A stretch of 64,000 nucleotides of DNA from positions 6,278,430 to 6,342,429 of the forward strand of contig OZ038383.1 of assembly GCA_964036045.1 (NCBI GenBank), in the 5' to 3' direction. Below the pieces are notes generated by a model, which was not told where the DNA came from, searched no databases, and was given only the letters and a program-made list of their open reading frames with translations. Position numbers and translations under genes: made by a program. The stretch's first letter is position 1. Each line of letters starts with the position of its first letter. This DNA is from Eutreptiella sp. 'Long Island Sound 2002'. Taxonomy: Eukaryota; Euglenozoa; Euglenophyceae; Eutreptiales; Eutreptiaceae. Below, piece by piece: positions 1-64,000 of the stretch.

Positions 1-265
1 ACGGCCTAAAACATGCTTTACATACCTTGGATGGTCATTTTAAGTGATCACAATATCAAAAAAACAAGTTTCAAAAACTTCGATTTTTGAGCTGCCCAGG
101 GTGAAAAACTGCATGAGCAGGTTGTGTACCAATCCCTTGGGAGACCCCCCCCCCCGTGGGGCCAATACCCAAAAAGGGCGGAAAACACGTAACTACGGCC
201 TAAAACATGCTTTACATACCTTGGATGGTCATTTTAGGTGATGACAACATCAAAAAAACAAATTT
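1..265 (+). repeat. Dispersed satellite S, block 1
   Basis: About 1.4 units of a ~185-bp repeat. Landmarks are 'CATACCTTGGATGGTCATTT', an A-rich stretch, 'GAGCTGCCCAGGGTGAAAAA', 'GTTGTGTACCAATCCCTTGG' and a run of 10 or more C. The same unit recurs near 0.9-1.35, 19.8-20.0, 39.8-40.8, 52.5-52.75 (inverted) and 54.7-55.1 kb. Confidence 0.85.
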
Positions 266-431
266 CGAAAAATCTATTGCCTTCGGCAGTGCACCTCCAA
301 GAGAGGTTGACAGTCAGCCAAGCAGTCCCTGAGCCAGGCCAGCAGTCAGTCAGACAGAAACACACAGTTTGAGTTTTTTGTCAGTGGCAGACACGGCCCA
401 AAGTAGTGGGGACACCTTTTATCCTGGTATC

Positions 432-502
432 CAGCAGTGGCCGAATGGTAATGCAGCGCGCTGCGGACTTTTTGGTCGGCGGTTTGAACCCTGGTCGGCC
501 GA
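432..502 (+). other. tRNA-like sequence (SINE head or tRNA pseudogene)
   Basis: It has an A-box-like TGGCCGAATGG (438-448) and a B-box-like GGTTTGAACCC (481-491) at tRNA spacing, so it resembles a pol III internal promoter. I could not fold a convincing acceptor stem, so a functional tRNA is unlikely. It faces a second tRNA-like sequence on the other strand, across a GCC-rich spacer. Confidence 0.5.
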
Positions 503-540
503 TTATGCCGCTGCCGCCGCCGCCGACGCCGAAAACAGTG

Positions 541-610
541 ATCCCACCTGGGTTCAAACCAACGACCATTAGCGCTGATACCTGCTGCGCTACCATTGGA
601 CCACCAGGTG
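541..610 (-). other. tRNA-like sequence, inverted partner
   Basis: On the minus strand an A-box-like TGGTCCAATGG (603-593) is followed by a B-box-like GGTTTGAACCC (560-550). It is oriented towards the tRNA-like sequence at 432-502, so the two form a converging pair about 40 bp apart. No clear acceptor stem is visible. A tRNA-derived SINE or pseudogene is the likeliest reading. Confidence 0.5.
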
Positions 611-649
611 TGTCTGAGCGATATGGTTCCCGACTGCTTGGAGCCTTCT

Positions 650-905
650 GAGCGAAAACTTTTGAGCCCCCCCCCCCACCCAAAACCCACCCCCCCTCAA
701 AAAAGTGATATCCAGTTTTAGGGGATATAGGCCTCAGAATCAAAAAATCCCTTGGGGGATGGTCTTATTGGGCAAAATAATGATTTTACAAGGGGTTGGA
801 CATCAAATATCATGCCTTGGGGTATGCTACGCGAATGACCCCAAAAAGAGGGGGTATACGGCGCCCGCGCTTGCGCTTGATCTAACAACCTCTCTTCGAG
901 GTGAC
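650..905 (+). repeat. Dispersed repeat R, partial copy
   Basis: It matches the 3' part of the R copies that end near 1,965 and 55,690: a poly-C tract, 'ATAATGATTTTACA', a stretch around 'GGGGTATGCTACGCGAATGA', and the terminal TGATCTAACAACCTC followed by GAGGTGA. The last ~20 bp can form a small hairpin (ACCTC/GAGGT). Confidence 0.7.
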
Positions 906-1345
906 TTGCATTTTTGAGCACTCCAAGGTGAAAAATTGCATTAGCAGGTTGTGTACCAATCCCTCCCCCCCGCGACCTAATACCCAAATAGGATGAAAAA
1001 CACGTAAATACAGCCTAAAACATGCTTTACATAGTTGGGTGGTCATTTGGGTGATCACAATATCAAAGAAATAAGTTTCGAAAACTTGCATTTTTGAGCT
1101 CTCCACGTTGAAAAAATGCATAAGCAAGTTGTGTACCAATCCCATGCGAGCCCCCCCCCCCCTGTGCGGCCAATACCCAAATAGGATGAAAATCATGTAA
1201 ATACAGCCTAAAACATGCTTTACATACCTTGGATGGTCATAATGTGTGGTCGCAATGTCAAAAAAGTAAGTTTGGAAAAATTGGATTTTTGAGCTATCCA
1301 CAGTGAAAAACTGCATGAGCAGGTTGTGTACCGGCCCATTCACTA
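905..1345 (+). repeat. Dispersed satellite S, block 2
   Basis: A little over two units of the S repeat, diverged from one another. The minus strand stays open across 882-1370 and encodes repeated peptides of the type 'LVHNLLMQFF', because the unit length preserves frame. I read this as a by-product of the tandem structure rather than as a gene. Confidence 0.8.
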
Positions 1346-1965
1346 GGCCATTATTGGTGGAAATGGCCATTTCGCGTCTTTGGCACGGGCATTTGACCGG
1401 CCCTCGGCAAGGCTACAGACTGCAAAGAACGTCCTTAGATATCCTAGTAGGCATATACTGTCACAACATCGCCACTCACACCCCTCAAAGTGGATACCAC
1501 GGGGTCACTGAGGTCGCCAAAACCGCCAACATAGCAAAAATGGCTGAAGAGTGCATAAACTGCATCAGCGCCCGTCCCACTCCGCCCCATACAAACCCTG
1601 TAGAGTCAGGACCCGAAAACACTTTTTCGGCTCAAAATCGAAAAAAACCAAAAGATTCATGATTTTCGACCAAACAAAATGGGGGTCATTTCTTCGACAT
1701 TTTTGACCCCCCCCCCTCCCTCAAAAGCCCAAAAAGTGGGTTTCAAGTGTGGGGGGGTCTGGATGGGTCCGGACCAAACACTCATTGGGGGATGTGTTTA
1801 TTGGACAAAATAATGATTTTACATGGGGTTAAACTAACAATTCAACCCCTTTGGGTAGTGTACGCGAATAGGCTCAAAAAGGCCCAAAAGGGGGGGGTAT
1901 GTGGCGTTTTCCCCTATATACGGGCCTGCGTGGCTTTGATCTAACAACCTCTGCGAGGTGATTCA
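1345..1965 (+). repeat. Dispersed repeat R, full copy 1
   Basis: About 620 bp, closely matching 55,108-55,690, with the first part also found inverted near 52.33-52.48 kb. Landmarks are 'GGCCATTATTGGTGGAAA', 'GTCACTGAGGTCGCCAAAAC', a poly-C run near 1,710 and the end motif TGATCTAACAACCTC. No coding potential and no terminal inverted repeats are evident. It follows S units directly, so S and R travel together. Confidence 0.75.
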
Positions 1966-2137
1966 GTAAAACGGAGCAAAATGTAGTAAAAAAAGTTCGT
2001 TTGAAGACATTTTGACGCAGTTTTGCTTGAATTTGCACAAATCGTTTTTACAACATTACACAAATGTGACCGGAAAGCAAAACGTTTGGGCGGGGGGGGG
2101 TGGCACAACAATAAACCTCTCCCTCAGATTCAAAGGC

Positions 2138-2419
2138 TCACCTCGAACCGAAAGGACCAGATATGACTTGCGTGAAGTGGAGCAACCTTCGGTCCTTGGC
2201 TCCTGCGCGAACGATGTCAGGCATCGTCAAGATCTCATTCCAAACGGGATGGTTGGTGGGCAGGTGGGCAGTGGTTTCCCGGGTCACCCCATCCATCTTC
2301 AAGCGCACCAGGGGATTGGCGCCAACGCTGCAGATCAGATCCAATGCATCTTTGACGTAGACACGGAACCCGTCGCCTGTCGAGGCTGAGGCGATGAAAC
2401 ATTCAAAAGACAGATGCAC
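2138..2419 (-). CDS. Probable exon of a C2-domain protein
   Basis: The 93-codon open frame reads like the core of a C2 domain, a membrane- or Ca2+-binding beta-sandwich. It has FRVYVKDALDL (a C2 beta-strand with the usual 'A-x-DL'), then ANPLVRLKMDG, TRETTAH and NHPVWNEIL, matching the family pattern 'dPyv-l-v-g ... kT ... NPvWNE'. The first Ca2+-binding loop aspartates are not all conserved, so Ca2+ dependence is doubtful. Only one domain's worth is visible. The flanks are repeats and homopolymers and I cannot place splice sites with certainty. It may be an isolated exon of a host gene or a decayed fragment. Confidence 0.5.
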   Translation of the reverse strand: MHLSFECFIASASTGDGFRVYVKDALDLICSVGANPLVRLKMDGVTRETTAHLPTNHPVWNEILTMPDIVRAGAKDRRLLHFTQVISGPFGSR

Positions 2420-2429
2420 AACATTGAAA

Positions 2430-4020
2430 CTCGATCAAGTTTGTGTCTAGTGTATTCATAAAATTGATGTTGAACTTATGGCTACTTGTTTCGAAATCCT
2501 CATTTGGAACCAAAAGGAGAAATAAAACCTAAATATAAGAAACTTATTGAACCCAGACAGTAAAAACAACGAAACAAAACTGCACAGCACTTGTGAAGTG
2601 CAGCATGAAAACCAGAGGGGTGCACAACGGTCGATGCGGTGCTCGCAATCTATTGGAAGTGAGGAATCAACGCCACTCATGTGTCATTCTGCTGTTGTTG
2701 CGCGTGCTCAGTGGAGCTTGCTTTGTTGTTGGAGTGTCTCACTTCGCGAACGGAACAGTATCGCACGCCTGTGGACACCCCTACCTCCCTTGTCACCTTC
2801 CCACTACCCCTGGCAGCCATACCGGGAAGTTTGTGAACGGATTGGAGTCCCTTCTTCGCTGCAGAAGAGGGTAAGCACGCGTTCTATGCTCCTGGACCCA
2901 GAGAATCCCCTGCAATGAACCCCACACTTCACCTCTCCCTAACGCGTCCACATCTTTCACGCGTCCAGATCTTTTGTTAATGACGGTTTGGGGGGGGGGG
3001 GGCATTGGGACCGCAAAATCACGGTTGGGTGATGGTGGTGCCGGATCACCGAGGCACCCCCTCACTGTCCTACCCAATCTTGCACATGCACACAGGGGAC
3101 CATTGCAGCGGTCGCTTCCATCCGGGCATCGTGTGAGCCACGAGGGGGGGGTTCAATTCAGTTCCGGACCCCCAACTCACGTGGCGTCCAGAGGGGGGGG
3201 TGAGACCTAGATTATGAGAGAGATATTGCACTGAAGAGAGAGAATCAGTAACAGAGCAGCAAAAGCAGAATGAGGTAATGCACTCCTCAGCATGGCATAA
3301 GTGCATCTTTATTCTCTATGCCATGCCTGGTTGAACCTCAGAAAAACAGGCAGTACAGACATCAGACCAGGCGTTCCTGGTTGTCACAACAGCTGACCTG
3401 TACATTCAGAAGGGGGGGGGGGGCAAATTTTGCCCTTTTGCGTTTTGGGGGCATTTTGGAATTCCCTGTTTCATTTTGATACGCAGCTCCGGGGGTAAAA
3501 TCTCCTTTTATCATTCTGCACAAATTGGGGAAAATGGGAAAAATGGGGTATTTCTGTGCCCCGGTCCACAGAGGCCAAACAAAAGTTCCGGGCGCCGCTG
3601 GTGCCCAAGGTGGTCGTTCCCTGTTATTCACCGTGTGGGTGGGTTGCGGGGTCCTGAGGCGGGGGGGAGGGGATTCAGGCCTGATGCGGAAGACCCCGCT
3701 GTGGTGTGAGCTGGGCACTGTCCAGCTGCTAAGCATTGTGTAGATGGATGTTGGAGATTGCTGTACAGGCACGTGAGAGTGGTACTCCACCTACTGCGCC
3801 CCCCCCCCCCCGCCCCCTCCGGACACCCGCCAACCTCATAAATACCACACAGTTGCAGATTGTCACATGGAGGGCTAGGCACCAAATGTTTGAACGTGCA
3901 ACTGGAGGGTTGTGGTGCATCCTGCCGCAGTGACAGCGCGGATCAAAAAGTTGGGGGTCAGGCGGCAACAGCTGAGGAGGCGCAGACGAACGACGGCGCT
4001 GTGCCCCCTCCCCCCCCCCT
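2430..4020. other. No recognisable gene
   Basis: I see only short, low-complexity frames on both strands, with several runs of 8-13 G or C (for example near 2,990, 3,150, 3,410 and 3,800). Nothing here resembles a known domain. Confidence 0.5.
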
Positions 4021-4026
4021 CCGCCC

Positions 4027-4467
4027 TCACTTTCTCCCCTGCACCTCCCCGCCGCTCCTCGCCCACGGCCCCCGAATCACGCTTGTCGGGGAAAGCGACA
4101 ACGGGTTGTTGCAGAACAGCTCTGGGCAAGTAAATTGCACGCCACACATGGCTGATGCAACCAGACACGGGCGGCTGCAAGCAACGCATACCCTTTCCTT
4201 TGGCGTCTTTATCTTTATCACCATGCGCTTTGTCGCTTTGCGCTTGGGCGGCTGACGGAAAACCAAGTATCGCAGGATGTAGTTGTTGAACACAACGTGA
4301 CAACACACACACCGCGCAAGAGAGGGTTGGTGCGCTTGCAACTCCCGAACCCAGGCATGCCCTGAAAGCGGGGATCCCCCCTTGAAATAACAGATTGCTG
4401 AATCGCAAACGGTCCTGTCAGCCACCAACGGCGTGCCAACCGTCTTGTAACTGCCAGACCTTGTCAC
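4027..4467 (-). CDS. Cys-rich open frame, possible exon
   Basis: A 146-codon minus-strand frame with protein-like composition in its central part. It has a cluster CVCCHVVFNNYILRY, a basic stretch PKRKATKRMVIKIK, and then CVACSRPC and FTCPELFC. The paired CxxC motifs suggest zinc binding, but the spacing matches no family I recognise. The N-terminal end has no clear splice acceptor or promoter, and the C-terminal end runs into low complexity. It could be an exon of the same host locus as the fragment at 2.1-2.4 kb, but nothing proves this. Confidence 0.3.
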   Translation of the reverse strand: MTRSGSYKTVGTPLVADRTVCDSAICYFKGGSPLSGHAWVRELQAHQPSLARCVCCHVVFNNYILRYLVFRQPPKRKATKRMVIKIKTPKERVCVACSRPCLVASAMCGVQFTCPELFCNNPLSLSPTSVIRGPWARSGGEVQGRK

Positions 4468-4729
4468 TCAACCGCTTTTCCAACCGCCAATAAGAGCTTT
4501 TTTCCAATAGCTCACGTGCAGCGTCCCATCCCCTTCAGCGCATCCATGCCTGAAAACCTGAAAACCTGCACACTCAGCACTCAGCAGCCAGGAGACTGCG
4601 ATTTCAGAGAAAAGTCAGCACCGACGAACTATCAAACATCGCTAGAACTGGTCCGCAGGGACAATCTCCGACCTTGCGGATCCATGTTGACCACTGTAGG
4701 CGCACGCGACCAACCTGCGCCAAAACTCA

Positions 4730-4965
4730 CTACAGCGCACTTAGACTGCGCCGGGGCGAAGCCCATGTGCGCCGCATGCGCTCACGCGCAGTTCCACTGC
4801 GCCGCACTCCACTGCACTACAGCGCAGTTCGACTGCGCCGGGGCTAAGTCGGAATGCGCAGCATCGCCCCGGCGCAATTCCACTGCGGTGCAATGCACTG
4901 CACTACAGCGCAGTTCGACTGCGCCGGGCGAAGTTCCGGTGCGCCGCATGCGCCCCGGTTCCACT
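4730..4965 (+). repeat. GC-rich degenerate tandem repeat
   Basis: Three or more imperfect copies of a module containing ACTACAGCGCAGTTCGACTG and GCGCCGGGGC lie near 4,735, 4,810 and 4,905. Many sub-motifs are themselves inverted (GCAGT/ACTGC). It leads directly into the hairpin array. Confidence 0.65.
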
Positions 4966-4970
4966 GCGCT

Positions 4971-5310
4971 GCACAGGGATGTCGCGCGCTCGGTATTAAA
5001 GCGGCGTGCGCTTTAATACCGAGCGCGCGACACCGCTGCTGTGCTGCGTGATCTTGCTGTAAAATACAGCTCTCGGCGCAGCACAGGGATGTCGCGCGCT
5101 CAGTATGAAAGCGCATGCTGGGCTGAGTGCGCTTCAATGCCGAGCGCGCGCTGCTGTGCTGCGTGAGCTTGCTGTAAAATACCACTCGGCGCGCGCAGCA
5201 CAGGGATGTCGTGCGCTCGGTACTAGAGCGCACGCTGGGCTGAGTGCGCTTTAATACCGAGCGCGCGACAAGCTGCTGTGCTGCTGTAAAATACCGCTCG
5301 GCACCAGGGC
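4971..5310. repeat. Array of three long hairpins
   Basis: The first hairpin has perfect 23-bp arms at 4,980-5,002 and 5,010-5,032 around a 7-nt loop. It is extended by pairing of GCACAG with CTGTGC. Two diverged copies follow at about 5,080-5,165 and 5,195-5,285, each opening with GCACAGGGATGTCG and separated by a motif CTGTAAAATAC. All arms contain GCGCTCGGTA-like sequence. A transcript of either strand would fold into three consecutive hairpins. Confidence 0.85.
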
Positions 5311-6715
5311 GCATGCGGCGCACTGAAGGCCAATTAGTCGGTCCTTCGTCATCACCACAAACGAGTGTTTCAGTGCGGCACACTTAGACCAGACGCGCCA
5401 CGCCACCACCATCAACCGCTCACGCTGGTACAACAACAAGCGATCTCAAGTCAAGTGAGACTCGTCCGCGGGCAGACAAAAAAAATGGACGCAACCTCCG
5501 GAAAATTGACGGTGTTTGACAACCCCATCCACCAACAGCTGCAGAAACCTGCGGGGGGGAATCCGTTCACCGGGGGTTTGGGCAGGCAATTGTGCTCCTT
5601 GCTGGTCCTCTATGCAGCGGGGGCATTGTTCACCTGCACTCTCGGGCTGCAGGGACACTGGCCTGGCACGCGCCTAAAGCCCCCCCGCCGAACCGCTTGC
5701 GGCCAGAAGTATTCCATTTGTGCTCCTGCGATGGTATTCACCATGCCTGTACCATCCCAGAGCCTAATTTGGAGACCCGTATGTTTGACTCGTTAGACAC
5801 GGGAGCGGGTGACATTTTCTTCCGCCCCAACCGCTTTTGTCTGCCGCAAACGGCCCACCAACCGTTTTGCAACCGCTGGACCCTGCCCACGAACCAATTT
5901 TTCAACCACCAGTAACCGCTTTTGGCAACCACTTTTGAAAACCCCCTTCAGCCCCCTGACCCCTGACCCTAAAGTGGGGCCCTTCAGTGCGACAACCTTT
6001 GGCTTCCATAAGGGTGTGTGTGTGCATTGTGGCCCCCAATCATGTCAACCATGATGAGTAGACCGGCAAATGTTTGCGCACGCGCGCTTTGACCGCGTCC
6101 TTGCATTCTTGGACCCACACACATGGGGCCTTACTGTGTCCAGACTGCTGGAAGATCGCTAGCATCCGACCTCAGGACCGCATGCAAACGCCCAGAAACA
6201 CGTTACCTTGCAACTACAAGTGTAAGTAGCCAACTCTCTACAGCCAGGTGAAACTGGAACCTCTAGAAGCACGAAATCCAAAGCACAGGCGCAGACTACA
6301 CTAATGTAATTCTCCATGTTTCAATATTTCAGAATCCATCTTGGTTTGGGCACGAACTGCGTGCGCGGTGTTCAGGGGAGGCTGGCACCTGCCCTTGCCT
6401 TCTCCAACACCTTCATGTTTCTATTTAGGGTCGCGTACTTCTTCTGCAACTCAAGGTAGTCTAAAAGTAGAGCGCGACGAGGGGCAAGCATAGTGAAGCA
6501 CAACTACACACAATCGGGAAAATTTTGTTGCTATGCGAAGCGGTGTAGGAGACCAAATTGCCAAACCGTCAACCCGCGGCTCTACAAGCAGGCGACCTCT
6601 AGTGAATGATTGTTGAATGATCTGGATCAGTCATGAAATGCACACATTTTTGGAAGCAGCGTCACCCTGCCCTCTGCGGGAAGGACACATCAACATCGCG
6701 CATCCAACAACGCCT
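5311..6715. other. No recognisable gene
   Basis: Open frames exist on both strands (for example 5,365-5,796 plus and 5,446-5,658 minus) but none shows a domain, codon pattern or splice structure I can defend. The sequence is unique within the window. Confidence 0.45.
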
Positions 6716-6717
6716 CA

Positions 6718-6885
6718 CAACGATTCCATGCTATTGCGCCTAGCAACTTGCGGGAAAGAGCTCGGGTTTCAACCAAATATGGCCGCACTCGGAAAACGCA
6801 CAACGATTCCATGCTATTGCGCCCAGCAACTTGCGGGAGAGAGCTCGGGTTTCAACCAAATATGGCGGCACTCGGGAAACGCACA
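6718..6885 (+). repeat. 83-bp direct tandem duplication
   Basis: Two copies start at 6,718 and 6,801, both beginning CAACGATTCCATGCTATTGC and containing GCTCGGGTTTCAACCAAATA. They differ at a few positions. It overlaps the 3' end of the open frame at 6,852-7,375. Confidence 0.85.
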
Positions 6886-7375
6886 AATGCGTAGCACTCA
6901 CGCATTTTCGCAAACGGACACGTGCAAGCGCCGCGCCGGGAGCTTGAGGCAACAGTGGGCGCAATTTCTGGGCACCAGGGTCTGTCGGGATCAGGAGGAG
7001 GGGCCATGTTGAGGAGCGGCCATCGCAATGCAAGTCTGGCACGCAATAGCAGGCGGTACAAGGGCACCGCGAGAGCGACCGCCAGTAGACAGCCTGTGAC
7101 ATCAAAAGACAGGGATGGGGAGACCTCTAGAATGTCCTGCACAGCATTGTGCCAGAGCACTAATATAGAATGCATCTCCTGCAGCCACTCAGACAGGATG
7201 TCCCTGCACAAAATGCCGCGGGCTTCGACCTCCTGTAGCTGTATCATATCGGGGAAAAGTGTTGTCGTTGCCCTGGCCTCCGAGGCCTTCAAAGCAGCGA
7301 CTGCAAGCCAGTGCTCTTGCAGGTATGCCTCGTGCAGCAGGTCGGTGGCTGCCTGCATCTCCTGGCAAAGAAGAC
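6852..7375 (-). CDS. Possible exon: helical and membrane segment, unknown
   Basis: The minus-strand frame appears to begin after a splice acceptor (TCTTTGCCAG at about 7,375) with EMQAATDLLHEAYLQEHWLA. An alpha-helical, Glu/Leu/Ala-rich stretch then includes QLQEVEARG and LSEWLQEMHSILVLWHNAVQ. A hydrophobic segment follows (GCLLAVALAVPLYRLLL) that could span a membrane, then a Pro-rich tail. The first ~110 codons look protein-coding. The last part runs through the 83-bp duplication and is less convincing. I do not recognise a family. It could be the last exon of a host gene read towards lower coordinates. Confidence 0.4.
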
Positions 7376-7379
7376 AGCA

Positions 7380-7942
7380 GCAGTGAGCTAGACACGGAGG
7401 GCTGGGGCGGGACGGGGCACGCTGCAACCCGCCTGCCACTGTTGGTAAAAAGGTGGGAGAGGGCGGGTCGGAAGGGGGCGGTTCGGGGGATTTTGGGGGG
7501 GGTCTAATTAAGGTGAGCTACCCGAAGGTGTAGGTGCAACCTTTGGTACACTTCCCATGTTTACCACAGCCACACACCAAGATCGACTGGATTGCAACCA
7601 CTCAAAGCCAGATCACTTCAAAAAGGAGTGGGAATGAAAAATGATGCAAATTGGTGTAGAAAAGGAAAAGCGCTGTCAGGCACGGGATTGGGGGGGAACC
7701 AACATATACCTTAAAACGATCGCCAAATCGCACTGATCATCTTGAGGTAGGAAATGGTGGAGCAACCAGTTGTACAGAAACAATTCTCCCCTCACCAACC
7801 TCCAAAAACATTCATCCAACGCCTTCAGCCCTCTTCTTGTGGGCCTGCATGGTTGCTACTGCCTGGCCAGGAAGTGGCTAAGAAGTGGCTAGGAAGTGCA
7901 TGCTGCAGGCGTGCCGCAGGCATCACCGGGGAAGGACAATGT
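7380..7942. other. No gene seen; left flank of Chromo-I
   Basis: Unique sequence with a G-rich tract near 7,470-7,505. It ends in GCTGC at 7,943-7,947, which is duplicated on the other side of the element. Confidence 0.6.
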
Positions 7943-7947
7943 GCTGC
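7943..7947. repeat. Target-site duplication of Chromo-I, left
   Basis: GCTGC directly abuts the LTR at 7,948 and is repeated exactly at 18,650-18,654, next to the other LTR. A 5-bp duplication is normal for Ty3/gypsy integrases. Confidence 0.9.
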
Positions 7948-8479
7948 TGAAAGTGCTGCCCTGGGTCGTTGTGGGTGCCGGAGGGCTCGGGGCCGGCAAG
8001 ACCAGTGGGGCAGGCACGCGAGGAGTCTCCCTGGATGTTGTTATTGGGGGTAGAACCGGATACTCGGACACCAACAGAGGCGAGAGCAGCGACAACAGAA
8101 GCAAGGTCCATGCTGATTGTGGTCCGGCAGAAAATCCCAGTCTATGAAGAAAATTGATGCGAATTATTCTAAATACATCTGAGTGTCCAAAACTGTCTGA
8201 AAAGATTTAAATAATCCAATTATGTAAAAATGTTTGGCCGATCTGGCCCGCGAGCGCGCGTCAGCGGCAAATGGCGATTCCAGCTAAAGGAGCGGAACGC
8301 GGCGGATTTACGGGAAATGGACCGCGGAATCAAATCTGGCATATCAGAAATATATAGGAAATATCCTGTGACTGAGCTGCGAGGCGGCGGTTCCGCCGAA
8401 GCAAAGAAAATGACCAAAATGTAGCCAATCTGGGCAGAATGTCTGAAAATCTGAGCAGATGGGGCTAGCCGCACTTACA
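7948..8479 (-). repeat. 3' LTR of Chromo-I
   Basis: A 532-bp repeat of 18,118-18,649 with about five mismatches. On the minus strand it runs TGTAAGTG...CACTTTCA. It contains a copy of the gag start region (ATG at 8,111), because the gag frame begins inside the LTR. Confidence 0.95.
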
Positions 8480-8489
8480 CTCCCCCTCC
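8480..8489 (-). promoter_or_regulatory. Polypurine tract of Chromo-I
   Basis: The minus strand reads GGAGGGGGAG immediately before the 3' LTR. This is the expected plus-strand primer for reverse transcription. Confidence 0.85.
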
Positions 8490-10090
8490 AAAAACACACT
8501 GGGGTAAGTCCCAGAAAAACATAGAAATGTAGCCTTGATGAGGCGAAATCTGCTTGATCTGACCTGATTTGGGCTGAATTGGCACAAAATCAGGCTGGAT
8601 GAACCTGAAATGAGACAGAATGAGAAGTGACGAACAGTCCTCCGTGCAGTAAAACATTAGGTCAAGGGCTAAAAAGCATGTAAACGTATCGAGGATCGAT
8701 ACCAAACCATGCATTGGTTGAGAATGAGGTAGATTATTGGTGGATTGAGTGGGGGGATCAAGAATTGGAGTGACATCTCAGCGCTCTGGCACAGTTTCGC
8801 TGTCGCGGGCACGCTACGGTGTCCTCGCCGAACTCTACATCGTGTTATCCCGCTCTTCTCGTTCTGACAAGTGCAGCATGTGCTTCAGACTTGGCGCATC
8901 TGGTGGATGATCACATGATTCAGCAAAAATGAGAGTCAATTCCAGCAGAGATGAAGGAGATTAAACAATCACAGAGAGGAAAAATAAATACAAATGTAGT
9001 CTACAGACCCTAAGTGAACCACCGAAGGTAGAGATGTTCTTCTGTTCACTTAGATCTAAACAGATCTTCGAGGAATGATGGGAGATGACAAGGAAATCAA
9101 TCTAAATTGTCCTAACATGAGTAAATTCCCTGAGATGAAGGTGAAATGAAGCGGAATGTGTACAACTGAAACTACCAACACCTTCGTTTAGACTAAAGTT
9201 AATATATATTGTCGTTTATTCAGCTCAATTGTGCTTTCCGGCACGTTGGTTCGCGAGCATCAAACAGATTCTATCAAAATGTGGATCATGTGATGATGCA
9301 TCATGATGGGACATGCTGGCCCTGGATCCTTGGCATGTAACGCGCCGAAGGTTCACTGAAGGCGCTTTACTGACAGTATATAACTGAGAGACACCGAATT
9401 TACAGTGGCGGCGGTGTCAATCGACTTGGACAAGGCCAATCTTTCGATGGAGTCCCACAAGACACTTGGATTCACCATTCTCGACAGTTTCTGGTCGGAT
9501 TGAGCTCACATTGGCGTGTGCCAAAAATACAACGAAGCTTACGGACTTCAGAGGTTGCTTTTAGAAGTCCCTAGAGCTCCTATCTGAAGATTGTCTGAAC
9601 AATTGACGTCTTGGTTTCATACAACAGTGGCAGAATGATGGACAAACCTGAGAAATTCAAGGTAAATTTGAGGATCCTGGATCTGAATCTGGACTTTGGC
9701 GTTAGCATCACAGCAAATGAAGGTACGATCTGAGTTCCTGGCGTCGCATCTGGTGCAGCCAGTACTACAGGGGATACCTGTAGGGGTGAATGTCGCTGGC
9801 CAGCGTTTTGATTATGTACATTTGCTTCCATCTGCACGAGTAGCCAAATTCCAAAGATGCACAGACCAACAGAGACAAGATTACCCCGAATCTGCCTGAA
9901 TTAAGCCTGAGTTTGGTTTTTTCTGAACACGGCAGCACACTCCGTCAGCATATCTACGCCTTGTCTGCCGAACGGAGACCAAAGAAAAGTTGATTGACGT
10001 CAAATTATCAAACATTCGCAGTTCTCCACATCATGACATAAACAGAAAGAATGAACAGTGGATTGAGCGGAATGTGGTAGGATGGCTTCC
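8490..10090 (-). other. Non-coding 3' region of Chromo-I
   Basis: 1.6 kb between the pol stop codon and the polypurine tract without a credible open frame. It is AT-richer than the coding part. Its function is unknown. Confidence 0.7.
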
Positions 10091-12280
10091 TTAATTCGGC
10101 CAAGCACGAATACATGTGACCACTAACCTGTCTGGCCTGGCCCTCGTACGGCTTGGGCGCTGCAAATCAGCGGCCGAACTTGAAGCTTGGTCCTCATTTG
10201 GCTCCTGGGCTGGCCTGACCGCAGGAGGGGAGATCGACGGATCAGCCCTGGAATGTGGCTGCTGAGGGCCGTAAAAGGCTGGATCTCGATTCACCACAGG
10301 TCTTTTTCCGTCGCTCTCCACTTGTCTGTCTGGTTTCGACAAACAATCTGTCAGGAGTACTCCAATTTCGGGGTGCTTCTTCAGGAAGTCGATGAACCCC
10401 TTGGTGTATCCATGGACAAAAGATTGGGCTGGTTCCCAGTTGTTGTGACTGGAATCAAAGCCCCTCCACTCACACAGAAATTCCCATTCGCCCTTGGCGT
10501 CACGTCTTGCTTCAACAATCCTCTTGAGTTCGTACTTTCCCCCTTCGATGACCCGATCGGACAAGTGTTTTGCAGTCCAAAAAAGGGGTTTAACCCGATC
10601 CTTGGGGGAGGGGATCTCTCTCTTGAGGCGATCGCCCGTAAAGTCAATTTCCCTGCTGACATCCACACGAATCCTCCACCTGTTCTCACCAAGACGCGCT
10701 GTAACAGCGAATGGCCCCTCCCACAAGGGAAGAAGCTTATCATCTCCGTCCAGGGTGGTTTCGGATTTTCGAAGCCAAACTCGATCATCGACTTCAAAAT
10801 TGTGGGGGTTTTTTCGACCTTGATTTTGAACCCAAAGCCAGTCAGCTTGATGCTTCTCGATTAATTTCGACACAGATTTATCTGCTCGTTGGACTTCGTC
10901 CAAAAACAGCGAAGCATCTTTACAGGGGCGAGGATTATTCAACGGCATGTTCCACCAACACTTCTTTCGTCCAAAGACAATTTCATTTGGAGAAAGGCCA
11001 TGATACAAAGGCGTGTTGTGGTAACGGCGAAACAATGCGAAGAGAACTTCCATCCAATGGAAATCCTTTTCACTCGCGAGCTCCTTACGAAGCATATTAA
11101 TTATAGAGCGGCCGGCTCTTTCGCCAGGCAGCGCTCGATGCGAGTGGATTTCACATCGCAGGTGGTGGATTCCAAGGCGAGCACATAATTCTCTCCACCA
11201 TTCGGAGGTGTACTCTTTGCCTGAATCCGTCACCACCTCGGATGGGACGTCCCAGCCTCCCATCCAGGTCTGCGCGCACCACTTGGCGGCAGCCTTGCCA
11301 GTCATCGACTCAATGTTGCAAGGCAACACTTGAATGTAGCCGGAATGACGGCACTGAATAAGGAGCACACCATTGACCTTTTTATTGGTCCAATGGCACT
11401 CTTCGTCATCGAGTTCACCGAGATAGAAGAAATCACTGGTGACTCTGTTAAAGAGGCGCTCCGGAATAGGATGAGGCCTCAGATGGCCGTGCTTCTTTGC
11501 GCTGGGAGGCGTCGAGACAGCACATTGGGCGCATCCGGCGGCTACTTTCATGCAGTGAGTATATAGCCGTGAGCCAAACAACCTATGTTTAATCATCGAC
11601 CACAGTCGACGGCCATGTGCGTGGGGGGACTCCCATTTGTGCCACCAGTTTAACACTCGGGGGGCTAGGGCGTCTGGCACACACAATTTACCCTCCATCC
11701 ACAGCTTCCCCCCATCCAACGAGTACTCAGCAAAAATCCCATCCTTGTGAGCATCTTTGGATTGGAGATTTCCAAAGACCTCTTTAAACATGGGATCCTG
11801 CAGATAATTGGACGTCCAGTCACGGATGATCAGGGAATCTTTAGGCAGGGGTGGAGTTTTGGCCGGATCTCGACGCTTAATGCCCTGGATCAACCGAAAT
11901 CGACTTACTCGTCGGGTATAGTCAAACCGTTTCACACTCCCTGAGGAGGGATCGGTGACTTTTTCCACGACTTTCAGTGTCTTGGTGCAGATCTCATGAG
12001 CATGCGCTGGATCTGTGATGGCCGTGATGTCGTGACACGGTAATGCGTGTTGTTTAACAGCGCATTGCATGCATGCACGTCGAATGAGTTTCTTTTCTTC
12101 CTGATCACATTCGATGATGACATGGCGGTCCTGCTCCGTACCATGGATGTTGGTACTTTGCAGCCCCTCTGAGGCGGGGTAAGCCCATCGGCTCAGAGCA
12201 TCCGCTACCGTGTTGTGTTTTCCAGGCAAATACGACACATGGAGGTCAAACAGAGAGAGCTGGGCTCGCGACAGTATCAA
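10091..12280 (-). pseudogene. Chromo-I pol: RNase H end, integrase, chromodomain
   Basis: This open frame begins in the RNase H C-terminus (residues 1-32, ending YLPGKHNTVADALSRW). An integrase follows, with a zinc-binding N-terminus (H near 220, C250 and C253) and the catalytic triad D283 (TSDFF), D352 (VVTDSGKEY) and E387 (LPGERAGR). The C-terminus has a beta-barrel-like region and a chromodomain at about 582-636 (YELKRIVEARR, FLCEWRGF, NNWEP). The chromodomain places it among the chromoviruses, whose integrases are thought to target chromatin marks. The stop codon is TAA. The frame is not continuous with the RT frame: two frameshifts lie between 12,270 and 12,367. Confidence 0.9.
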
Positions 12281-13167
12281 TGTGTTCGGTGGCCCAATAC
12301 TCCAGAGATCGATGATCCGTCAGGACCTCGACTCGATTGGTGCCAACCCACGATTGGTACTTTTTTTAGAGCGCAAATTATGGCATACGTTTCTTGCTCA
12401 CGCGGCGACCATTGCATTTGGCGCGGGGCTAGCTTCCGAGACCAAAATGCAAGAGGGTAATGCACGCCGGTGGCTTCATCAACCTGTTCAAGAACAGCTC
12501 CGATCGCGTACCTAGAAGCGTCGGTTCTAATGTAGAAGGGTCGGTCAAATTGGGGCACATGCAACGTGGCGACTTCACAGAGGGCCGCCTTCAAGTGATG
12601 GAAGGCCTCCTCGCACTCGTCAGTCCACTTGACACGAACCTTTGAACCTGCCTTGCCCGCATCTCTCCGTACCTTCAATAATTCAGTGAGGGGGGCAGCA
12701 AATTTGGCATAATTCGGCACAAAAGTGTGGTAAAAATTGCAACAACCCAGGAATCCTCTCAACTCCGTGATCGTCTCAGGGCGCTTCCACTTCTGAATAG
12801 CGACGAGCTTCCCTGGACTGGGTTGTCGGGTGCCATTCTCTAGGAGAGAACCACAAAATTCGACTGATTTTAAAAATAATTTTCCCTTCTTTGGCCCACA
12901 AATCAGCTGATTGGCGTCAAGAATGTCCAAAACTTGGTTCAGCTGCTTCTCATGTAGGGCCACCAGCTCGGCTTCGGTCAGTCCCTCCCCTTCCGTCGCG
13001 ATGATTATGTCATCTATGTACACACTCACGAAGGCACGAAGCTCAGGATGGGTTGTGAACAGCACATCCTCCATCATTCTTTGAAAAAATGAGGGGGCGT
13101 TCTTCAGCCCCATGGGCATGACCGTCCATTGGACTGGGCCACATGGCGTGCACATACAAGTGAGAGG
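12277..13167 (-). pseudogene. Chromo-I pol: reverse transcriptase and RNase H
   Basis: It continues in frame from the preceding RT segment after an in-frame TGA at 13,168-13,170. The fingers/palm signature VMPMGLKNAPSFFQ and the catalytic motif VYIDDIIIA (residues ~45-52) are intact. The connection domain and the RNase H start (YIRTDASRYAIGAVL) follow. After 'ICALKK' the frame shifts in an A7 run (12,361-12,367). Removing one A restores the RNase H motif VLTDHRSLEYWATEH. A second shift occurs near 12,270. The order is normal for Ty3/gypsy. The breaks suggest inactivation or homopolymer sequencing error. Confidence 0.88.
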
Positions 13168-14625
13168 TCAACTGTCCTTCCTTAACGGCATTTGGTGAAA
13201 GCCGTGACGGAGATCCAGCACAGAAAACAATCGACCTCTTGCCCTCTTGGCGATTTCCTCCTCAATGAGGGGCAGGGGGTGTGAATCCGCCTTGGTTTCG
13301 GCGTTGAGATTGCGAAAATCAACAACCATTCGCCAACCATCAATGGTGTTCTGGTCTGCAGGCGGTGGCTTCGGGACTGTGAAGGGTGAACAGCACCATT
13401 CGCTGGTCATACAACCCTCAAGCCAACCAAATTCCCTGAGATTTCTCTCGATGATTTTTCTGAGGATCTCATGTTTATGTCCATGATTTTCATAAGGGCG
13501 CTGTTTTTTTGCCTTGTACCCTTCACGAAGCTCGATGAAGGCTTCACCGAACTGTCCACGGACAGGGGGGTCTTTGATCAACTTCCCTGAAAGGGTTGTG
13601 TCCTTCCGTTCCTCAAAAATCTTTTCTCTTGACTTGGAACACAATTCAGTGTCCACCTGATCGCCAGGAATTACTGTCGAAAAAACTTTGGCGACTTCTT
13701 CGGCTTTGGCAGGAAGAATCTTCTTACGGATGTCCCTAAACAGGTCCGTATCAACTGCCTCTTGAAGATAGGTGGGTCGTGTGTCGAAATCCCAGAGATT
13801 CCCTTCGTGATCCAGCTCCTCGAAAGGATCCATGAAAGCTTCCACAGGGGGTTTTTCATAAAAAACTCTGAATTTGCGGCGTGATTTGGAATTTTTCTTC
13901 GCCTGTGCACTGAAGATTCTTTTCGATGTCGACCGTATTGGCGAAGAGGGAGACGAGGCGGATCCATTGGACGTTGAATCACCTTGGGTATCTGACGGAC
14001 AAAAATCAGAAAAAAAAGATTCATCATCAGTACCACGCTCAACCTCAGATTCAGACCCAACACAGGAATCTGTACTAGAATCAGCAGAATTAGAGTCAGA
14101 AAGCTTTCCATCCACCAGGAATGCAAGCGAACTCCAGGACCGCTGTGGCAGGGGACCTGTGTCGTCCCTGGCATACAGCTTAATCTTCCTGGGAAGTTCG
14201 ATGTAATCTACACAAATGTCTTGTAATTCCTGAAACCAAGGCTTGTCGTCCCACAAGGGCACAACTAAAATTGCCTGGGTTTTATCTTGCTTGATTTTGT
14301 GGATGACCTGCTGGATTAAGTGAAACGGAGGATTAATCCACAACTTCTTGTCCCATTTATGGGTCCAAGCGTCGCTAAAGTGCTTGTCAAGGCGCTTGTT
14401 CATACGGTTAGCAAAGGCATCATACTGGGGCCAAAAGGAATGGTGTTCATGAAAATATTCACAAATTGCATTGCGCCATTTGTCGACAACTCTGTAAGAT
14501 GAAGAGTGCCAGCGCGAAGGGCGTCGTGGCTGGGAGTCCCTACGAAGACATTCTAACTCTTGGGAGTAATCGGCACTCCCATTCACCTCTGCAATGGTGA
14601 CATCTTCACCAAATTTTGGTGTCAC
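13168..14625 (-). pseudogene. Chromo-I pol: Dam-like module and RT N-terminus
   Basis: Residues ~48-174 resemble the phage-type DNA N6-adenine methyltransferase (Dam) fold. They have YDAFANRMNKRLDKHF, then W-x-K-x-LWINPPF (NPPF at 98-101, the catalytic (D/N)PP(F/Y) motif), a helix, LVVPLWDDKPWFQEL, and finally WSSLAFLVDGK. An acidic Ser-rich linker and a region before the RT follow. The RT N-terminus has EWCCSPFTVPKPP, WRMVVDFRNLNAETK and FSVLDLRHGFHQMPL. A single TGA (13,168-13,170) interrupts the frame straight after 'RKDS', and the frame continues as PLTCMCTPCG. Upstream it is in frame with the protease across a TAG. No AdoMet-binding motif I is obvious, so catalysis is uncertain. Confidence 0.85.
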
Positions 14626-15246
14626 CTATTGCTTCAAAAATTCTTCTGCACTTTTAAACCCTGCGTGCAAAAAACGAAATTCAGGACGTTCCAAGGGACC
14701 TGACTCCAGCAAAAAACAACGACGATGACCTACGGGCGCTACCCTGTTCTTGCGAAGCCAAGGATGGCCCAAATAAAGGTCATACTTTATGTCAGCACGA
14801 TAGAAGTAGTCATCCTTAAGGACAACTTCTTCCACATTTTGCTCTTCCCAAAGGTCTTGAGCGACCAAATGAGTTGATATATAACAACCACGCTGCCCAC
14901 CTGCGAGAGAATGTCCAGAAACTCCCTCGAGGGTAACAGGATGAGGCGATTCAAACACGCAGTCGTCGGGTAAGAATGAATTGGATTGGAGATTTACCTC
15001 TGATCCATTGTCACACAAACAAGTGGCGAGATGGAAATTTCCCTTGCAATCAGAGACCCACAGCTTTGTGACAAACTGACGGGCCCTGTGCTTGGACTGT
15101 ACACCAACCTCGTCCACTACAACAGAAGGATCCGCTGCCGGATCCAGGGGAGAGGAGACAAGCGACCCTACATCAAGTAATGGTCGATCTGGAATCTGGG
15201 GATCATGCCTGAAATCGCCTGGGGAGGGGCGATTTTCGTGGCTCCC
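14626..15246 (-). pseudogene. Chromo-I pol: aspartic protease
   Basis: The frame is open from directly after the gag TAG (15,247-15,249) to another TAG at 14,626-14,628. The retropepsin-like segment has ATCLCDNGSEVNL (DNGS where DT/SG is usual), followed by hydrophobic strands and YDLYLGHPWLRKN, a typical G-H-x-WL flap and C-terminal region. The N-to-T/S difference in the active-site triad is unusual. The frame then continues through TAG-GTG into the Dam-like module. This second TAG is either a mutation (for example from CAG) or another leaky stop. Confidence 0.8.
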
Positions 15247-15249
15247 CTA
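15247..15249 (-). promoter_or_regulatory. Gag/pol TAG, candidate readthrough stop
   Basis: Minus strand GCC-TAG-GGG-AGC. Pol continues in the same frame with no other stop for more than 200 codons. Murine leukaemia virus and related retroviruses use a UAG followed by G in the same role. The context is shared with Chromo-II (GAA-TAG-GGG). Confidence 0.6.
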
Positions 15250-16713
15250 GGCGTTCTGACCTCCAGCGGCTGCATTTACATTGTGAACACAGCCTGATTC
15301 GTCGATCCACTCATCTTGGAACGGATCATCCGCTGGATTCAGGGCATTTTCGACATAATCTCGATCCGCATCGGACACCTGATCTGCACCTGAGACCTGA
15401 TCCACACGATGGTTGCCTTTTCCACGTCCACGGCCACGGCCGCCGGATGATGGGCCACCACCGTCGCCACGCCCTCTGCCCTTACCAGAGAAAGGGGTTC
15501 CTGAAGGATTTCCCTTACCTTTACCCTGTGATCCTGGAGCATTTCCTTTGTTTGTACCGGATTGAGGGGTTTGGCCTGGACTTCGATTTCCGCCTCCGGC
15601 GTTGCCATTAGGACTTGTCTGGCCTTTCGGCTGCCCACCGGAGCCGGATGGAGTCCGATTCCCTTTGCCTTGGGACCCGCCAGGGCCTCCAGTATTTTTG
15701 TTTCCACCGGAGGGGGTCGGATTACCCTTTCCCCCCTTTGCACCATGCACCTGTCTGTCATTCCTGTCTGAATTCTGCGAATTACTGACATTTTCACCAA
15801 TCACCTTGTGATCGTAAGCAGACCATCGGTGATTAGCAGTAGAATGCGTCTTAGCTCGGTTCGTAGAACCTAAAAGAAGGCAGATGCTACAATGATCCTG
15901 AACATTCCGGGTGTCATTCACCTTTTTGTTGCCCTTTTGGGCCCCATTTTGGGTGTTTTGCTGGGTATTCCTGTTTCCCCCAAGACCCTCATGGAAATTT
16001 TGATTGGCGGCGTCAGCGAGCCTCTCAACCTCTTCCCACAGTTCCTGCGGGGTGAACGAAAACACCCAGTTCCTGGCCTTCAGGCGATTGCCATGGAAGC
16101 TTACTCCCCTGTTGAGGACTTGGACAAAGAAGTCCCGATCCTCGTGTTCATTAAACTTGATTTTCCACGTGTTTTCAGTGAATTTCACCTTGGTAAACGA
16201 CGTGGGGGAGCACTTTTGAAGTGCCTCCCTGACCGTAAACCTGTTGGCCGAGGCATCGAAGCCATCGACCTCCGCCCACCAGGTCTTGACCTTTTCTTCG
16301 GATTGTTTATTCCGAAGGGTGGCGGCGGTTTCTGAGGGGATCTTGTCAAAAATCAGATTTTTCAGCTCGGCACTGGAAAATTTTTCGCCTGAATGTTCAG
16401 ATTCTTCTACGAGATTCCAGAAGCGCTGTCTCTTGTCTTGCACTTCGTGCAAGATTAATCGCGAGAACGAAGGAAAATTCTTCAACATCTGGTGGTAATG
16501 GTCCTCTGGCAGCCGGGATCCACGTACCTCCAGCTGTTCCCACACCTCATCAAAGGTAAGGGGGGAACTTGAATCCTCACGATCACTCCAGGTCCTGAGC
16601 CAAGTGTTGGCCGGCGCTCCCTCAAGGCAGTCCAAGAGGGCCATCAGGAACTGATCATCCTGGAGCTTTTGAGTCTTAACCCACAATTTAAATTCCGTTG
16701 GAACTGAGGCCAA
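15247..16713 (-). pseudogene. Chromo-I gag, C-terminal frame
   Basis: It contains the retrotransposon gag (capsid-like) region: EFKLWVKTQKL, FLMALLDCLEGAPANTWLR and LTFDEVWEQLEVR. A zinc-finger-like CSICLLL...H...H segment follows, and then a long Gly/Asn/Lys/Arg-rich tail (RGRGRGKG type) likely to bind RNA. It is out of frame with the N-terminal gag frame. One extra base near 16,693 would join FQR to EFKLWV. It ends in TAG, immediately followed by GGG and 210 open codons of pol in the same frame. Confidence 0.85.
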
Positions 16714-18281
16714 CGTCTGGGGTTCCCATTATACTTCGGCTGCTTGGCAACCTGACGAAGTCGCAATGAAGTAGGATTTAGGAGTGAATCCAGCCCAACA
16801 CCGGCCGTAATGGCAGACACCTTGGCGGCATCATTAGCCACACCAGCTCCGGCGAGGGTCTGGGCGAGCAACATCTGGGCTATTGCATTGGAATCAACAG
16901 CAGGAAGGGTAGTACGGGAGGCAGTTCGTTTGGCATTCTGAGCCTCATTCCTAGCCTTCGCCGATCTACTCTGAGATCGAGAGATTGTAACCCTTTCCTT
17001 TAGCTTAGTCCTGCTGATCCTTGCGTCGGTGGTCTTAGAGTCCACCGAAGGAGCAATCGAAAAAATTTCTGTCGCCTCCTCCGACGGTTCTGTTGTTTGT
17101 TCCACCGATGATGCGCCCTCAGACCTCATGTGGGTCTTGAAAAGATCTTTAATTCCCAGCGTCTGAATGATGAGTTGCATTTGATCTTTGAGCAATTGGA
17201 GCTCAGTATCTCGCTGTAATCTGCAAGAGCAGTCGGCAGGACAGTACATACCGTGTCCTGAAGGGCCTGAGCAGGCTGTCGGACCGCTAATCTCAGTGGT
17301 TCGCAGCCAGGAGTCCACTTGGGGAGCTCCTTCAGTCCTAATTTCCAGGCTTGCCTGCCTAGCTGCCTCTAAAATTCCTTCCTCAACCGCGGCGGCTAGA
17401 TCGTCGCGGATGGAAACAGAGGGATGAGGGGCGGAGGGCCCGGCAACAGGTGCCTTGGTCTTCTCCTTCGGGAAGGGACTTGCCTCCCAGATCTGCAAGA
17501 AAATGGCAAAAGATTCATCTTCTTGAGAACGCCACCACATCCTGGTATTAATTTCTTCTTGAAGGAGGAAGAAATATTCAAATAAAAAATCAGAGGCGAT
17601 TCTTTCTTGACCTATCAGCTTAGACGTGGCTAATAGACAAAGGGCCTCAAGCGCCTCAAGGTTACGGGTCACTTCTGAAGACAAATGGTTGTCCCATTGT
17701 GCCCAATTGGCAGGTCGATTGTAGGTAGGTACCTCACCTGGACCACCCATCTCAATGTCGTCAATGTCGGCGTCGATGGTCTCAAAATGTGGACATTGGT
17801 AAGGAGTATTAGTACCTGCCAGGTCCGTAAGCTCCACCGGAGCGTTGCCATTAGCGTAGGCTGGGAGATTCCAGCTGCTTGATGGCCAATTTCGACTGGG
17901 ATCTTGATTGTAATCTGGGCCTCCACAGCTGCTGATTTGTGCCCTTCTTGGGCAATTTGGGCTTGCGCAAGGCATTCCTCTCAAGGCCTCGTTCGCACAG
18001 CACCACGGCAGCGTAATCGTTACGTCTCCGGAGGTGGCGGAGTCTACGGGGCCGTACTGGGGAGCTAGCTGTGGTTGGGACACCAAAGGAACAACATTCA
18101 GGTAGCCTCTGCTACCATGAAAGTGCTGCCCTGGGTCGTTGCGGGTGCCGGAGGGCTCGGGGCCGGCAAGACCAGTGGGGCAGGCACGCGAGGAGTCTCC
18201 CTGGATGTTGTTATTGGGGGTAGAACCGGATACTCGGACACCAACAGAGGCGAGAGCAGCGACAACAGAAGCAAGGTCCAT
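16644..18281 (-). pseudogene. Chromo-I gag, N-terminal frame
   Basis: A 545-codon frame starting with ATG at 18,281, which lies inside the 5' LTR. It reads through the LTR end and the primer-binding site (HFHGSRGYLNVV), as in Ty1-like arrangements. The N-terminal half is low complexity and acidic. A basic region (SRSQSRSAKARNEAQNAKR) and KYNGNPRRWPQF lead into the capsid region before the frameshift near 16,693. A start further downstream cannot be excluded. Together with the overlapping frame it would give a gag of roughly 1,000 residues, long for the family. Confidence 0.8.
18101..18117 (-). promoter_or_regulatory. Primer-binding site of Chromo-I
   Basis: The minus strand TGGTAGCAGAG directly follows the LTR end CACTTTCA. 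It matches the complement of the 3' end of eukaryotic initiator methionine tRNA, the usual Ty3/gypsy primer. Confidence 0.9.
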
Positions 18282-18649
18282 GCTGATTGTGGTCCGGCAG
18301 AAAATCCCAGTCTATGAAGAAAATTGATGCGAATTATTCTAAATACATCTGAGTGTCCAAAACTGTCTGAAAAGATTTAAATAATCAAATTATGTAAAAA
18401 TGTTTGGCCGATCTGGCCCGCGAGCGCGCGTCAGCGGCAAATGGCGATTCCAGCTAAAATAGCGGAACGCGGCGGATTTACGGGAAATGGACCGCGGAAT
18501 CAAATCCGGCATATCAGAAATATATAGGAAATATCCTGTGACTGAGCTGCGAGGCGGCGGTTCCGCCGAAGCAAAGAAAATGACCAAAATGTAGCCAATC
18601 TGGGCAGAATGTCTGAAAATCTGAGCAGATGGGGCTAGCCGCACTTACA
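18118..18649 (-). repeat. 5' LTR of Chromo-I
   Basis: 532 bp, TGTAAGTG...CACTTTCA on the minus strand, about 99% identical to 7,948-8,479. The gag ATG lies 163 bp before its 3' end. Confidence 0.95.
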
Positions 18650-18654
18650 GCTGC
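18650..18654. repeat. Target-site duplication of Chromo-I, right
   Basis: GCTGC, identical to 7,943-7,947. Confidence 0.9.
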
Positions 18655-18808
18655 ATGGTAAACACAAAAAGGAGCAACTACGGGGCCCACTCAAAATGCA
18701 CAGTGTGCTCAGGAATCTCATCCTTCTCCTGCAGTTCCGAGGAAGGATAGCATCCGTGTGGCGGGAAGCACCAAGGCTCCAATACTGCTTCCTCTCAATA
18801 CCCCGACG

Positions 18809-19084
18809 CTACCACAAGAGCCATTGGGGGGGGGTCCCATTCAACTTCAACTCACCTAATGCAAAACCATCCTCCACATGGTCAATCACAAACGAAGATA
18901 TGGAATGGTGAAACATGAAACAATCAGAGATGGGGCTCTTATTTAGGCACCAAAAGCTCCCAACATGCAATATAATTCTCCTTGGCTTCACGGGAAAACA
19001 ATATGGAAAAAGAGCCCGATCCCGGACCAATATGTGCACCAGTGCCAAAGTCGCAAACTGTCCTTGGGGCGTATAACGTTTCAA
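18809..19084 (-). CDS. Possible exon of an unknown gene
   Basis: A 91-codon minus-strand frame with balanced, protein-like composition (for example FATLALVHILVRDRALFPY and FVIDHVEDGFALGEL). It has an ATG at 19,084 and a stop at 18,809. It lies between the Chromo-I insertion and the 22-bp repeat array, so it may be part of a gene that Chromo-I interrupted. A neighbouring minus frame (19,148-19,372) has GALFGLENMVDLTYLEG and could be an upstream exon. No domain is recognised and no splice sites are certain. Confidence 0.3.
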   Translation of the reverse strand: MKRYTPQGQFATLALVHILVRDRALFPYCFPVKPRRIILHVGSFWCLNKSPISDCFMFHHSISSFVIDHVEDGFALGELKLNGTPPQWLLW

Positions 19085-19259
19085 GATGCAAATGGAGACC
19101 CAGAAGCGGAGGGCAGGCGGTGTGTATGTCCCTGCACAGCGGTACTATCAGCCTTCTAAATACGTCAGGTCCACCATATTTTCCAAACCAAAAAGCGCAC
19201 CCGGTGTTGTGGTGTGACTTAGAAGAATAACGGAAAAGATGATGCCCTTTGCAACAATC

Positions 19260-19816
19260 TGTTCATCCAGTGATGCAGGCACGCGACACACAAGCCACAA
19301 AGCAACAAAGCCACAAAGAATAAAAAGCAATCTTACCAAAATTAACACCAACACACGAGGGCGTACTAGCAAGCCACTGGAAAAAAAAGTAGGCTACCAA
19401 GAATTAATAGCAAGCCTCCAAGAATGAATAGCACACCACCAAGATTTCACGGCAAGCCCCCAAGAACTATTTTAGCAAGCCACTGGACTTTAACAACAAG
19501 TACAAGAAGTTCCCATTCAGCCACCAAGAAATAACAACAAGCCGCTGGCAATAACCAACAAGCCACAAAGAATTAACAGCATGGCACCAAGAATTGAAAG
19601 CAGACATCCATTAAATCAATACCAAGCCTGCAAGAATTTAGAGCAAGCCATCATGACTCGACAATAGGCACCAACAATTACTAGCTAGTTGCCAAGAAAC
19701 AACACGAAGCCACGAACAATTACCAACAAGCGACGAGGAATCAGAAGCACACCTCTAGGAATGAAGACTAAGCCTCCAAGAATTAACCGAAAGCCTCCAA
19801 GAATGAACAACAAGCC
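19260..19816 (-). repeat. Degenerate ~22-bp tandem array, inverted copy
   Basis: About 25 imperfect units of the type AAGCCACCAAGAATTAACAAC. The reverse complement (TTGTTAATTCTTGGTGGCTT) forms the arrays at 39,432-39,836 and 55,690-56,110. This array directly precedes satellite S at the left edge of unit A. Confidence 0.8.
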
Positions 19817-20045
19817 TTCATACCTTGGAAGGTCATTTTAGGTAATCACCATATCAAAAAAAAACAAGTTTGGAAGACTTCGATTTTTGAGCTGCCCAGG
19901 GTGAAAAACTGCATCTGCATAAGCAGGTTGTGTACCAACCTCTTGGGAGCACCCCCCCCCCCCCGTGCACCCAATCCCCAAATAGGGTGAACAACAGGCA
20001 AATACGGCCTAAACCATGCTTTACATACCTTGGATGCTCATTTTA
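19817..20045 (+). repeat. Satellite S block 3, left end of unit A
   Basis: One S unit plus the start of the next. It has a short internal duplication (CATCTGCATAA) that also occurs at 40,645-40,655. The junction from S into element X (GGTCATTTTAGC then an A-rich stretch) is the same at both loci, showing that S and X were duplicated together. Confidence 0.8.
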
Positions 20046-20249
20046 GCAAAAAAACAAAAAAACAGAAGCACACAAGCAGGGACACCAAAAGCAGGCAAAC
20101 AACTCGACAGTGTGCCGATCCCCCGCTCCCTGGCTGCCTACGCACGGCCGGCGGCAGGGATACCACCGACCAGTCTGTCAACGCCAATACACACGCCACC
20201 TTGAGGGCGGTAAACTGCAGGCGGGGAGGTCCCCACAACACATGGGCTC

Positions 20250-21240
20250 AAACCCCTGACAAATGGGAGCTATGCCCAAAATGAGGCCTGTAAATCCACT
20301 GCGCACGCCCCAAACTCTGCTGCAGGCGCCGCATACTGCAGACGCCACCGGACAATCGCAGCCAATGCGCCAGCAGGGCTTCCCATGCATTCCCCGCCGT
20401 CCGCAAGCTTCCCCCACCTAGGTCCACATCCTTCCCAAGCCAACCTAGGCACGTCACCGGCTCTAGTGTGCTCTTAGGGCTTATAAACCCACCCGTCGCA
20501 CGTAATTCCGCTATAGCCTACTCACGCACTCACGCTTTACACCGTCCCACAATAAGCACATCGTCCATGTGGATTAAAACCAACACTCCTACCAAACCAA
20601 TCTCCTCCAATAAACGCTCCAAGACCTTCGGGCACAAAATTGGACTATACTTCCAACCAAAAGGCAAACACTTGAAAGACAAAACTCCTCCCTCACCATC
20701 CAAAACACGGAAAGCGCCCCGGAAAGCCTCAGGGAGGTGCAGCGACCAAAAGCAGTTGCTAAGGTCAATATGGCACATACACAGCTCCTCATCCCGCCCC
20801 GCTCCGGGAGACCCAGCACCTCCCAGACCCGCCGGAGGCATGGGCCCGACCATAGAAGGAGGGCAGGAAAAATGATGAACCCTGCTCCGCCACTTGCGCC
20901 AACAGAGCCACGACCTCCACTGACGGAAGCGAAAACTTCTCTGGTTTCTTGGGCATGGCTCTATTCAGCGGCACCAAGTTCACTATCAGGCTACACTTAT
21001 CAAGCGTCTTAGGAATGGCGGAAACCCCCCCTCGGACCTGCTGACCCCGGCGGGAGGGGGAACAACAAATTCTGACCTCGCAAAGCATGCAACATCACCA
21101 CCGCCTCGTCCGACGGGGGTCCAACGCCAGAAAACTGGCAACTTGCTACCGACGCAAAAGACTCTGGCACATGATGCTCCCAAATATCAGCCGGGGTAGG
21201 TATTTTCCCCACCAGCCCGAAACCCCTGCGCAACACTTCT
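20250..21240 (-). pseudogene. Element X reverse transcriptase, copy A
   Basis: RT motifs lie in several minus-strand frames. They are CSLIVNLVPLNRAMPK and FSLPSVEV (fingers), CHIDLSNCFWSLHLPEAF (motif A), CLPFGWKYSPILCPKVL (motif B), LIHMDDVLIVG (motif C, MDD) and GGFISPKSTLEP with WLGKDVDL (thumb). An RNase-H-proximal stretch LGRAQWIYRPHFG follows. A TGA sits between 'GRCKA' and 'VRE', and copy B has the same TGA. Copy A also has a TAG where B has CAG, and other frames are shifted. The 'LPFGWKYSP' type of RT and its partner tyrosine recombinase suggest a DIRS-like element. RNase H is truncated at the S repeat. Confidence 0.8.
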
Positions 21241-21249
21241 TCCCTGACA

Positions 21250-22022
21250 GCTTCGGCGACGTGGAATCATGAAGCAAGGATTCCCACACTCCTAAATCCA
21301 GGGAGGACAGAGCCGCAGTGATTAAGGGCAAGAAAGCCGGTTGCCGGAGGTCTCTAGCCGGGTCCACCCCCTATTCCGGGAATTGGATCAGGCGCCGCTC
21401 CAACACCCCCGGCAGTGCCCTTGGAAGGCAAGCACGCAGATTTCTCAACCACACATCCCATTCACCACACCGCAGGCGCTCCCGAGCCCACCGACCCACC
21501 TCCAACACGGCGGGAAACTGCCGCTCGGGCAGCCGCACCCACATGGTTTGCTGGGCCTGCTGCCTTCCTCAGCCCCAAGACAGACGCGGCAGCATCCGTC
21601 TTGTGTCCCGCGATGCGGAGCCGCCGGATAGAAGATGTGACTGCTAATGGGGGGGGGGGTTCAGCATCGACGTCGATGACCTCCTCTCTCCCCTTGTACT
21701 CGCCTCCACGCTCAAACCCCGAGCACCCCTCGACAACGGCAACGGCCAGAGGGGCACTTGGGATCCTTGCGCTCGCACCCACGACGGGTCTCTCTCCTCG
21801 TCTCTCTCCACCACCTTGCTCAACAGGTTGGCTATCTCCTTGGTCCTATTTGTCCCCTCGCTGATTGCGCCCTGCCTTGGACTCGGTGTCTGCATCCCCA
21901 CCTCTCCACCCTCTGAGGTCTTCTTCTGGCCCCACGTCTTCATCCTGCACACAGAGGGCCAGTAGCCCCCCTGGAAAGATATCTTTAAGGGACAAAACTC
22001 TCCACTCCCACTGCATGTCCCC
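21250..22022 (-). pseudogene. Element X region between recombinase and RT, copy A
   Basis: Minus-strand coding remnants in several frames, with little homology I can name. A Glu/Arg-rich helical stretch (EIANLLSKVVERDEERD) and RRLRIAGHKTDAAASVLGL are shared with copy B. Position suggests the N-terminal part of the RT polyprotein. A run of 11 G (21,649-21,659) marks the site where copy B carries its 1.06-kb insertion. Confidence 0.5.
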
Positions 22023-22997
22023 TTAGGCACCAGGCCACTGCAGCTCCAGGTTGTCTGTCACAACAAAGTCGTCCGGGGCGTCGCCGTAGTGGGCCGCCAC
22101 CGACTCAGACATCCAGCGACCCCAGTAGGCAAGCCATCGGACCGGTAACCCCAACCAGCGCCAGGCTGCCAACCCACCCTACCTCCACGCGTGCCATCGC
22201 GCGTGGGCGCTTGCGCGGCCGCTGAGGGCGGTTGCCATGACCATCTGGAGGTAGGCGGACCCTTGCGGGCAGACGTGCACCAAGGGGACCGCGGACGTGG
22301 ACCCCTCACCGCCGAACCATCGGAACCACAACCTGCCATAGCTCCCCTTCCTTTGCTTGACGAAGTGTGGGTCACACTTGCCGGTGTGAGACCCCAATCC
22401 CCGGCTGCAGGATCCTCCATGCCTGACCGGGGCTGCCTCGCCCACCCGTAGCAGGCAGGTGAACGATGGGACGGCCATTCCGTATACCGTCCACTGTGCC
22501 CTGCCATCACACGCCAACGCGAAAGCCCTGAGCTCCTCAAGTGCCGCGTACGGGCGGGCCACTGCTTGAGACGTCGACCACTTTGGACACCTCCAAACCA
22601 TGCCGGTGACGAACTCTGGTAGCCATCCCATCTCCCCCAGTGTCCGCAGTGTGGATACCGCCCCCTGGACGAAAGTCATGGAGTACGCCAGCCCCCATAG
22701 CTGGAAGAGGTACCTACCAGCGTCGGTTTCCAATTCGGCGATCGGCGTGTAGCCGACCGAGAGGGCCATTTTCCTGCAGTGGGTACAGCATGTACCCATT
22801 GTGCTCTTCGTCTAGGAGGATGCTTGTAGAGCATCCACGGAGGTGATCCCGTCCTCCTTCCACAACCGCCGCCACACTGCCCATACCAGACACCAGATCA
22901 CGTCGAGTTGGCCGGCTGCAAGACCACCACGCCTTTTCGGGGCTCGGGCTCCGCGCGCCCCACTGGGCAGCGCCCCCATCAGTAGACCCCTGGGCAC
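22023..22997 (-). pseudogene. Element X tyrosine recombinase, copy A
   Basis: One continuous frame, interrupted only by TAG at 22,812-22,814 and 22,179-22,181. The catalytic boxes of tyrosine recombinases are visible: box I Arg in FTCLLRVGEA, the HxxR motif HAWR (just before the second TAG), then a stretch ending AYWGRWMSESVAAHY with the presumed nucleophilic Tyr. These enzymes integrate DIRS-like retroelements through a circular DNA intermediate without target duplication. The frame overlaps the end of the gag-like frame by about 18 nt in another phase. Both TAGs are shared with copy B, so they predate the duplication. Confidence 0.78.
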
Positions 22998-24064
22998 TCG
23001 TTAAACCAGTGGTGCTTCACGCCCCGCCCGGCGTTCTGGCACACACAACATGCTGTCACTGGCGCGCACGCAACATCCATTGGCTCCGTGCCCAGCTTCG
23101 TCGTGTACAACCTGTGATCTCCCTCCATCCGGACCTTGGCCTTCATGGCCACCAGCCTGCGCGCCACCACCTCTTCCTCTGCAGCCCCTGTACAACCTTG
23201 CCATCTCGCGGGTAGACCGGGATCTTCGTCCTCCGCCTCCCGCTGGTCAACCAGTCCTTTGGGGTCGAGACCCCTTTTACAACGGTAGGCTGACAAGGAC
23301 GTCACTGTTAACGTCCAGACCGCCAGGACGAAGGCCCTCGGTCGGTCCGTCTGCTCATCATTCATGGATTCTAGACACCAGGCTTCGCTGTCTACGGCAT
23401 GAGAGTCCATAACAGGGGCCAAATCATCCAGCTTGACATCGGTGAACTTCTCCTTATCCCGAAAGCTCGACAAATACTCGTGGCCGGGCACCTCTCTGCG
23501 CCACAGCGGCGTGGACAGCACCAACAGGCTGGCATAGACCCACTGGAGTTTGGTATCCGGCTCCCAAATTTTCAGCAACTCAGCCTTGTACAACGGGGGC
23601 ACCCTCGCCATTTTCCTGTTTGCCGCGGCCTAGGACTTTGCGCTCACCTCCGCCAACTCCTTGCGCAGCCCCTCCGTGGCCATACGCCGGTCGTCCACGA
23701 GTTTCTTCAACTTTTGCAGTTCTGGTGTGGCGTTCTGGGGTGGCGCGGACTTCACGAAGCCCACTCCCTCTACATTGATGCTGCACGGCGCCATAAAGCA
23801 AAAATCCCCGATCATTTTCGGTAGACCCACCTCACTGTCCACCGGTACCCCAAACTTCTTCACAAATGTGTCCTCCCATTCTTTTCTGGTGTCCATCAAC
23901 ATCGACAGTGCCATTTTAACCTTCGACGTCGCCCTTGCGATTTCGATGAGCTTAGGCCACGCTAACTGCCCACCCCCTACCCACAGGCTGGGCTCCGCGG
24001 GGCCATACTGGCCCCTTGTGAGTACACCCAAAAACAGGGTATGAATTCTGCACCTAGGGGACAC
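22979..24064 (-). pseudogene. Element X gag-like protein, copy A
   Basis: Two minus-strand segments lie in one frame, separated by TAG at 23,630-23,632 (TCC-TAG-GCC). The first (to 24,064) has EWEDTFVKKFGVPVDSEVG and a coiled-coil-like LQKLKKLVDDRRM...LRKELAEV. The second (210 codons, ATG at 23,611) has YKAELLKIWEPD, a Trp/Leu-rich region, and a C-terminal zinc-knuckle-like CCVCQNAGRGVKHHWFNECP. Position ahead of the recombinase and RT supports a gag role. A third, partial copy lies at 51,945-52,315 on the plus strand. Confidence 0.6.
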
Positions 24065-24069
24065 CTTGC

Positions 24070-24603
24070 ACCTGGTAGGAAAAAATGAGTATCTCTATTT
24101 ATCTGAAATGCTATTGTCATGTAACCACACCCCAGAGGTCAAAACACAATAAGCATGCATGCGCACTGGAAAGGCAGCGGAAGAAAGTAGGTTTCTGGAA
24201 TACAACAAACCTTTCCAGTGTTACACACAAATGTATCATCCATCGAGGTGATGCAGTGCAAGAAGTAGGATAGCACACCCTTGGCAAAGATTGATGCACC
24301 ACGTGTGTGCCCAATAACTGTCAATTGACAGTCACTCAAATTCATGCATCATAATCGAGGTCTCTATTTGCCATTGTTGAGACCTTTGGGCGAAATTTTT
24401 TCCGGCTTTACGAAAATGAAAAAACAAACCGTGCATTCCGCAAAATACCTGAACTTGGGCGAAATTTCTTCCAACTTTAGTAAAACACAAAAAAATAGTG
24501 CGCAAAGAATCAATAGTATCTGCAGACACAGCGCAGAACGACATTCACAGGTGTAACAAGGAAAACATACAACACAACTGTCAAAGCACACACCATTGTC
24601 ATT
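24070..24603 (-). other. Spacer between element X and gene U, unit A
   Basis: Non-coding sequence conserved in unit B (45,860-46,420). It contains two degenerate copies of the GGGCGAAATTTC palindrome (24,385-24,405 and 24,455-24,474). Confidence 0.6.
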
Positions 24604-24691
24604 CTAGCGCCGCTTCCTCAGGCCAGGTGCCTTTGGTTTGGCACCCTTTCCAGTAAACTGCCCACCATTTGCTTGTGGTGCCTGGTCACCA
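24604..24691 (-). pseudogene. Gene U, C-terminal end cut off by Chromo-II
   Basis: The last ~29 codons of gene U, basic and ending APGLRKRR before TAG (24,604-24,606). They were separated from the rest of the gene (35,796 onwards) by the Chromo-II insertion. The uninterrupted sequence is seen in unit B at 46,421-46,520. Confidence 0.75.
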
Positions 24692-25416
24692 AGTAAGAAA
24701 AAGTCACTGCCATGTCTTTCTTGGAGGGCTTGATCCAGGCTAAGCCCCCCTTAAAACCCTTTGTTCATGCTGAGACAAACTTAAGTGTTTTTATCTCTCT
24801 TTTGTTGCCTAAAGTACACTTTCTCAAAGTAACTAGGGTTGTGACCCTAGCCCCCCCCATGAAGTTCACCCCTACCACTCAACTGAGCGGAGGTACCTTC
24901 CTTCATGGAGGTCATACCAAAATAAATCAGGCATTCCATGCTTGTGGGCCTTGGAGGTTAAGCCTAAGTGGTCTCCCACCCCAAGACCCCTATACTCAAT
25001 TGATTCTACCACTTATTGTGGTCCTACTTTGTAACTGTTTCTGAATGCAGTTGCTTGGCCAAGTCATTTTCTGTGTGGTCCTGACATCTATGCCCCTCAG
25101 TCCTAACCAGCACCATTTCACCCAAAAGAGTGCACATGAAGTGCCTATTGCAACCTCTGAGGCTAGAGTCTGACTAATTTTCATTTAAAACCTTTTGCTT
25201 TATCCATTTGTGATTGAATCTATGTTCATATACCTGCTTTGTCTATCTGCAGCCCTTCTGTGTTACACTGGATTCCAAAACCAATCATTGATTTCATTGA
25301 TTCGATCCATATTCAGTCCTTGCTCTACTTGCTGCTTTGGTTTGGGGTTTTCAAGTACAAAACCAACTTGCAGGAATACATCAAAAGACCTAGGGCATAA
25401 TTCAAGGACATCTTTC
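24692..25416 (+). repeat. 5' LTR of Chromo-II
   Basis: 725 bp beginning AGTAAGAAAAAG and ending ACATCTTTC, about 99.3% identical to 35,071-35,795. It lacks canonical TG/CA ends. A 110-codon frame inside the LTR (24,712-25,044) is present in both copies but has no recognisable domain. Confidence 0.93.
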
Positions 25417-25427
25417 CGGTAGCAGAG
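25417..25427 (+). promoter_or_regulatory. Primer-binding site of Chromo-II
   Basis: CGGTAGCAGAG follows the LTR directly. It matches 10 of 11 bases of the initiator-methionine-tRNA complement also used by Chromo-I. Confidence 0.8.
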
Positions 25428-25495
25428 ACAGTCCCTTGAGACCTTTTGAACCGACCCTGAGAAGTGCAGAACAAAAGCTCAACAACAAGTCCATA

Positions 25496-27670
25496 ATGTC
25501 CACACCAAGTGTAAGGACCTGGCCTATCCGAACTGTCCAAGTACAAATGGGCAGTGTGGTCCACCCAATGAGTGAACCACCACACCGAGCACCACATCAC
25601 CTCAGTGGCGCATCTGGGTCCCAAGGAGATCCAGAACGCAGAAGGGCGGAGAAGAATAAAGGCCTTACCACCGAGGCCTTAGCAGCACACGGTGGAGACA
25701 GCTTCAGTCACCTCCACAGACGTGTGGCTGCTTCAGTATCACGATCCAATTGCCCAGCTTCATCCTCAACTGCCATTGAAGGACCTGAGGAATATGAGAA
25801 GCTGAAGATGAAGATGGATGAGTACATCATGCACGATGAGTACTACAAATCCATCCGTGGGGAAGATGGAGAGGAACCACTGGCTGCACATGGGTCCAGA
25901 CCACGTACGGATCTAGGGTCCTACTCACACTCAGGCCCTCCGTCTACTGCATCCCTGCCAAGACGACTACGACCTGAGTACCCAACCCCAAGGGCTCCCA
26001 AAGTGGGCCCAACACAAGTCGAAGAACATCATCCAAGGCCAACCTACGGTGCCCTGGATCAAACGGCCGAGCTGCTGGCCAAATTCCTGTCTGGATCAGA
26101 AGATCCAGATGTGACGGCCTTATCAGAGGCCATTAAGGCTAAACTGGGTATTGCAGAACCCTTACCCAAGCCTGAGTTCCTCTCTCTCTCTCCAGGGCTG
26201 AGTACCCTGGCCGAAGATCTCAAGAGATCGAGGGTCTCAAGGCTGTTGCCTAAGGTTACCTGCCCCAGCCCCTTTCACCCCCGTGCCAGGACTGTGCCTA
26301 TGGCGGACCTACAGGACGTGCCTGTCACAGAGAGTGAGAGAAGAGGGCTGTCAGCCCTGGCCCCACTTGCCGGCGTGTCGCCTTCAGGCCTAACTCCGGG
26401 GGGTGGGAAGATGGGCAGACCAATTGCCCAGGCGAACATCCAGCTGGAACTGCCGGAGTTCGACCCTAAAAACCTGCCTGAATGGGCAGAAGAATTTGCG
26501 GAGTTCCTTTTGTTGACTGGCCAATCCCATGTGGATGTGGCCACCAAATGTTCACTGCTAAAACGCTCATGCAAAAAGAAATTTTTGCAAAAACAGGTCA
26601 AACAGATTGTGAAAACCTGTTCTACTTGGGCGGAGGTACTCCTGAGGTTAGGGAAAACATTCCCAGTCTATGAGACTGACCTCAGCGTACGCACACAAAT
26701 CGAGGAGCTACCTATGCTCCCGGAGTTTCCATCCGCTGCGCGAATTTCTGAGTATGTGTGCGACATGGAGTACTTATTTTCGAGGATGAATGTGGGCTCC
26801 TACGGAGCCACTGAGCCCCACCTGTGGCTCATGAGTAAGATCCCCCAGCGTACGTGGGATGATTGCCGCTCAACCTCTGAGAGGAAGAGCAGGACCCACT
26901 CGTATGATACACTGGTGGATCTCTTGATTGAGCTAGCTCTTGAGAGAGAGAACGACTCCCACATGGAGAAGTTCCTCAAGAAGCATTTGGGACGAGGTGG
27001 TACCCCTACCCCTGAACGTGGCGAAGGGAAGGGGCATAAAAATCCCACTAACACCAACCAGGGAGGCGGTAAAGGGAGGGGCAACCTACGTGCCATGAAC
27101 GAGGTTCCAACTGATGCAGGCACCCCCTCCCTGTTTTACTGCCGACCTGTCAATGACAAGGGGGGACCTTGTCATGCCTCTGACTGCGATCTCCGCAGTG
27201 GCTGTATGCTGCAGATGAAACGTCAGCAGCATACTAAAGATGGGAAAACTGTGACCCATCAGGACCCCTTCAGGTGTACCATCACCTGTGGTTACTGTGG
27301 CAAGCGTCGTCACTATGAGGACGAATGCCACATCAAGAAACGCGAGAGTGACAAACTCAAGCGTCAGGAGGCGGAGCGCCAGAAGAACCCGACGCCCGCC
27401 AGAAATCCCCCGAATGGGGATAGAGGTAAAGGAGGTGGCAAGGGGGGTGGTAAGACTGGACCCCCTAACCCCCAGAGGCGCTCATCAGCGCCCGTTGCTA
27501 CGCCTACTCCTGCTGCTACACCCGCTCCTGCCGCAGGTGTCCCCCAGAAGCGCCGCCAAGGGGATAACGCTACCCCTGAGGGGAATAATTCTAAGAAGAG
27601 GCGCTTGGCCTGGATGGCCAAGTCCCTCATGGCTGCAGGAGTGGATGTGAAATTCCCTGATGAGGAATAG
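25496..27670 (+). CDS. Chromo-II Gag
   Basis: Gag polyprotein, about 724 residues from the ATG at 25,496. The frame is open from about 25,436, but this is the first ATG. A disordered N-terminal third with several charged stretches precedes the capsid-like region near LELPEFDPKNLPEWAEEFA and ATKCSLLKRSCKKKFLQKQ. A Gly/Lys-rich segment follows, then a zinc knuckle CGYCGKRRHYEDEC (CX2CX4HX4C, about residue 600), a basic linker and a Pro/Ala-rich tail. It packages element RNA into virus-like particles. The terminal TAG (27,668-27,670) is followed by GGG and lies in frame with pol. Confidence 0.92.
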   Translation: MSTPSVRTWPIRTVQVQMGSVVHPMSEPPHRAPHHLSGASGSQGDPERRRAEKNKGLTTEALAAHGGDSFSHLHRRVAASVSRSNCPASSSTAIEGPEEYEKLKMKMDEYIMHDEYYKSIRGEDGEEPLAAHGSRPRTDLGSYSHSGPPSTASLPRRLRPEYPTPRAPKVGPTQVEEHHPRPTYGALDQTAELLAKFLSGSEDPDVTALSEAIKAKLGIAEPLPKPEFLSLSPGLSTLAEDLKRSRVSRLLPKVTCPSPFHPRARTVPMADLQDVPVTESERRGLSALAPLAGVSPSGLTPGGGKMGRPIAQANIQLELPEFDPKNLPEWAEEFAEFLLLTGQSHVDVATKCSLLKRSCKKKFLQKQVKQIVKTCSTWAEVLLRLGKTFPVYETDLSVRTQIEELPMLPEFPSAARISEYVCDMEYLFSRMNVGSYGATEPHLWLMSKIPQRTWDDCRSTSERKSRTHSYDTLVDLLIELALERENDSHMEKFLKKHLGRGGTPTPERGEGKGHKNPTNTNQGGGKGRGNLRAMNEVPTDAGTPSLFYCRPVNDKGGPCHASDCDLRSGCMLQMKRQQHTKDGKTVTHQDPFRCTITCGYCGKRRHYEDECHIKKRESDKLKRQEAERQKNPTPARNPPNGDRGKGGGKGGGKTGPPNPQRRSSAPVATPTPAATPAPAAGVPQKRRQGDNATPEGNNSKKRRLAWMAKSLMAAGVDVKFPDEE
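27668..27670 (+). promoter_or_regulatory. Gag/pol TAG of Chromo-II, candidate readthrough stop
   Basis: GAA-TAG-GGG-GGC. Pol follows in the same frame without an ATG near its start, so readthrough would give Gag-Pol directly. Chromo-I has the same arrangement and the same TAG-GGG context. Confidence 0.65.
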
Positions 27671-28270
27671 GGGGGCGGCTCCGAAGAGGAGGACTTGGTT
27701 TTCTGGATCCTCGTGAAAATTGGGGATCAAGTTTTTCGAGCAGTGCTTGATACCGGTGCAACACTTTCCATAGTGGCCCGGCGCCTGCTTAAAACTTTCA
27801 GGAAGACCAAGACTGTGGCCATAAGAGTAGGGGATGGGCGTACCATCCATTCCTTGGGGGGGCTCGATGTGACCATATGCCTGGGCGACGAAACTGTGAC
27901 CCAACAGTGCAGAGTGTTGGACACTGACGCCTTTGACATTGTCATTGGCACTGACTTTCTAAGAAGAAACCCCCAGGTTAAAATGCTGTCCCTACAGCGT
28001 CCTTACTCTTTGCACTGCGACTTTGGCAGTGGGCTATTCTCCGTTCCTTTGGAGCTGTCAGGACGAAAAGAGTCTGGGCTGCGCTACGCAGCCAAGACGA
28101 ACTATCGTACTGAAAACTACCAACTGGCCCGTCATGTTCTCGAAAATGGACTGGCGGCCCTTCAGGTAAACCTGGACGAGATCCAGGTGGAATTGTTTGC
28201 GAGCCAACAACAGCACATCATGCAGTTGTACTGCTCGAAACAAATGAACAATGCTTTCCGATTCTTCTGA
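27671..28270 (+). CDS. Chromo-II protease and start of Dam-like module
   Basis: In frame with gag after the TAG. The retropepsin active site is FRAVLDTGATLSIVARRLL (DTGA at 27,749-27,760) with a second conserved hydrophobic-Gly region (FDIVIGTDFLRRN). It processes Gag-Pol. The C-terminal ~40 codons (DEIQVELFASQQQHIMQLY) are the first strand of the Dam-like module, comparable to YDAFANRMNKRL in Chromo-I. A TGA at 28,268-28,270 cuts the module after 'FRFF', and the frame continues as KAMGLAYANPPF. A Trp (TGG) at this place would fit the Dam family, so the TGA is probably a recent mutation. Confidence 0.88.
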   Translation, partial: GGGSEEEDLVFWILVKIGDQVFRAVLDTGATLSIVARRLLKTFRKTKTVAIRVGDGRTIHSLGGLDVTICLGDETVTQQCRVLDTDAFDIVIGTDFLRRNPQVKMLSLQRPYSLHCDFGSGLFSVPLELSGRKESGLRYAAKTNYRTENYQLARHVLENGLAALQVNLDEIQVELFASQQQHIMQLYCSKQMNNAFRFF

Positions 28271-28276
28271 AAAGCA

Positions 28277-31200
28277 ATGGGCCTAGCGTATGCTAACCCT
28301 CCCTTCTCCCTGCTCGCGAAGGTTCTAACCAAGATCGCTTATGAGGGAGGAAGGGTTGTTATGTGCACCCCTGACTGGGGTTGCTCTGGTGAACATGCTT
28401 ACTGGCGCCGTATGCTTGACCGAATGACCGTGGGAAGAGTGCAACCCCCCGAAGGCCCCATCTATGTGCCTGAGGACTCAGACACAGCTATGCAGGCCCC
28501 TGAGTGGGCCAGTTTCCTGTCCATCATCGATGGATCTCTCAATCCTGTACCCCTGTGTGACCTGGACCAGGTGCTACTAAAAGAGGTCATGGCCGAAAAT
28601 CGTGGCCTGACCCTTTATGATCTCAAAAATCGATCTCCTGAGCACCTATCTGCCACACTTACAGGGTGTGAGTCTCCTGATGACTATCTGGAACCTGCAG
28701 CTGTAAAAGAGGATGCTGACGACCAACTGTCTGAGATTGCCAGCACTATTCCCTCTGTTGATCCCAGCTGTGTTGACCTAAAACATAGTGCTTTCCTGGC
28801 CCAGCTGTTGCTAGAGGAGGTAGATCTAGAGTCAACCTCTGAACCCGCTTCCTCTGTTGGGAAACCAGTGCTACACATGCAGCCTGTGCACACAGGTGAA
28901 CCCGTGGCCCGGAGTACTGATGCTCTGGCACGGCCTGCTGCTAATAACATGCCCTTGTCTGAGCATGACACTCAAGAACTACCACGGCTGCTGTACCTGA
29001 AGGCCGAAGGTATTGAGCGCCAAGAGCGGCTGCAATACCTCAGACAGACCTGGAAATACTCCATCTGGTCTGAGGAGGACGATGAGTCCTTTACGCTGCC
29101 TGATCCTGAGATACCTCTAGTGTACTCTCTACACTATGGGCAGCAATGTCCCCCTGAGTGGGACGATGGTACTGTACCTGCCGAAACTGCTGATCGGCAT
29201 AAAAAGAAAGAACATGGAAAAAGCAACCTCCATGCTGAGGAGGATTTCCTTCAGAAAGTCGAGAGTCTTAACCTTGACCCCCGCCTGAAGAAACTGCTTA
29301 TAACCTATGAGGAGGTGTTCGGCGCCTTGCCGCCTCCCCTATCTTGCAAAAAACTGGTCCAGATGGACCTGAAATTGAAACCAGAATTTGAAAAGACGCG
29401 AGTGAGGCGTCGTCCCTATCCCGCTCCACAGGAACAGGTTGAAGAAATCGAGCGCCAGATCCAAGAATGCATTGATGCTGGCCTCGTTGAGGAGTACAAA
29501 CATGGGGACTATCCCCATCACTGCAGCCCCTGTTTCCTTGTTGCTAAACCAGGGTCGACTGCTCTACGTCTTGTTGTAGACTATGGTGAGGTCAACAAGA
29601 AAACCCAGAACCACTCAGGGAGTATTCCTAACATGGAAAACACCCTGGAGCGTATTGCCAAATGCAGGTATAAGACCAAAATGGACAAACGCTCTGGTTT
29701 CTGGCAGGTTGACCTAACCGCCGCAGCTCAGGAGCTGCTTGCCTTTATATTTCCTAAGGGTCGTGTCTTCAAGTGGAAGGTTATGCCTTTCGGGGTGGCT
29801 AACGCCCCAGCGGTCTTCCAGGAGCTTATGAACAAAATTTTGTACATACTGAGGCACAGGCCTCTAGTACAAGAGTTGATTTCTCGGGGTGCAGAAATGG
29901 AGGCTCACATCGACGACGTGAGTTTGGGTACTAATACCAAAGAGGACCATGTCCTTCTCCTCCGTGAATTCTTCACTGTCTGTCAAGAAAACCATCTCCG
30001 AATCAAACTCCAAAAATGCGAGTTTATGAAAGAGGAGATGGAGTATTTGGGTTTCGACGTGGGGTATGGCTGGTGGAAACCAGCCGCGTCTAAGATGCAG
30101 CCCCTACAGGACATGCAGATTCGCGATGACCCTAAGAAGGGTCCACACGATGTGAGGAGTTTTGTGGGCGCCTGTAATTTCTATCGGCGTCACATCCACA
30201 ATTTTACTTACTCCTCTGCACCCCTCACTGACCTAATCAAGAAAACTACTCGCTGGAGGTGGACCTCCAGAGAGGAAGAGTGTTTCCAGGAGTTGAAGAA
30301 GAAGATTGCCTCCTCCAATTGCCTGGGAGTTCCCCGCCCTGAGGGCGAGATAGTCCTGATCACTGATGCCAGTGATGTAGGGGGGGGAGGTACGATCTAC
30401 CAATGGCAGGAGCTTAACCCCGCTGAGCTAACCCACTGCCATTATCGTACTACTGGACTGAACCGTGATGGTTCGTTGAAACATGACTATCCTACCAGTG
30501 AGTGGCGACTGGTGCCACTGGGACACTGGAATTGGAAGTGGAATCAAGCGCGTTCCAACTACAGCACCTATGACCAGGAACTCCTGGCCGGTATGTTGGT
30601 GCTATCTTCACAATCCCGACTCCTGGGGTCTAACCCTATTGTCTGGCTGTGTGACCAGGAGCCTGTGAAGTCTTTTCAGAAGGGCCCACCACCAGAAAAA
30701 GCGAAGCTAAAACGGTGGTGGACTTACCTGAGCCAGTTCAGGCTGACAGTGCATCATATCCCCGGTATTAAGAATGAACTTTCTGACTATATATCGCGCA
30801 ACAACTTCGATGCGCTTATTGGTGAGAGCTCTGAGGCACTCGCCAAAGAGGCTTTCCAGCGTATGGATGTCCAGCTTGACCTGTCCATGCGCACTGCTGG
30901 AATCCTGGAGGGTTGGAGTCTAACCGACTATCAGTCAGAGTATGAAGAAATTCTCCAAACCCTCAACACTGGTCTCGAACCCCGTGTCATTGACGGGCAC
31001 CAGTGGTATAAAAACAATCAGTACCTCTTCTACGAGGACCGAATTGTGGTGCCTGAGGCACGACTGGATGGGTGCCTACAGTGGTCCCATCTCAGTTCTG
31101 GTCACACTGGCGCTAATCGCTCAGTGGACTTCTTCCGTGAGTGTTTCTACTCTAGTCTAACCCTGACTGAACTGAGGTCGCGTATGCAGACCATTGTGGA

Positions 31201-32473
31201 TGCTTGTGGCTGTCATGCCAGCAAGCAAAGTGACAGTAGGGATAGGGGTCTGATCTCCAGCTTACCCATACCCTATTGTGCTAACTCTCTTCGCTACGTG
31301 GATTACATCCACGGCTTACCACGCTTTGGCGGCTATGATAGTTGCCTCGTGGTCACCTGTGGTCTATCTCGCTTCACCCGTGTGTTCCCTTGCAATAAGA
31401 AAATCACAGGTGAGCAGACTGTAAAGATGTTGGTCGAACAATGGTTCGAACCCTATGGAGCACCTAAACAGGTGCACTCTGATGAAGATGTACGCATCCG
31501 CAGTGACACTGGGTGGTACAAACGAGTGCTAAATGCCCTCAACGTGGAGGTAACCACAGGTGTGCCCTACACTCACACGTCTAACCCTCTCTGTGAGAGA
31601 CAGAACCGTGTGGTGGAGCAAAACTTAAGAATCCTGATGAAACAGGAGCGCACCAAGGACTGGGTACGCCTAGTGCCCTGGGCAGTTCTGTCCATGAACT
31701 CACAGCGGCGCTCTTCTACGGGTTTCACCCCCCACGAACTTTTCCATGGAGGACGACCTGCTTGGTTCTTCAAAACCCCCTTTCCTGAGGACTTCAAGAG
31801 CCCTGTGGGAGATTGGCTAGAACACAAGCAGTCTCTGGCTAACCAGGCTGGTACTAACCTGAGGCACATTCGTGACCGTGAACAGAGCCGACGGAACCGC
31901 CTACGGCGACCTGCCAGCTTCAAGGTTGGTGACCTTGTTTTGGTACACCATTCACGCCTACCCTCCTGGCCACGTAACTGCCTACAGGACCCTTACTTTG
32001 GACCCTATCGTATCATCAGGATAGATGGATCCAGGATCCATGTCAGGTGCAGTCCACGTCTAGGTGGTGAACTGCTATGTGCTCCTAAGCAGTTGAGGCA
32101 CTATCACTCCCCTGACGACTTGTCTTGGGATGAGTGGCGCCTCAGCGACAGTGAGATTGAACGTATAGACCTAGAGAACGCTGCCAGTCCAGAGGAGGCA
32201 GACGAACTCGAAGAGATGACTGCCGATGAGATGGCAGTCGATGGTTACTACGTGGTTGCAGGTATTGCTCGCCACGAGTATAAACAGGGCTGGAAATTCC
32301 TTACCCTGTGGGATGGCTATGGGTTGTCCGAGGCGACCTGGGAACCTATGTCAGCCTTCATACAACCAGATGGGAGTATCAACCCCATCTTCCGCACTTA
32401 CCTCGTTGAGAACAACGAGGGGCAGCTCCTAACCCGTGCTGAGACTATGTCCCAGCGTAAGAAGCGAAACTAA
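28277..32473 (+). CDS. Chromo-II Pol: Dam-like, RT, RNase H, integrase, chromodomain
   Basis: 1,398 residues, in the same frame as gag and protease. The NPPF motif is at residues 7-10, followed by VVMCTPDWG and ASFLSIIDGS (rest of the Dam-like module). The RT has STALRLVVDYGEVNKK, KMDKRSGFWQVDL, VMPFGVANAPAVFQ and an unusual catalytic HIDD at about 544-547, where YxDD is usual. RNase H starts near VLITDASDVGGGG. The integrase has a zinc-binding HLSSGH...CGC and the triad D1009, D1069 and E1107. The C-terminal chromo-like domain contains VVAGIARHEYKQGWKFLTLW and ATWEP. The frame is intact to TAA and appears functional apart from the upstream TGA. Confidence 0.93.
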   Translation: MGLAYANPPFSLLAKVLTKIAYEGGRVVMCTPDWGCSGEHAYWRRMLDRMTVGRVQPPEGPIYVPEDSDTAMQAPEWASFLSIIDGSLNPVPLCDLDQVLLKEVMAENRGLTLYDLKNRSPEHLSATLTGCESPDDYLEPAAVKEDADDQLSEIASTIPSVDPSCVDLKHSAFLAQLLLEEVDLESTSEPASSVGKPVLHMQPVHTGEPVARSTDALARPAANNMPLSEHDTQELPRLLYLKAEGIERQERLQYLRQTWKYSIWSEEDDESFTLPDPEIPLVYSLHYGQQCPPEWDDGTVPAETADRHKKKEHGKSNLHAEEDFLQKVESLNLDPRLKKLLITYEEVFGALPPPLSCKKLVQMDLKLKPEFEKTRVRRRPYPAPQEQVEEIERQIQECIDAGLVEEYKHGDYPHHCSPCFLVAKPGSTALRLVVDYGEVNKKTQNHSGSIPNMENTLERIAKCRYKTKMDKRSGFWQVDLTAAAQELLAFIFPKGRVFKWKVMPFGVANAPAVFQELMNKILYILRHRPLVQELISRGAEMEAHIDDVSLGTNTKEDHVLLLREFFTVCQENHLRIKLQKCEFMKEEMEYLGFDVGYGWWKPAASKMQPLQDMQIRDDPKKGPHDVRSFVGACNFYRRHIHNFTYSSAPLTDLIKKTTRWRWTSREEECFQELKKKIASSNCLGVPRPEGEIVLITDASDVGGGGTIYQWQELNPAELTHCHYRTTGLNRDGSLKHDYPTSEWRLVPLGHWNWKWNQARSNYSTYDQELLAGMLVLSSQSRLLGSNPIVWLCDQEPVKSFQKGPPPEKAKLKRWWTYLSQFRLTVHHIPGIKNELSDYISRNNFDALIGESSEALAKEAFQRMDVQLDLSMRTAGILEGWSLTDYQSEYEEILQTLNTGLEPRVIDGHQWYKNNQYLFYEDRIVVPEARLDGCLQWSHLSSGHTGANRSVDFFRECFYSSLTLTELRSRMQTIVDACGCHASKQSDSRDRGLISSLPIPYCANSLRYVDYIHGLPRFGGYDSCLVVTCGLSRFTRVFPCNKKITGEQTVKMLVEQWFEPYGAPKQVHSDEDVRIRSDTGWYKRVLNALNVEVTTGVPYTHTSNPLCERQNRVVEQNLRILMKQERTKDWVRLVPWAVLSMNSQRRSSTGFTPHELFHGGRPAWFFKTPFPEDFKSPVGDWLEHKQSLANQAGTNLRHIRDREQSRRNRLRRPASFKVGDLVLVHHSRLPSWPRNCLQDPYFGPYRIIRIDGSRIHVRCSPRLGGELLCAPKQLRHYHSPDDLSWDEWRLSDSEIERIDLENAASPEEADELEEMTADEMAVDGYYVVAGIARHEYKQGWKFLTLWDGYGLSEATWEPMSAFIQPDGSINPIFRTYLVENNEGQLLTRAETMSQRKKRN

Positions 32474-35062
32474 TTACCCTGTGTCAGTCTACTGGCCCTG
32501 TCTGTGCCCTGCAGACCCATGCCTATGGTTTCCAGCGTGAGCCAGGTGGCCGCTTATCCAAATTGCAGCCACCCAGCGAGTGTTTGCCTTGTTGACCATG
32601 TGTTGCATGGGTACTGCCCTAATGTAATGACCTTGGTGAGCCAACGAAGAACGGTGGCTTTCTACACCAGGGGGGAATGACAAGCAAGGTGTTATGAGGC
32701 AAGGTGTGTCTTCCCTCCTTGGGGACAAGCGAGCCCACAGTTAGGACCCCTGACTGGTCCAGACCCATGGGGTTCTACCCTTCCTTACAGGGTTTACCTT
32801 ACCCTTACCTGCCATAACGTATGTGTGAGTGTGCTAGTCCTAAGGTCCTGAGAGCAAGCCGCAGAAGTGGTGTCCTAATTATACCCAAGTCTGCGCCCTT
32901 GCTAAACCTGGAGGGTTGGCTTATTGATGCCACGGGGTACGCCCCGGGTCTCCCCTCCCCTATGCGCCCAATTTCTGTGCTGGCGCAAAACCTTGGGGGA
33001 ATACCCAGAGTGTTAGTCCAGGTATTGTTTTCCCTACCTATCTGTCTACTACAGGGAGGGGTGGCCAAAAGCTATGAAGGCATGCAAAACGCCTGTTTGC
33101 TATGTGGCCAAAAACACTAACCTAACCACTGTCACAGCCCACCAGCCCAGCTAAAATTGCAGGAAAAGGGTGGGACAGTGACACGCCCCCTACAGGTCCT
33201 ACACACCCTACAGTGGCACCATCCTGGTGGGCGAGCACTGGGCAACTGGCTCTAGCCCCCACTCAGGACTACCACTCCTACACGCACACTCTACTTGGCG
33301 TTGCGGAGGTGAAGTTCTCATGGGTCCTAACGACCCTCCTGTGAAGAAGACAAGAGAACACAGCGCTCCTAAGCAGCTGCGGCCTAACAGGGGACGCCAC
33401 AACGCGTTTCCCCTGCTAGGGCTTGGAGGGAAGGGGTGCTCTCGTGGCGTGCACAGCGCAGATGTCGTTGAAGTCGAACTGTCCTCGCCAGTCCTGGCTG
33501 AGGCACAGTGATTTGATTTGTGATCAGCGCCCCTGTTTTGCTGGGGCAGAAAAATGGTAGCCGCCGAAGGCAGCTGCTGCGTGCACCAATCACCCTAACC
33601 TCTCCCACCTGTACAAAAGAGGCAGATGAAGGGGCGTTTGCGACTGTGGAACCAAGCCACACTCCAGGTATTATACCCTTCTCAGTGTGACCTATAATAC
33701 GCTGTTTGCAAACACGCTGCAGATGCAGCTACCCCTGTCAAGCAAGCAAGCTTTAAGAAACTCCTCGGGTTCTCTTAAAGAACGTACCGAGGAGCCTCTG
33801 GGTAACCTAAACAAGGTTTACCGTGCGCAATTCGCGTGGCCTACCCTTTAATGCATCATGTGCACGCAGGGAAGGGAGGCGTAACCACAGACTCAACCAG
33901 GAGGTGAGCTCCTCCTGGGCTAACCTACCTTACTCACCATGCATCGTGCGAATGCTGCATTGAAACGAACACAAAACAAACCTAAGCGTTTTAAGCAACT
34001 CAACTTGAACGCTACGGCCGCACACGTACAAACGCTTACCTGTGAAGAAGGAAACAAGGGTGGATACAGGTGAAGCGATACAGCGTGTGGATACCTAGAT
34101 TAGGCACATGCATCGCGAGCACAGCGCATATTCTAACCCTACGTGCGCGCTGCGCGCTCCATTCGCATCACATACCTTCCATTCCTGCTTTCGCCTGTGC
34201 AGAGCACGAGAGATGAACACCCGACCCCCCAACGAGCACAGCGTTGACAACCCTAACGTTTTGACAGAACAACCAACACGAACGCAATGCGTGAGTGTGA
34301 AGTGACACAGACATACCTGAGAGACGGGTTGTTGAACTGCTCTGTGGTGTGGGCTGTTTTTGAACTCTTTTCTCTGAAGTTTATAAAAATTTTGATGCAA
34401 CTGTGCAAAAATTTTCTTTAAAACTTTAAAAACTACGGCTCATACCTTCTTTTCCAAAAACCGTTTTCGCTTGCGCAACCCTTTTCTTGGCGTCCGCTTC
34501 GTTTGCGCTTGTCTGCGACTTTAAGTTATGTGTAAAAATGACGATTTCCCGCGTGGTTTCGTCGATTTTCAACGATTTCACTTGCTAAATCGCAACCCCT
34601 TCCGCAAAACCGCAGGAATCACTCCCTGCTGGTTCCACTTTCTATTTTTTTCAGCTCCTGGGGGTTTGTGTCCTCCATTGGGAGTATTGCTCCGCCCTGG
34701 CCCTTGGTCAGGACGTATACTGAAACGCTGTTTATACGGCGATAACCGTCCGCATTACAGCGTTCGACTGTACCCTAGTGGACAGACACGTGTGCTCTGG
34801 AAAGGGGGTCCTGGGTTCAATTCCCACTGCCCCCACACTTTTTCCAAAAGTTTTCGCCGCACGCCGGCGACTTTTGAGGAATGCCCCTTCGAAGGGACAT
34901 CATTCACGGTACATTACACTGTTTTTCAAGGGTCCCTACAGTGTGATAGGCTTCTATGAAGTGATGAGAATGTTTTTGGTAAGTTTAATGCATTTTTTAA
35001 GGTAATTTTGGGAATATTTGAGCCTTTTTCCTTGGTCCTACTAGCTTAGCTAACTAGTACTC
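32474..35062 (+). other. Non-coding 3' region of Chromo-II
   Basis: 2.6 kb between pol and the polypurine tract. I see no credible protein. It contains a tRNA-like sequence near its end. Chromo-I has an analogous 1.6-kb region. Confidence 0.7.
34764..34836 (+). other. tRNA-like sequence inside Chromo-II
   Basis: A-box-like TACCCTAGTGG (34,771-34,781) and a good B box GGTTCAATTCC (34,814-34,824) at tRNA spacing, ending in TGCCCCCA. The T-arm pairs partly. The 5' side does not pair with the 3' acceptor sequence, so a tRNA pseudogene or pol III promoter fragment is more likely than a working tRNA. Confidence 0.45.
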
Positions 35063-35070
35063 CAGGGGGG
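35063..35070 (+). promoter_or_regulatory. Polypurine tract of Chromo-II
   Basis: CAGGGGGG immediately precedes the 3' LTR start AGTAAG. Confidence 0.75.
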
Positions 35071-35795
35071 AGTAAGAAAAAGTCACTGCCATGTCTTTCT
35101 TGGAGGGCTTGATCCAGGCTAAGCCCCCCTTAAAACCCTTTGTTGATGCTGAGACAAACTTAAGTGTTTTTATCTCTCTTTTGTTGCCTAAAGTACACTT
35201 TCTCAAAGTAACTAGGGTTGTGACCCTAGCCCCCCCCATGAAGTTCACCCCTACCACTCAACTGAGCGGAGGTACCTTCCTTCATGGAGGTCATACCAAA
35301 ATAAATCAGGCATTCCATGCTTGTGGGCCTTGGAGGTTAAGCCTAAGTGGTCTCCCACCCCAAGACCCCTATACTCAATTGATTCTACCACTTATTGTGG
35401 TCCTACTTTGTAACTGTTTCTGAATGCAGTTGCTTGGCCAAGTCATTTTCTGTGTGGTCCTGACATCTATGCCCCTCAGTCCTAACCAGTACCATTTCAC
35501 CCAAAAGATTGCACATGAAGTGCCTATTGCAACCTCTGAGGCTAGAGTCTGACCAATTTTCATTTAAAACCTTTTGCTTTATCCATTTGTGATTGAATCT
35601 ATGTTCATATACCTGCTTTGTCTATCTGCAGCCCTTCTGTGTTACACTGGATTCCAAAACCAATCATTGATTTCATTGATTCGATCCATATTCAGTCCTT
35701 GCTCTACTTGCTGCTTTGGTTTGGGGTTTTCAACTACAAAACCAACTTGCAGGAATACATCAAAAGACCTAGGGCATAATTCAAGGACATCTTTC
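35071..35795 (+). repeat. 3' LTR of Chromo-II
   Basis: 725 bp, about five mismatches from 24,692-25,416. Confidence 0.93.
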
Positions 35796-36260
35796 TCATC
35801 AGGCATCTCACTGTTGGCACCACCAGTGGCACCACGTCCATTCTGTGTCTGCTAGGACGGTGTGAAATGGGCTGTAAACATGCCCAACGCCTTGTTGGGT
35901 GGAGGCTTAGATCCAGCCTTGGGGCTTTGCTGCGAGCTGCTTGCTCCAGCCTTTGGTTTTTGGCCTTGGCGGGTGTGCCGTCCCCTTGCTTGCCGGTTGA
36001 CTTTGCAGGGGGGGGGGGGGGCGTTTCTTGGACTCACCGTCCTCTTCCTCTAGTAGGGTGGCCTCCTCTTCTTGATCTACATACCTCCTTCCCATACAAT
36101 CCACTGAAAACCATCTGCAAGGTCTTAATTCACAGACGCGTTCCCACTGGATTGGTGCCAAAGTGTCGCAGTTCGGCACAGCAGCCCTCAAATCAGTAAC
36201 AAATGACTCAGGAACTGACTTCTCCTCAGACAAGTATGCAACTGCAATGTTCAGAGGGAA

Positions 36261-36446
36261 CATGCTTTGAAAGGATAGGGCTGCAGAAAAATCTGGTCGC
36301 TGTGTGCAAACCATTACCCATGTACTATTCAGCTGAATCAAATCTAATGCATAGAGCAAATAACAGAACACTTCAACACGAATGACACTCGTCAGGGGAC
36401 CCTGAATATAAGAAAGATATCGGGGTAGGCGTGCGGAAAACTGGTG
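36261..36446 (-). other. 186-bp segment present only in gene U copy 1
   Basis: It is absent from copy 2 at the matching site (about 46,964), with a TG microhomology at the junction. On the minus strand it contains a pyrimidine tract and AAAG near its end but no exact GT...AG boundary. It is either an insertion in A or a deletion in B. Confidence 0.75.
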
Positions 36447-38619
36447 CACACTACACAGTGCAAGAGCAGTCTATCCCATGCTGTACAATGCTGATGGCTT
36501 GGACAGGTTGTACACATACATCGGCATGAAAAATTTCCTCAGCACAGGTTGCCTTCAAGTTGCTAACACAGGCTCGATCATCGGCAGTCTCACCAGTGAC
36601 TGCCACCAAAATACCATTCAATACAAATTGTGCCACAATATTGTGCACAACCAACGTCCACATACATGGGACTGCAATCAGGATGCAGACAAATGGCAGT
36701 GCACTAATAAACGTGGGAACAAGGCAGCCTGCCCACAAAGGGAGTAGCTCAACTCTACCCTCCTGCTTCACAACGTTCCCTGTGTCTATCTCAATAATGG
36801 TATCACCCAACTTAAGACTCAGATGCCCACTGTCAGCCTTCTCCATACTTGGTGTCACACGGGGCTTGCGAAGCCTGTCACGTTACCCTTGGTAAAGGAC
36901 GGAGGTCCAAAAGACTGCCTTGACAACGGGAGCCCACGGTGGCCAAGGTGAGTCGGGACTCCACACCCAGCTGCAATACAGGACCCGGATATGGGCCATA
37001 ATACGACGTTGTTCTTTGCACATAGTCACAGTACCCAGATTTGTTGCAGAGGGTATACACAGGACACAGACGAGGTAATTAAAAAATGGTATGCTTATAA
37101 ACAAAAATCGAGAGACCTGGACGAAAGTTCGCCCAGCTCATCGTCAACAACGAAATATAGACTACGAAATCACTACCACTCAAAGTGCAGGATAATGCAG
37201 CATACCCCTAGACTCGTGCACAAACCCCTCAGTGACTGCATCCGGATGGTGCACATGCCACCCCCACAACTGCTCAACTCTGGCCAACTTTACTTCACGT
37301 TTGATTCCCAGTACTGTGCTTTTAGTACCCAACATGTAGAGGACAATGCTTGACAGTCTGTCTTGCATTAATCCTTCGCACTCTTTGAATACCCCAAGCG
37401 CTGGTTCAACATCTCGCTTCTCCATCCCATAAATTGCGTCAACAGCTGGCTGCCCAATGAATTTGACAAGTTTGCCCAACCGTGCCCAACGCTTGGCTAC
37501 AGTAACCTTAAGACAGCAAGAGACAGGTAAAAAGACATGCTTACAGTAATGTATAATGAAAACGGATACAGTTGAAACGTTGAACACACCACATTGCTTT
37601 CATCAGCAGTAATACCAATTTCAGCCAACATTTTCTGAGTATGGTTGAGCAGGGGGGCATCTGAATCCTCCGCAATATGCTCTAATAGGAGTGCCATCCG
37701 GTCACTGCTTGTTGACACACTACTGCTTGTGGTCTGCACTTGATGAAGCCCTGCTAGCTTTCTTCGTATGGGCAAAGGAATGTCTCTTCTAACGTCAAAG
37801 GCTTCAAACTCTCGTGTCCATGTAGGGAGAGGGTGATTTTTGGATTCCTTGTCCTTGCGATGTTGCATAGCAGCCGTGTAGACGTGCTGCCCCCGATTGG
37901 CATACCAACACCCAGCTGTACATAAGGTAACAGTCGATACAGAATAAAATCAAATGGCATTGAAGATCGAGTACAATCGAAATAGGACAGGGCAAAACAT
38001 ACACAGGCCACCTACCAGCAGTAAATCGTCAATACAATCAGGTGGCGATGCCCTTAATAAATCGTTATAGCGGGCTTGGACCCGGTCGGGGTTCAGCCCA
38101 CAAACCTGGCCATCATAGCAATCTCTATCAATCAAGATCTGATCCCATCGCACACGAATGCGTTTTGTGGAGGTGAGGTAATCTGCCAGATTGACTTCTG
38201 CTTTTCCTTTGGGTTTTGGCTTTGGCTTCGGTTTGGCGGCTGGTTTGGGCTGTGGTTTTGGTGCGGGGGCGTCAGCAGCGGCAGTTCCCTCACTTCCACT
38301 AAGATGCTCTTCATCATTCGCCAGGTTTGCGGGTTGTGTACCAACATTTTGAGAGACCATATAAGACATCGCTTGAAAGGAAAGAAAACATCAGATGCAC
38401 AGTGTAGACATGAGGGTATCTAGGTGCTCAGACAGAGATATTAGCCAACTTAGATGAAAGTCGGAGAAACTAGGTTCCGAAACAGAAACTACAACAACAA
38501 CAGGGATGACAGAGTGCTGAAGGCTATTAAATTCACGTTGACCGGAAAGCTGGGTGAAATTTCGCCTAGGTCTGGTAGTTTCAAATAATACCAGGCTCAA
38601 AATCATGAATGTCGGGCGC

Positions 38620-38639
38620 CTGGGCGAAATTTCGCCCAG
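38620..38639. repeat. 20-bp perfect palindrome in gene U intron
   Basis: CTGGGCGAAATTTCGCCCAG is its own reverse complement. A variant CTGGGTGAAATTTCGCCTAG lies 70 bp away at 38,550-38,569, and CTGGACGAAAGTTCGCCCAG lies in another intron at 37,117-37,136. Confidence 0.9.
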
Positions 38640-39431
38640 CCAGAAGCACGATAGCATATAATAGAGTCAAACCAATCCGAACCCCGTGTACTCCGTCCCA
38701 ACCCTCTTCCTCATCAAGCGTTTTGAGGGACGAGTCACTGCGCACCTCTTCTGGGCCCTCCTTGGCACTGTCACCATAACTAAAATCATCTACCACCGGT
38801 GCAGCAACAAGCATAGGGTGCAGGGCAGGGGTTTTTTCGGGGGCGGTCTCGGGGGAGGGGCGGGGGGTCTGTGGGGGACTAGCACCGGCACACCGCGGGC
38901 TGGGGGGGTGTCGGCTAGTTTTGGAGCATTACCACCGGCAGTGTTGATACTCTGGTATTGTGCACTTCGCTGCCTCTGATCAAAATTGGAGCGTTTCTGA
39001 CTGTATGCATTCAGAAAGTCCACAACACCATTGGGTATTTTAGTCTTGGCAATCAGACACCGTAGGCTATGCCAAACAAGGCTCAAAAATTGCGGCTCTG
39101 TAACCCTTGTACGCGACAACACTCCGGGAAAGTGCATGAGGGGGGCTTCATCAAGACGCTTGACCACATACTTATCTTTTTCCAGAACAGCAACGGGAAA
39201 CCAAGCATCTCATACGTTCTGAATGAACAAGCACACGTGCTTTGTGTACTTGTCCACAAACTTCTGCGTCGGGACACCCTGGCATTTTTTCTCTCCTGGA
39301 TGTGTTGGGAGGAGAGTTAAAAAAATATCAGTTGTCTGCTGCACTGGCTGAGCATTACCAACCTCCTGCGACCTCATGAGTAGGCGACTAAGCATTGCTT
39401 CGCCGTACTCCTCAGAAAAGGGGCAGTTCAT

Positions 39432-39836
39432 TTTGGCTTGCTAATAATTTGTGAAATCTTGCTCTTGATTCTTGGTGGCTTGTTGTGAATTCTTGGTGGC
39501 TTACAAGTAATTTGTGGTGGTCTGCTATAAATTGCTAGTAGCTTGCTACTAATTCTTCGTGGCTTGTTGTTCATTAATGGTGGTTGGTTGTTCATTCATG
39601 GCAGTCTGATGTTAGAGTTTGGTGGCCTATCAATTCCTAGTGGCTTGTTGTTAATTCTTGGTGGCTTTGTGTTAATTCATGGCAGATTGCTATTTATTCC
39701 AAGTGGTGTGCTATGGTACCTTGGTGGCTTGATGCTAGTTCATTGTGGTCGGATGTTCATTCCGGGAGGCTTCTTGTTGATTCTTGCTAGCCTGCTTATT
39801 CTTTGTGGCTTGCAGTTAATTTCAGCACCATATTAA
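39432..39836 (+). repeat. ~22-bp tandem array, right edge of unit A
   Basis: Imperfect units of TTGTTAATTCTTGGTGGCTT, inverted relative to 19,260-19,816. The array starts exactly where gene U copy 1 stops matching copy 2. It ends in a GCCTTCGGCAAGGCACCTC motif also seen near 285 and 40,262. Confidence 0.8.
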
Positions 39837-40785
39837 TCTGTTGCCTTCGGCAAGGCACCTCGGAGAGGGGAGAGGGACGACCATTCTTGAGCGGCCGAGG
39901 CTGGAAAACTGCATAAGCAAGTTGTGCCCCAAACCCCTTGGGAGCCACCCCCCCCCCACACCGAAATAGTGTGAAAAACACAAAAAAAAAGGGGGGGGGC
40001 TGAAACATACTGCACATAGGATATGTGATCATTTTGAATAGTCAAAGTATCAAAAAAATCAGTTTCGGAAATTTCCATTTTTGAGCTGCCGAGGCTGAAA
40101 AATTGCATAAGCAAGCTGTGCCCTAGACCCCTTGGGACCCCCCCCCCAACACCCAAATAGTGCGAAAAACACATAAAAGGGGGCTAAACATGCTTTGCAT
40201 AGGATGTTGATCATTTGGGATGGTCGAAATATAAAAAAAAATCAGTTTCGGAAATTCTATTGCCTTCGGAAAGTTCACCTCGCAGAGAATCTACCCCAAG
40301 CAACGCACACACAAAATAGGGGGGAAGCAAAATGAATGGGACACGCTAAAACACGCTTTACACAGCTTGGATGGTCATTTTAAGTGATCACGGTATCAGA
40401 AAAATAAGTTTCCAAAACTTCGATTTTTGAAGTGCCTAGAGTGAAAAACTGCAGAAGCACGTTGTGTACCAATCCCTTGGGAACCCCCCTCCCCCGGGAG
40501 CTAAGACCCAAATAGGGTGAAAAACACATGAATACGGCCTAAAACATACTTTACATACCTTGGAAGGTCATTTTAGGTGATTACAATATCAAAAAAACAA
40601 GTTTGCAAGCCTTCCACTTTTGAGCTGCCGAGGGTGAAAAAGTGCATCTGCATAAAAAGGTTGTGTACCAACCCCTTGGTAGCCCCCCCCCCCCCCCCCC
40701 CGTGCGCCCAATCGCCAAATAGGGTGAAAACACGCAAATACGGCCTAAACCATGCTTTACATACCTTGGATGGTCATTTTAGCGA
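39837..40785 (+). repeat. Satellite S, block 4 (about five units)
   Basis: The longest S block in the window. It includes a run of 20 or more C at about 40,683-40,702. The last ~230 bp (40,556 on) belong to the segmental duplication. Confidence 0.85.
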
Positions 40786-40991
40786 AAAAACAAAAAAACA
40801 AAAGAACACACGCAGGGACACCAAAAGCAGGCAAACAACTCGACAGTGTGCCGCTCCCCTGCTCCCCGGCTGCCTACGCACGGCCCGCGGCAGGGATACC
40901 ACCGACCAGTCTGTCAACGCCTATACACACGCCAACTTGAGGGCGGTGAAATGCAAACGGGGGCCTCCCCGCAACACATGGGCTAAACCCC

Positions 40992-41990
40992 TCACAAATG
41001 GGGGCTATGCCCAAAATGAGGCCTGTAGATCCACTGCGCACGCCCCAACCTCTGCTGCAAGCGCCGCATACTGCAGACGCTGACGGACAATCGCAGCCAA
41101 TGCGCCATCAGGGCTTCCCATGCATTCCCCGCCGTCCGCAAGCTTCCCCCACCTAGGTCCACATCCTTCCCAATCCACACTAGGCACGTCACCGGCTCTA
41201 GTGTGCTCTTAGGGCTTATAAACCCACCCGTCACACGTAATTCCGCTACAGCCTGCTCACGCACTCACGCTTTACCCCGTCCCACAATAAGCACATCGTC
41301 CATGTGGATTAAAACCAACACTCCTACCAAACCAATCTCCTCCACTAAACGCTCCAAGACTTTCGGGCACAAAATTGGACTATACTTCCAACCAAAAGGC
41401 AAACACCTGGAAGACAAAACTCCTCCCTCACCATCCAAAACACGGAAAGCGCCCCGGAAAGCCTCAGGGAGGCGCAGCAACCAAAAGCAGTTGCTAAGGT
41501 CAATATGGCACATACACAGCTCCTCATCCCGCCCCGCTCCGGGAGACCCAGCACCTCCCAGACCGGCCGGAGGCATCGGGCCTGACCATAGAAAGAGGGC
41601 AGGAAAAATGATGAACCCTGCTCCGCCAGTTGCGCCAACAGAGCCATGACCCCCACTGACGGAAGAGAAAACTTCTCTGGTTTCTCGGGCATGGCTCTAT
41701 TGAACGGCACTAAGTTCACTATCAGGCTACACTTATCAAGCGTCTTAGGAATGGCGAAAACCGCCCCTCAGACCTGGTGACCCCGGCAGGAGGGGGAACA
41801 ACAAGTTCTGACCTCGCTAAGCATGCAACATGACCACCGCCTCGTCCGACGGGGGTCCAACGCCAGAAAAGTGGCAACTTGCTACCGACGCAAAAGACTC
41901 TGGCAGATGATGCTCCCAAACTCCCAAATATCAGCCGGCATAGGTATTTTCCCCACCACTCCAAACCCCTGCGCAACACTTCTTCCCTGA
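40992..41990 (-). pseudogene. Element X reverse transcriptase, copy B
   Basis: Same motif series as copy A: NLVPFNRAMPEKPEKFSLPS, IDLSNCFWLLRLPEAF, CLPFGWKYSPILC, LIHMDDVLIVGRGKA, then TGA, then VREQAVAELRVTGGF, ISPKSTLEP, WIGKDVDL and AHWLRLSVSVCSMRRLQQRL. The TGA between GKA and VRE is shared with copy A. Further frameshifts and a TAA (SLD-stop-GVWE, where copy A has Leu) are private to B. The element cannot encode a functional RT without readthrough and is probably a fossil. Confidence 0.8.
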
Positions 41991-42390
41991 CAGCTTCGGC
42001 GACGTGGAATCATGAAGCAAGGATTCCCACACTCCTTAATCCAGGGAGGACAGAGCTGCAGTGATTAAGGGCAAGAAATCCAGTTGCCGGAGGTCTCTAG
42101 CCGCCTCCACCCCCCATTCCGGGAATTGGATCACGCGCCGCTCCAACACCCCCGGCAGTGCCCTTGGAAGGCAAGCACGCACATTTCTCAACCACACATC
42201 CCATTCACCACACCGCAGGTGCTCCCGAGCCCACCTACCCACCTCCGACACGGCGGGAAACTGCCGCTCGGGCAGCCGCACCCACATGTCTTGCTGGGCC
42301 TGCTGCCTTCCTCAGTCCAAGACAGACGCGGCAGCACCCGTCCTGTGTCCCGCGATGCGGAGCCGCCGGATAGAAGAGGTGACTGCTAAT

Positions 42391-43451
42391 CGGGGGTTTT
42401 GGCATGACTCCATGGTGTCATGATCTCGTCTGCAGCTGGCGGCGCCTACTGGCCGATCGCCATTCGCTGCCCTTCCCTTGGACCCTTTCCCTCCATAGGC
42501 GGTGGTGCCCATCAGCTTCTCACCACCCTTTGTCCTTACTCTTCCTCCTTGCCCTAACCTTCCCTCTCCCCTCCCCTTTCCCGCCCCTTGGCCTTTCCCT
42601 CTGTAGGCCACCGTGTTCATCGGCCTCACCACACTCCTTCCCTTCCCTTTCCCTTGGTCGGTTGTGCCAACGGAGCACCCGGACTTGCCCTGTTTCACTT
42701 CTCTGCGTCGAGTCCACACAGAGGAAGGTAAATGCCTTCGCCGTTGGCCAGGTGCGTCCAAGTGGCCATCCCAAGCCGGCGGTGAGGTACCTCTCCCCAA
42801 CGGCGGCTGGTGGGCCCTGGGATGGCCACTTGCGGGGTCGTTTCCCCGACGGGGGCACATAACAACCTTTCTCCTCCAAGTTCCCGCGCTCAGTCCATCC
42901 TTTGGCGAGTGCAACACAAACCCCCTACCCTCTCCTTCATGCCTTTGCTGCCCGGACGGGGGTCGTGGGGGATGCGTGGGTGCACGGGGGAGTAGGATGT
43001 AGAGGGTGACGTGGGGTGGGCCTCTTACCGTCGCTGGCCGCCCACTTCGTTGCGCGACTCCCCGGACCAGCTCAACATAGGAGCGAGTTGTTGTTGGGTT
43101 GACGGTGGTGTCCCGTGTTGGCCGGAGGTGCGTAGGGCCCCTTGCTGGCCCCCTTCTCCCGGCTTGGTCCGGGCGCTTGGCAACGTGGTGCGTCCCTTTT
43201 CTGGTTGAGTTGCTACGCGAGGGAAGGAGTCTCTCCCCTGCTCGCTTCTCAGTGCCAGCACGCTAAGACTTACTGCCGTGGTAACTCCCTTGAGAGCGCG
43301 GCCCCCGGTGGGCTTGCGTTCCCACATCGGGCATCTTGCTGAGGCCCCGTTGGACCCCCCGAGAAGAACTCGGTGCACGTGTAGAGTTCATTGTTTTGTT
43401 TTATTCGGTGTTGGTCACCACCCTGGCTAGAAAAGTGCGGGGGGGGTTAAT
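42391..43451. mobile_element. ~1.06-kb insertion private to element X copy B
   Basis: Unit A is continuous here (21,641-21,649). In B the sequence is interrupted by 1,061 bp flanked by the direct repeat TGCTAAT (42,384-42,390 and 43,452-43,458). The insert has no obvious terminal inverted repeats or poly-A. Its minus strand encodes a Gly/Lys/Arg-rich low-complexity frame (GKGQGAGKGRGEG type). It could be a short non-autonomous element of unknown class. Confidence 0.7.
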
Positions 43452-43657
43452 TGCTAATTGGGGGGGGGGGGTTCAGCATCGACGTCGATGACCTCCTCTC
43501 TCCCCTGGTACTCACCTCCACGCTCAAACCCTGGGCACCCCTCCTAAACCGCAAAGGCCACAGGGGCACTTGGGATCCTTGCGCTCGCACCCACGGCGGG
43601 TCTCTCTTCTTGTCTCTCTCCACCACCTTGCTCAACAGGTTGGCTATCTCCTTGGTC

Positions 43658-44812
43658 CTATTTTTCCCCTCGCTGATTGCGCCCTGCCTTGGACTGGGTG
43701 TCTGCATCCCCACCTCTCCACCCTCCGAGGTCTTCTTCTTCTGACCCCACGTCTTTATCCTGCACACAGAGGGCCAGTAGCTCCCCTGGGAAGATATCTT
43801 TAAGGGACACAATTCTCCACTCCCACTGCATGTCCCATTGGGCACCAGGCCACTGCAGCTCCAGGTTGTCTGTCACAACAAAGTCGTCCGGGGCGTCGCC
43901 GTAGTGGGCCGCCACCGGCTCAAACATCGGGCGACCCCAGTAGGCAAGCCATCGGACCGGTAACCCCAACCAGCGTCAAGCTACCAACCCACCCTACCTC
44001 CACGCGTTCCATGGCGCGGGGGCGCTTGCGCGGCCGCTGAGGGCGGTTGCCATGACCATCTGGAGGTAGGCGGACCCTTGCGGGCAAACGTGCACCAAGG
44101 GGACCGCAAACGTGGACCCCTCACCGCCAAACCATCTGAACCAGAACCTGCCAGAGCTCCCCATTCTTCGCTTGACGAATTGTGGGTCACACTTGACGGT
44201 GTGAAACCCCAATCCCCGGCTGCAGGATCCTCCACGCCTGATGGGAGCTGCCTCGCCCACCCGTAGCAGGCAGGTGAACGATGGGACGGCCATTCCGTTT
44301 ACCGTCAATTGTGCCCTGCCATCACACGCCAACGCGAAAGCCCTGAGCTCCTCCATTGCCGCGTACGGGCGGGCCACTGCTTGAGACGTCGACCACTTTG
44401 AACACCTCCAAACCATGCCGGTGACGAACTCTGGTAGCCATCCCACCCCCTCCAGTGCCCGCAGTGCGGATACCGCCACCCGGACGAGACTCATGCAGTA
44501 CCCCAGCCCCCATAGCTGGAATAGGTACCTACCAGCGTCGGTTTCCAATTCGGCGATCGGCGTGTAGCCGACCGAGAGGGCCAATTTCCTGCAGTGGGTA
44601 CAGCATGTACCCATTGTGCTCTTCGTCTAGGAGAATGTTTGTAGGGCATCCACGGAGGTGATCCCGTCCTCCTCCCACAACCGCCGCCACACTGCCCATA
44701 CCAGACACCAGACCACATCGAGTTGGCCGGCTGCAAGACCGCCACGCCTTTTCGGGGCTCGGGCTCCACGCGCCCCACTGGGCAGCACCCCCATCAGTAG
44801 AACCCTGGGCAC
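43658..44812 (-). pseudogene. Element X tyrosine recombinase, copy B
   Basis: It parallels copy A: GGLAAGQLDVVWCLVWAV, TAG, MGTCCTHCRKLALSVGYTP, box I FTCLLRVGEAAPIR, then MATALSGRAS, WNAWR (where copy A has HAWR), TAG, and AYWGRPMFEPVAAHYGD with the presumed nucleophile Tyr. In B the H of HxxR is N and an extra TGA replaces a Trp before RWLGLP, so this copy is more decayed. The frame continues into EDLGGWRGGDADTQSKAGR before ending at 43,658. Confidence 0.72.
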
Positions 44813-45840
44813 TCGTTAAACCAGTGGTGCTTCACGCCCCGCCCGGCGTTCTTGCACACACGACATGCTGTCAGTGGCGCGCACGCAACATCCATCGGCT
44901 CCCTACCCGGCTTCGCCGTGTACGACCTGTGATCTCCCTCCGTCCGGACCTTGGCCTTCATGACCACCGGCCTTCGCTCTACCACCTCTTCCTCTGCAGC
45001 CCCTGTACAACCTTGCGATCTCGCGGGTAGACCGTGATCTTGTTTCTCCGCCTCCCGCGCGTCAACCAGTCCTTTGGGGTCAAGACCCCTCTTACCGCGG
45101 TAGGCTGACAAGGACGTCACTGTGAAGTTCCAGACCGCCAAGACGAAGGCCCTCAGTCGGTCTGTCTCCTCATCATTCGTGGATTCTAGACACCAAGCTT
45201 CGGTGTCTACGGCATGAGAGTCCATAACAAGGGCCAAACCATCCAGCTTGAGATCGGTGAACTTCTTCTTATCCCGAAAGCTCGACAAATACTCGTGGCC
45301 GGGCACCTCTCTGCGCCACAGCGGCGTTGACAGCACCAACATGCTGGCATAGACCCACTGGGGTTTGGCATCCGGCTCCCAAATTTTCAGCAACTCAGCC
45401 TTGTACAACGGGGGCACCCTCGCCATTTTCCTGTTTGCCGCGGCCTAGGACTTCGCGCTCACCTCCGCCAACTCCTTGCGCAGCCCCTCCATGGCCATAC
45501 GCCGGTCGTCCACGAGTTTCTTCAACTCCTGCAGTTCTGGGGTGGCGTTCTGGGGTGGCGCGGACTTCACGAAGCCCACTCCCTCTACATTGAGGCTGCA
45601 CGGCGCCATAACGCAAAAATCCCCGATAATTTTCTTTAGACCCACCTCACTGTCCACCGGTACCCCAAACTTCTTCACAAATGTCTCCTCCCATTCTTTT
45701 CTCCTGTCCATCAACACCGACATTGCCATTTTAACCGTCGACGTCGCCCTTGCGATTTCGATAAGCTTAAGCCATGCTAACTGTTCACCCCCCTACCCAC
45801 AGGCTCGGCTCCGCGGGGCCATACTGGCCCCTTGTGAGTA
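44794..45840 (-). pseudogene. Element X gag-like protein, copy B
   Basis: The C-terminal 210-codon part (44,794-45,426) is intact, with YKAELLKIWEPD and the zinc-knuckle-like CRVCKNAGRGVKHHWFNECP. The N-terminal part (45,445-45,729) has EWEETFVKKFGVPVD and ELAEVSAKS before the shared TAG-GCC. An extra C near 45,791 shifts the frame further upstream. Confidence 0.6.
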
Positions 45841-45859
45841 CACCCAAAAATAGCATATG

Positions 45860-46420
45860 AATTCTGCACCTAGGGGACGGCTTGCACCTGGTAGGAAAAA
45901 ATCAGTATCTCTATTTATCTAAAATGCTATTCTCATGTAACCACACCCCAGAGGTCAAAACACAATAAGCATGCATGCACACTGGAAAAACAGCGGAAGA
46001 AAGAAGGTTTCTGGAATACAACAAACCTTTCCAGTGTTACACACAAATGTATCATCCACCGAGGTGATGCAGTGCAAGAAGTAGGATAGCACACACTTGG
46101 CAAACATTGATGCACCATGTGTGTGCCCAACAACTGTCAATTGACAGCCACTCAAATTCATGCATCATAATCGAGGTCTCTATTTGCCATTGTTGAGACC
46201 TTTGGGCGAAATTTCTTCCGGCTTTACAAAAATGAAAAAATGAACCGTGTATTCCGCAAAATACCTGAACTTGGGTGAAATTTCTTCCAGCTTTAGTAAA
46301 ACACAAAACAAATGTTGCGCAAAATGTCAATAGTATCTGTAGAGACAGCGCTGAACGACATTCACATGTGTAACAAGGAAAACATACAACACAACTGTCA
46401 AAGCACACACCATCGTCACT
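45860..46420 (-). other. Spacer between element X and gene U, unit B
   Basis: Non-coding. It carries two degenerate GGGCGAAATTTC-type palindromes (about 46,203-46,222 and 46,272-46,291), matching those in unit A. Confidence 0.6.
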
Positions 46421-49400
46421 CTAGCGCCGCTTCCTCAGGCCAGGTGCCTTTGGTTTGGCACCCTTTCTAGTAAACTGCCCACCATTTGCTTGTGGTGCCT
46501 CGTCACCAGGCATTCAACTGTTAGCACCACTAGTGGCACCACGTCCATTCTGTGTCTGCTAGGACGGTGTGAAATGGGCTGCAAACGTGCCCAACGCCTT
46601 GTTGGGTGGAGGCTTTGATCCAGCCTTGGGGCTTTGCTGCGAGCTGCTTGCTCCAGCCTTTGGTTTTTGGCCTTGGCGGGCTGTGCCGTCCCCTTGCTTG
46701 CCGGTTGACTTTGCAGGGGGGGGGGGGGGGGCGTTTCTGGGACTCACCGTCCTCTTCCTCTAGTTGGGTGGCTTCCTCTTCTTGATCTACATACCTCCTT
46801 CCCGTACAATCCACTGAAAACCATCTGCAAGGTCTTCACAGATGCGTTCCCACTGGATTGGTGCCAAAGTGTCGCAGTTCGACACAGCAGCCCTCATATC
46901 AGTAACAAATGACTCAGGAACTGACTTCTCCTCAAACAAGTATGCAACTGCAATGTTCAGAGGGAACACACTACACAGTGCAAGAGCAGTCTGTCCCATG
47001 ATTTACAGTGCTGATGGCTTGGACAGGTTGTACACATACATCGGCATGAAAAATTTCCTCAGCACAGGTTGCCTTCAGGTTGCTAACACAGGCTCGATCA
47101 TCGGCAGTCTCACCAGTGACTGCCACCAAAATACCATTCAATACAAATTGTGCCACAATATTGTGCACAACCAACGTCCACATACGTGGGACTGCAATCA
47201 GGATGCAGACAAATGGCAGTGCACTAATAAATGTGGGAACAAGGCAGCCTGCCCACAAAGGGAGTAGCTCAACTCTACCCTCCTGCTTCACAACTTTCCC
47301 TGCGTCTGTCTCAATAATGGTATCACCCAACTTAAGACTCAGATGCCCACTGTCAGCCTTCTCCATACTTGGTGTCACACGGGGCTTGCGAAGCCTGTCA
47401 CGTAACCCTTGGTAAAGGACGGAGGTCCAAAAGACTGCCTTGACAGCGGGAGCCCACGGTGGCCAAGGTGAGTCGGGACTCCACACCCAGCTGCCATACA
47501 GGACCCGGATATGGGCCATAATACGACGTTGTTCTTTGCACATAATCACAGTACCCAGATTTGTTGCAGAGGGTATACACAGGACACAGACGAGGTAATT
47601 AAAAAGTGGTATGCTTATAAACAAAAATCGAGAGACCTGGGTGAAAGTTCGCCCAGCTCATCGTCAACAACGAAATAAAGACTACGAAATCACTACCACT
47701 CAGAGTGCAGGATAATGCAGCATACCCCTAGACTCGTGCACAAACCCCTCAGTGACTGCATCCGGATGGAGCACATGCCACCCCCACAACTGCTCAACTC
47801 TGGCCAACTTTACTTCACGTTTGATTCCCAGTACTGTGCCTTTAGTACCCAACATGTAGAGGACAATGCTTGACAGTCTGTCATGCATTAATCCTTCGCA
47901 CTCTTTGAATACCCCAGGCGCCGGTTCAACATCTCGCTTCTCCATCCCATAAATTGCGTCAACAGCTGGCTGCCCAATGTATTTGACAAGCTTGCCCAAC
48001 CATGCCCAACGCTTGGCTACAGTAAACTTAAGACAGCAAGAGACAGGTACAAAGACATGCTTACATTAATGTATAACGAAAACGGATACAGTTGAAACGT
48101 TGAACACACCACATTGCTCTCATCAGCAGTAATACCAATTTCAGCCAACATTTTCTGAGTATGGGTGAGCAGGGGGGCATCTGAATCCTCCGCAATATGC
48201 TCTAGTAGGGGTGCCATCCGGTCACTGGTTGTTGACACACTATTGCTTGTGGTCTGCACTTGATGAAGCCCTGCTAGCTTTCTTCGTATGGGCAAAGGAG
48301 TGTCTCTTCTAACCTCAAAGGCTTCAAACTCTCGTGTCCATGTAGGCAGTGGGTGATTTTTGGATTCCTTTTCCTTGCGATGTTGCATAGCAGCCGTGTA
48401 GACGTGCTGCCCCCGAATGGCATGCCAACACCCAGCTGTACATAAGGTAACAGGCGGTACAGGATAAAATCAAATGGCATTGAAGATCCAGTATAATCGA
48501 AACAGGACAGGGCAGAACATACGCACGCCACCTACCAGCAGTAAATCGTCAATACAATCAGGTGGTGGTGCCCTTAATAAATCGTCATAGCGGGCTTGGA
48601 CAAGGTCGGGGTTCAGCCCACGAACCTGGCCTTCATAGCAACCTCTATCAATCAGGATCTGATCCCATCGCACACGAATGCGTTTTGTGGAGGTGAGGTA
48701 ATCTGCCAGATTGACTTCTGCTTTTCCTTTGGGTTTTGCCTTTGGCTTCGGTTTGGCGGCTGGTTTGGGGTGTGGTTCTGGTGCGGGGGCGTCAGCAGCA
48801 GCAGTTCCCTCACTTCCACTACGATGCTCTCCATCCTTCGCCAGGTTTGCGGGTTGTGTACCAACATTTTGGGAGACCATAGTAGACATCGCTTGAAAGG
48901 AAAGAAAACATCGGATGCACAGTGTAGACATGAGGGTATCTAGGTGCTCAGACAGAGATATTAGCCAACTTAGATGAAATTCGGAGAAACCAGGTTCAGA
49001 AACAGAAACTACAACAACAACAGGGATGACACAGTGCTGAAGGCTATGAAATTCACGTTGACCGGAAAGCTGGGTGAAATTTCGCCTAGGTCTGGTAGTT
49101 TCAAATAATACCAGGCTCAAAATCATGAATGTCGGGCGCCTGGGCGAAATGTCGCCCAGCCGGAAGCACAATAGCATATAACATAGTCAAATCAATCCCA
49201 ACCCTGTGTACTCCGTCCGAACTCCTCTTCCTCATCAAGCGTTTTGAGGGACGAGTCACTGCGCACCTCTTCTGGGCTCTCACTGGCACTGTCAACATAA
49301 TGAAAATCATCTACTACCGGTGCAGTAACAGGCATGGAATGTAGGGTAGGGGGTTTTGGGGGGGGGGGTCTCGGGGGAGGGGGGGTCGGGGCTATGGGAG

Positions 49401-50386
49401 CACCGGCACACCGCGGGCTGGGGCCGTGGCGGCTAGTTTTGGAGCATTACCACCGGCTGTGTTGATACTCTAGTATTGTGCACTTCGCTGCCTCTGATCA
49501 AAATTGGAGCGATTCTGATTGTATGCATTCAGAAAATCCTCCACACCATTGGGTATTTTAGTCTTGGCAATCAGACACCGTAGGCTATGCTAAACAAGGC
49601 TCAAAAATTGCGGCTCTGTAACCCTTGTACACGACAACACTCCGGGAATGTGCATGAGGGGGGCTTCATCAAGACGCTTGACCACATACTTATCCTCTTC
49701 CAGAACAGCAATGAGAAACCAGGCATGTGATATGTTCTGAATGAACAAGCACACGTGCTTTGTGTACTTGTCCACAAACTTCTGCGTCGGGACACCCTGG
49801 CATTTTTTCTCTCCTAGAAGTGTGGGGGGAGTGTTAAAAAAATATCAGTTGTCTGCTGCACTGACTGGGCATTACCAACCTCCTTCGACCTCATGAGTAG
49901 GCGACTAAGCATTGCTTCGCCTTACTCCTCAGAAAAGGGGCAACCAAGTGCCCAGGTGTGCCAGTGGGACCAGAAAAGCAGTGCTACAGCATTGGCACGC
50001 AGGTATTCAGTGCTCAGCCACTTTTCAGAAGGTATGATATTCATCATCAAGACAGCACTAATTCCAATACATTCTTTTGCAGCAGCACTAGAATGCAGAG
50101 AGCGACCCTTCCAGTTACATTCACGCACAAGAACCCCTAGTGCCAGAAGTGTTGGACAGTACGAATATAACAGGGCCTTCAAGGCTAGCAAGCATCTCAG
50201 ACCCAGTCTTTGAGCATCAGACAACTCAGCAAGATTACTCATAAGGACCTGGGTGGTACTATCAAGCCGTGCTTTGTTAGCAGCTGTAGCCAGGAACAAT
50301 ACAACAATGGTTTTTTCCATGTGACGCAGTTTGAGTTTCATGGGCATTGTACCTATGGGGTGGTACCTGTGTTGGGTTCTGTTCAC
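46421..50386 (-). pseudogene. Gene U copy 2, multi-exon, unknown function
   Basis: The longer copy, with the 5' end preserved. From ATG at 50,386 (or the in-frame ATG at 50,344) it reads MEKTIVVLFLATAANKARLD, CLLALKALLYSYCPTLLALG and LLFWSHWHTWALGCPFSEE, then the same exon series as copy 1, to a basic tail ending APGLRKRR and TAG (46,421-46,423). Likely introns lie near 48,900-49,200 (with two palindromes), 48,430-48,535, 48,010-48,110, 47,590-47,700 (with one palindrome) and about 46,985-47,030 (GTATGT...ACAG). Private defects are TAA after 'SEE', TAG replacing Trp in 'FLSLV-HSLRC', and a frameshift near 49,820. No family is recognised. A KPKAKPKGK linker and a hydrophobic segment are notable. 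Confidence 0.55.
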
Positions 50387-50425
50387 TTACTCTTAGGGGT
50401 GCTTCTGCCAATGTGGCTGTGAGAC

Positions 50426-51643
50426 ATGATTGATTGGCCCTTTCTTCAAACAGCCGTGGGGGGTACTCGTGTTCGGACCCCGAAGGCTGTGATTTGGGTG
50501 GCATTGAACAAAGGGAGGACACTCCCACTGCTGCAGCTGGCACTGGGTTTGCGTCACAAGAGAAAGACTAGACGTAATGTTGGGCATGTGCGGGCTGCCC
50601 GGGGATCTAGTTGTTCACCAAGATGGTTGTTGGTCCTGCAGAAGCGAGTTTTCTCACTGTATAACATTGTGCGAGTGCTGGCATATCCCCGTGCCGAGAC
50701 GGCCACTGGAGCCTCATATCGCGGTACACTGACCGGGTGCACTATCAATGCTCCTACTATCTCGGCCTAGGCCAGTGTTCAAGCTTCATATTTATGGGAT
50801 TCATTTCAGAGACAGCAAATCACACCGTGGTTCGACAATTACCGTCGCTACAGCAATGGGGTGGACACCCATAGCCCTCATAAGACTTTGAATGTGACTG
50901 TTGTCGGTGTGTTGCTAACTACTGAGCTGCCCCAGTACCACGGTTTGCCCAATGTGGATGCTGTTGCACAACGCATACCTAGGGTTGTTGACTACCTTGT
51001 GCGTTGTGTTGGGTTGTTGTTGCAAAGAAGTACAGTCCCAGATGGGCCTATTTAGCGGACCTGGGTTCGTGCACCTCTGGACTATGCTCGCAATTCTATG
51101 GTATCCCTCAACTGGAGGCCTTTTCTGTTATCGTACCTGAAATGCAGAAGTCATGTTGAGTTATTGGAGCTTGTTGGGAGGCTAGAATGCTTGCAGCTGA
51201 AGACGAGACGGACTGTGCTATTTCTGATTGACACGAAGATCTTTTACGCTCTGCTGAAAATGTCGTTTGGAGCAAGCTATGCCCCCTGGCACGTAGACCA
51301 ATTTCTGTTGGGACACCCGTTGCTTTATGGTGTCTGGCACAAATATAAGTATTCGGTGGAAATAACCCATAAGACATTTGCGCCTATCATTAAATTTCTT
51401 GTGCAGGGTTGGGACCTGAAGGCACTTTATCGACTGGTGGGCGTAAGTGACAGTGAGGCAAAGGGCAACATATCAGGCACAGGACAAGCAAAGAAACAAC
51501 AGGAGGGGGACTGGAAGAAATTTCGCCGAGGATCACTGATTGGTTATTTTGACCTATGCGTTTTGCAGAAGAGGCGGGGCTGGGGGAAATTTCGCCTAGG
51601 GTCGTCAAGACATCAAAATATGTATACCTTTTTTGCTATCTAG
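50426..51643 (+). pseudogene. Gene V, unknown, frame broken only by TAG
   Basis: A single 405-codon plus-strand frame, interrupted only by TAG at 50,768-50,770 and 51,053-51,055. Its sequence looks protein-like throughout: KRVFSLYNIVRVLAYPRAET; RQQITPWFDNYRRYSNGVD; VAQRIPRVVDYLVRCVGLLL; HVELLELVGRLECLQLK; FGASYAPWHVDQFLLGHPLL. The start lies only 40 bp from the first ATG of gene U on the other strand, suggesting a shared divergent promoter. The last ~45 codons run into palindromic repeats and are probably not coding. No domain is recognised. Unit A lacks this gene. Confidence 0.5.
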
Positions 51644-51668
51644 GGGGGCTGGGGGAAATTTCGCCCAC
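51511..51668. repeat. Three GAAATTTCGCC palindromes at end of gene V
   Basis: CTGGAAGAAATTTCGCCGAG (51,511-51,530), CTGGGGGAAATTTCGCCTAG (51,580-51,599) and CTGGGGGAAATTTCGCCCAC (51,649-51,668), at an exact 69-bp spacing. Confidence 0.9.
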
Positions 51669-51944
51669 GACTGGGAAAATTGGCAAATAGAGACAGTTAA
51701 TTTGAGTTTCAAAGTGTGTATGCATAGGACACGCAATAAATGTATAATCTTTCTTCACCACCTATTACAGTACAGGCGACACACGGAAAATATAGACACA
51801 AAAACAAGACACTAAAAAGGCGACAAAGTGCACATGTTTGGGTCGTATGGGGCGGGTAGTTAGCGTGGCCTAAGATGAGGGGGACTGAATCGATAAATGC
51901 CGAGCGAATATGGCACTAAGGATGGAATCGGTGAACAAAAGTTC

Positions 51945-52315
51945 CCAAGTTCACCGATGTCACATTGGATGATTTGGCCCCTCTTGTGGACTCTCATGCC
52001 GTAGACACCGAAGTCTAGTGTCTAGAATCCATGAATGATGAGGAGACGGACCGACTGAGGGCCTTCGTCCTAGCGGTCTGGACATTCACAGTGACGTCCT
52101 TGTCAGCATACTGCGGTCAGAGGAGTCTTGACCCCAAAGGACTGGTTAACCAGCGGGAGGCGGAGGACGAAGATCCCGGTCTACCCGCGAGATCGCAAGG
52201 TTGTACAGGGGCTGCAGAGGAAGAGGTGGTAGAGCGAAGGCTGGTGGTCATGAAGGCCAAGGTCCGGATGGAGGAAGATCGCAGGTTGTACACGACGAAC
52301 CCGGGCGAGGAGGGG
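51945..52315 (+). pseudogene. Fragment of element X gag-like gene
   Basis: It matches the middle of the gag-like C-terminal segment, on the opposite strand to units A and B: RAFVLAVWTFTVTSLSAY, LDPKGLVNQREAEDEDPGLP and EEEVVERRLVVMKAKVRM. A TAG lies near the start. It joins an inverted R repeat at about 52,318, so it was left by a rearrangement. Confidence 0.75.
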
Positions 52316-52324
52316 TGTGAGTTG

Positions 52325-52750
52325 GGATGTTGTGACAATACATACCTACTAGGATACAGAAGGACGTTTTTTGCAGTCTACAGCCTTGCCGAGGGCCGGT
52401 CAATGCCGGTGCCAAAGATGCAAAATGCCTGTCTCCACCAATAATGCCCTGGTGAATGGGCCGTCACACAACCGTCTTATGTAGCTTTTCACCCTGGGCA
52501 GCTCAAAAATAAAAGTTTTCGAAACATATTTTTTTGATATGGTGATCACCTAAAATGACCATCTAAGGTATGTAAGGTATGTTTTAGGCCGCATTCATGT
52601 GTTCTTCACCCTATTTGGGTATTAAGTCCGGGGGGGGGGTATCCCAAGGGATGGGTACACCACCTGCTAGTGCAGTTTTTCACCCTGGGGAGCTCAAAAA
52701 TCGAACTTTTCGAAACTCATTTTTTTTCATATGGTGATCACGTAAAATGC
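52325..52750 (-). repeat. Inverted R plus S repeat block
   Basis: 52,325-52,478 is the reverse complement of the start of repeat R. 52,479-52,750 holds about 1.5 units of S in the same inverted orientation, including a G9 run matching the C run of S. Confidence 0.8.
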
Positions 52751-52785
52751 GGAGCCGAGTAGTTGGTGTGTTGGGACTGTGTTGA

Positions 52786-53946
52786 ATGTGGCATGGTGTG
52801 CCGTTTGCCTGTCAGCGGCGCCCAAAAATTGGCGTATTGAGGATGTGCTGGTTGTTGCCGGGGTCGTTTGACTATCTTTGCTGTCCACACACCTCTGTCC
52901 ACAGGCCGTCCATAGCCTGCCTCGCTGTGTTTCTGTGCGGCCCACGTGCCCTGTTCCTCCACGCGCTGTCCGGGCCGTCCTCCATATGTCCTTTTCCCCC
53001 TCACGGTTGCTTTGCCCCTGATGGGCCCCCGCTCTTGTTGCGCAAGCAGCCGACCTGGGCTGCGGGAGACACCCCCCACATGGCGCCAGTTGAGCAGGGG
53101 TTACCCTGGCATCCGGTAGCAACGGGGCTGGTTGGCCAAGCCATCCCCTTTATTTTCGCTGCGTCCCAAGCGCACGCTCCACCATTCGCTCCATTCTGGT
53201 TCCCTGCTCCCGCCGTTCTGGTAGCCTGTCCTGCCTTGTTGTGCCCCTCCTCTTTGTCTGGTGTGCCCGCCCTTGTCCCCCTTGCTGTGGCTCCCGCGTT
53301 CTGTGTGTCTGTGGTGCTCCTCCCCTTGTCTGGTGGCGCTGCTGGGTGCCCATGTAGCGCACCCCCTCTTGTCCCACCCGCCTGCCCCCCCGTACGAGGA
53401 TTTCACATCTCCGTACAACGTGGACTGTCCCATGCGCGGTTGGCTGTTCACGGCCCTGTTGCCAACCCCGTTGCGGGCACCCCTCGGCGCGCGGGGCGCA
53501 GTCCCCGCCCTTGTGGAGTATGTGGGCACTTTGTAGAGGGAAGGGGGCTGTTTGCTGATGGCTCGCTCGGCATGCGCTGCATTTGGTGGTTGCTGCAGTG
53601 CTCACACCTCATGGTTCCCTTGTGTCTTGTTGTGTGTCCTACTGGTGCTCCCTCACTGCCATGTGTAGGGCGGCCTTGTGCCCAGCTGTTTTGCTGCATG
53701 CATTGCTCCCAGCTTCGGGCTCTTTCTTTGTCTGCTGGCACGCTCACTGCTTCTGGCATGCGGCGCCGGGGGGGTAGCATGTCACTCCCTGCATCCCATT
53801 GTGGTTGTCGGGTTGTCCCCAGGGTTTTGCTTAGCCACCCTAGGGGGGGGGGGGTTAATGCAGGGACCCACCCACCCAGAATTTTGGCATACCCACAGAC
53901 CGACAAATGTCCCACCGCCCCCCCCCCCCCCTGGGGGGGGGTCTGA
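52786..53946 (+). other. Long open frame of doubtful coding status
   Basis: A 386-codon plus frame rich in Cys, Pro, Ala, Leu and His without a recognisable motif. The opposite strand also has long frames, with a Gln/Arg/Thr/Gly-rich composition that looks more gag-like (CEHCSNHQMQR, GGRRVGQEG). Composition bias can open frames on both strands. I cannot say which strand, if either, is coding. It ends in the arm of an inverted repeat. Confidence 0.25.
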
Positions 53947-53960
53947 CACCCACCCACCCA
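53800..53960. repeat. Inverted repeat, left arm
   Basis: It contains CCAGGGTTTTGCTTAGCCAC, a G12 run, and CACCCACCCAGAATTTTGGCA. These pair with 54,235-54,360 in reverse complement, despite differences in homopolymer length. Confidence 0.65.
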
Positions 53961-54234
53961 CCCACCCCCCCACGTACCCAACTGAGACATGCAAAACAGA
54001 AGACCAAGTTTTTCACAGAGGTGAACAACCTTCATGCTTTACCGTTGCCCCCTTCACAATTGACACAAATGACAATGCATCCTAGCCCCTTTATGGGCGT
54101 GGGGCATGCACACGTGATATGCAATACCATGTAAACACACCATAAATAAACATGTTACATGGAACCTGCAACAGAAGAAAGATAGAAAGAAGTGGCACTG
54201 GCTCAATAGACCCAAGGGCCCCCACAAAGTCCCA

Positions 54235-54365
54235 CCCCAGCCCGGGGGGGGGGGGGTTGGACACCCACCCACCCTGAAATTCTGCCAGACCCCCCCCCCC
54301 CCCTGTGGGGTAGGACGAACACCAAGCAAAACCCTGGTTGTCCCACTCGCAGTTGGGTGGCGCCA
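54235..54365. repeat. Inverted repeat, right arm
   Basis: Reverse complement of 53,800-53,960 (GAAATTCTGCCAGA with a C14 run, and ACCAAGCAAAACCCTGG). The ~275-bp centre has no gene. The whole could be a foldback or MITE-like element. Confidence 0.65.
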
Positions 54366-54690
54366 AGGGCACCGAGCACTTTTGCACTTCTCCAAATGTA
54401 CAAACTGACCTGTCACTGGTGTTTCTTGGGGTTGTTCTGGGGTGAATGTGTTGCGTTGTTGCTCTTTTGTCTTTTGGGCTGCTGAGGAGCTCCCCGTTTG
54501 AGGACTTTACTCCGGGCTGTCCATGCCTCGGAGCTAGGGATTTGTGTGAGTCTACCCCCTGGTTGGTCGCGTGTATTGACGACCAATGGTTTGCATGCTG
54601 TGTCTCATAAGCGTGCCCAAGGCCACTGCACTAGGCCCTGGTGACGGAACTTAGCTACTCGCGGGCAGAACATGTTTTAGGTCGCTGCCC
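54366..54690. other. No gene seen
   Basis: Unique sequence between the foldback-like repeat and satellite S block 6. Confidence 0.5.
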
Positions 54691-55107
54691 AATGGACCAC
54701 CGCGTAGCCGGCTGCCAACCCCCGGCAGGGGCGACCCCCTCCCACCGGACCTAATACCCAAATAGGGTGGAAACCACATGAATGCGGGCTGAAACATGCT
54801 TTGCATACCTTGGATGGTCATTTTAGGTGATGACAATATCAATAAAAATCAGTTTCGAAAAATTCGATGATTGAGTTGCCCAGGGTAAAAAAATGCAGAA
54901 GCAAGTTGTGTACCAATCTCTTGGGAGACCCCCGCCCGCGCCCCAATACCTAAATAGGGTGAAAAACACATGAAGACGGCCTAAAACATACCTTACATAC
55001 GTTGGATGGTCATTTTAGGTGATCACCATATTAAAAAAATAAGTTTCGAAAACTCTGATTTTTAAGCTGCCCAGGGTGAAAAACTACATAAGAAGGTTGT
55101 GTACCGG
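54690..55107 (+). repeat. Satellite S, block 6
   Basis: About two units, directly followed by repeat R as at 0.9-1.97 kb. Confidence 0.8.
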
Positions 55108-55690
55108 CCCATCCACTGCGCCATTATTGGTGGAAACAGACATTTTGCGTCTTTGGCACCGGCATTGACCGGCCCTTGGCAAGGCTAGAGACTGCAAAAA
55201 ACGTCCTGCCGTATCCTAGTGGGTATATATTGTCACAACATCCCCACTCACAACCCTCAGAGTGGGTACCATGGGGTCACCGAGGTCGCCAAAACCGCCA
55301 ACATAGCTAAAATGGCCGAAAAGTGCATAAACTGCACTCGTCCCACTCCGCCCCATGGAGTCGGGACCCGGACACACTGTTTTCGGCTCAAAATCAAGAA
55401 AAAAACGAAAAGATTCATGATTTCCGACCCGAAAAAAGAGGGGGTAATTTTTTTCGACATTTTTGACCCCCCCCCCGCCCCACCCAGGTGCGGGGGGGGT
55501 ATGGGGGTCAAAATCCAAAAAAAATCATTTGGTGATCATTTTTGGTTCTGGAAATGATCATTTTACACGGGGTAAGACATTAGACACCATACATTGGGGT
55601 ATGCTACGCAAACGACCCCAAAAAGGCGGGGTATACGACGCTCGTGGCTGTGCTTGATCTAACAACCTCTCTTCGAGGTGATTTTTGGAG
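55108..55690 (+). repeat. Dispersed repeat R, full copy 2
   Basis: It matches 1,345-1,965, with the same terminal TGATCTAACAACCTC. A 22-bp array begins immediately after. Confidence 0.8.
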
Positions 55691-56110
55691 GCTTATTGTT
55701 AATCCCCAATGGCTTGCTATTCCTTCCCGGTGGTTGGCTATTCCTGCGTGCCTTGCTGTTATTGCATGGTGGTGCTGCCAGTTCATGGTGGCTTCCTGTG
55801 AATGCTTGGAGGTTGGCTGTTTATTCCTCTAGGCTTGCTATTAGTTCTTGGAGGCTTGTTGTTAATTTTTTGTCACTTGTTGTTAGTTTATTTGTGGCTT
55901 GCTGATAATTCATCGAGTCTTGTTGTTAATTGGTGGTGGCTTGTGGTTATTTCGTGTTGGTTTACCATTAATTCTTGGTGGTTAGCTCTTCATTCTTGGA
56001 CCCACATGAATTCCCGTTGGCTCGCTGCTATTTCTTGATGGCTTGCTATTTACTTCTGGTGGCTTGCTGTTATTTCTGTGTGGTTTGCCATTATTCCTAG
56101 AGACTTGTTA
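55690..56110 (+). repeat. ~22-bp tandem array, third locus
   Basis: Degenerate units of the TTGTTAATTCTTGGTGGCTT type, in the same orientation as 39,432-39,836. Confidence 0.75.
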
Positions 56111-57345
56111 TCGATTCCTGGGGTTTCAGGTGGCGCAGGGGGGAGGGGGGCTTTGGGAAAGGTGGCGGGGGGTCAGGGAGGGGGGCTACACTTGGATGGT
56201 GGTTCAAGGTGGGGAATGGGATCGGATGGGATAGTGTCCACACCCAGTATTGACGTTGTACCGGAGCGCTGGGCCCCTCTACCACTACAGCTGACCTCGG
56301 AGGCTATCGCAGGGCTCCCCGTGTTGGACTTGGGGCTGCAGGACACCCTGACCCTGGGCGACCTAGGTGCGGTGAATCCTGACACTCACGCACACTGAAC
56401 TCCCCCGCCTGGAGTCAGTGGGATGCGCAGCTGCAGGCGTCCTATTTCGTCTCATTTGACCTGATCTTGACCGGATCCTATTGCTTACTTTCCATCTAGT
56501 TTCACCAGGTGAGACAGATTGCAGGTACAGGTACCGGTTTCTGTTACGGCAGGTGTTGTTACAACACGCTATTCTTTAGGTTCAAGAGTATTATTCAGAT
56601 CCACCCCTTTTCGTCTGATTTGACTGGTTTGACCGGACCGAACCCTTTTCCTTTGTCCAACCTTGAGAGTAATGGCTGATACAGGCTACAAAGACACCAC
56701 AGCTACAGTGCGTTTGCGTCGTTTGCTTCTTAGTTGCGTGGGTGCGGTTAAGGGAACTCGAATTTTGAACCCAAATGGGTTCAAGAGAATTATACAGACC
56801 CAACCCACGTTGTAAGTGGGCGTGAACCCTGTTCCTGGCCTTAAAAACAGGTCAGAAGGGACCTGGGAAACGGCGCTGGCCAATTAGTGCAGGTAAGGCA
56901 GCTACCAAGGCTAGGAGAAGGTACGTGACGCCACAGATGTGCGGATCCTGTGTGGTCACACCCCGGGAACATCGAGTGCCAGAGGGTCCCCCTACAGGGG
57001 GGCGATAACCAAGCTACGGCACCCTCTGGGCCGAATCCCAGCCAGCGAGTTTTGTTTCCAGGTTACCGGCCAGTTTTTATGGTTTACCCCCACGTGCTCA
57101 TAAGTGTCAGTTAGCGTTGTCGTCATCAGCCTGATTCTGACTCCCCATATGTTTCTCCCGTTTAACCCAAGTGTGAACAAATGCTAGTGGATCCTTGAAA
57201 ATGATGTACTGGATTCGCACATTTTACTTGCTCAATCCTTCTGCTATTGATTTGTTTCGTTCCCTTGCCTGTCGTGCGTGGGCCTGTGAATGATTCAAGA
57301 TTCAATCACCAATTGAGTTGATGCCCGTCGTACATCAGACGCCCC
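56111..57345. other. No gene; weak internal repetition
   Basis: Two diverged ~165-195-bp blocks share CGTCT(C/G)ATTTGAC and GGTTCAAGAG-ATTAT-CAGA-CC (56,440-56,635 and 56,605-56,830). No open frame with a recognisable domain is seen. Confidence 0.45.
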
Positions 57346-57650
57346 AGTGATCCCCCCTTTTACCCCTGTATTGCATCTCCCCCCTACACCCCCCCCCCCG
57401 GGCCCTCCCAAACCTCCCCTCCAACCCCCCCAAGCCCCCCCACCCCTCTCCCCCCTACGCCCCTCCAGCTTTTCCAACATCCTCCTCCCCCACCCCCCCC
57501 CCCGCACCCTCTGCCCATCCTGGGGCCCCCCCAATTCCCCCTTCAACCCCCCAAGCCCCCCAACCCTCCTCCCCCCCCTCCCTCCCGTCCCCCCGAGCTC
57601 AGCCCTCACATCCCCCTCCACCCCCCTCATCCCCCCGCATCCTTCAAGGC
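57346..57650. repeat. C-rich low-complexity tract
   Basis: About 300 bp made mostly of CCCCC and CCCTCC motifs on the plus strand, strongly strand-asymmetric. The complementary strand is G-rich and could form G-quadruplexes. Confidence 0.85.
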
Positions 57651-57675
57651 TGGGGAGGGCAATGTCTTGCCATAC

Positions 57676-59700
57676 ATGAGTCAGACGGTAGCCTATCAGG
57701 TTCGTGCATCAGAGGCCCTGGGTGAATCAATAGTCAGGGGGTAGCCTATCAAGTTCGTGCATCAGAGGCCCTTGTTGACTGAATAATCAGGGGGTAGCCG
57801 ATCAAGTTCGTGCATCAGAGGCCCCCGGTAAATCAATAATCAGGGGGTAGCCTATCAAGATCGTGCATCAGAGGCACCCGAGAAATTAATAGTCAGGGGG
57901 TAGCCTATCAGGTTCGTGCATCAGAGGCCCTGGGTAAACCAGAAGTCCGGGGGTGGCCTATCAAGTTCGTGCATCAGAGGCCCCCGGTAAATGAACAGTC
58001 AGGGGGTAGCCTATCAAGTTCGTTCATCAGAGGCCCCTGGTAAGTCAATAGTCAGGGGGTGGCCTATCACGTTCGTGCATCAGAGGCCCCAGGTAGATCA
58101 ATAGTCAGGGGGTAGCCTATCAAGTTCGTGCATCAGAGGCCCTTGTTGACTCAATAATCAGGGGGTAGCCTATCAAGTTCGTGCATCAGAGGCCCCCGGT
58201 AAATCAATAATTAGGGGGTAGCCTATCAAGTTCGTGCATCAGAGGCCCGTGGTAAATCAATAGTCAAAGGGTAGCCTATCAAGTTTGTGCATCAGAGGCC
58301 CTGGGTAAATCAATAGTCAGGGGGTGGCCTATCAAGTTCCTGCATCAGAGGCCCCCAGTAATTGAACAGTCAGGGGGTAGCCTATCAAGTTTGTGCATCA
58401 GACGCCCCTGGTAAGTCAATAGTCAGGGGGTAGCCTATCAAGTTCGTGCATCAGAGGCCCCTGGTAAATCAATAATCAGGGGGTAGCCTATCAAGTTTGT
58501 GCATCAGAGGCCCCATGTAGATCAAAAGTCAGGGGTAGCCTATCAAGTTCGTGCATCAGAGGCCCTTGTTGACTCAATAATCAGGGGGTAGCCTATCAAG
58601 TTCGTGCATCAGAGGCCCCCGGTACATCAATAGTCAGGGGGTAGCCTATCAAGTTCGTGCATCAGAGGCCCGTGGTAAATCAATAATCAGAGGGTAGCCT
58701 ATCACGTTCGTGCATGAGAGGCCCTGGTAAATCAATAGTCAGGGGGTGGCCTATCAAGTTCGTGCATCAGAGGCCCCCAGTAAATGATGAGTCAGGGGGT
58801 AGCCTATCAAGTTCGTGCATCGGAGGCCCCTGGTAAATCAATAGTCAGGGGGTGGCCTATCAAGTTCATGCATCAGAGGCCCCTGGTAAATCAATAATCA
58901 GGGGGTAGCCTATCAAGTTTGTGCATCAGAGGCCCCATGTAGATCAATAGTCAGGGGGTAGCCTATCAAGTTCGTGCATCAGAGGCCCTTGTTGACTCCA
59001 TAATCAGGGGGTAGCCTATCAAGTTCGTGCATCAGAGGCCCCGGGTAAATCAATAATCAGGGGGTAGCCTATCAAGTTCGTGCATCAGAGGCCCGTGGTA
59101 AATCAATAGTCAGAGGGTACCCTATCAGGTTCGTGCATCAGAGGCCCTGGTAAATCAATAGTCAGGGGGTGGCCTATCAAGTTTGTGCATCAGAGGCCCC
59201 CAGTAAATGAACAGTCAGGGGGTAGCCTATCAAGTTCGTGCATCAGAGGCCCCCGGTAAATCAATAATCAGGGGGTAGCCTATCAAGTTCGTGCATCAGA
59301 GGCCCGTGGCAAATCAATAGTCAGAGGGTAGCCTATCAAGTTCGTGCATCAGAGGTCCTGGTAAATCAATAGTCAGGGGGTGGCCTATCAAGTTTGTGCA
59401 TCAGAGGCCCCCAGTAAATGAACAGTCAGGGGGTAGCCTATCAACTTCGTGCATCAGAGGCCCCTGGTAAGTCAATAGTCAGGGTGTAGCCTATCAAGTT
59501 CGTGCATCAGAGGCCCCCAGTAAATGAACAGTCAGGTGGTAGCCTATCAAGTTCGTGCATCAGGGGCCGTTGGTAAACCAATAGTCAGGGGGTAGCCTAT
59601 CAAGCTCGTGCATCAGAGGCCCCCGGTAATTCAATAGTCAGGGGGTAGCCTATCAAGTTCGTGCATCAGAGGACCTTTGTGAATCAATAAGGGGGGTTAG
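57676..59700 (+). repeat. 53-bp satellite with higher-order structure
   Basis: About 38 monomers with the core GGGGGTAGCCTATCAAGTTC and GTGCATCAGAGGCCC, plus a variable tail. Tail variants recur in order: the CCCTTGTTGACT variant occurs at 57,769, 58,140, 58,563 and 58,986, spaced 7, 8 and 8 monomers apart. The array ends 29 bp before the MULE ATG. Confidence 0.95.
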
Positions 59701-59728
59701 CCTCTCACGTTCATCCCTCGTTGTAGAC

Positions 59729-62700
59729 ATGTCAATCTTATTGCTTTTGCTCTGCGCAATCTGCGATGTCGGCTGGAGCCTTGTGGGGCTGACCATAGTC
59801 CTTTGTGGTCTCGTTTCAGCCGCTGTTGTTCTCTCCCTTCTCCATCGGAGGCATCGTAGACACCACCAACGGCAGCGAAGACGCTCACAGTGTCAACTAC
59901 TCCACAAGGGACGATGTGCGAGCAAGGAGATCCCCATTTTCGTGGCACTCCTCGACAGAACCCTCGTTCTGTGTGTGCCTAAGGATATCAGTGAGACTGC
60001 CATCTCAGATCTGGTGAGGATCATCACTGGTGTGCCCGTTCATGATCAGCGAATTTGTAGAGTTTCACGCAGAACCGGTGACTGGGTCCGTAACGAACGG
60101 GTTCTTGTCCTGTTCCGTCTCCGCGGTGGTGTTGCATGGAACTGCATCCCGCTGCAGGATCAAACCGCAGACTTCCTTCGAACCAACTTTTGGTCCCTCC
60201 ACGCGTCCATGGGCCACCCTACCCCCGCCCAGATGACCTTGCTTTTTGAGGGTGCATCTGACGATCCATTTTGTGCGACCTTGGGATCTGTTTCTTCATC
60301 AATGTTGGACAACGTCGAAACGGAACCCGCGGAAGTGGCAGTTTCATCCAGACCTGCCCCCGTAAGAAACCCCCCTGCCATCTTATCTCCAACCCCGGCA
60401 TCTGACTCGGGACCCACGGAATCTACGGATCCGGCCCGCTTAATTAAGCATGAGTTTAGTGGCGCCCAGTCACCGCGTTCTGATCCTAAACCTCATCCCG
60501 ACATCCCCCCCTGCAAACGCGTGAAACGCGAAGCCTATTGTCCCTCCAAGCACTCCCCCGAACGTGGAGACGAGGTTGGCTGCACCTTCCGGTCCCACAC
60601 CGAAGCTGTTGCATACCTGAATAAGATTCGGGGGGAGTTGGCAATGCATAACAGCGTTACCAGCAAGTCTGCAGAGCGGAGTAATCGGGCACGTATTGGT
60701 TGTCGCATTTGGGGACGCCTAAAACAACACGGGCCCCTAAAGGATACCAGTAGAGCACGCCGGGAAAAGCATCCCCGGCCTCTCACGAAGTCTGATTTGT
60801 GTACATATGGTGCAACGCTAACCCATGATCCTGGCACGGGCCTGTGGAAGCTAACCGAGTGTAATTGGGACCACTCTGACCATTGGTGGCCTGACGAGGA
60901 GGAGGCCCCCCCACTGGACAAATCAGCCCTCCCTGATGAGCTTTGGCACGACATTGAGCGGGCGTATGAGCACCGTGAAATGCCGGAGCAATTTCTTGTA
61001 ATTTTGAGGAAGAAATATAGCGAGGACGCGTACCCGGCAATCAAAGGGCTTTCAACCCAGCACATCAGAAACTTTTTCAAGTCCATCAAACGCAAGATGG
61101 GCCCAAATGATCTTGCAAGTTTGATTAACCACCTGAAAATGCTCAAACAGGCAGATCCTGCCTGGTATTTCAATCATGAAGCCCCTGACCCAGTCACTGG
61201 TGTTGTACGAAGATGGTTTTTTATGACGCCAGAGCAAGTAAAAAACGCCAGAAAATATGCACAAGTCATTTTTGAAGATAACACGTACAAATCCAATCAG
61301 TACGGCGAGGCATTGGCCCTGTTTTGTGGTATCAACGAACATGGCCAAACCCTTCTCCTGGCTCAGGGCTGCATGCCAAGCAGTGAAAATGCAGAGGATT
61401 ATGAGTGGCTCTGGCAGGAGTGGATAAAGGCAACCGGTTGTGCACCCCGCGTTTTGTTGGGTGATGCTGCATACGCCCTCTTGGGGTCTGTTCCCAGGGT
61501 TTTCCCCCCGGACCGAACTGCTCACTTCCTCTGCCTTTTTCACATTAACAAAAATCTTACCGAAAACTGCCGAAACTCCCTCGAGCAACACGATTTCACT
61601 GCTCTTGAGAGCGCCATCCGACAGGTTCAGGAGTGCCCAGATAAGGACGCTGCTGATATTCTCTGGCGCAAAAATCTGGAGGACCCCCGCTGGAAAACTG
61701 TCAAGGACTACCTTGGAGTCAGATCCCCCCTACATCGTCTTGACCGTTGGTGTGTTGCATGGCAGGTAGAAGTTTTTACCTTCGGCTGCAAGCCCACACA
61801 GAGGGCTGAGTCTTTGAATTGCCGCATAAAGCGCCACCTAACTGCAAGAAAAGGTTACTACCACATTTTTTTATCTGTTTTGCACTTGCTCTCCAAGGAG
61901 GGCTATAAACTTGAATATACTGAAATGGTGAATCACCGGGACGCCAGTCACCAAATAGCTAACCAGACCTTCCCATTCTATGTCAAGTTCGTTTCAGGCA
62001 AGGTGACAAGCTGGGCGTTTGATAGAATGCTCCAGCAGATGAATGCTTCAACTGCGTACCTCGTGTATGAGTATGACGTGTCCAGGGAGGCCCAATATAT
62101 AGTTGCTAACAGGGCGGCACCCTTATGGAACTATGTTCGACAGTGTCACGATTCACTTGAGACGGAATTGGTAGACCTACCGAGATTCTGTGCGATCTCC
62201 AATCGTGTGCACCAAATCCAAGGCAAAAATATAGTTTATGAGGTAAAGCGAAGTGAATCCAGCTGCACTTCGCGTTACATGAACTGTCCACATTATGTTT
62301 GTCTGTTCGAGCCATTGGCTGAGGATGGTGCCTCTACGAAGTTTTGGTGTAGTTGTGGACTTGCTGTCCGAGTCGGGCATCCATGTCGTCACTCTTTTGC
62401 TGTTTTGCATCATCGGTCATCTTCGGTCGGCTTCCATCTTGGGTTGTTCAATCCAAATCTTATTTTAAAACAACTTCAGACTGCAACTCAGGTCCTTGTC
62501 AGTGCCAAATGCAGCAGCCAACGCCTCCCCCTACCCACAGTGCAGGTACCCGTGGCAATCCATGCTACAGACGATGACATTATATTGACCGACATCTCCT
62601 CGTGGGCTGATTTGCCAGCCAGAACGAAACGCGAGCAGATTGTCCGCTCCCTTGGGAACCTGCAGTCCCGGATGCGTCAATATATAACTAATGTGGATCG

Positions 62701-63235
62701 AGTGGCAACTCATCTTTCCGACCAGGGACAGGATGCAGGGGCCTTTCTCGAAGAAGAGGAGAGGCTACCGAACCAATTTGTGGACATGCGAGCCTCCTCC
62801 ACACAGGTCCATGTGGCAGGTGCACAAGCACCACGACCTGTTCCCCCGCCGGTGGCCGCCAAGCAAACCGTGCAGCCAACTGTCAGCAAGGCCGCTAAGC
62901 CGGGGGATGGTCCAAAGGGTGCTACAAAGGGAAGAGGTAGGGGTCAGGGTAGGGGTAGCGGTCCGCTGCTGAAGGAAGAGCTGAATGCTGCCCTTGAGCT
63001 TTCAGATGCGCTAACCACCGTGAATCAGGCTCCTGGGGGCCTGAGTGCGCAGCAGGCCGCGTATAATGATCAATTGCATGCACACATTCACAATATGGTT
63101 GACTCGGCTGAGCAGGTTGATACTGACGTGGCTCAGTTGTATGCTCGGGCTGCATGTGGGGAACAACTTTCGCCAGCTGAGTTGCATCAGTGTAAGCAGC
63201 TTTGGGAGTGGCGGGCTCAAGTGTCGAAGAACTAA
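59729..63235 (+). CDS. MULE transposase with N-terminal ubiquitin-like domain
   Basis: 1,168 residues, ending in TAA. Residues 5-36 are hydrophobic, followed by an Arg/His run. Residues 67-134 look like ubiquitin: IPIFVALLDRTLVL, then a helix with SDLVRIITGVPVHDQRI, ending VLVLFRLRGG. A Pro-rich linker and a FAR1-like zinc region follow (about 270-390, ending LWKLTECNWDHSDHW). The MULE DDE core is D517 (EDNTYKS), D579 (LGDAA) and E694 (QRAESLN). A SWIM zinc finger is at 874-888 (CSCG...CRH), and a Gly/Arg-rich then helical tail closes the protein. It cuts and pastes DNA in the nucleus. The first ATG may not be the true start. Tandem arrays flank it on both sides. The frame is intact. Confidence 0.9.
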   Translation: MSILLLLLCAICDVGWSLVGLTIVLCGLVSAAVVLSLLHRRHRRHHQRQRRRSQCQLLHKGRCASKEIPIFVALLDRTLVLCVPKDISETAISDLVRIITGVPVHDQRICRVSRRTGDWVRNERVLVLFRLRGGVAWNCIPLQDQTADFLRTNFWSLHASMGHPTPAQMTLLFEGASDDPFCATLGSVSSSMLDNVETEPAEVAVSSRPAPVRNPPAILSPTPASDSGPTESTDPARLIKHEFSGAQSPRSDPKPHPDIPPCKRVKREAYCPSKHSPERGDEVGCTFRSHTEAVAYLNKIRGELAMHNSVTSKSAERSNRARIGCRIWGRLKQHGPLKDTSRARREKHPRPLTKSDLCTYGATLTHDPGTGLWKLTECNWDHSDHWWPDEEEAPPLDKSALPDELWHDIERAYEHREMPEQFLVILRKKYSEDAYPAIKGLSTQHIRNFFKSIKRKMGPNDLASLINHLKMLKQADPAWYFNHEAPDPVTGVVRRWFFMTPEQVKNARKYAQVIFEDNTYKSNQYGEALALFCGINEHGQTLLLAQGCMPSSENAEDYEWLWQEWIKATGCAPRVLLGDAAYALLGSVPRVFPPDRTAHFLCLFHINKNLTENCRNSLEQHDFTALESAIRQVQECPDKDAADILWRKNLEDPRWKTVKDYLGVRSPLHRLDRWCVAWQVEVFTFGCKPTQRAESLNCRIKRHLTARKGYYHIFLSVLHLLSKEGYKLEYTEMVNHRDASHQIANQTFPFYVKFVSGKVTSWAFDRMLQQMNASTAYLVYEYDVSREAQYIVANRAAPLWNYVRQCHDSLETELVDLPRFCAISNRVHQIQGKNIVYEVKRSESSCTSRYMNCPHYVCLFEPLAEDGASTKFWCSCGLAVRVGHPCRHSFAVLHHRSSSVGFHLGLFNPNLILKQLQTATQVLVSAKCSSQRLPLPTVQVPVAIHATDDDIILTDISSWADLPARTKREQIVRSLGNLQSRMRQYITNVDRVATHLSDQGQDAGAFLEEEERLPNQFVDMRASSTQVHVAGAQAPRPVPPPVAAKQTVQPTVSKAAKPGDGPKGATKGRGRGQGRGSGPLLKEELNAALELSDALTTVNQAPGGLSAQQAAYNDQLHAHIHNMVDSAEQVDTDVAQLYARAACGEQLSPAELHQCKQLWEWRAQVSKN

Positions 63236-63322
63236 GGACATTTCAAATTTCAAGTCTGAGTTTATGTTCCATGCCTCCACGGTTCACCTGTGTAAGGTTG
63301 GGTTTGCCACTGCTGAGGTCTG

Positions 63323-64000
63323 AGGTCCGTTGAAAATGAGTAGGAGGGAGTTGAAAATGAGCAGGAGGGAGTGCAAAATGAGTAGGAGGGAGTTGAAAAT
63401 GAGCAGGGGGGAGGTGAAAATGAGCAGCAGGGAGATGAAAATGAGCAGGGGGGAGTGGATGTTCACTTGGAGGGAGTTGAAAATGAGCAGCAGGGAGTTG
63501 AAAATGAGCAGGGGGGAGTGGACTTTCACTTGGAGGGAGTTGAAAATGAGCAGGGGGGAGTTGAAAATGAGCAGCAGGGAGCTGAAAATGAGTAGGAGGG
63601 AGTGGATTTTCACTTGGAGGGAGTTGAAAATGAGCAGGGGGGAGTTGAAAATGAGTAGGAGGGAGTGAATGTTCACTTGGAGGGAGTTGAAAATGAGCAG
63701 GGGGGAGTTGAAAATGAGTAGGAGGGAGTTGAAAATGAGTAGAAGGGAGTGGATTTTCACTTGGAGGGAGTTGAAAATGAGCAGGGGGGAGTTGAAAATG
63801 AGCAGCAGGGAGTTGAAAATGAGTAGAAGGGAGTGGCTTTTCACTTGGAGGGAGTTGAAAATGAGCAGGGGGGAGTTGAAAATGAGTAGGAGGAAGTGGA
63901 CGTTGACTTGGAGGGAGTTGAAAATGAGCAGGGGGGAGTTGAAAATGAGTAGGAGGGAGTTAAAAATGAGTAGGAGGGTGTGGACGTTCACTTGGAGGGA
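63323..64000 (+). repeat. 21-bp minisatellite
   Basis: Units of GAGTTGAAAATGAGCAGGGGG and close variants (AGTAGGAGG, AGCAGCAGG), with GTGGA-TTTTCACTTGGAGG inserted every two to five units. Because units are 21 bp, frames stay open on both strands (63,284-63,991 minus encodes LLLIFNS repeats). The array continues past the window end. Confidence 0.95.

Follow-up and report, generated by a model that had tools for sequence, protein, structure and literature searches.

The uninterrupted open reading frame in the right-hand part of the window (the whole stretch of 64,000 nucleotides of Eutreptiella DNA that we analysed) encodes the transposase of a Mutator-like element (MULE) that is large and has been amplified recently; complete copies of this element carry an additional gene that looks like a protease cutting members of the ubiquitin family. 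Near the N-terminus of the transposase lies a stretch ending in RLRGG that may be a diverged ubiquitin-like domain, an assignment which we make tentatively on sequence comparisons and structure models. The coordinates of all features are collected in Table 1.

Table 1. Features of the element in the window and, for the Ulp1-like and SET-like ORFs, in copies elsewhere in the genome
Feature	Position	Strand	Residues	Remarks
MULE copy, part inside the window	56441..64000	+		begins within the element, the whole part before this point absent
53-bp tandem repeat array, 37.5 units	57687..59672	.		TRF; part of the element, like the array in the C9 copy
Transposase ORF	59729-63235	+		uninterrupted, 1,168 codons
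Hydrophobic leader, membrane-anchor-like	59729..59845	+	1-39	
Basic stretch RRHRRHHQRQRRR	59846..59884	+	40-52	
Candidate ubiquitin-like domain ending in RLRGG	59927..60130	+	67-134	
RLRGG	60116..60130	+	130-134	
KRVKRE, NLS-like	60515..60532	+	263-268	
C...C...HxxH pattern	60701..60883	+	325-385	no Pfam match at these residues
MULE transposase domain (PF10551)	61268..61555	+	514-609	D517 and D579 within, E694 downstream
SWIM-like zinc finger	62345..62416	+	873-896	Pfam 12.4 bits, cut-off 19.6
3' tandem repeat array, periods of 21/63/84/147 bp	63329..64000	.		runs beyond the window
Ulp1-like ORF, open frame of 819 codons	L059:2066-4522	same as transposase		PDB sequence match
SET-like ORF	L059:7488-8948 and L060:4924-7299	same as transposase		Pfam match below cut-off

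Pfam recognises the MULE transposase domain with an E-value of 2e-16, and by their motif we take D517, D579 and E694 to be the DDE catalytic residues. An intact transposase with ubiquitin-like motifs at this place had been claimed in the preliminary description, and our analysis confirmed the frame and the motifs: residues 67–134 contain IFVALLDRTLVL and SDLVRIITGVPVHDQRI and end in VLVLFRLRGG. The ORF begins with a hydrophobic leader, with 19-residue hydropathy means of 1.7–2.5 in windows starting at residues 1–23. Behind the candidate domain follow KRVKRE, presumably a nuclear localisation signal, and a C...C...HxxH pattern that probably marks a zinc-binding domain for contact with DNA, of the kind present in other MULE transposases. 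Two public copies of the protein end prematurely: P0001 diverges from the window sequence shortly ahead of the SWIM-like finger, while P0002 stops at the residue preceding W646.

When the window was compared by blastn with the DNA of another copy, homology started abruptly at position 56441 (corresponding to L045:585), and no left end of the element was found in the window; the right end lies 879 bases past it, with the right terminus at L042:1809. Two copies, termed C6 and C15, were read at both ends. The left end of C6 and the right end of C15 form an inverted repeat with 66 of the first 67 bases identical, and both elements are flanked by 9-bp target duplications (CAATAACTC and CATTTCTCC), target-site duplications of MULEs being 8–11 bp long. 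Terminal inverted repeats (TIRs) together with these duplications therefore identify a genuine, regular MULE. By their end positions the two elements measure 17,942 and 17,176 bp; these lengths span a small unread portion inside each element. A LINE-like origin was considered as long as the copies, so far as they had been read, showed a constant 3' end and varied at the 5' end; it was abandoned once the left TIR and the target duplications had been found. At the right terminus of the L005 copy the outermost 30 bases are duplicated in tandem. Elsewhere the window holds two retroelements that match both reverse transcriptase and integrase (10091-18281 on the minus strand, this one with a chromodomain, and 25436-32473 on the plus strand), both of which we take to be Ty3-like by their gene order, as well as two pairs of small ORFs on the minus strand (22179-23611 and 43994-45426; 206 + 210 aa) that are similar by eye and apparently represent a repeated unit.

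The search of the 2.28 Gb host genome for the transposase yielded at least 41 matches (the best 40 of 4,982 candidates were scored), and 30 loci were fetched, the window's own included. No internal stop is present in 25 of these 30 loci, and RLRGG is kept in 28 copies including that of the window, 27 by motif and L021 by alignment; the motif call failed in L021 because the downstream anchor was not found, and the alignment shows its domain unchanged. For the comparison of identities 29 of the 30 loci were aligned (L030 was dropped for its length). The 28 copies outside the window are 98.3–100% identical to each other and 97.1–97.7% identical to the window copy, which by these values is the more diverged one, either older or of another subfamily. 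The near-identity of the copies means that the family spread recently; in copies this young, retention of RLRGG says little, and as they also drift neutrally, selection tests cannot show a function of the domain. In every copy examined, namely two public clusters and the 29 aligned genomic copies, the domain lies within the transposase frame, so that its presence there is no peculiarity of a single copy; a search for other copies with the same fusion had been proposed in the preliminary description. A further MULE family in this genome (five loci, L047–L051, from 150 PF10551 matches listed) has a different N-terminus, and the two of these loci that were compared align with E < 0.1 only at residues 441–786, at about 29% identity. 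A cluster of 13 MULE-domain matches, 9 of them in 338-codon frames, is located on one contig at C16:6449067-6815995. The genome further contains a very large tandem ubiquitin set at C15:29319398-29378821 (L033–L041), whose longest frame has 1,701 codons, and at least one more tandem ubiquitin set at C14:38300652-38333780 (150 of 659 candidates scored).

The C6 and C15 elements carry two further ORFs upstream of the transposase and on the same strand, both of which are missing from the window copy; the sole echo there is the last 17 residues of the Ulp1-like ORF, which recur inside the 53-bp repeats. Searched against PDB sequences, the protease part alone matched yeast Ulp1 best (E 0.013), with beta-galactosidases next (0.16–0.41), and the whole ORF gave a lectin first (E 0.066) and Ulp1 second (0.089). 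Aligned with yeast Ulp1 (1euv), it contains H531, D550, Q599 and C605 in this order (numbering from L059:2066), presumably the Ulp1 catalytic residues. The Pfam C48 model was absent among the matches of this ORF up to E 1, and residues 310–333 show a sub-threshold DnaJ-like stretch (E 0.016). In the C15 copy the DNA of the Ulp1-like ORF was found in two pieces at 99.8–99.9% identity, and L060 is open over all 653 codons that were read. The preliminary description had noted that some MULEs carry Ulp1-type proteases, and here a Ulp1-like ORF is present in C6 and C15. The SET-like ORF gave a Pfam match of E 2.7e-4 in the C6 copy, to which the scan was confined, at 21.8 bits with a cut-off of 22.4; in C15 the same sequence lies in a longer open frame, with 792 codons up to where the stretch ends, and a stop codon present in one of the two copies is absent from the other.

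Several comparisons point towards ubiquitin. Up to E 10 the PDB sequence search with the window domain matched solely ubiquitin-like domains (E 0.038–0.21), the best being UBL1-eS31 (E 0.038; 49 residues without a gap from chain residue 2), followed by two Sacsin sequences (E 0.21), which we take to be the Ubl domain of Sacsin; reversed and shuffled control domains gave no match in PDB sequences. With the variant domain of P0002 the search returned UBL1 first (E 0.16) and a nucleocapsid protein next (1.9), and with that of P0001 Sacsin (E 0.044), UBL1 (0.96) and then ribosomal L23 (1.4). Profile-profile alignment by hhalign gave P 0.0056 in exact register (10–46 to 10–46); none of 400 shuffles reached the score of 17.58, the best shuffle being a near-tie at 17.52. 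Shuffles of the domain attained its ubiquitin score once in 10,000 cases and never in 10,000 with a milder gap cost, and the same test without the RLRGG tail gave 71 of 10,000. Modelled alone by AF2 from an alignment of 3 sequences (mean pLDDT 71.3), residues 66–134 are predicted to adopt the order E6-10 E13-19 H24-35 E41-47 E59-65 with the RLRGG tail free, which in order and spacing is near ubiquitin, given the boundaries that we assume for ubiquitin. The GG-ended tail of ubiquitin-like domains has its counterpart in RLRGG.

These observations have to be weighed against the possibility, which we likewise hold only tentatively, that residues 67–134 are an ordinary small alpha/beta N-terminal part unrelated to ubiquitin and perhaps uL23-shaped. 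On this reading RLRGG would be a chance motif, possibly in a hairpin turn with VAWNCI, at which no cutting takes place. Such a chance resemblance would explain why shuffled six-frame ORF sets of the whole window gave an equally good match in 75 of 300 cases, why a profile of nine ubiquitin-like proteins scored the domain at background level (1.4 bits, P 0.016) and why Pfam found no match in this stretch. The folds nearest to the predicted model point in the same direction, as Foldseek and VIA-align placed it near ribosomal proteins (uL23 wherever the chain is named) and returned no ubiquitin-like chain among the 50 matches listed in each search; the weak L23 sequence match of the P0001 domain agrees with this. 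In a longer AF2 construct, again based on an alignment of 3 sequences (mean pLDDT 58.8), RLRGG is modelled in the hairpin turn between strands 124–132 and 136–140. An ordinary fold accounts less readily for PDB matches of the window domain that are confined to ubiquitin-like proteins while controls gave none, for the hhalign score that no shuffle reached, for the ubiquitin-like order and spacing of the predicted strands and for the Ulp1-like ORF within the same element. The preliminary description had claimed the strand order of ubiquitin and expected structure prediction to return a beta-grasp fold: the strand-strand-helix-strand-strand order was predicted for residues 66–134 alone, but the beta-grasp found no support, the neighbours among the 50 listed being of the uL23 type and the models shallow with 3 sequences. 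Its claim of kinship finds support in the PDB matches up to E 10, but none in statistical homology to ubiquitin. Taken as a whole, the sequence resembles ubiquitin beyond chance only weakly, and a chance resemblance appears about as likely as true kinship.

The alignment from which the A1 profile was built consists mostly of transposase, and for this reason the three PDB chains that the profile matched all fall on the linker that follows the domain. NCBIfam gave no match, and among PHROGs a single family of unknown function matched the domain (E 0.01). Viral contigs yielded no match for the whole protein, an 18-residue match to one of them (L001) being judged a chance hit, and prokaryote genomes yielded none either. 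The searches for homologous proteins, one of which scored the best 8,000 candidates by shared words, returned the same two clusters only. The window, at first guessed from its motifs to be of dinoflagellate origin, yielded no spliced-leader relic.

Translation might also start at M161, so that the stretch would be leader or untranslated sequence; we consider this improbable. M161 is indeed the next in-frame methionine after M1, with no in-frame ATG between them. Six AG sites preceded by pyrimidines are present in 59600-60240, of which the acceptor-like sites at 59819 and 59850 fall between M1 and the candidate domain and those at 59958 and 59983 inside it. The observation that residues 67–134 are as variable across three copies as the transposase can be counted on the same side. 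Against a start at M161 speaks the open frame itself, as no more than 135 of 20,000 dinucleotide shuffles leave M1 to M161 open (1,097 of 20,000 for residues 61–134). Codon usage, scored after training on residues 286–900, favours the transposase frame in each segment tested, and it is the best of the six frames both over residues 1–66 and over residues 67–134. Another of the six acceptor-like AG sites, that at 59726, lies just 5' of M1.

The best overall explanation, in our view nearly as probable as all others together, is a MULE transposase with a leader and a ubiquitin-like processing tag from which a protease frees it. The transposase would start with the anchor-like hydrophobic leader and the basic stretch. 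Behind these, the small module with the order strand-strand-helix-strand-strand would represent a ubiquitin-like domain that has diverged strongly and has RLRGG at its end, and the nuclear, DNA-binding and DDE parts would come next. The module would act as a tag for processing: cleavage after RLRGG, either by a deubiquitinase of the host or by the Ulp1-like protease that the element itself encodes, would free the transposase from its leader. Cleavage at this site, taken by itself, is predicted with little confidence and is rather unlikely. A tail of this kind is found in known natural ubiquitin fusions. As in UBL1-eS31 (PDB 9bh5) and in the ubiquitin-Ni-SOD fusion known in Symbiodinium (described in the available part of PMC3329448), a unit possibly of the ubiquitin type is joined here to another protein. 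The junction is RLRGG-like in these fusions too. Unlike in natural ubiquitin fusions, the unit here is preceded by a hydrophobic leader; it has about eight residues fewer than ubiquitin and shows no significant similarity to it.

According to the available parts of PMC2528002 and PMC2836005, Ulp1 proteases are established in MULEs and in Ginger transposons. The MULEs with Ulp1-type proteases include the KAONASHI/KI-MULEs of Arabidopsis and elements of melon, rice, maize, grapevine, hydra and lancelet; KI-MULEs are described there as non-TIR elements with ULP in reverse orientation, and MULEs with ULP oriented as the transposase are described as well. Our element resembles them in combining a Mutator-type transposase with a putative Ulp1-like cysteine protease. 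It differs from KI-MULEs, as these sources portray them, by its TIRs, by a separate Ulp1-like ORF that lies upstream in the same orientation, by a SET-like ORF and by the ubiquitin-resembling N-terminal stretch ending in RLRGG. Ginger1 transposons carry C-terminal Ulp1 or OTU domains (PMC2836005, in the sections available) and thus also encode a protease of the ubiquitin family, but their transposase belongs to a different family and the protease is fused to its C-terminus; the accessible description mentions no ubiquitin-like domain. The preliminary description knew of no MULE with the present architecture, and none appeared in the titles and abstracts covered, a partial selection of the literature, where we looked for a MULE transposase with a ubiquitin-like domain. 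Word searches in the available text of a survey of MULEs across eukaryotes (PMC6446971) and of a review of the beta-grasp fold (PMC1949818) found no mention of such a fusion either.

Ulp1-type proteases occur repeatedly in transposons, Mutator-like ones among them, and a role in transposition has been offered as a possibility (PMC2836005, in the part available). An element that combines such a protease with what may be a ubiquitin-like domain ending in GG on its own transposase would provide a specific candidate substrate, by which the role of the protease would become testable. In a far-reaching version, which we regard as a long shot, the element would be a self-contained protease-substrate cassette whose own Ulp1-like protease cuts after the RLRGG of a latent, membrane-anchored transposase precursor; if true, a captured ubiquitin-like domain would sit on the precursor, the cut would release active transposase into the nucleus, and copies without protease, such as that of the window, would depend on complete copies. 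Even without the ubiquitin reading, a young MULE of 17–18 kb with Ulp1-like and SET-like ORFs is an unusual and well-delimited element.
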